From the IMG/VR virus record IMGVR_UViG_3300010389_000135, positions 1 through 24,266 of that record: 24,266 bases of DNA; one strand, given 5' to 3'. The notes beneath the pieces were generated by a model. That model made no database searches and was not told the DNA's origin. It saw only the letters and a list, made by a program, of their open reading frames with translations. The first letter of the stretch is position 1; each line of letters starts with the position of its first letter. The position numbers and the translations under genes are program-made. Below are positions 1 through 24,266 of the stretch, in pieces. This DNA is from a virus.

Positions 1-461
1 CACTCGGCCAGCGCCCGGTCGTTCTCCGCCTCCTGCTCGGGCGTGAGGTGCGTGCCTCGGTTCGGGATCGGGCCGGCCCAGCATTCCGAGCACATCTTTC
101 CGGTCTTGGGCGCCAGGTCCTTCGGCGGAGCCCACGGCTCCTCGTCGGCGACCATCGTGTTGCAGACGAAGCAGCTGACCGTCTTGGCGTCCGACTTGCC
201 GAGGATGTGCGTGCCGTCGTTGCGGGTGACCACGTGCTTGTCCGGGTCGTGGAACAGCGCCCGGTTCTTCCAGAGATCGAGCAGCCGGTCCGTGTCGACC
301 GGCGGACCCTCGACCTCGTCCCTCGGTCGGTCCCTGATGAACTTGCCGGCGTGCGCTCGCACCTCCTGCACGTTCATGATGAGCGAGCTCACCTCGATCC
401 GGCGGCGCTTCTCCGCCGCCGCCTCCCCGTAGCTCATTCCGTCAACTTTACTTCTCGTCAT
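1..461 (-). CDS. Partial hypothetical protein with paired CxxC motifs (runs off left edge)
   Basis: An open frame starts at ATG 461 and is still open at base 1, so 153 residues are visible and the C-terminus is missing. The start is supported by GGAGGAG with about 8 nt spacing. The N-terminal third is charged and helical. Cys97/Cys100 (CFVC) and Cys124/Cys127 (CSEC) form two CxxC pairs about 24 residues apart, which suggests a zinc-ribbon or treble-clef zinc site. The part after the second pair is rich in Glu and Arg. I do not recognise the family. It follows the sigma gene after a 40-nt gap and is probably in the same transcript. Single zinc-knuckle proteins of this kind in phage replication regions may bind nucleic acid or act as HNH-like nucleases, but no HNH residues are visible in the part present. 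Confidence 0.75.
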   Translation of the reverse strand, partial: MTRSKVDGMSYGEAAAEKRRRIEVSSLIMNVQEVRAHAGKFIRDRPRDEVEGPPVDTDRLLDLWKNRALFHDPDKHVVTRNDGTHILGKSDAKTVSCFVCNTMVADEEPWAPPKDLAPKTGKMCSECWAGPIPNRGTHLTPEQEAENDRALAE

Positions 462-501
462 GGTAGCTTCTCCTCCGGCTGCGCCGGTGTATGTGTTGGT
501 C

Positions 502-1317
502 CTACTGTGCTTCGAGGTTCGTGTTCAGTGCCGGGTGCCGCAGCTTCCCGAGAGCGGAAGCCTCCACTCTGCGCATGGCCTCTCCGCTGACGCCGTGCTC
601 CTTACCGAGTTCGGCGAGCGTTCTCAGCCTTGCGCCGTCGAGACCAAACCTCGCTGCGACCACCTTCTGCTCGAGTGGCGTCAGCTCGCGCATCGCCGAC
701 CGCAGCCGGTGCGCGAGATCCGCCGATGTCGCCTCCTCCTCCGGTGAGGGTTCGCTGTCTCCCGGAATGCTTTCCATCAGAGTGGCGGCGTCATCGCCCT
801 CTGCACTGGGGGTTCCGTCCAGGCTGCTGCCGATGTAAGGGTAGTCCTCGAACATCGGCCGCCCGGCTGCGACCGCTTTCTGCTCGTCCCAGCTGAGCGG
901 TCGTCCTATACGCATCTCCTCCCGGGCGATGTCGCGCTGGACCACAGCTGCCTGGTGCGCGGCGGACTGCGGGATGCGTATAGGTCTTGCCGCGTCCACC
1001 GCCCGGGTGAGTGCGGTTGTCATCCACCGTACCGCCCATCCGTAAAGGTGTCCCTTGTCGGGATCCCACCTTTCGACCGCCCGGGTGAGTGCCAGTGCGC
1101 CGACGGAGAAAGTCTCCTCCCGTCCGAGCTTGGGCACGTATGGGCGGCCCACGTACATCACCAGACGCAGGTTCCGTTCGACCAGCATGTGCCGGATCGC
1201 TTTCTCCTCCCGGGTGTTTCCGGTCGCGATCGCGCGGCGCAGCCGCTCGGCGACGGCGACCTCTTCGTCCCGGTCGAGCGGCTGGAAGCGGTCCTCGGAG
1301 AGATGGTCGGCCAGCAT
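502..1317 (-). CDS. Phage-encoded sigma-70 family RNA polymerase sigma factor
   Basis: This 271-aa protein carries regions 2, 3 and 4 of a primary-like sigma factor but lacks region 1.1. Region 2 (about residues 45-116) contains VERNLRLVMYVGRPYV, the counterpart of the housekeeping 'ANLRLVVSIAKKY' helix, and ends in RPIRIP. Region 3 (about 119-190) keeps the GRPLSWDE segment. Region 4 (about 200-262) contains LTPLEQKVVAARFGLDG and a helix-turn-helix, and ends in KLRHP. It should bind host core RNA polymerase and direct it to phage promoters. Compared with E. coli sigma-70, the position of W433 is Arg97, R436 is Thr100, Q437 is Thr101 and R584 is Gly245, while W434, T440, R441, E585 and R588 are kept. 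The start overlaps the helicase stop as TGATG, with no strong ribosome site, so translation is probably coupled. An ECF sigma is excluded because region 3 is present. Confidence 0.9.
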   Translation of the reverse strand: MLADHLSEDRFQPLDRDEEVAVAERLRRAIATGNTREEKAIRHMLVERNLRLVMYVGRPYVPKLGREETFSVGALALTRAVERWDPDKGHLYGWAVRWMTTALTRAVDAARPIRIPQSAAHQAAVVQRDIAREEMRIGRPLSWDEQKAVAAGRPMFEDYPYIGSSLDGTPSAEGDDAATLMESIPGDSEPSPEEEATSADLAHRLRSAMRELTPLEQKVVAARFGLDGARLRTLAELGKEHGVSGEAMRRVEASALGKLRHPALNTNLEAQ

Positions 1318-2981
1318 CAGAAAGGGCTTTCCATCGTCGCCGGGAAGCCGGTGCCACGGCTGTCCGGTGCGGTGGGCTGCTCGCTCACATGGATCTCACC
1401 GAAGTCGGCTCGGTAGTTTTTGACGCTGGTGAGCATCTCGCTGCGGCCGTCCTTCTCCGCCGTGACCCATCCGTTTTCGGTGAGGAAGCGAAGCGCCGCC
1501 ACCAGCGTCTCGCCGCGCCACCCGGCGCCGCCGCGCTCCTTGCGCTGCTCGTTCAGCGCTTCCTTCACCTCGGTCTTGGACATCGCCTTCGCTGCCGCCT
1601 CCAGCACCTTCGAGACCTTCTCGGCGGCGATGAGGTCCCATCTCTTGGCTTCTGCTTCGGCGTCCAGCTGCTCCGGACTTTTCACCTGGATGCGGGTGCT
1701 CTCGACGGTTCCGTCCTTCAGCGGCGTCGAGACCAGCATGCCCGCCAGACGCTTGCCGGATCTGTGGGTGACCTTGATGCGGCCTGGCCTGTCCTTCGCC
1801 ACCCACAACTCCACCTCTCCCGGGAGCCATGCGGAGCCGGCTTTGATGACGGACGCCATGAGCATGACTCCGCTGACGGCGGCGAGCTTGGCGCCGGATC
1901 CTCTGGCGCTGCGCTGCTGGAAGGTTGACTGCCCGGGCTGGCCGGAGCTTTTGGCGACGTGGTCGATGATCAGAACTCCGGCTCCTGCGGCCACGATCGG
2001 CCATACCAGGCCGGTCAAAAATAGGTTGACGTCGCGGGAGTTGTCCTCGCTCAGCGGCGGTTCGTGTGCGCTGATGGCGGCGGCGAAGCCGTCGAGCACG
2101 ACGAGCGGAACGGACTTGCTCCGCACCGCCGCCATCACCTGGGCGCGGGCCTTCGCGGTGAAGCCGCCGTTCTCTGCTCGGTAGTAGAACAGGCGGCCGT
2201 TCGGGTCGCGGCTGCCGTCCGCCTGGACGGGTCCCGCCATCCACTCCAGCAGCGTGTCCCGGTCAACGCCCTCGGCGGTGGCGATGGAGAAGACCCTTTC
2301 GGCGCAGGTGGTGCCGTCCGTCTCCTCGAAATCGACGTAGACGACCGGGCGTCCTTTGCGCATCTGCTCGACCGCTGCGTACTTCGCCAGCCACGACTTC
2401 ATCGATTCCGGTGGCGCCGCGAGCCAGTTCAGCCGACCCTCGTAGAGGAGGTTGCTGCCGTCCGTCCTGGAAAGCAGCGTCGGTTCGAGGCGCTTGTGGG
2501 TGCCCTCGTAGATGGCTTCGATGATGCAGTGCAGATCCTCCCATCCTTCGCTGTCTTCGCGGGCGCGAGTGATGGTGGCGAGTTCGTCGACGCCGTCCTG
2601 GCCGTTCTCGATGGCGCCGACCAGACGGCGGGCTGCGTCCAGCTGATCGCGTCGTGCTGCCAGATCGCGGATCGTCTTCGCCGCTTCGAGCGCCTCCTCC
2701 CGGTTGACGCTTTTGATGTCGGCGAGAAAGAGCACCGCGCGGTCTCCCCCGACCTCCTTCAGTTCACCGCCGTCGCGCAGCTCTTCGACCAGGTTCGTCG
2801 GGGTCGCATCTCCCTTGAGCGCGACCCTCGCCAGCGCCGAATAGATGGTGCCGAGCCGACGGTCCGAGAAGTCGCCGGGTCCGAGCTTCGGCGCGACCTT
2901 CTCGAATGTCGCCGGGTCGTTCAGGCATGCTCCGAGCAGCCGCTGTTCGGCGGGCCTGTTCGTGAGGCTCTCAGCGTCCAT
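1317..2981 (-). CDS. DnaB-N / RepA-like (AAA_25) replicative helicase-type ATPase
   Basis: The protein has 554 residues. Residues 1-110 resemble the DnaB helicase N-terminal helical domain (EQRLLGACLNDPATFEKV). About residues 180-400 form a RecA-like core of the RepA/AAA_25 type. Its Walker A is the variant APPESMKSW (residues 189-197) in place of GxxxxGKS, as in other RepA-like 'SMK[ST]W' proteins. Walker B is PLVVLDGF with Asp297, followed by IIDHVAK around residue 340. Residues about 455-520 look like a winged helix (SKTEVKEALNE...GWV). The expected role is unwinding or origin remodelling in phage DNA replication. ATG 2981 has GGAG six bases upstream and overlaps the RusA-like gene by 11 nt. 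The sigma gene follows directly. A bifunctional primase is unlikely because no primase domain is seen. Confidence 0.82.
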   Translation of the reverse strand: MDAESLTNRPAEQRLLGACLNDPATFEKVAPKLGPGDFSDRRLGTIYSALARVALKGDATPTNLVEELRDGGELKEVGGDRAVLFLADIKSVNREEALEAAKTIRDLAARRDQLDAARRLVGAIENGQDGVDELATITRAREDSEGWEDLHCIIEAIYEGTHKRLEPTLLSRTDGSNLLYEGRLNWLAAPPESMKSWLAKYAAVEQMRKGRPVVYVDFEETDGTTCAERVFSIATAEGVDRDTLLEWMAGPVQADGSRDPNGRLFYYRAENGGFTAKARAQVMAAVRSKSVPLVVLDGFAAAISAHEPPLSEDNSRDVNLFLTGLVWPIVAAGAGVLIIDHVAKSSGQPGQSTFQQRSARGSGAKLAAVSGVMLMASVIKAGSAWLPGEVELWVAKDRPGRIKVTHRSGKRLAGMLVSTPLKDGTVESTRIQVKSPEQLDAEAEAKRWDLIAAEKVSKVLEAAAKAMSKTEVKEALNEQRKERGGAGWRGETLVAALRFLTENGWVTAEKDGRSEMLTSVKNYRADFGEIHVSEQPTAPDSRGTGFPATMESPF

Positions 2982-3363
2982 CTCGCTCTCCTGTTGGTTC
3001 CAGACGGATCCGGACTTGGGCGTCCTTCGAGACTACCAGCGCCGGCTCGGCGACCCGGATGTACTCCGGCGTGTCGTCCGGCTTCATGCCTGCGGCCACA
3101 AGACCGTCGATGATCGCTTTGACGACGGTGCCGATGTAGTTGTGTGGATCGCGGCGAGCCTTCGTCGCGAAGGGCAGGCTGACGACGACCAGTACCTTCT
3201 GCCCGTCCAGCTCGGCGGCGACCGCGCGTCCCTGCTGCTTCCACGTCAGGGCGGCTATGTCTTTCCACGGCTTCAGGACCCTGCGCCGCTCCGCCCAATG
3301 CATTCTGTTCGTCTGGTTGATGCTGAGCGGCCGGTTCGGTGCCGGAAATGTCAGCTCAGCCAT
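2971..3363 (-). CDS. rusA: RusA-like Holliday junction resolvase
   Basis: This 130-aa protein is the usual size for RusA, a dimeric endonuclease that resolves Holliday junctions and can debranch phage DNA before packaging. The N-terminus (FPAPNRPLSINQTNRMHW) fits the family pattern. The acidic centre is seen in KARRDPHNY (Asp72), KAIIDGL (Asp86) and KPDDTPEY (Asp96/Asp97). Where E. coli RusA has Asp-x-Asp this protein has Asp-Pro-His, a variant I associate with actinophage members. I chose ATG 3363 because GGGGA lies 5 nt upstream. An in-frame ATG at 3375 would add four residues (MGTR), but its GAGG is only 1 nt away. The gene overlaps the 67-aa gene by 13 nt and the helicase gene by 11 nt. 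Confidence 0.85.
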   Translation of the reverse strand: MAELTFPAPNRPLSINQTNRMHWAERRRVLKPWKDIAALTWKQQGRAVAAELDGQKVLVVVSLPFATKARRDPHNYIGTVVKAIIDGLVAAGMKPDDTPEYIRVAEPALVVSKDAQVRIRLEPTGERDGR

Positions 3364-3554
3364 GCGTGTCCCCATACCTCAATCGGATGCAGTCCGGCGC
3401 GGATCGCAAGACGATCGGCCTGCTCTGCGGTCAGACCGTTCTTGGCGGCCTGATGCAGCGTCTGGGTGTTCGTGCGCGTCGCTTCTCGAAACTTGCGCCA
3501 TGATTTCCCGTAGGCGGTCAGCAGCGGCTCGAGTTCATATCGGCGGTCGCTCAT
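3351..3554 (-). CDS. Small 67-aa protein, possible helix-turn-helix
   Basis: The gene is defined by an ATGA overlap with the annealing-protein gene upstream (3551-3554) and by its position inside a tight replication operon. Residues about 18-64 could fold as several short helices (SWRKFREATRTNTQTLHQAA, then LTAEQADRLAIRAGLHPIEV), reminiscent of an XRE-type helix-turn-helix or of the small DNA-binding proteins that accompany actinophage recombination genes. It has no cysteines, no signal peptide and no membrane segment. I do not recognise a specific family. Purine-rich GAAGGCAGGAGC lies immediately before the start. It could be a small regulator or an accessory factor for recombination. Confidence 0.72.
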   Translation of the reverse strand: MSDRRYELEPLLTAYGKSWRKFREATRTNTQTLHQAAKNGLTAEQADRLAIRAGLHPIEVWGHAWLS

Positions 3555-4210
3555 GCTCCTGCCTTCTGGGCCGCGTCTTCCAGCTGCTTCACGAGCTTGC
3601 TTGCCTGCGCTTTCGTCAGATCCTTTGCGCTGTCGACCCCGTAGACTTCCTGGAGCCGGCTGCGATATGCGTCCTCGGTGAGGTTCGGCAGCTGCTTCCG
3701 GAGGATGGCGATGCGCTGCACCTGCTTCGCGGTGGCAGGTGAACCGAAGTCGGCGAGACCGCCCTCGGCGTTGTCGTCTCCGTCCGGCAGCCACTTGCCG
3801 TCGTACGGATCCGTCTCTGCTGGCGTGGGCGCACTGCTGCGTCCCTTCGCTGCCTGCACCTCCTCGGCGCTGGCTACGCCGTGCTTCGTGTCGGCGGCGA
3901 GGACTGCGACGATCGCGCGTCCCCACGCAGAGGTCTCGGCGACCATCGCCTCGCTGTCTTTGGTGAAAGGCGTGCGGCCGGGGAAGGCTTCCCAGGCGAT
4001 CCCGATCCCGGGCGCGGGGTCCTCCGGCGTCCGGTAGGCGGCGGCGACGTACTGCAGATAGGTGCGGTCGCCGACGGTGATGATCTTGACGGGTTCGGCC
4101 GGGTCGACCGGGCGGAGGCATCCTTCCGGATGCTTCTCACGGAATGTCTTGATCCTGGATGCGACGTCGATGTAGTCTGCGGCAAATCCGTTGTTGCGCT
4201 GCTGTCCCAT
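3551..4210 (-). CDS. Putative single-strand annealing / ERF-Sak-like recombination protein
   Basis: The protein has 219 residues. The core (about 10-120) begins YIDVASRIKTFREKHPEG and contains AETSAWGRAI at 91-100, resembling the 'A-E-T-x-A-x-GRA' signature of ERF/Rad52-like phage annealing proteins. An acidic linker (about 125-157) leads to a C-terminal helical domain (about 160-215) with the pattern ATAKQVQRI...LTKAQASKLVKQLE, seen at the ends of many phage recombinases and single-strand DNA proteins. The likely role is DNA annealing and recombination during replication, consistent with RusA and helicase genes downstream. ATG 4210 has AAGGAG six nt upstream. It is the first gene after a 77-nt gap and so may start an operon. 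The assignment rests on motif resemblance, and a generic DNA-binding protein is the alternative. Confidence 0.68.
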   Translation of the reverse strand: MGQQRNNGFAADYIDVASRIKTFREKHPEGCLRPVDPAEPVKIITVGDRTYLQYVAAAYRTPEDPAPGIGIAWEAFPGRTPFTKDSEAMVAETSAWGRAIVAVLAADTKHGVASAEEVQAAKGRSSAPTPAETDPYDGKWLPDGDDNAEGGLADFGSPATAKQVQRIAILRKQLPNLTEDAYRSRLQEVYGVDSAKDLTKAQASKLVKQLEDAAQKAGA

Positions 4211-4287
4211 GCGGGTCTCCTTCTGGCGTAGACTCGCATGGTATTTAGGGTCAGCGAAACTGCACTACTGTGACCCGATGTGCGGCT
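4211..4287 (-). promoter_or_regulatory. Intergenic gap with inverted repeat, possible promoter/operator
   Basis: This 77-nt gap precedes the recombination/replication genes in a window where most junctions overlap. GGGTCA (4248-4253) and TGACCC (4271-4276) form an inverted repeat with 17 nt between the arms. The minus-strand 9-mer GGGTCACAG (4268-4276) also occurs in the gap upstream of the methyltransferase. An AT-rich stretch, CTAAATACC on the minus strand, lies about 35 nt upstream of the ATG and could contain a -10 element. No convincing -35 was found. This is inference only. Confidence 0.3.
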
Positions 4288-4872
4288 TTACAGTCCGGGC
4301 ATGTCGTCCAGCGTCTCCGCTTTCCGGCTCCACCTGCGTACCGTTTTCGGCCTCAGGCTTCCGACGAGTCTTGCGACGCCCAGCCACCTGCGCAACCCTT
4401 TCCGGTCCTGTCGGACCTCCCATACTCTCAAAATCATCTGCGCCTCCCACCGGGCATGCAGGTCCAGGAGCTCGAACAGAAACTCCTGTTCCTCCGTCGG
4501 GATCCGCATGACCGCTGCGGCCGCGTCCGGGCGGATCCCGATCTCGACCGCCGCCATCAGCCTCCGCACCACCGATGCCGAAGCCTCGCCCGCCCACATG
4601 CCCGTCGCATGCACCGCCTCCAGGATCGCCTGCTCCTCCAGGTCAGGCAAGCCGCACATCTTGCCCATCATCTCGGGCCGCACCGAAAGGTCCGGCGCGA
4701 CCGCTCCGACCACCCGCAGCGGAAAGCGCATCGCCGGCATCATCAGCTCGATCGGAAGTTCTCGGCCCTCTCTCAGGCGCCTGATGAGGATCGAGACGGC
4801 CCGGTCGCTCATCGGCAGCGTTCCCGCCGCCCGCAGCAGCATCTCCTCGAACGGCACCGGGCGCTCAGCCAT
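4288..4872 (-). CDS. Hypothetical 194-aa helical protein
   Basis: I do not recognise this family. The start MAERPVPFEEML is well supported: GGGAGG lies 6 nt upstream of ATG 4872 and the gene overlaps the WhiB stop by 8 nt. The sequence reads as mostly helical, with no membrane segment and one Cys. The middle part (about 70-150) is rich in Glu, Ala and Leu. The C-terminus is basic (RLVGSLRPKTVRRWSRKAE), which would suit nucleic-acid binding. It ends 77 nt before the annealing-protein gene and is the last gene of the WhiB-led group. Coupling to WhiB translation hints at a shared regulatory role, but nothing in the sequence shows it. Confidence 0.78.
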   Translation of the reverse strand: MAERPVPFEEMLLRAAGTLPMSDRAVSILIRRLREGRELPIELMMPAMRFPLRVVGAVAPDLSVRPEMMGKMCGLPDLEEQAILEAVHATGMWAGEASASVVRRLMAAVEIGIRPDAAAAVMRIPTEEQEFLFELLDLHARWEAQMILRVWEVRQDRKGLRRWLGVARLVGSLRPKTVRRWSRKAETLDDMPGL

Positions 4873-5083
4873 CTCGCGCCTCCCGTTCGGTTGGGCCGAG
4901 CCCTCCCCAAATGCCCAGCCGAAGTCCGGAGCCGGCTTCGGCTTCCATCGCGTCGGCAAGGCATTGTTCCCGCACCGGGCATCTCCTGCAGATGGATACC
5001 GCCTTCTGTCCGGCTTTTGAGGTGCGGCGCGCAAACCAGATGCTGATGCCTTCGCCTCGGCAGGCTGCTTCGTCTTTCCACAT
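4865..5083 (-). CDS. whiB: WhiB-family iron-sulfur transcriptional regulator
   Basis: This 72-aa protein has the complete WhiB signature: Cys8, Cys32, Cys35 and Cys41 (C..., CxxC, CxxxxxC), expected to hold a 4Fe-4S cluster, and the GIWGGL turn at residues 57-62. Trp2, Trp16-Phe17 and Trp59 occupy the aromatic positions used by WhiB1-type proteins to dock on sigma region 4. Only about 10 residues follow GIWGGL, so the basic DNA-binding tail of WhiB7-like members is missing. It probably acts by binding a sigma factor rather than DNA directly. Phage WhiB proteins are known (the TM4 protein interferes with host WhiB2). The start codon is ATG 5083. Upstream AGAGG is about 14 nt away, so initiation may be weak. 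The gene sits 29 nt after the 88-aa gene and overlaps the 194-aa gene. Confidence 0.93.
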   Translation of the reverse strand: MWKDEAACRGEGISIWFARRTSKAGQKAVSICRRCPVREQCLADAMEAEAGSGLRLGIWGGLGPTEREARDG

Positions 5084-5112
5084 GCCTGAAACCGTGCCTC
5101 TGGCCGGGTGCG

Positions 5113-5379
5113 TCAGAACATCCCTGTGACGTTGTCGTTCTTCTCGTCCTGGCGGCGGTGCCAGGCCAGGTGCGCTTCGGTGCGCTTCTCCACCCGCGCG
5201 AGCCGTTCGGACACCTCGCCCATCGTGTTCGCGACCTGGTCGACCGTCTGCACGAGCGTCTTGTCGCGGCTGGCGACGCTCTCCAGCGGTTTCGAGAGTG
5301 CCGCCACTTTTCTCCATGCTGCGGCTGCAGCGAGCGTCGCTGGTGCTGCGCCTATGAGCGCGACGACGATGTCATTCAT
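5113..5379 (-). CDS. Small single-pass membrane protein with coiled coil (holin-like candidate)
   Basis: The protein has 88 residues. Residues about 3-22 (IVVALIGAAPATLAAAAAW) form one hydrophobic segment right at the N-terminus. The rest is charged and heptad-like (TLVQTVDQVANTMGEVSERL) and ends with a His/Arg/Asp-rich tail. This architecture matches small actinophage membrane proteins encoded after the tail genes, some of which are proposed holins. No endolysin lies beside it, so the holin label is tentative. Another possibility is a membrane-anchored superinfection or tail-associated factor. The start overlaps the 54-aa gene by 8 nt (ATGAATGA), with AAGG 6 nt upstream. Confidence 0.75.
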   Translation of the reverse strand: MNDIVVALIGAAPATLAAAAAWRKVAALSKPLESVASRDKTLVQTVDQVANTMGEVSERLARVEKRTEAHLAWHRRQDEKNDNVTGMF

Positions 5380-5536
5380 CCTGCACCTTCTCCCGGCATG
5401 CCCGGCGGTTTCGTTCCTTCTTGCGATCGGTGAAGCGGACGCTACGCCCGCGCCATGCTGCGACCGTACCTCCGTTCCTGAAATGCTGTGCCCGGGCAAG
5501 GCCTCGAGCCACCTTCGCGTCCTGCTGCTGGTTCAC
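5372..5536 (-). CDS. Small basic 54-aa hypothetical protein, GTG start
   Basis: The gene starts with GTG at 5536, overlapping the hub-gene stop as GTGA, and ends inside the start of the 88-aa gene, so it fills the gap exactly. The product is strongly basic (RGRSVRFTDRKKERNRRA), with no membrane segment and a single Cys near the C-terminus. No family is recognised. Its place directly after the tail-tip gene is typical of small uncharacterised late phage proteins. The tight coupling on both sides is the main reason to call it a gene. Its composition alone would not be sufficient. Confidence 0.6.
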   Translation of the reverse strand: MNQQQDAKVARGLARAQHFRNGGTVAAWRGRSVRFTDRKKERNRRACREKVQDE

Positions 5537-7602
5537 GATCCAAGCGGCACGATCCCGACGGCCGCCTCCCCGTTGACCACATAGATCTCGTCTCCGGCCG
5601 TCAGGCTCGCTTCTCCGGTGTAGTTCGCGACCGTCAGGCCGCCGACCGTGACGATGAGGTTCGTTCCGCTGTCGTACGTGTCGACCTGGTCGACCGTCTG
5701 GATGGACGCTCCGAGAATGGTTCCTTCCACTCCGGTCGCTCCGGTCACCTGCGTCACCGGCTGCAGAGCGGCGGTGGACCCGACGGTATCCCGGAACTCG
5801 ACGCTGGCGCCCTCTCCGGTTCCTCCTTCCAGTTTCGAGATCAGCTTCTTGGTGCGGCGGTCCAGGTCGTCTCGCACGTCGCCGAGCTCCGGCGTGACGG
5901 TCAGCTCGCCTTCGGGGTTGAGGCCGAGCGTGATGGCGGTCACCCTCCGGGTGAGGTGGCCTGGGAAGAAGAGGGATGCCACCTTGACCCAGTCTCCCAG
6001 CTGGTAGCTTTTGTATGGTGCGGGCGCGGCGTACAGGTCGTCTCCGGTGGAGAATACCTGCGGCCGGATGTAGGGGTAGGAGATGCTGATCTTGATGGCT
6101 TCGGTACCGAGCCGGTTCAGCGCCGCCTGCGCCAGTAGGCTGCCCTCGGTGCGCTGCGCTTCGATGTACGTCTCCTGACGGCCGTACGCGTTCAGAGTGT
6201 ATTCTCCGCTCGCCTCTTCTACGGATCCGTCGGCCTTCCGGGTGTACGCGACCGTTCGGATCGGTCCGAAGCTCTCCTGGTCCTGCGCGGCCTGGTCGAA
6301 GATGGTGGCGACCGGGTCCGATTCCGATCCGGTTCCTGCGCGGCCGTCGTACACGTTCAGTCGGTCTCTGGTCATCGTGACCTCGAAGCCCAGCTCCGAG
6401 AATGCGCGCAGCAGGTCGTCGAGGGTGGATCCGACCTGGACGCTGAGCGTGACCGGAAGTGTCCATGCGTTTCCTGCCGAGTCGGTGCTGCCGTCGAACG
6501 TCGCTTGCGGCCACTTCGGGAGTCCTCGGGCGATCGCTTCGTCTCGGAGCGTCCCCCAGATCTGTCCCGGGTTCTGCGTGGTGAATAGCCGGCTCGATGC
6601 TTTCGGGGATGCTGCGGGCGGTGCGACGATCTGATGCTGAAAGACGTCTCTGAGTCCTCGGCCGCGCAGCTGAACCAGAGCCTCCAGGCTGTTCTCGCTT
6701 ACTCCGGAAAATGCGTATGAGTCGACGATCCCGTAGAAGACGTCGTCGGTCTTCCCGAACGCGCTGCTGCCGTCGATCGTTCCGACGTTGATCCGCACCA
6801 CCCGGCCCACCAGCGGCTGCGGGTAGGAGGTTCCCCATAGCTCGATCTGGTCGAAGTCCAGGCCGTCGGTCGCGGGCGTCGGGGAGAAGACGTGGACCCG
6901 GAGCGTTATTTTCGAAGCCTGCCTGGGCACGTCCGCCAGATTGATGCTGTATGCGGTGTAGGAGGTGCGCTGCGTCGGCACCGCTTCGGTCGGCGCGTTC
7001 GTGCCCGCCAGCGGACCGGAGGTCAGGATCGGGAGCTTCTTCGTCCACCCGTCGTATGAGGCTGTGACGTAAAAGCCTGTCGGAGTGGCTGCTGTGGTTC
7101 GGGATACGCGCATCTTCAATGCTACCGGCTTCACATCCTGCGGAATGGTCACCGCGATGGTGAAGTAGGAGGTGGTCGCCAGCGATGGGGTGGTAGCGAA
7201 TGCCTGCGGCAGCACGGTCGCGACCGGGTCGGTGGCGTAACCGGGGGATCCGACGCTGAAGCTGCCGATGAAAGTGTCGTCAATCGTGTCGGCGGTGGTG
7301 GAGGCGTGCGTCGACGTCGGGTCCTTCGGCGTTCCTCCTGAGAAGTCCCATTCGGCCATGACGGTGGGCGTCTGCGGCGGCAGCGTCAAGGGCGGTAGAA
7401 AAGCTTGACCGCCTCTGACCTGAATGTCGTTCAACCGGGCGGTCGCCGTCCACGCTCCCTGCTCGTCGATGCCGTCCAGCATCGTGAAGGCCAGCGGCTC
7501 GGTAATCGCGCCCACGGCCGGGAGCCTGGACAGGTCGGTGTCCTCCCAAGTGGGATCGAGGAAATGCATCGCGACCGAGGTGCGCCATCCTGCGTTAGAC
7601 AT
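5533..7602 (-). CDS. Minor tail protein, tail-hub/tail-tip-like, with inserted beta-sandwich
   Basis: The protein has 689 residues and lies directly downstream of the Dit-like gene (8-nt overlap), the usual place of the siphovirus tail hub. Residues about 260-345 (VGRVVRINVGT...FYGIVDSY...LRGRGLRD) and 380-560 (GSTLDDLLRAFSELGFEVTM...YQLGDWVKV) resemble actinophage hub proteins of the Gp37-like type, which close the tube and start the tail tip. Between the N-terminal part and this core, residues about 82-258 form a Thr/Ser-rich beta-rich segment bounded by VMAEWDFSGG and DQIELWG, as expected of an inserted carbohydrate-binding-like beta-sandwich. The C-terminal 90 residues (about 600-689) are also beta-rich and end YVVNGEAAVGIVPLGS. 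No peptidase motif was seen. Hub identity is by position and resemblance, so 'minor tail protein' is the safe call. Confidence 0.8.
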   Translation of the reverse strand: MSNAGWRTSVAMHFLDPTWEDTDLSRLPAVGAITEPLAFTMLDGIDEQGAWTATARLNDIQVRGGQAFLPPLTLPPQTPTVMAEWDFSGGTPKDPTSTHASTTADTIDDTFIGSFSVGSPGYATDPVATVLPQAFATTPSLATTSYFTIAVTIPQDVKPVALKMRVSRTTAATPTGFYVTASYDGWTKKLPILTSGPLAGTNAPTEAVPTQRTSYTAYSINLADVPRQASKITLRVHVFSPTPATDGLDFDQIELWGTSYPQPLVGRVVRINVGTIDGSSAFGKTDDVFYGIVDSYAFSGVSENSLEALVQLRGRGLRDVFQHQIVAPPAASPKASSRLFTTQNPGQIWGTLRDEAIARGLPKWPQATFDGSTDSAGNAWTLPVTLSVQVGSTLDDLLRAFSELGFEVTMTRDRLNVYDGRAGTGSESDPVATIFDQAAQDQESFGPIRTVAYTRKADGSVEEASGEYTLNAYGRQETYIEAQRTEGSLLAQAALNRLGTEAIKISISYPYIRPQVFSTGDDLYAAPAPYKSYQLGDWVKVASLFFPGHLTRRVTAITLGLNPEGELTVTPELGDVRDDLDRRTKKLISKLEGGTGEGASVEFRDTVGSTAALQPVTQVTGATGVEGTILGASIQTVDQVDTYDSGTNLIVTVGGLTVANYTGEASLTAGDEIYVVNGEAAVGIVPLGS

Positions 7603-8518
7603 ATGCGCCTCGGGCCGTTATGCTGGCCGATGTGGATGCGGTTCCGTAGCGGGTGATGCTGACCTGGGTGGATCCCGGTCCCAGCATCATCCACCTCTGG
7701 TCGGTGTAGGTCACCAGCCCGCTCTTGACGTCGGTTGTCGGATTGAATGTGGCCGGAAAGGTGGCGGTCTCTATCAGCAGCCGGTCCGGGACCGAGAAGA
7801 AGAGGTCCTCGAACGCGGCGGATCCGTCGACTGGTCCTCCGGTGCCGATCGCGGCGTTCACGTTCACAAACTGCCCTTGCCCGGAGGGGAAGACCTGCAG
7901 CGATGTGGTCCCGGCCCCGGAGGTGGGGAAGAGCATCTGCACCTCGGAGGTGGGCACATTACCGCGAGGGTTGATGGTGATGTTCGAGATGGTCGGCGTC
8001 CCGGCCGCCATAGTGAAGTTTTCTGTGACGAGGTCGCCGTACCAGACGCCTTGGGGATTTTGGAATGTAATGACGACCCGGAAATGGTCGTGGCCGATCT
8101 GCTGCACATCGAAGCCGTAGCCGGTGTAAACGAATGCTTCCAGGTAGGTTTCCGCTTCCGCTCCTGGGCGGTTGTACCAGCGAAGCGAAATCGGATTGTT
8201 CGCCGCGTCTCGGAAGCTCAGTTTCCGCAGGCCGTCCAAGTTCTCGTGGGCCTGCTGGCGCAGCGTCTTCGACGGGTCCTTCGTCGACCCGATCAGATCC
8301 GTGTGGCCGCTCACAATCAGCACGAAGGTGTAGCTGGCGGATCCGCGCTGCCGGAGGCCGGCAAACGATCCGGGCATGTAGATGCGCGGCAGGTCTTGTC
8401 CGCGCGTGCTCGGCCCTTCGTAGACGCTGTCGATGTTCTCGATGATCACGCCTGCCGTCCCGAACCGATAGTTCAGGATGCCGATCCGGAAGTGTTCGTC
8501 GAATGAGAGCATGCTCAT
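7595..8518 (-). CDS. Distal tail (Dit)-like minor tail protein
   Basis: The protein has 307 residues and begins MSMLSFDEHFRIGILNYRFG. It overlaps the tape-measure stop by ATGA. It follows the tape-measure gene and precedes the hub, the position of Dit, which forms the ring joining tail tube and tip. The N-terminal half contains the features usual for this family (SIRLRWYNRPG-like segment NPISLRWYNRPGAEAETYLE, then YTGYGFDVQQIGHDHFRVVI and QNPQGVWYGD). The C-terminal half (about 180-307) is a beta-rich galectin- or carbohydrate-binding-like region with few charged residues. Longer reading frames that continue upstream into the tape-measure gene were not accepted because the ATGA junction gives a better start. 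Confidence 0.8.
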   Translation of the reverse strand: MSMLSFDEHFRIGILNYRFGTAGVIIENIDSVYEGPSTRGQDLPRIYMPGSFAGLRQRGSASYTFVLIVSGHTDLIGSTKDPSKTLRQQAHENLDGLRKLSFRDAANNPISLRWYNRPGAEAETYLEAFVYTGYGFDVQQIGHDHFRVVITFQNPQGVWYGDLVTENFTMAAGTPTISNITINPRGNVPTSEVQMLFPTSGAGTTSLQVFPSGQGQFVNVNAAIGTGGPVDGSAAFEDLFFSVPDRLLIETATFPATFNPTTDVKSGLVTYTDQRWMMLGPGSTQVSITRYGTASTSASITARGAYV

Positions 8519-11118
8519 CCTCTCAGGTAGGCGGCCCGGCGAAGGGCGTTCGGGATGCTCAGGCTGGCTTCCTCGGCGACCGGATTCACGATTGTGATTT
8601 CGTACCGGTCCCCGCCGAGCCCTCCGAGAGCTTCGTTCGGAATGACCGTGCCCGACCGCCGGGGAACAATGAGTTCCGGTCCGCGCTCGCCGACAATGTA
8701 CGGCTGTCCTCCGGCGACCGGGCCGCCGTCGGCGCGGAAGAGGTCGCCGAAGAAGGCGCCGACCGACTGCCCAGCGTTCCTCAGCGCCTGCGCCGGGTTC
8801 AGGTTCCTGATGGGCGCGAGCAGGTCGTCCAGGGCGTTGATAATGTCGGTCTTCAGGTTCCGGGCTGCCAGCCGGATGCCGTCGACCAGGTTGCGGATGG
8901 CGTTCCGCCCGATTGAGAAGAGGTCGTCGATCAGGCCTCTGCCGAAGTTGGTGAAGGGCCTGACCAGGTCCGCCAGAAATCTGCCGATCGAGGTGACCGC
9001 TGTGCGGATGCCGGCTCCGATCGCGGTCGCGAAGCGGTTCAGCCCGGGTCCGACGAAGGCGACGATGTCGTCGAAAAGCTGGTTCACCGCCGCCGGGATT
9101 CTGGCCAGGAAGTTGCGGAACTGCTGCACGATCGGCGTGCTTCCTCCTCGGATGGCGGTCAGAAAGGCGTCCTTGACTCCGTTGAAGAGGCGGCCGATCG
9201 CTCCTCGGATCGGTGCGCCGATCCTGTTGATTCCGGTCACAAAGAACGACAGCAGGCGTCCCACAAAGGGGATCTTGGTCAGGGCCTTTGCGATCGCTCC
9301 GACCCACTTGGCGGGCGCGAAGAGCAGGCCGACGACCGCTCCGATAAAGAGGCCGGGGTTGTCGCGGATGGCCTGCAGGATCGGCTCGAACCAGGTGCCG
9401 TTCAGGACTCCGAGGGCGAAGCCGAATGCCAGCTGGACCAGGTATGACGACAGGCTGAGGCCGAGGTCGATCCAGTTGATCTGACTGAATGCTTCGTCGA
9501 GCTTTTCCACGATCTTGCTGCCGAAGCTGCCCAGGTTCTCGAGCGCCGACTCCAGGACTCCGCCGAGCCCTTCGGCGAGCTGTCGCCCGAGTTCCTCCGG
9601 GTCCTCGAAGTTGAGGCTGGAGAAGAAGCCAACTACTTGGCCGACCTTTCCTTCGACCGTGGTGACGAAGTCCTCGAGGGCGGTGCGGACCCGCTCCGGC
9701 AGTCCTTCAAACTTCTCGGCGAGCTCGTTGATCTTCTCGCCGATGTCGTCCACCCCGACCAGGGCGACCACCCCGGCGAGGGCGGCGGCGAAGAGTCCGA
9801 CCGGACTGGCGAGGGCACCGAGAAGTCCAATCAGTGCGGATGCTCCTGAGGCCACCCCGCCGAGGAGCAGAAGCACCGGCCCGAGGGCGGCGGCCAGGCC
9901 GATGGCCTTCACGATCGTGTCCTGCTGCTCCTGCGGGAGCTCGCGGAAGGCTGCGATCCACTCCTTGACCCGCTCCACGACGTCGGTGACGATCGGCAGC
10001 ACCGTGTCCTGGAGGACCGGGAGGAGCACCTGGCCGAGTGAGATCTTGAGGTTATCGACGTCGTTCTGGAGCCTGGCGAAAACGCGCGTCTCGTCGATGA
10101 CTTCGAAGGCGTCCAGGGCTGCTCCGGCTGCCTCCGCCTGCCCTTCGAGGTCAGAGGCGAACTTGTCTGCGGAGGTTCCCGCCAGCACGTTGGCGGCGGC
10201 GACCGCTTCGACCGATCCGAGCAGCTGCTGCAGAACGCCTTGGTCGCCTGCGGCCGCTTCGAAGACTGCTTCCAGCGATCCCTGCAGGCCGAGCTGCTCG
10301 ATGGCGGCGGCGCGGGACTCGAAGCCGAGGCCGCTGAAAATCTCCTGCAGGTCTTCGGTCGGTCTCTGCAGTCCTACGAGGGCCGCGCGGATCTGTGTGG
10401 TGGCGACGGAGGTCGGCGTGCCCGATGCGGTCAGTGTGGAGATGGCGGCGTTGATCTCACGGAAGTCCAGCCCGGCCGCTGCTGCTGCTGGTGCGACGTT
10501 GAAGAGCGATCGGCTCAGCTGTTCGAAGTCGGTCTTACCTGCTCGGACTGCGGCGAAGAGAGAGTCGGCGACCGCACCGGCTTCGGTGGCCGGAAGTCCG
10601 AATGCGTTGAGGGTGGTCGTGAGCCCGTCGACCGCCGTCTCGATGTCGGTGACCCCGGCGATGGCTGCCTGGGATGCGGTGCGCAGAAAGTCGAAGGCGT
10701 TCTCCCTGGGGACTCCGGCGGAGATGGCCTGGTAGAGGCCGGAGATGATTTCCGTCTGCGCGACCCCGAGCTCGTCGGAAAGTCCTGCCACCTCTCCCGA
10801 CAGCGCTTCGATGGTGCGGCGTGCTTCTTCTCCGGTTTCGCCTGTGAGGGTAACCACCTCGGCGAGGCCGGATTGCACCTCGCGTGCCGATCGGACTGCG
10901 ACGGTCGCGGCGGCGATCAGCGGCGCGGAAACTGCTGCGGTCAGACCTTTGCCGGCTCGGGTGACTGTCTGACCGAAGTCGGAGAGGAAGGCTTGCGCGG
11001 TGCGGCGGCCCGTGTTCTTGAGATCGCCGTTCAGCTGGCCTTCGAGGTCACGGCCGAAGTTGTCTGTGAGCTTCGGGCCGATCAGAATGTTGATCAGTCC
11101 TGCTTCGACGCCTGCCAT
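8515..11118 (-). CDS. Tail tape-measure protein
   Basis: At 867 residues this is the longest gene in the window. The N-terminus (ILIGPKLTDNFGRDLEGQL) and residues 60-330 are the helical TP901-type tape-measure core, with repeated Ala-rich segments such as LPATEAGAVADSLFAAVRAG. Hydrophobic stretches follow, at about 400-455 (PVLLLLGGVASGASALIGLL) and near residues 570-620. The C-terminus ends in DGGPVAGGQPYIVGERGPEL, typical of tape-measure proteins. It sets tail length and forms a channel for DNA during injection. By the usual 0.15 nm per residue it predicts a tail near 130 nm. GGAG five nt before ATG 11118 overlaps the end of the gpGT frame. No lysozyme or peptidase domain is visible. Confidence 0.95.
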   Translation of the reverse strand: MAGVEAGLINILIGPKLTDNFGRDLEGQLNGDLKNTGRRTAQAFLSDFGQTVTRAGKGLTAAVSAPLIAAATVAVRSAREVQSGLAEVVTLTGETGEEARRTIEALSGEVAGLSDELGVAQTEIISGLYQAISAGVPRENAFDFLRTASQAAIAGVTDIETAVDGLTTTLNAFGLPATEAGAVADSLFAAVRAGKTDFEQLSRSLFNVAPAAAAAGLDFREINAAISTLTASGTPTSVATTQIRAALVGLQRPTEDLQEIFSGLGFESRAAAIEQLGLQGSLEAVFEAAAGDQGVLQQLLGSVEAVAAANVLAGTSADKFASDLEGQAEAAGAALDAFEVIDETRVFARLQNDVDNLKISLGQVLLPVLQDTVLPIVTDVVERVKEWIAAFRELPQEQQDTIVKAIGLAAALGPVLLLLGGVASGASALIGLLGALASPVGLFAAALAGVVALVGVDDIGEKINELAEKFEGLPERVRTALEDFVTTVEGKVGQVVGFFSSLNFEDPEELGRQLAEGLGGVLESALENLGSFGSKIVEKLDEAFSQINWIDLGLSLSSYLVQLAFGFALGVLNGTWFEPILQAIRDNPGLFIGAVVGLLFAPAKWVGAIAKALTKIPFVGRLLSFFVTGINRIGAPIRGAIGRLFNGVKDAFLTAIRGGSTPIVQQFRNFLARIPAAVNQLFDDIVAFVGPGLNRFATAIGAGIRTAVTSIGRFLADLVRPFTNFGRGLIDDLFSIGRNAIRNLVDGIRLAARNLKTDIINALDDLLAPIRNLNPAQALRNAGQSVGAFFGDLFRADGGPVAGGQPYIVGERGPELIVPRRSGTVIPNEALGGLGGDRYEITIVNPVAEEASLSIPNALRRAAYLRG

Positions 11119-11120
11119 GC

Positions 11121-11815
11121 CTACTCCGCCCGGATGATTCGCATCCCGCTTTTCGCGAGGAGCTCTCCGAGAGTCGTGCCCTGACTTGGCTGCTTAGCGG
11201 CGGCGCGGTCCCACGGTCTTGGGATCCGCAGTGGATCCTTCTTCGGCCCGCTTCCTTTCTTGGAATGCACCCGGGCGTACGAGGTCATCAATGCGTCCAG
11301 GATCTCCGTTTGGACGGCAAGGAGTTCGGTCTCCATCCCCCATGCGCTGCCTTGCGATCTCCAGAGCGCCGCGTCTGGTGGCAGCCACCGCAACATGGCC
11401 GAAAGTTTGCGGGCCGAAATCGGGCGCGGTCCCCACAGATCCTCGGCCAGATCTCTGCTGTAGTAGTGCTGCCAGTCCGCTTCGAGCGCTTCGTAGTGCT
11501 CGTGGACGACCGGGACTACTCCGAAGATTTTCCCGGCTCACCGCCATACAGCGCGCCGATGTGCTCCATCAGGTCTATCATGTCGGCGACCGAAAGGCCG
11601 TGCGACGCAAAGTCTTCCCACTGGTCGCCGAGCAGCGCCTTCACCGCTTCGACCACTCCGGTCGCGTCTCCGGAGGCTGCCGCCTCCACGACAGCCCATG
11701 GCATTTCGGTGGGCAGCTGGTATTCCTTGCCGCCGAAGGTGACAGCCGGAGCTTCGGCCTGCGCCTCTGCTCGGGCGGCCCTCACCGCATCGAGGTCGAA
11801 GTGCCGCTTGGTCAC
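11121..11815 (-). CDS. Tail assembly chaperone gpGT, made by -1 ribosomal frameshift
   Basis: Ribosomes start at ATG 11815, slip back one base at GGGAAAA (11534-11528), and continue in the -1 frame to the stop at 11121, giving 231 residues (96 before and 135 after the slip). I checked that the -1 frame is open from the slip to the stop. The downstream part begins IFGVVPVVHEHYEALEADWQ and includes SARKLSAMLRWLPPD, a pattern seen in the T part of actinophage chaperones. The GT form binds the major tail protein and tape measure during tail assembly and is not in the mature virion. A short ATG (11396) lies within this frame but has no convincing ribosome site, so separate translation is unlikely. 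Confidence 0.88.
11516..11815 (-). CDS. Tail assembly chaperone gpG (unshifted form)
   Basis: This 99-aa product of the zero frame begins MTKRHFDLDAVRAARAEAQA and ends in GGEPGKSSE just after the slippery site. It is the main chaperone form that coats the tape-measure protein before the tail tube polymerises. The start overlaps the major tail gene stop by ATGA. Residues VTFGGKEYQLPTEMPW and QWEDFASHGLSVADMIDLME are the pattern of the actinophage family. Length and position between major tail protein and tape measure are standard. Confidence 0.92.
   Translation of the reverse strand: MTKRHFDLDAVRAARAEAQAEAPAVTFGGKEYQLPTEMPWAVVEAAASGDATGVVEAVKALLGDQWEDFASHGLSVADMIDLMEHIGALYGGEPGKSSE
11528..11534 (-). 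promoter_or_regulatory. Programmed -1 frameshift slippery heptamer GGGAAAA
   Basis: The minus strand reads CCG GGA AAA TCT in the gpG frame, so G-GGA-AAA fits the X-XXY-YYZ slippery rule exactly. The lambda equivalent is GGGAAAG. The zero-frame stop follows four codons later (11516-11518), so the shift must occur here to make gpGT. No obvious downstream pseudoknot was worked out. Confidence 0.88.
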
Positions 11816-12387
11816 GAGCCGAGGCCGGTGTCGAAGGCCGGGTCGTCAGTGATCATGTACCAGGCGTCCTGGCCTTCGACCCCAAGGACGCTGAGGGTGA
11901 CCGGGAGGTCGGCGGCAGCGTCTCGGACGATCGACGTCTCGACGTTCTCGACGATCACGCATCGGGGGATCACGAGCCGGTACTTTTTCGTGCCGTCCTG
12001 CCATTCGACGACGGCGGTCAGTTCCTGGAGGGCGTCGCCGTCTTCCGGGGGGTTGAAGCGATAGTCGCCAGACGCGGTGAGCTCGTACGATCCTCCGCCG
12101 AGCGCGACCGCGAAAGTGCCCGCGTTCCACTGGCGCATCGTGAAGGAGATGTCGGCGGTGCGTCCGGTCACCACCCGGCGCACAGGCAGGAGGCTCTGGA
12201 AGGCGGCGATGTCCGCCACCTCGACGCCGAATGAGGCGGAAATGCCTTCCTCGGAGATGTAGCCCATCTCGGAGAAGGAGGACAGCGTCGCGTTCACGCT
12301 GGTGGGAAGCGATGGGTTCGAGATTTCGGGCGCGATGTAGATCGCTCCGCCGCTTCCGACGACGATCTGCGTGGCGTCATTCGACAT
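11812..12387 (-). CDS. Major tail (tube) protein
   Basis: The protein has 191 residues and begins MSNDATQIVVGSGGAIYIAP. It is encoded directly upstream of the chaperone pair (ATGA overlap), the invariant position of the tail-tube gene. The sequence is beta-rich (SELTASGDYR-like and VVEWQDGTKKYRLVIPR segments), as expected for the tube fold that stacks in hexameric rings. It should be one of the most abundant virion proteins. The start has GGAG seven nt upstream. The 59-nt gap before it holds two short palindromes, so this gene may be separately regulated or stabilised. Confidence 0.9.
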   Translation of the reverse strand: MSNDATQIVVGSGGAIYIAPEISNPSLPTSVNATLSSFSEMGYISEEGISASFGVEVADIAAFQSLLPVRRVVTGRTADISFTMRQWNAGTFAVALGGGSYELTASGDYRFNPPEDGDALQELTAVVEWQDGTKKYRLVIPRCVIVENVETSIVRDAAADLPVTLSVLGVEGQDAWYMITDDPAFDTGLGS

Positions 12388-12412
12388 TTAGTGTCTCCGG
12401 GGTAGGTTCTGT

Positions 12413-12442
12413 GGTTACCTGTAACCGGGTCCGGGGACCCGG
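12413..12442. terminator. Pair of adjacent short palindromes between fibre-like and major tail genes
   Basis: GGTTAC-CT-GTAACC (12413-12426) is followed without a gap, and with a 2-nt overlap, by CCGGGTCC-GG-GGACCCGG (12425-12442), an 8-bp perfect stem. They lie in the 59-nt gap between the stop at 12447 and the major tail start at 12387. Loops are very short (2 nt as drawn, 4 if one pair opens) and no T-run follows, so this could be a terminator, an RNA processing or stability element, or a protein-binding site. Confidence 0.4.
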
Positions 12443-12446
12443 CAAG

Positions 12447-12977
12447 TCAGCCGCGCATCGCCAGCGTCATCTCGGTGAAGGTGACGCTCGTGGTGTCCGT
12501 CTCGTTTGCGACCCAGACTTCCAGGTAGTCGCCGTCGGCGAGCGTGACGGCCATAGCGATGGCGCCGTGTTCGCCGATGCCGCCGCCACCCTTCCGCACC
12601 CGCATCAGGCCGCCGGGGATTGGGTTGCCGTTCTTGCGCAGCTCGACGCGGATCGTCTTGTTGTTCCCCGCCGTCACCGAGAAGGACGAGACGACGACCA
12701 CGATGCGTCCGGGACCTTCCGGTAGGTTCAGTGTCAGCCGGTTCTGCGTGTGCGCCGTGCATGGGCACGGCGGCCCGGCGAAGGTTTCGATGTTCGCCTT
12801 CACCGCTGTCCCGGTCTCGGCGATGGTGGTCGCGGCGACGTTCGCTTCCGCATACATGGATCCGCCGACCTTCGGCAGCCGGCTGTCGATGGTGTTCATC
12901 GCCGTCCGGTAGTCGTCTCCCCACGGGCGCTGGCCGTCGGGGGGAAGCGGGAGGTTGTGGTTCGGGGTGGTTGTCAT
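12447..12977 (-). CDS. Fibre/decoration-like protein with C-terminal jelly-roll-like domain
   Basis: The protein has 176 residues. The N-terminus (NLPLPPDGQRPWGDDYRTAM, then NTIDSRL) is the short adaptor motif common at the start of phage tail-fibre and virion-surface proteins. After a helical linker (about 40-65), the C-terminal domain has alternating strands (RIVVVVSSFSV, KTIRVELRKNG, GDYLEVWVANET) like a small TNF/C1q-type jelly roll. A Pro-Cys-Pro-Cys motif at about residue 70 is odd. GGAG lies within the end of the preceding gene, 6 nt before ATG 12977. Its place between tail terminator and major tail protein is unusual for a fibre. It may decorate the tail or head-tail junction, or bind the host surface. 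Function is inferred. Confidence 0.7.
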   Translation of the reverse strand: MTTTPNHNLPLPPDGQRPWGDDYRTAMNTIDSRLPKVGGSMYAEANVAATTIAETGTAVKANIETFAGPPCPCTAHTQNRLTLNLPEGPGRIVVVVSSFSVTAGNNKTIRVELRKNGNPIPGGLMRVRKGGGGIGEHGAIAMAVTLADGDYLEVWVANETDTTSVTFTEMTLAMRG

Positions 12978-12978
12978 G

Positions 12979-13425
12979 CTATTCTCCGAAGGGGTTCAGA
13001 CCGAACTGTGACAGACCGAATCCTGCGTAGGGGTCCGGGTGCACGAAGAGCACGAGGCCGACCAGATATCTTGGCGTGTCGGTGAAGGGGTCCGGGGACC
13101 AGCTGAGCCCGGTCTCCTGCTCGCACAGGTTGATCACCATGCCGCCGGCTATGGTGTCGGTCAGCGCTTCTGCGGCTTCCACCGCTGCGGCGATGAGATC
13201 GAACGCCTCCGCTTTCGTCTCCGCGAAAGCTTCCAGGTTGACGCGCGGCGCATGCAGCCAGCCTGGAATCTGTGGCGATCCTCCGGTGAGGGTGACTCGG
13301 ATGCGTGGCAGCTGCGGGTCGGCGGGCATTTCGGTCGACACTTTTCCGGCGCCTGCCAGTTCGGTCACGCCGGGCGCGCTGTTCAGATGCTCGACCAGCA
13401 TCGCTTCGACGTCAGGCAGTCTCAT
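12979..13425 (-). CDS. Tail terminator-like protein
   Basis: The protein has 148 residues. The start MRLPDVEAMLVEHLN at ATG 13425 overlaps the preceding stop by ATGA. Pattern and length match phage tail terminators or tail-completion proteins (lambda gpU/DUF3168 type): an N-terminal helix, VSTEMPADPQLPRIRVTLTGG, a helix FDLIAAAVEAAEALTDT and C-terminal strands with RYLVGLVLFVHP. These form a hexamer that caps the tail tube and joins it to the head. Its position after the HK97-gp10-like gene and near the tail tube gene is standard. Confidence 0.78.
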   Translation of the reverse strand: MRLPDVEAMLVEHLNSAPGVTELAGAGKVSTEMPADPQLPRIRVTLTGGSPQIPGWLHAPRVNLEAFAETKAEAFDLIAAAVEAAEALTDTIAGGMVINLCEQETGLSWSPDPFTDTPRYLVGLVLFVHPDPYAGFGLSQFGLNPFGE

Positions 13426-13967
13426 CGTCTTCTCTTTCCGGCGCTGATCCGTCGGGCCAGCTCGGATCGGTTCTGCTCGTGCGTCTCCGCGTAGAGGCGT
13501 TCGAATGCTGCGCGCCTGCGCCGGGCCACCGTCTCCGCCGCTTTCGTGAGAATGAAGCGCGGGCCTTTCGCGATGCTGCCGTATTCGATCCACAGCGCTT
13601 TGAAGTCTGCGTTGGTCACGTACCCGACCGCGCCGCCGTAGCCGGAACCCTGCGGATCGCCGGAGACGATCTCGGCGGTTCCTTCCAGCAGCCGGTTCGT
13701 TCCTTTCTGTCCGCGCCGTGCGCGGTTGCGGCGGGTGCCCGCCTTGCCGAGGAAGAGCCGGCGCACTGCTGCTCCGGACGAGACTCCGGAATCGAACTCG
13801 TCTCGGTAGTAGCCTTCATCGAAGGCGTCCCGGGTTGCGTTCGATTCAGCTTCCTGCTGCACCTCGGATGCTATTCTTCCGACCGCGTCCCGCATCGCCG
13901 TCGATCGTCCGATCGCTTCCCAGACGCTGTCGAAGTCGAAGCGCTTGAACTCGTATGCCTGGCTCAC
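13422..13967 (-). CDS. HK97-gp10-like head-tail joining protein, GTG start
   Basis: The protein has 181 residues. GTG at 13967 overlaps the head-closure stop as GTGA, and translation begins V(M)SQAYEFKRFDFDSVW. The C-terminal third has the family pattern ADFKALWIEYGS...GPRFILTKAAETVARR, typical of gp10-like neck or tail-completion proteins. A basic loop near residue 110 (LFLGKAGTRRNRARRGQKGT) is longer than I expect for the family and may contact DNA or partner proteins. No in-frame ATG near the N-terminus fits better, because longer frames run deep into the upstream gene. Confidence 0.78.
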   Translation of the reverse strand: MSQAYEFKRFDFDSVWEAIGRSTAMRDAVGRIASEVQQEAESNATRDAFDEGYYRDEFDSGVSSGAAVRRLFLGKAGTRRNRARRGQKGTNRLLEGTAEIVSGDPQGSGYGGAVGYVTNADFKALWIEYGSIAKGPRFILTKAAETVARRRRAAFERLYAETHEQNRSELARRISAGKRRR

Positions 13968-14284
13968 GGCTCCCACCTTCTCAACTGGATCTCGTAGTGG
14001 TGTACGCCGATGGCGCGTTCTCGGCGCATCGGCTCCGCAGCCACCTCCCAAGTCTCCGCGCCGGAGACGATCCGATCCGCGTGCGCTACGATCGCGGATC
14101 TTGTCCACATGCGCGCGGTCTCCTGTGTCGACTCTTGGTCGTCCACATTCTCGGATCCGGGATTCTCTTCGATGCGTGCGCGGATGTCTGCTACCTTTGC
14201 CCAGTCTCCTGCGCTGTTGCCGTAGCGGTCGGTGCCCGCCTGCTGCCGCTGCACCTCGACGAGCCGGTTCAGAAGACGATCCAT
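13964..14284 (-). CDS. Head closure / head-tail adaptor protein
   Basis: The protein has 106 residues and begins MDRLLNRLVEVQRQQAGTDR. It has the small beta-barrel pattern of SPP1 gp16-like stoppers (RYGNSAGDWAKVADIRARIE, then TWEVAAEPMRRERAIGVHHY). The family closes the portal channel after packaging and links the connector to the tail. It lies one base after the connector gene and overlaps the gp10-like gene by four bases. Confidence 0.8.
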   Translation of the reverse strand: MDRLLNRLVEVQRQQAGTDRYGNSAGDWAKVADIRARIEENPGSENVDDQESTQETARMWTRSAIVAHADRIVSGAETWEVAAEPMRRERAIGVHHYEIQLRRWEP

Positions 14285-14285
14285 G

Positions 14286-14825
14286 TCAGAGCCTAAACGG
14301 TTCGAGAGCCATCATCTCGGCGGCGTGCAATGTGGGCTGCGGGTTCGCGTAGGTGACGGAGTAGGCGCCGATCGTCTCCTGCTTGACGCTTGCGGATCCG
14401 TCGACCAGGCGGGCGGCGAGCCCGAGCACTGCGCCGACGATCACGGGCGGGATCGTGTCGTAGCCTCCGTCGGCGACGACGACGACGGATCCGGGCAGGT
14501 GCGGGAAGGTGAGGTCGTCGATGCGGTTGATGTACCCGTTCGTCGACCAGGCGTATGAGGCGGCCGGAAGGAGCTCGCCGGAGACGGTGACCGAGGTGAC
14601 GTCAATCATCGGAAAGACCGGGACCCTGACCTGGACGGTGCCGTGTCCGTCCAGCCTGAACTGTTCCTCCTGGCGGCTGACGTGGTGTCGCAGGTAGGCG
14701 CGGACCGTCGATGAGGCGATTTCCAACGCCTGCTCTTCTGCAGTCGCCGGCTCTCCGGATCCGGATGGCGTGAGCTCGCGTCCGAGAAACGTGGCGAGCT
14801 CTTCCAATGTGGCCAGGTCATCCAT
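14286..14825 (-). CDS. Head-tail connector protein (gp6/gp15-like)
   Basis: The protein has 179 residues. The start MDDLATLEELATFLGREL at ATG 14825 overlaps the preceding small gene by 8 nt. The N-terminal helical segment (TAEEQALEIASSTVRAYLR) is that of HK97 gp6/SPP1 gp15-type connectors, whose dodecamer sits under the portal. The middle is beta-rich (VPVFPMIDVTSVTVSGELL), and the C-terminal helix IPPVIVGAVLGLAARLVDG follows. A longer frame with an Arg/Lys-rich N-terminus starting further upstream is not used because it would overlap the 53-aa gene almost entirely. Confidence 0.8.
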   Translation of the reverse strand: MDDLATLEELATFLGRELTPSGSGEPATAEEQALEIASSTVRAYLRHHVSRQEEQFRLDGHGTVQVRVPVFPMIDVTSVTVSGELLPAASYAWSTNGYINRIDDLTFPHLPGSVVVVADGGYDTIPPVIVGAVLGLAARLVDGSASVKQETIGAYSVTYANPQPTLHAAEMMALEPFRL

Positions 14826-14979
14826 CGGCGTCCGCCTTCTTGTTCGTCGCCTTCTTGCGGGTCGGCGTCGCTTTCTTCGTACCTTCTGCATGCAAAGGAT
14901 ATCCGCGCTTCTCGGCTTCTTTGCGTGTCATCCGCAGCCACACCTCCGGCTCCACCTCCACCGTCACCATGTCCCTCAT
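14818..14979 (-). CDS. Small 53-aa Lys-rich protein between capsid and connector
   Basis: The start is MRDMVTVEVEPEVWLRMTRK at ATG 14979, with GGAG 5 nt upstream. The stop lies within the connector start (8-nt overlap). The N-terminal half is a short strand-helix segment, and the C-terminal half is a low-complexity basic tail (TKKATPTRKKATNKKADADG). Proteins of this shape are common between capsid and connector genes in actinophages, where their role is unknown. The basic tail could bind packaged DNA or the acidic connector surface. It is the first gene after the capsid hairpin. Confidence 0.72.
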   Translation of the reverse strand: MRDMVTVEVEPEVWLRMTRKEAEKRGYPLHAEGTKKATPTRKKATNKKADADG

Positions 14980-15010
14980 GTCAGCTCCTGTCGCTGGCCT
15001 CATCCGTGCC

Positions 15011-15064
15011 CGCGCAACGGACTGCGCCCGGCCCGTCTTAGTGGGCCGGGCGCGTCCGTGCGCG
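15011..15064. terminator. Long hairpin 12 nt after the capsid stop
   Basis: GCGCCCGGCCC (15024-15034) and GGGCCGGGCGC (15043-15053) pair perfectly over 11 bp around an 8-nt loop. Outside this, CGCGCAACGGAC and GTCCGTGCGCG extend the stem by about 11 more pairs with single-base bulges, to 15011-15064. No T-run follows on either strand, so it is not a classical Rho-independent terminator. It may be a U-tail-less actinobacterial-type terminator or a 3' mRNA stabiliser that raises capsid over downstream expression. Confidence 0.7.
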
Positions 15065-15076
15065 GTGCTTCCGGGA

Positions 15077-16276
15077 TCAGCTGCCGGACGTGAGGTCCAC
15101 GATGCAGACCGCTTCGGGGTTGAGGACTCCGAGCGCCGCGCGCGCCGTCGCAGCGAAAGCGACCATCCCACGGATGGCGAAGTCGCTGTGCTGCGGGTAC
15201 ACCGCGAGGGTGACCGCCTGGCGCTGCCACAAGGCGACCGTCCTGAAGTCCGCGACGATCGCGGTTCCGGACGGAAGCGCCTGGCACTCGACCCGGGGAA
15301 GTCCCCACACGGTGGGGGTGGCGACGCCGGCCGGGCCACCGAACAGGAAGTCCGTGCTCGGCGCGGAGAGCAGGTCCAGCTGCTCGTTGTCCTCGGGCGA
15401 GACCAGGACCGCCGTCGGGCGCGCGTTGCCGACCGTCCGGACCTTCCGGATCGCCTTGCGGAGCGTGGCGACCGAGTCGGTGTCGAACGTCTGCGCCTGC
15501 GTGCCGGAGACGTTCAGGAGCCCGAGCCAGTTCTCGCCAGTGCCGTCGCCGGAGATGAGCTGATCCTCGACCTCCTCCGCGATGGAGTAGGACAGGAACC
15601 CGTTGACGATCGTCTGCAGCTGCGCCGCGTCCGCCAGCGCCCGGGTCGTCGCCGGGATGAAGGTGCGGATGTCACGGACGGCCACCGACTCCTTCTCGAA
15701 CTGGACGGTGCTCTCCGGGGAGAGGTCGCCCTCGGCGGTCGGAGCCGCGGCGTTCGTGGAGCCGGAGCCGAGGCGACGGACCCGAGCGAACTCCACGACG
15801 TCCGAGTCGGTGGAGCCGACGGTGACCAGGTCGACGGCGGTGAGCTCGCGGGCGTATGCCTGGGTGATCGGCTCGTAGCGGTCGTCCTGGAACAGGGTGC
15901 CGGCTCCGGTGGAGTCGTCACCGCCCAGGATCGTCGCCTTGAAGCCGCCGATGGAGACGGTCGGGCTGTTGGTCATGGACTTGGGGTCGGGCGTCCCGTT
16001 CGAGGTGATGCCGTCCCGCCACGCCTTGAACGAGGGGTCGGCGAGGAGGCGCTCACCAGCGGTGCGCGGCGCGGCCTTCTCGGACACCTCGGGCTTCGTC
16101 TCGGCGAGCGCTTCACCCATTTCGGCGACGGCCTTGCGCAGCTCGGCGTCGGCCTTCATCGCCTTCGCACCGGCAACGGCCTGCTCGACCGTCGCACGCT
16201 CGTCGTCGGTGAGGGCGCGGCCCTCGGCGGCGGCGGTCTCAGCGATCTCGCGCGCCTGCTTCATCAGGTCCTTCAT
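15077..16276 (-). CDS. Major capsid protein, HK97 fold
   Basis: The protein has 399 residues. Residues 1 to about 75 are charged and helical (MKDLMKQAREIAETAAAEGR), like the HK97 delta domain that acts as an internal scaffold and is removed by the protease. The rest fits the HK97 capsid pattern: ELTAVDLVTVGSTDS, ESVAVRDIRTFIPATTRALA, SIAEEVEDQLISGDGTGEN and the C-terminal VTLAVYPQHSDFAIRGMVAF. It assembles the icosahedral shell. GAAGGAG nine nt before ATG 16276 is one of the best ribosome sites in the window, as expected for the most abundant product. It follows the protease gene by 30 nt and is followed by a strong hairpin. Confidence 0.93.
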   Translation of the reverse strand: MKDLMKQAREIAETAAAEGRALTDDERATVEQAVAGAKAMKADAELRKAVAEMGEALAETKPEVSEKAAPRTAGERLLADPSFKAWRDGITSNGTPDPKSMTNSPTVSIGGFKATILGGDDSTGAGTLFQDDRYEPITQAYARELTAVDLVTVGSTDSDVVEFARVRRLGSGSTNAAAPTAEGDLSPESTVQFEKESVAVRDIRTFIPATTRALADAAQLQTIVNGFLSYSIAEEVEDQLISGDGTGENWLGLLNVSGTQAQTFDTDSVATLRKAIRKVRTVGNARPTAVLVSPEDNEQLDLLSAPSTDFLFGGPAGVATPTVWGLPRVECQALPSGTAIVADFRTVALWQRQAVTLAVYPQHSDFAIRGMVAFAATARAALGVLNPEAVCIVDLTSGS

Positions 16277-16306
16277 GTTTATGTGCTCCTTCGTGAGGAT
16301 CGGGGT

Positions 16307-17542
16307 TTAGTTGTCGGTGTCGCTCAGCTCTACGAGCGCGAGCGCTACTGCGGCATCCATTCCCTGCTCCTCGGCGTTGGCCGGGGGTTCCGGCTCCTCC
16401 GCCTTGACAGGCTCGGCTGCTGTCCGGATCCTGGAAGTCATCTGGTCGAGGATTTCTGCTGCCTCAGCCAGCTGTTCCAGCATCCGGTCGGGACCCGTAA
16501 CCGATGCCGGGGCTTCGGCAAGCGTCGCGTCCGTCTTGGCCTCGATGAGGCGTGTGGCGGGGTTCGCTCCTTTCAGCGTCGGTCCGGCTTCCAGAATGTG
16601 GAGCTTGCGAAGTTCGTTCACCCCGTCGACCGACTTCTCCTCGTCGAGAATGTCGTAGGCGAAGCTGAACTCGCTGACGACCCGCTCGGCGAGCAGGGTG
16701 CGGACCTGCTGGGCGCGGGGGGTGTCGAAGAAGGTGCCGCGCACGACCAAGCCTTCGTCCGTCTCCTCCGCTGTGACCGCTTTGCCGATGAAGGACTCGG
16801 CGCTTCCCCAGTCGTGGTTCCACACGATCGGGATGCTGCGGCCCTTCTCCTGGTAGCTGCGGAGACTGTCGGCGAACGCTCCGCGCTTCACCCGGTCTCC
16901 TGCCAGATCGGTGTTCTCGAAGACCGAGACGACGGCGGTGAACTCTCCCGGGCCGGTGTCGTTCTTGGCAGCCGGTGCGACCTTGATGTCGGCGGCGAAA
17001 GTCTTGACCTGCATGTTGGCGTGCTCCTTCTCTGTCGGATCTGTGCCGCGTTCCCCACGCCGTTCGGCGGCGGCCACCTGACGCTTCGCCCAGTCCCATC
17101 CGGCGTCGCCTCCCCACAGCTGCCAGGCAATGAAACCATTGGAAGGCCATTCCTCGGATCCGCGTCGGAATCCGGGCGCGGCCCGGTCGACCTCGTGCCG
17201 GGCGAAGTAGGCGCGCATTTTGACCGCGAGATCGAGATCTACGCGATTGTCGACGATCCGGCGGGCGGTGCCCGCGCCGACCGAAGTTCCTCCTCGCCCG
17301 TACTCTTCGCGGAGCCGCAGACCTTCGGCGGCGGCGCGGCGCATTCTGGCATTCGTCGGCAGGTTATTCTTGGCGCCGGCGGCACGTTCGCCGCCCGGTT
17401 CGATGTCCTCCTCTATGCTGACAGCGACCATCTGATCGATCGCTTCCTGGCGGGTGCGGTGGCATCCGATGACCTCGCCGTCGTCCTTCTCCACTGCCCA
17501 TCCGTTGCAGTCGGGGTTCTCGTTCGTGATATAGTAGGGCAT
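16307..17542 (-). CDS. Prohead protease with N-terminal extension
   Basis: The full frame from ATG 17542 (TGATG overlap with portal stop) gives 411 residues. Residues 1-50 (MPYYITNENPDCNGWAVEKD and on) form a small cap domain. Residues about 58-162 include YFARHEVDR and WQLWGGDAGWDWAKRQV, a domain often seen ahead of actinophage proteases. From about residue 178 comes an HK97-type (herpes-assemblin-like) serine protease with the likely catalytic His243 in IPIVWNHDW and Ser293 in EFSFAYD. It should cut the capsid delta domain during maturation. The C-terminal 60 residues are acidic and Ala/Pro/Glu-rich. Met177 (position 17014) has its own GAAGGAG and would give a 235-aa protease of standard size. 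Confidence 0.88.
   Translation of the reverse strand: MPYYITNENPDCNGWAVEKDDGEVIGCHRTRQEAIDQMVAVSIEEDIEPGGERAAGAKNNLPTNARMRRAAAEGLRLREEYGRGGTSVGAGTARRIVDNRVDLDLAVKMRAYFARHEVDRAAPGFRRGSEEWPSNGFIAWQLWGGDAGWDWAKRQVAAAERRGERGTDPTEKEHANMQVKTFAADIKVAPAAKNDTGPGEFTAVVSVFENTDLAGDRVKRGAFADSLRSYQEKGRSIPIVWNHDWGSAESFIGKAVTAEETDEGLVVRGTFFDTPRAQQVRTLLAERVVSEFSFAYDILDEEKSVDGVNELRKLHILEAGPTLKGANPATRLIEAKTDATLAEAPASVTGPDRMLEQLAEAAEILDQMTSRIRTAAEPVKAEEPEPPANAEEQGMDAAVALALVELSDTDN
17024..17030 (-). promoter_or_regulatory. Internal ribosome site in the protease gene
   Basis: GAAGGAG lies nine nt upstream of in-frame Met177 (ATG 17014). It is the same sequence at the same spacing as at the capsid gene and is followed by the same GAAGGAGCAC or similar bases. 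It would let the protease domain (235 aa) be made without the first 176 residues, whereas the ATG at 17542 has no comparable site and depends on coupling to the portal stop. Confidence 0.62.
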
Positions 17543-19500
17543 CAGAGGCCTCGGTTGAAGTCGACGATGCACTGGCAGTTCGCGCGCTGATCCAGCGGAA
17601 GCGCCGGGTCGCCTGGCCACTTCGCGCCGTTGGGAAAAAGCTCTCCTATGCCGACGGTGACGCCCGAGAGGGACGCGTGCTCGCTGCGGGGATTCTGCGA
17701 GGTGGTCAGCCACGTCTTGGTCCGCCGTCCGGAGGCCTGCGCTGCTTCGGCTCTTCCGAAGTTGAACGTCGCCGCCGCCAGCGTCATTCCGGCCAGCACC
17801 GCTTCGTTGTCTCGCAGGGTCTCGTAGATGTTGGCGACCGCTCCGGTCGCATCCTCCTCGTCCAGGGCACTGCCAATCCGATTCGACATCGTGTCGTTCA
17901 TCGCTTCTGCTGTCGCGGACGCGACCGCGTCGAACCATTCGGTGGCGTTGGTGGCGTCCCAGTCGCCGACGGTCGCGGCGGCGTCCTCCGCTGCGCGCAC
18001 CAGTTCGGGCCGCAAGTCACCGGCCAACTCTCGGTCGAATCTCTCCCGGTCGAACAGGTCGCCGACCTCCGCCTTCGCTCCGTTCGCGGTCTTCGTCTGC
18101 GCTCCAAGACGGGATCGCACCGAACGTCCTTGCCGTTCCAGCGCGGCGAGGATCGTGTTGTTGATGCGCTCGGATGCGCGGTTGCGGATGCGGGCGTACC
18201 GTTCCAGCTCGTCCGGATCCACCGCTTGCTTTTTCTGCGGTTCGGGTGCGGACGCCGTGCCCACTGGCCTGTCCTGAGGGCGGGCGGTGTCCTGCGGGGA
18301 TGCGAGCCCGCCGACGAGAACGTTCAGCGGCACCACCAAGTCGTCCGCGCCATCGACGCTCGGCAGGTTGAGACGCGCCCGCGCTTCGTTCCGAGTCAGA
18401 TATGGCGCGCCCACCGACGCCTGCAGCACGGCGGCCTGCTCCTCGAAGGAGCCTCGAAGTTTGTCGGCGAGTTGGAACTCCAGGTAGGTGTTTTCGTCCG
18501 TCTCGTCGAAGTCCGGCAGCATCTGCGCCGAGAGGACCTGCTCGATCTTCGTGAGCCACGGCGCGAGGCTGTCCTGGTAGAGCTGGCGGTGCTGCTCGGT
18601 CAGGCTGGAATAGTTGGCTTGCCCGAGGCCGAGGAGCCCGAGCGGGATGCCGTATGTGGATGCGACGATCTCCCTGGAGAGCTGGCTGACCTCCAGGTAC
18701 TGCGCGTCGCGTGGCGAGAAGGTTTCCAGCGGCTTCGCTGTCATGCCCTCCTCCAGGACAGCGGTCTTTCCGGATGCGGCGTCTCCGGTGTAGCTGGCTT
18801 CCCAGTCTGCGCGGAAACGCTCGCGGGCCGCTTCGCTCCACTGCGGCGAAGTCGCGGGCCGTTCGATGACGAGCGAGGCGCGGGCGCCGCGCTTCCACAG
18901 TCCTTCCCGGTGTTCGGCGGCGGCGACCTGCTCGGCGATCAGCTGGCGCAACGCCTCCAGCGGGCTGAGACCGCGCCGCAGATCCAACGGGTTGTAGCCG
19001 TGGAAGTGGATCACCTGATCGACTTCGTATTCGATGGCGCCCTTGTTGCCGCTGATCCTGTACCCTTCCGGCGCCAGCATGCTGTTGCCGAAGACCTCCA
19101 CCAGCGGCACCGGCACCCGGACCAGGGCGATGCGTCCGTCCGGTCCGGCGACCTTGATTCGAAAAGCTTCGTCGTATATCGCCAGGTCCTTCACGAGCGC
19201 TTCTACCCAGGCGCTGAGAGTGCTGTCGGGATCGGGCCGCGTCAGCGTGCGGGCGAGCGGCGTGCCGCGCACCCGGTCTCGGCCGCCGTCGTCCTCCATC
19301 CTGTATGCGTGCAGCGGCACCTGCGCGATGTTCCGCGCGAGGAAGTCGACCACCATCCGCACCTCATGCTGCGTGCGGTAGATCGCTGCGTAGTCTGCGC
19401 GGCGCCCGTTGTACAGCGGCAACGTGGTCGCGACGCTTCCTCCGTAGAGATTCGGCGCCGAGGTGGTGACCAGGCCGTCCAAGTTCTCGATGATGGCCAC
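17542..19500 (-). CDS. Portal protein fused to MuF-like head morphogenesis domain
   Basis: The protein has 652 residues. Residues 1 to about 400 are an HK97-type portal: RTQHEVRMVVDFLARNIAQV, then LARTLTRPDP, DQVIHFHGYNPLDLRRGLSP, and STYGIPLGLLGLGQANYSS. The dodecamer is the vertex through which DNA enters. After a Pro/Gln-rich linker (about 400-430), residues about 440-652 are helical and end in the MuF pattern: KTWLTTSQNPRSEHASLSGV, then GDPALPLDQRANCQC. MuF proteins are usually separate minor head proteins. Here one chain has both functions. The start is GTG 19500 with GGAG 7 nt upstream, two bases after the Sm-like gene. No stop or frameshift separates the two domains. Confidence 0.92.
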   Translation of the reverse strand: MAIIENLDGLVTTSAPNLYGGSVATTLPLYNGRRADYAAIYRTQHEVRMVVDFLARNIAQVPLHAYRMEDDGGRDRVRGTPLARTLTRPDPDSTLSAWVEALVKDLAIYDEAFRIKVAGPDGRIALVRVPVPLVEVFGNSMLAPEGYRISGNKGAIEYEVDQVIHFHGYNPLDLRRGLSPLEALRQLIAEQVAAAEHREGLWKRGARASLVIERPATSPQWSEAARERFRADWEASYTGDAASGKTAVLEEGMTAKPLETFSPRDAQYLEVSQLSREIVASTYGIPLGLLGLGQANYSSLTEQHRQLYQDSLAPWLTKIEQVLSAQMLPDFDETDENTYLEFQLADKLRGSFEEQAAVLQASVGAPYLTRNEARARLNLPSVDGADDLVVPLNVLVGGLASPQDTARPQDRPVGTASAPEPQKKQAVDPDELERYARIRNRASERINNTILAALERQGRSVRSRLGAQTKTANGAKAEVGDLFDRERFDRELAGDLRPELVRAAEDAAATVGDWDATNATEWFDAVASATAEAMNDTMSNRIGSALDEEDATGAVANIYETLRDNEAVLAGMTLAAATFNFGRAEAAQASGRRTKTWLTTSQNPRSEHASLSGVTVGIGELFPNGAKWPGDPALPLDQRANCQCIVDFNRGL

Positions 19501-19502
19501 GA

Positions 19503-19721
19503 TCAGTCTCCAAGCGTCTGTATAAACTCGATCCGTGCCCGCTCGATGAGAATGGTCCCGCTGGCTGGCTGTGGATTCAGTCCTGGCTCAATGACCTCGG
19601 GGTCACGCACTTCCAGGAGCGCGCCGCGCTGCGACATCAGAATGCCTCGGACGGCGCGCCCGGTGTCGAGGTTGATCAGCACCCGCTTCCGGATTGCGAG
19701 CTTCCGGTAGCCGGTCAGCAT
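19503..19721 (-). CDS. Small Sm/SH3-like beta-barrel protein
   Basis: The protein has 72 residues. The pattern RVLINLDTGRAVRGILMS-QRGALLEVRD, a charged break, then GTILIERARIEFIQTL matches the five-strand layout of LSm/Hfq-like barrels (Sm1 with LxxGRxxxG, Sm2 with IxRxxIxFI). I see no cysteines and no membrane segment. Two overlapping starts are compatible, and ATG 19721 overlaps the 285-aa gene stop by one base. It lies between terminase and portal. A capsid or connector accessory role is likely by position, and RNA binding is possible by fold. The fold call is from pattern only. Confidence 0.7.
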   Translation of the reverse strand: MLTGYRKLAIRKRVLINLDTGRAVRGILMSQRGALLEVRDPEVIEPGLNPQPASGTILIERARIEFIQTLGD

Positions 19722-20578
19722 CAGCTGCCCGGTGCGGCGACCAGGGCGGCGACGAAGAGCCCGGCGCCGTGTCCGCTCACGATCCCGCCGCCCGGGGTGA
19801 TGGTGGCCGGAAGTGCGGAGGCCATCGTCCAGCTCTCGTTGTTGAGGGCCTGCTGCATCCAGACGGACGAGAGTGCGCCGAAGAAGGCGGTCGCGCTTTC
19901 GGGGATCCCGTCCTCACCTGTGGGGCTGACGCCGATGCCGGAATGCTGACCGAATGAGAGCACCGGCGGCTGCCCGCCGCCGTAGGGATCCTGGACGGAC
20001 TGCACGGCTCCGCCGATCCAATACCGGGTGCCCGCCGTCAGCGTCACCGCCGAAGGCAACGTCCATGAGAGCATCCCGTTCTGTGAGGTGAAAGCGCCTG
20101 CGGGCGGGCTGACGTAATCGGGCGGCGCGATGCGCAACTTCTCGGATCCGGTCACGAGCGTGGCGGGCAGGCCGGCCTCGTTCGCCTCGTAGATGAAAAG
20201 TCGCAGCTCGACGCCTTCGGCGTTGCCGCCTGCGGCGATGGGCGGGTTGAAGGGCACGTTGATGCCGAGCTTGGAGATGCTCGCGTCCGCGTCGAAGATG
20301 AGCGGCGACGCGGTCGCGAGACCGAAGTTTTGCTGACCGAGCCAAGAGACGCCCTTCGGGTGGTGGTAGTTGCCGATGACGGGCGTCTGCGTCTCGAACA
20401 GGCCGACGACCTGCTCGACGGGCGCGGCAGGAGCTTCTGCTTCCCAGTTGCCGGTTCCGGCGTTGTATACGAGAAGGTCGTTGTCGTTCGGCGCGTCGGC
20501 GTCGACGTCAGTCAATCCGTTGAGTGCGGTCACGCCGGATCCTCCGGTTCCTGGAGCGAAATATGAGCTGTCCATCAT
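19721..20578 (-). CDS. Virion surface / fibre-like protein with C-terminal beta-sandwich
   Basis: The protein has 285 residues. After a Gly-rich start, residues about 18-45 carry LNGLTDVDADAPNDNDLL, the short repeat common in phage fibres and receptor-binding proteins ('L-x-D-L-x-D-V-...-D-G-D-x-L'). Residues about 60-280 are beta-rich and aromatic (GTRYWIGGAVQSVQDPYGG, then SVWMQQALNNESWTM), like a concanavalin- or carbohydrate-binding jelly roll. It has two Met at the start. ATG 20578 gives an ATGA overlap with the 93-aa gene. Its place in the head module suggests a head fibre or surface adhesin, though some actinophages encode minor tail proteins here. The receptor-binding role is inference. 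Confidence 0.72.
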   Translation of the reverse strand: MMDSSYFAPGTGGSGVTALNGLTDVDADAPNDNDLLVYNAGTGNWEAEAPAAPVEQVVGLFETQTPVIGNYHHPKGVSWLGQQNFGLATASPLIFDADASISKLGINVPFNPPIAAGGNAEGVELRLFIYEANEAGLPATLVTGSEKLRIAPPDYVSPPAGAFTSQNGMLSWTLPSAVTLTAGTRYWIGGAVQSVQDPYGGGQPPVLSFGQHSGIGVSPTGEDGIPESATAFFGALSSVWMQQALNNESWTMASALPATITPGGGIVSGHGAGLFVAALVAAPGS

Positions 20579-20856
20579 GGCACCTTCATCACGCGGACCG
20601 TCAGGCCCTCTTCGGCGGCGATCCCGTAGGCTTCGCCGTACAGCGGAAGTGCGAGCGTCCTGGATGCGCCTGCAGGCAGCGGCATCCCGTTCTCGACCGT
20701 CACGGCCGGTCCGCCCATGTAGACTGTAGATCCGGATCCGTTGTGGATTTCGTAGGTCACCCTGCCGTCTTTCCCGGCGGAGGCGACGTCGTCGACGCGG
20801 GCGAGACGGACCGCAGCGGTTCCGACCGTCTTCAGCTCTGTGGTGATGCTGCTCAT
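20575..20856 (-). CDS. Small beta-rich virion-associated protein
   Basis: The protein has 93 residues. The pattern VYMGGPAVTVENGMPLPAG, then SRTLALPLYGEAYGIAAEEG and LTVRVMKV is the common phage 'YxGGxxVTxxNGxPLxAG' fold, seen in small structural proteins near the head genes or tail fibres. It probably decorates the virion, but no experiment on this family is known to me. It lies between terminase large subunit and fibre-like protein, with 4-nt ATGA overlaps on both sides. Confidence 0.75.
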   Translation of the reverse strand: MSSITTELKTVGTAAVRLARVDDVASAGKDGRVTYEIHNGSGSTVYMGGPAVTVENGMPLPAGASRTLALPLYGEAYGIAAEEGLTVRVMKVP

Positions 20857-22478
20857 GCGAACTCGATCCCTCTGTCCTCGTAGACGCTGCGGCCCGGCCC
20901 TCCGGCTTTCAGCATCGCGCTGTTGAGAGCCATCACCGTCGCTACCGTTCCGTCGATTCGTGCCGCGCTGCTGGACTTGTCCGGCTTGACATTACCAGCT
21001 GGGTCCGCCTTCACCCGTGCCGCATCGACGTGAGCCCGCAAGACGGGGTGTCCTCCGTGCCTGATTGCTTGCGACATCACCAGTCGTTCCAGTTCTTTGG
21101 TCGGCGCGCTCATCGTCGCAAAACCCTGGCGGGTTGGCACGCAGGTCATTCCTGCTTCCATCAGGTCGGTGACCAGCCCGGTCGCATTCCAGGGGTCGTA
21201 TGCGAGCTCGATGATGTGATGCTTGTCGGCAAAGTCGGTGAGCCAGGCGCGGATGAAGTTGTAGTCGACGACGTTTCCTGGCGTCAGGTGCAGGTGCCCG
21301 GCGGCGGCCCAGTCTCTGTATGGCAGCCGGTCCCGGCGTTCGCGTTCGGCGAGGTCGGCTTCCGGTAGCCAAAATGTAGGGAGGACAGTGAAGGTTTTGT
21401 CGTCCTCCGGGAAAAGTGCTACCGCTGCGGAGACGTCCGTGGTGCTGGACAGGTCGAGGCCGATGTAGCATCTGCGGCCTTCCATCTCTTGGGCGTCGAT
21501 CGGTTCTCCTGCGCATGCGTCCCAAGCTTTCATGTCCAGCCATCTCTGGACTTCTCGGGTCCACTTGTTCAGGTAGAGCTGCGCGAAGGTCGTTTGGCGC
21601 GCGGGCGACACCTTCGCTCTCCGCGCTTCCTCTTCCAGAAACTCTCGGCTGATCGTTTGGCCGAGCGACGGGTTCGCTTTCTCCCAGCTTTCCGGCTCGT
21701 CCCACGGCGCGTCGTCCGACCCGGCGTTGTAGATGACCGCCAAGTAGCTCGGGTCCTCAACCTCCTCGGCTGCGACCTTGATTGCGTATGCGTGCTGCTC
21801 CCAGGCGATGGAATGCGGATCGTAGACGCCCGCCGTCGTGATGCCGATGATGAGCGGCTGCCTTCGTGCGCCGACACTGCTGCTCAGAACGTCCCACAAC
21901 TCTCTGCTTTTGTGGACGTGGACCTCATCGAGGATCGCAAAGTGTGCGTTCAGACCGTGCTGGCCGGGTGCGTCTCCGGACAGCGCTCGCAGGACGTTGC
22001 CGCCCTTCTGCGTCTGGATGTAGCTGCGGTGGGTTTTGCACCGGCTGCTGATGTGCGGGGAAGCCTCTATCATCCTCTTCGCCAGGTCGAAACACAGGCG
22101 CGCCTGCGGGCGATCCCGGGCGCCGATGTAGATTTGCGCGCCCGCTTCCCGATCGGCGATCAGTCCGTATATCGCGAGTCCGGCTGCGAGCGTCGTCTTC
22201 GCATTTTTCCTGGGGACCTCGAGCCACATGGTTCGGTAGAGCCGGCGGCCATCTGCACGCTTGTACCCGAAAAGCGGCCGGATGATTTCGTATTCCATCC
22301 ACGGCATCAGCTCGAACTTCTCTCCGGCGTGCTCGCCCTCCACCAGGTGAAGCAGGCCGAAAAACTTGACCGCCCGGTCCGCTGCTTCTTCGTCGTAGTA
22401 GGCTCCGGGTGGTATCTGCTTTCCGGCGCTGGTGTAGGCAGGTTCAGTCCAGGAGATCTCCGATGTCTGATCCTGCAT
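20853..22478 (-). CDS. terL: Terminase large subunit
   Basis: The protein has 541 residues. The ATPase domain (about 50-300) has Walker A VPRKNAKTT at residues 88-96, a Terminase_1-type variant, and Walker B FAILDEVHVHK with Asp184/Glu185. The RNase-H-like nuclease (about 335-530) shows YIGLDLSSTTD with Asp342, ELAYDPWNATGL, and near the C-terminus SSAARIDGTVATVMAL, where the late acidic residue binds metal. It cuts concatemers and drives DNA into the prohead. The start ATG 22478 has AAGGAG 5 nt upstream and overlaps the small subunit by 35 nt. No intein or homing nuclease insertion is present. Confidence 0.95.
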   Translation of the reverse strand: MQDQTSEISWTEPAYTSAGKQIPPGAYYDEEAADRAVKFFGLLHLVEGEHAGEKFELMPWMEYEIIRPLFGYKRADGRRLYRTMWLEVPRKNAKTTLAAGLAIYGLIADREAGAQIYIGARDRPQARLCFDLAKRMIEASPHISSRCKTHRSYIQTQKGGNVLRALSGDAPGQHGLNAHFAILDEVHVHKSRELWDVLSSSVGARRQPLIIGITTAGVYDPHSIAWEQHAYAIKVAAEEVEDPSYLAVIYNAGSDDAPWDEPESWEKANPSLGQTISREFLEEEARRAKVSPARQTTFAQLYLNKWTREVQRWLDMKAWDACAGEPIDAQEMEGRRCYIGLDLSSTTDVSAAVALFPEDDKTFTVLPTFWLPEADLAERERRDRLPYRDWAAAGHLHLTPGNVVDYNFIRAWLTDFADKHHIIELAYDPWNATGLVTDLMEAGMTCVPTRQGFATMSAPTKELERLVMSQAIRHGGHPVLRAHVDAARVKADPAGNVKPDKSSSAARIDGTVATVMALNSAMLKAGGPGRSVYEDRGIEFA

Positions 22479-22893
22479 CGGTGCTCCTTACTCTGCTTCG
22501 ACTGCTTGGGGTGAGTCCGAACTCCGCTCCGAGCCGTGCGACCAGCTGGGCTGCGTCTCTCTGGATCTGGACGGCGGGATTTTTGACGACTCCGTCCCGG
22601 CGGCCTTTGACCATGATTCCTGTTCGATCCACAATCTCCGTCGCTCGCTGCAGGTTCACCACGGCGGTGCAGTAGGCGGCGAGAATGTCTGTGTCCGCTT
22701 CGCTGGCGATCCCCATCTCTTTGAGCTGCGCGACCGTTCTTCGCCAGACCTTTTTCGCGTCATCGGAAAGCCATGCCGGTGCACGCGGCGGTTTCGCAGA
22801 CGGCGTCGGCTCCGCTGTGTTGATCCGGTCCTTTCGTTCACCCTGGACGATCCGCAGATGTGTTGGCTTCGGCTTCGGTCCCGGGGTACTCAT
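22444..22893 (-). CDS. terS: Terminase small subunit, P27 family
   Basis: The protein has 149 residues. The start has MSTPGPKPKPTHLRIVQGER, the 'GxPxKPTxLxxxxG' hallmark of P27-type small terminases. The rest is helical (AWLSDDAKKVWRRTVAQLKE, then ADTDILAAYCTAVVNLQRA, then NPAVQIQRDAAQLVARLGAE, then FGLTPSSRSRV). It recognises the packaging site and recruits TerL. ATG 22893 overlaps the methyltransferase stop by ATGA and has no clear ribosome site, so it depends on coupling. Confidence 0.92.
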   Translation of the reverse strand: MSTPGPKPKPTHLRIVQGERKDRINTAEPTPSAKPPRAPAWLSDDAKKVWRRTVAQLKEMGIASEADTDILAAYCTAVVNLQRATEIVDRTGIMVKGRRDGVVKNPAVQIQRDAAQLVARLGAEFGLTPSSRSRVRSTDAGSDIGDLLD

Positions 22894-24212
22894 TCTGTCT
22901 GATCCGGTCTTGGGACCTCATCGCCTTCTCCGAAGTTCGGGGTGAGGTCCAGTTCTGTTCCGTTTAGTTTCGGCAGGTTCCCGGTCGCCTCCTGCCAGCG
23001 TCGGGCAATGATGTCGCAATACTTCGGGTCCAGTTCGATGGTCCTGCAGGTTCGCCCGGTTGCCTCGCATGCCATCAGCGTGCTTCCGGATCCACCGAAC
23101 GGATCGAGGACCATGCCTCCGTATTTCACGCTGTTCTCGATCGCTCTGGTGAGCAGCTCGATCGGCTTCGTGGTCGGATGCAGTTCGCTCTTCGTCGGAC
23201 GATCGACCAGCCAGACGTCGCTCTGCGTGCGGTCGAGGACTGCGGCGAGCCGTGCTGCGTTATCGTTCCAGCCGTACCAGATCGGATCCATCGGACCGTT
23301 GTGTCCGTTCCAGATCGGTTCGTACTGGCTGTGGTAGTCCCGGCGTCCGAGGACGAGCCGGTCCTTCACCCAGATGATGGTTGCGCTCCAATGGAACCCT
23401 GCGGCCCGCATCGCCCGGTCGACCGACGGCCATTCGTTCGCGCCCATCACGACATAGGCGGGCGCGCCCGGCTTTGTCCGCTCCTTGAAGCGTGTCGTGA
23501 ATCCGTGGACGAAGGTTTCCCAGTCGCTTTTGTTCATGTGGTCGTTCAGGATCCCTCGGCCTTTGCTGTCCTTCTCACCGATGTTGACGTTCCACGGCGG
23601 GTCGGTCAGAAGCATGTCGGCCTTCTCTTTCTTCATCAGCTTGTCGTAGGTCTTGGCGTCCGTGCTGTCTCCGCAGATCAGCCGGTGCCGCCCGAGCTCC
23701 CACACGTCTCCCGGCTTCGAGACCACCTTGATCGGTGGTTCCGGCACCTGGTCGGTGATCTTGGGATCCGGCTTGTGCGTTTCTGCGAGGATCTCCGCCA
23801 GGTCGCCTTCCGTCCACCCGGTCGCAGCGAGCAGCTCCGTCTCTGCTTGCACCTGCTGGATCAGCGCCGCGAGAGCTTCTTTGTCGTACCCACCGAGCTC
23901 CGCCGTCCGGTTGTCCGCGAGAGCGTATGCTTTCGCGGTGCCATCGTCGTGTTCTACGAAGACGGCGGCGATCCGATCCCAGCCCAACTGCCGGGCCGCT
24001 TGCAACTGATGGTTGCCGGCGATCACAGTCCCGATCGGGCCGTGCTCGTTCTCACCTGTCCGCCTCACCACGATCGGTTTCAGCTGGCCGAAGGTCTCGT
24101 AGCTCTTGGCGACCGCTTGGACGTTTCCCTGACGCGGGTTGCCCTTCAGGAGTTCGATGTTGTCCAGAGGGACGGTCAGCGGTTCCAGCTGCGGGGAGAT
24201 GTTGGGATCCAT
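22890..24212 (-). CDS. ParB-like N-terminal domain fused to N6-adenine DNA methyltransferase
   Basis: The protein has 440 residues. Residues about 14-125 are a ParB/Srx-like domain (VPLDNIELLKGNPRQGNVQA, then GTVIAGNHQLQAARQLGWDR). The usual Arg of the ParB nucleotide motif is replaced (GNHQLQAA). From about 165 follows the methyltransferase: LICGDSTDA, catalytic DPPW at 204-207, then the SAM-binding DPFGGSGST at 370-378. The DPPW motif precedes the SAM motif, so it is a beta-class enzyme, and DPPW points to adenine N6 methylation. No partner nuclease is present. It should protect phage DNA or mark it for packaging, replication or gene control. The frame stays open upstream of ATG 24212 to the edge of the window and no ribosome site is seen, so the true start may be further right. 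Confidence 0.9.
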   Translation of the reverse strand: MDPNISPQLEPLTVPLDNIELLKGNPRQGNVQAVAKSYETFGQLKPIVVRRTGENEHGPIGTVIAGNHQLQAARQLGWDRIAAVFVEHDDGTAKAYALADNRTAELGGYDKEALAALIQQVQAETELLAATGWTEGDLAEILAETHKPDPKITDQVPEPPIKVVSKPGDVWELGRHRLICGDSTDAKTYDKLMKKEKADMLLTDPPWNVNIGEKDSKGRGILNDHMNKSDWETFVHGFTTRFKERTKPGAPAYVVMGANEWPSVDRAMRAAGFHWSATIIWVKDRLVLGRRDYHSQYEPIWNGHNGPMDPIWYGWNDNAARLAAVLDRTQSDVWLVDRPTKSELHPTTKPIELLTRAIENSVKYGGMVLDPFGGSGSTLMACEATGRTCRTIELDPKYCDIIARRWQEATGNLPKLNGTELDLTPNFGEGDEVPRPDQTE

Positions 24213-24266
24213 GCTTGTATCTGTGACCCCACCCGGGGGGGTGACAAAAGTGGGCGAACTTGTCGG
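24213..24266. other. Short non-annotated right edge
   Basis: These 54 bases precede the methyltransferase start. They contain CCC followed by seven G (24232-24241) between two copies of GTGAC (24223-24227 and 24241-24245), and the minus-strand 9-mer GGGTCACAG that recurs at 4268-4276. No stop codon interrupts the methyltransferase frame. GC-rich sites upstream of terminase genes can be packaging sites, but nothing here identifies one. Confidence 0.3.

Follow-up and report, generated by a model that had tools for sequence, protein, structure and literature searches.

The window analysed here is the complete 24,266-base virus record IMGVR_UViG_3300010389_000135, and its head module is encoded on the minus strand. 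Within this module, a single frame of 411 codons is located between the portal gene (17542-19500) and the gene for an HK97-type major capsid protein (15077-16276). Its product is identified as a prohead protease by PF04586 (56.7 bits, cut-off 21) and TIGR01543 (71.2 bits, cut-off 59). The interval between the terminase and portal genes also contains a frame of 285 aa (window positions 19721-20578) without a Pfam match. The features of this region are as follows.

20853-22478, minus strand: terminase, head module
17542-19500, minus strand: portal protein, upstream gene (profile matches)
17540-17544, minus strand: TGATG, in which the portal stop codon and the long-form ATG overlap (coupled translation possible)
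16307-17542, minus strand: long form, consisting of cap, WGG-type domain and HK97-type prohead protease, 411 aa (stop codon included in the coordinates)
17384-17542, minus strand: cap, residues 1-53 (weakly DUF2188-like, under the Pfam cut-off; predicted to be folded, pLDDT above 90)
17069-17347, minus strand: WGG-type domain, about residues 66-158 (phrog_2859)
16955-17068, minus strand: linker, residues 159-196 (171-196, containing Met177, predicted to be disordered)
17024-17029, minus strand: internal Shine-Dalgarno sequence AAGGAG, aligned spacing 8 to the ATG at 17014 (kept in the relatives L007, L008 and L165)
17012-17014, minus strand: internal start codon ATG, Met177 (most relatives have ATG, GTG or TTG there or at most 3 codons away)
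16307-17014, minus strand: putative nested short form, a 235-aa protease from Met177 (Shine-Dalgarno sequence and start position kept in relatives)
16523-16954, minus strand: protease domain, residues 197-340 (predicted assemblin / T4 gp21 fold)
15077-16276, minus strand: major capsid protein, downstream gene (profile matches; AAGGAG at 16291-16286)

Domain organization of the long frame

The 60-sequence structure model comprises two well-folded N-terminal domains, a disordered segment (residues 171-196) that includes Met177, and the protease domain (residues 197-340). This organization agrees with the initial annotation of the DNA, in which the long form was described as adding a cap and a WGGDAGWDWA-type domain to the protease. 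When the predicted model is compared with solved structures, the protease domain resembles herpesvirus assemblins and T4 gp21, with matches to 1vzv (residues 197-338, Z 12.0, rmsd 2.4, 114 aligned) and to T4 gp21 5jbl_B (residues 187-325, Z 11.7, rmsd 3.2, 137 aligned). H243 and S293, which we take to be the catalytic His/Ser pair of the protease, are invariant across the 60 sequences.

According to this model, the 235-aa product that would start at Met177 holds an HK97-type protease in full. Its profile score, gene position and predicted fold all place it with the HK97-type prohead proteases (Peptidase_S78, TIGR01543). It had initially been proposed that the long and short forms might act as scaffold or protease pairs. 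This proposal gains no support, and the reading of the short form as a scaffold was rejected since the short product holds the entire protease domain (197-340), while the N-terminal addition consists of two domains predicted to be compact and folded.

A search of solved structures with the N-terminal 165 aa gave no Foldseek match at E <= 0.001, with a best second-look Z of 5.2; this absence does not show that the fold is new. The N-terminal model does match parts of many predicted phage proteins, some of which are named prohead protease, portal, XkdF, capsid fragment, Dps and ParB, in a list that gives no position within the target. Matches to predicted proteins with the names portal, capsid, Dps and ParB are as expected of a head-linked domain, and they fit, but do not prove, a head-linked or cargo role. 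The N-terminal inserts vary among relatives (L001, L040, L070 and L006), and include a P-loop AAA_33 domain, Hva1_TUDOR domains and a Cys-rich RACGNC...CNAW stretch.

Putative internal start in the window and its closest relatives

Codon 177 of the frame 17542-16307 (minus strand) is an ATG at 17014-17012, preceded by GAGAAGGAGcacgccaac, with AAGGAG at 17029-17024 and an aligned spacing of 8 to Met177. By a spacing-aware Shine-Dalgarno (SD) score, this codon ranks first among the 14 in-frame ATG, GTG and TTG codons after residue 10, whereas by duplex energy without fixed spacing it is only third in the frame. Among 22 start sites of the window (from genes picked by eye, with one entry, 13413, that is not at a start codon), its score of 10.7 equals those of the major capsid gene and of the gene at 4210 and is exceeded solely by that of TerL (12.0), compared with 7.7 for the long-form ATG. 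These values bear out the initial annotation, which had placed a second start with a better ribosome-binding site at Met177. The leader of the capsid gene, gaaggagcacataaacATG, is nearly identical to that of Met177.

As for the chance level, a score of 10.7 is reached by 2 of the 93 other internal in-frame ATGs, and by 10 of the 265 internal ATG, GTG or TTG codons, in the listed genes of the window. When the region upstream of Met177 was resampled synonymously within the window alone, an equally good SD appeared in 48% of the draws (p 0.48, no signal), so that the window by itself does not tell whether this SD is more than a consequence of coding for E-K-E. The Met177 site is unusual, and the evidence of the window alone is only suggestive.

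The first ATG of the long form has a weaker SD than Met177. It shares one base with the portal stop codon (TGATG), and given this overlap, the long-form start may be served by translation coupled with that of the portal. The same one-base overlap occurs in 54 of the 149 relatives tested; for 92 of these 149, the end of an upstream frame could be located.

Among the matches listed, the relatives nearest to the window that share its domain order are L007, L008 and L165 (57, 54 and 56% identical to the window, respectively). They retain AAGGAGG, AGGAGG and AAGGAGG, respectively, 8 bases before ATG CAR GTN AAR; the SD and the ATG are kept although the residues of the linker differ. At the internal start, L009-L011 have a GTG with GGTGA, L166 has a GTG without a clear SD, and the ATG of L001/L002, in which a P-loop domain is inserted, lacks a good SD. 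The initial annotation had named disappearance of the internal site, in relatives of the same domain order, as grounds for rejecting two products; this check turned out mostly favorable to them. In the three closest relatives the site persists and most of the family keeps ATG, GTG or TTG in this place, whereas some members have no such codon.

The putative internal start across the family and in related proteases

Relatives were collected by scanning IMG/VR contigs once with the window protein and four times with alignments, with the best 80 or fewer loci taken from each scan. Three of these scans had at least 551-593 confirmed relatives each, which means that the family is larger than the set analysed; the cap-WGG-protease family is a large one, of mostly uncultured phages. 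No relative was found in a profile scan of genome contigs with alignment A1, megablast of window positions 12000-24266 against phages gave no match, and a literature search, with thin coverage of subscription journals, returned no report of the family. Among the matches listed, 295 of the 321 ORFs (at least 120 codons, with any of the three domains) combine cap, WGG and protease in one frame, as obtained from searches that rank fused loci first, and cap-WGG and protease do not occur as adjoining separate genes (ORFs of at least 120 codons) in any listed locus. In L015 and L026/L225, the protease is broken into two frames, and cap-WGG is still joined to the first part. A stand-alone cap-WGG gene of 171 aa is present in L204 (2001-2516), outside a head module, with neighbors that appear by eye to be resolvase-like and exonuclease-like.

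The 309 ORFs with a protease match yielded 300 loci after removal of L050, which has a different architecture, and of ORFs in which the protease match starts after profile position 20 or ends before position 60. These loci are represented by 160, 106 and 67 sequences at 90, 80 and 70% identity, respectively. The set included the window itself (L005) and duplicate contigs, the duplicates being removed by clustering.

A residue that doubles as a start may vary between Met, Val and Leu, but its codon must remain ATG, GTG or TTG. This logic was applied to the junction column, i.e., the position where stand-alone proteases begin, with expected counts derived from the codon usage of each gene. At 90% clustering (160 representatives, window included), 158 sequences have a residue in this column, namely 44 Met (ATG), 57 Val or Leu, and 57 others, and GTG or TTG is used in 55 of the 57 Val/Leu codons against 13.8 expected. 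When 722 columns of the whole-frame alignment were scanned, the junction column ranked first (53 of 56, z 13.1), ahead of the annotated start column, which serves as a built-in positive control (z 5.2), and of the next column (5.0). It is also first at 80, 70 and 65% clustering (z 9.3, 6.3 and 5.1, respectively; at 65%, the first of 150 columns). The Poisson-binomial p value for this column is 7.7e-33 at 90%, 6.9e-9 at 70% and 2.9e-6 at 65% clustering; at 60%, too few codons are left (4 of 7) and the test is not significant (p 0.09). On the protease tree of the 106 representatives of the 80% set, 61 of which have Met, Val or Leu in the column, there are at least 16 switches between these residues, and 33 of the 36 Val/Leu codons are GTG or TTG.

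Comparison across the family thus shows a putative internal start codon that is conserved in most of its members at the place where stand-alone proteases start. This conservation goes beyond the amino acid, a mark of internal-start genes (55/57 Val/Leu codons as above; not significant at 60% clustering). Met177 of the window lies 2-3 codons off the strict column in the large alignments, and the strict column signal is driven by distant relatives, so that Met177 itself is supported by its close relatives and its position rather than by the column count.

The internal start lies just ahead of the first protease residues (MSKIETR, MKKIERR, MVTPVEPR, MQVKSF). A start-type codon is found at most 3 codons from the junction column in 90 of the 106 representatives, compared with 34% elsewhere; it is absent within this range in 16, and within -14 to +4 in 6. 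The loose window of -14 to +4 was discarded as evidence: 100 of 106 representatives are positive but the background is 67%, and for this reason the analysis relied on tight windows and on the codon-column test. The mean SD-like strength at the start-type codon nearest to the junction (154 of the 160 representatives, with such a codon within -14 to +4) is 7.46, compared with 4.82 at other in-frame codons and 7.13 at the long-form starts. In phiPsal1, the TTG at the junction is not the top-scoring site of its own frame. In 100 frames, mRNA structure is predicted to be weaker around the internal start than at other places (mean z 0.97, and 0.78 for the long start, uncorrected for composition). 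Conservation of the ribosome site at synonymous positions, which the initial annotation had suggested as a check, is seen family-wide at 90% clustering (8.9e-7) but is not significant at 70% (0.11); given this dependence and the p of 0.48 in the window, the synonymous SD test was rejected as main evidence.

The stand-alone proteases of the eight cultured phages that we read are 238-260 aa long and start in or close to the corresponding position, 18-25 residues before a conserved G-[EQT]-F or similar motif as judged by eye. The 235 aa of the short product are close enough to this range for the view that it has the size of a standard protease. Each of the eight genes has a single start, which lies at the protease; the family of the window differs by the added cap and WGG-type domain.

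A different N-terminal extension of the same protease is found in corynephages. In gp5 of Corynebacterium phage BFK20, an apparent P-loop domain (assigned by motif; phrog_9644) is fused to the HK97-type protease. Residue 147, the position matching that at which Korravirus proteases begin, is an ATG that follows GGAGGTGA, and no other site of the frame comes near its score (17.6 vs 9.2). In phi673, the GTG codon of gp4 Val144, after GGTGA, occupies the same place and is the best in its frame by a narrow margin (10.0 vs 9.9), and the letters at the nested start of phi674 (L342) are identical to those of phi673. C. glutamicum ATCC 13032 is given as the host of phi673 and phi674 in the available part of the source. 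Thus, BFK20 gp5 and gp4 of phi673 and phi674 resemble the window family in having an N-terminal extension and a nested start on the same protease, but the extension is P-loop-like rather than cap plus WGG. The BFK20 record lists gp5 among the structural proteins found, with the form unspecified. Among the 80 loci brought by BFK20 gp5, a stop lies at most 60 codons upstream of the protease start in 66, and 14 are open further; the P-loop domain is present in 3 of these 14 (BFK20, phi673 and phi674; L340-L342), and the remaining 11 have an unrelated upstream reading, by eye. With 3 of 80 loci, the kinase-type (P-loop) fusion is rare in this set. In phiPsal1, BFK20, phi673 and phi674, each frame is annotated as one gene encoding one long protein.

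Two putative products and their possible roles

Based on the comparisons above, we consider it very probable that the frame is translated from two starts, yielding a long form from 17542 and a short protease from 17014 through an SD of its own. Two proteins from one frame had already been suggested in the initial annotation, and comparison across relatives argues in favor of this idea, both products being putative. Under this scheme, the long form would start at the ATG located on the portal stop codon and would carry the cap and the WGG-type domain ahead of the protease, whereas ribosomes that use the internal start, with its own SD, would produce an ordinary HK97-type protease. The predicted disordered linker would join the N-terminal part and the protease. 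We propose that the short form could be the main enzyme filling the prohead and the long form a minority tied to portal translation, whose N-terminal domains would be delivered inside the prohead or at the portal vertex. Coupling to portal translation would give few long copies and the separate site presumably more short ones. With an internal start, the phage could also gain or exchange N-terminal domains while the supply of free protease is kept.

The internal site might alternatively be a relic of the joining of an upstream gene to the protease gene, such that the old start and SD persist by descent and only the long form matters. BFK20 is proof that fusions with other domains exist, the residues before the site (K-E, K-G-E-A) give SD-like DNA anyway, and some family members have no start codon at the junction. 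Such a relic would drift, however, whereas through at least 16 Met/Val/Leu replacements on the tree, 33 of 36 Val/Leu codons have stayed GTG or TTG, and the codon signal persists at 70 and 65% clustering, making this scenario unlikely. It is also conceivable that too little of the long form is produced to matter, with the real gene starting at Met177 and the upstream part being a separate small gene that lacks a stop. The stronger SD of the internal start in the window and the stand-alone cap-WGG gene of L204 are in line with this possibility, but we regard it as highly improbable given that 295 of 321 ORFs are single-frame cap-WGG-protease genes with no neighboring split pair (among the matches listed, fused loci being ranked first) and that the first start codon, too, is kept as ATG, GTG or TTG, with SD-like strength.

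Free protease could, moreover, arise without internal initiation if a single long protein trimmed itself within the linker. Prohead proteases are known to cut themselves, and residues 171-196 are predicted to be disordered. Self-cleavage would not select GTG among the Val codons or TTG among the Leu codons, and we give it hardly any credence as a replacement for internal initiation, in addition to which it may still act.

With translation from two starts as the preferred explanation, we tentatively consider a further, rather doubtful possibility, namely that the protease is a carrier. Exchangeable N-terminal domains (cap, WGG-type, P-loop, Tudor-like, Cys-rich) would reach the prohead or portal vertex via a few long copies coupled to portal translation, and the internal start would supply most of the free protease. 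If so, the phage could change its cargo without disturbing head maturation.

Nested starts in head-protease genes are known from other phages. In lambda, Nu3, a scaffold without protease, is produced from an in-frame start within the head-protease gene C; the head-protease gene of the window likewise has a putative nested start, but here the putative short form is the protease. In Mu, where the protease belongs to another protease family, the protease and scaffold genes are presumably I and Z. By its sequence features, the gene of the window shares with the Mu and lambda type an in-frame internal start, a ribosome site of its own and a common stop, whereas its short product contains the protease domain instead of being a scaffold without one. 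According to the available part of one report, the Mu scaffold is made from an in-frame start inside the protease gene, and ORF 27 of PaMx73 has a putative start at Val177 (PMC4378225). As far as that text goes, these head-protease genes contain, as in the window, an internal start in the same frame that is preceded by a separate SD, but their short product is the scaffold, encoded by the final part of the frame, whereas here it would be the protease, to which the long form adds N-terminal domains (PMC4378225). Lambda C, Nu3 and the portal B act together in head initiation, according to the accessible text of another source (PMC3224144). In the portion available of a third, two-start endolysin genes are described as common in phages of Gram-positive hosts and are shown by experiment (PMC9430671). 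These two-polypeptide endolysins are similar in that one gene has two in-frame starts and a shared stop codon; they differ in being experimentally demonstrated lysis enzymes, the window case being a head protein predicted from its sequence (PMC9430671).

If the two starts are used, a large phage family makes two head proteases from a frame that is given as one gene in the four annotated examples read, and the list of head proteins of these phages is therefore incomplete. This would also be a way for a phage to attach new domains to a head enzyme without losing the enzyme. Conserved switching between ATG, GTG and TTG offers a simple test for other fused phage genes, for example, the protease-capsid fusions of Roseobacter phages.

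In Roseobacter phages CRP-406, CRP-831 and CRP-811 (L333, L336 and L338, respectively), WGG, protease and capsid form single frames that are annotated as major capsid protein. An internal ATG follows GGAGG, AAGGAG and TAAGGAG, respectively, before the capsid part, which was delimited by eye, and CRP-406 has an additional AAGGA..ATG before the protease part; judging from these sequences, such frames may be triple nested genes. In Synechococcus phages S-CBS1 and S-CBS3, the corresponding sites are not among the best-scoring ones. In CRP-823 (L337), the same frame is split into overlapping frames 2911-3627 and 3587-5839, both annotated as major capsid protein. Finally, a frame of 570 codons in L050 (from 1475) combines the cap with another protease and, by eye, an apparent capsid protein, and has AAGGAG before an ATG at residue 235.
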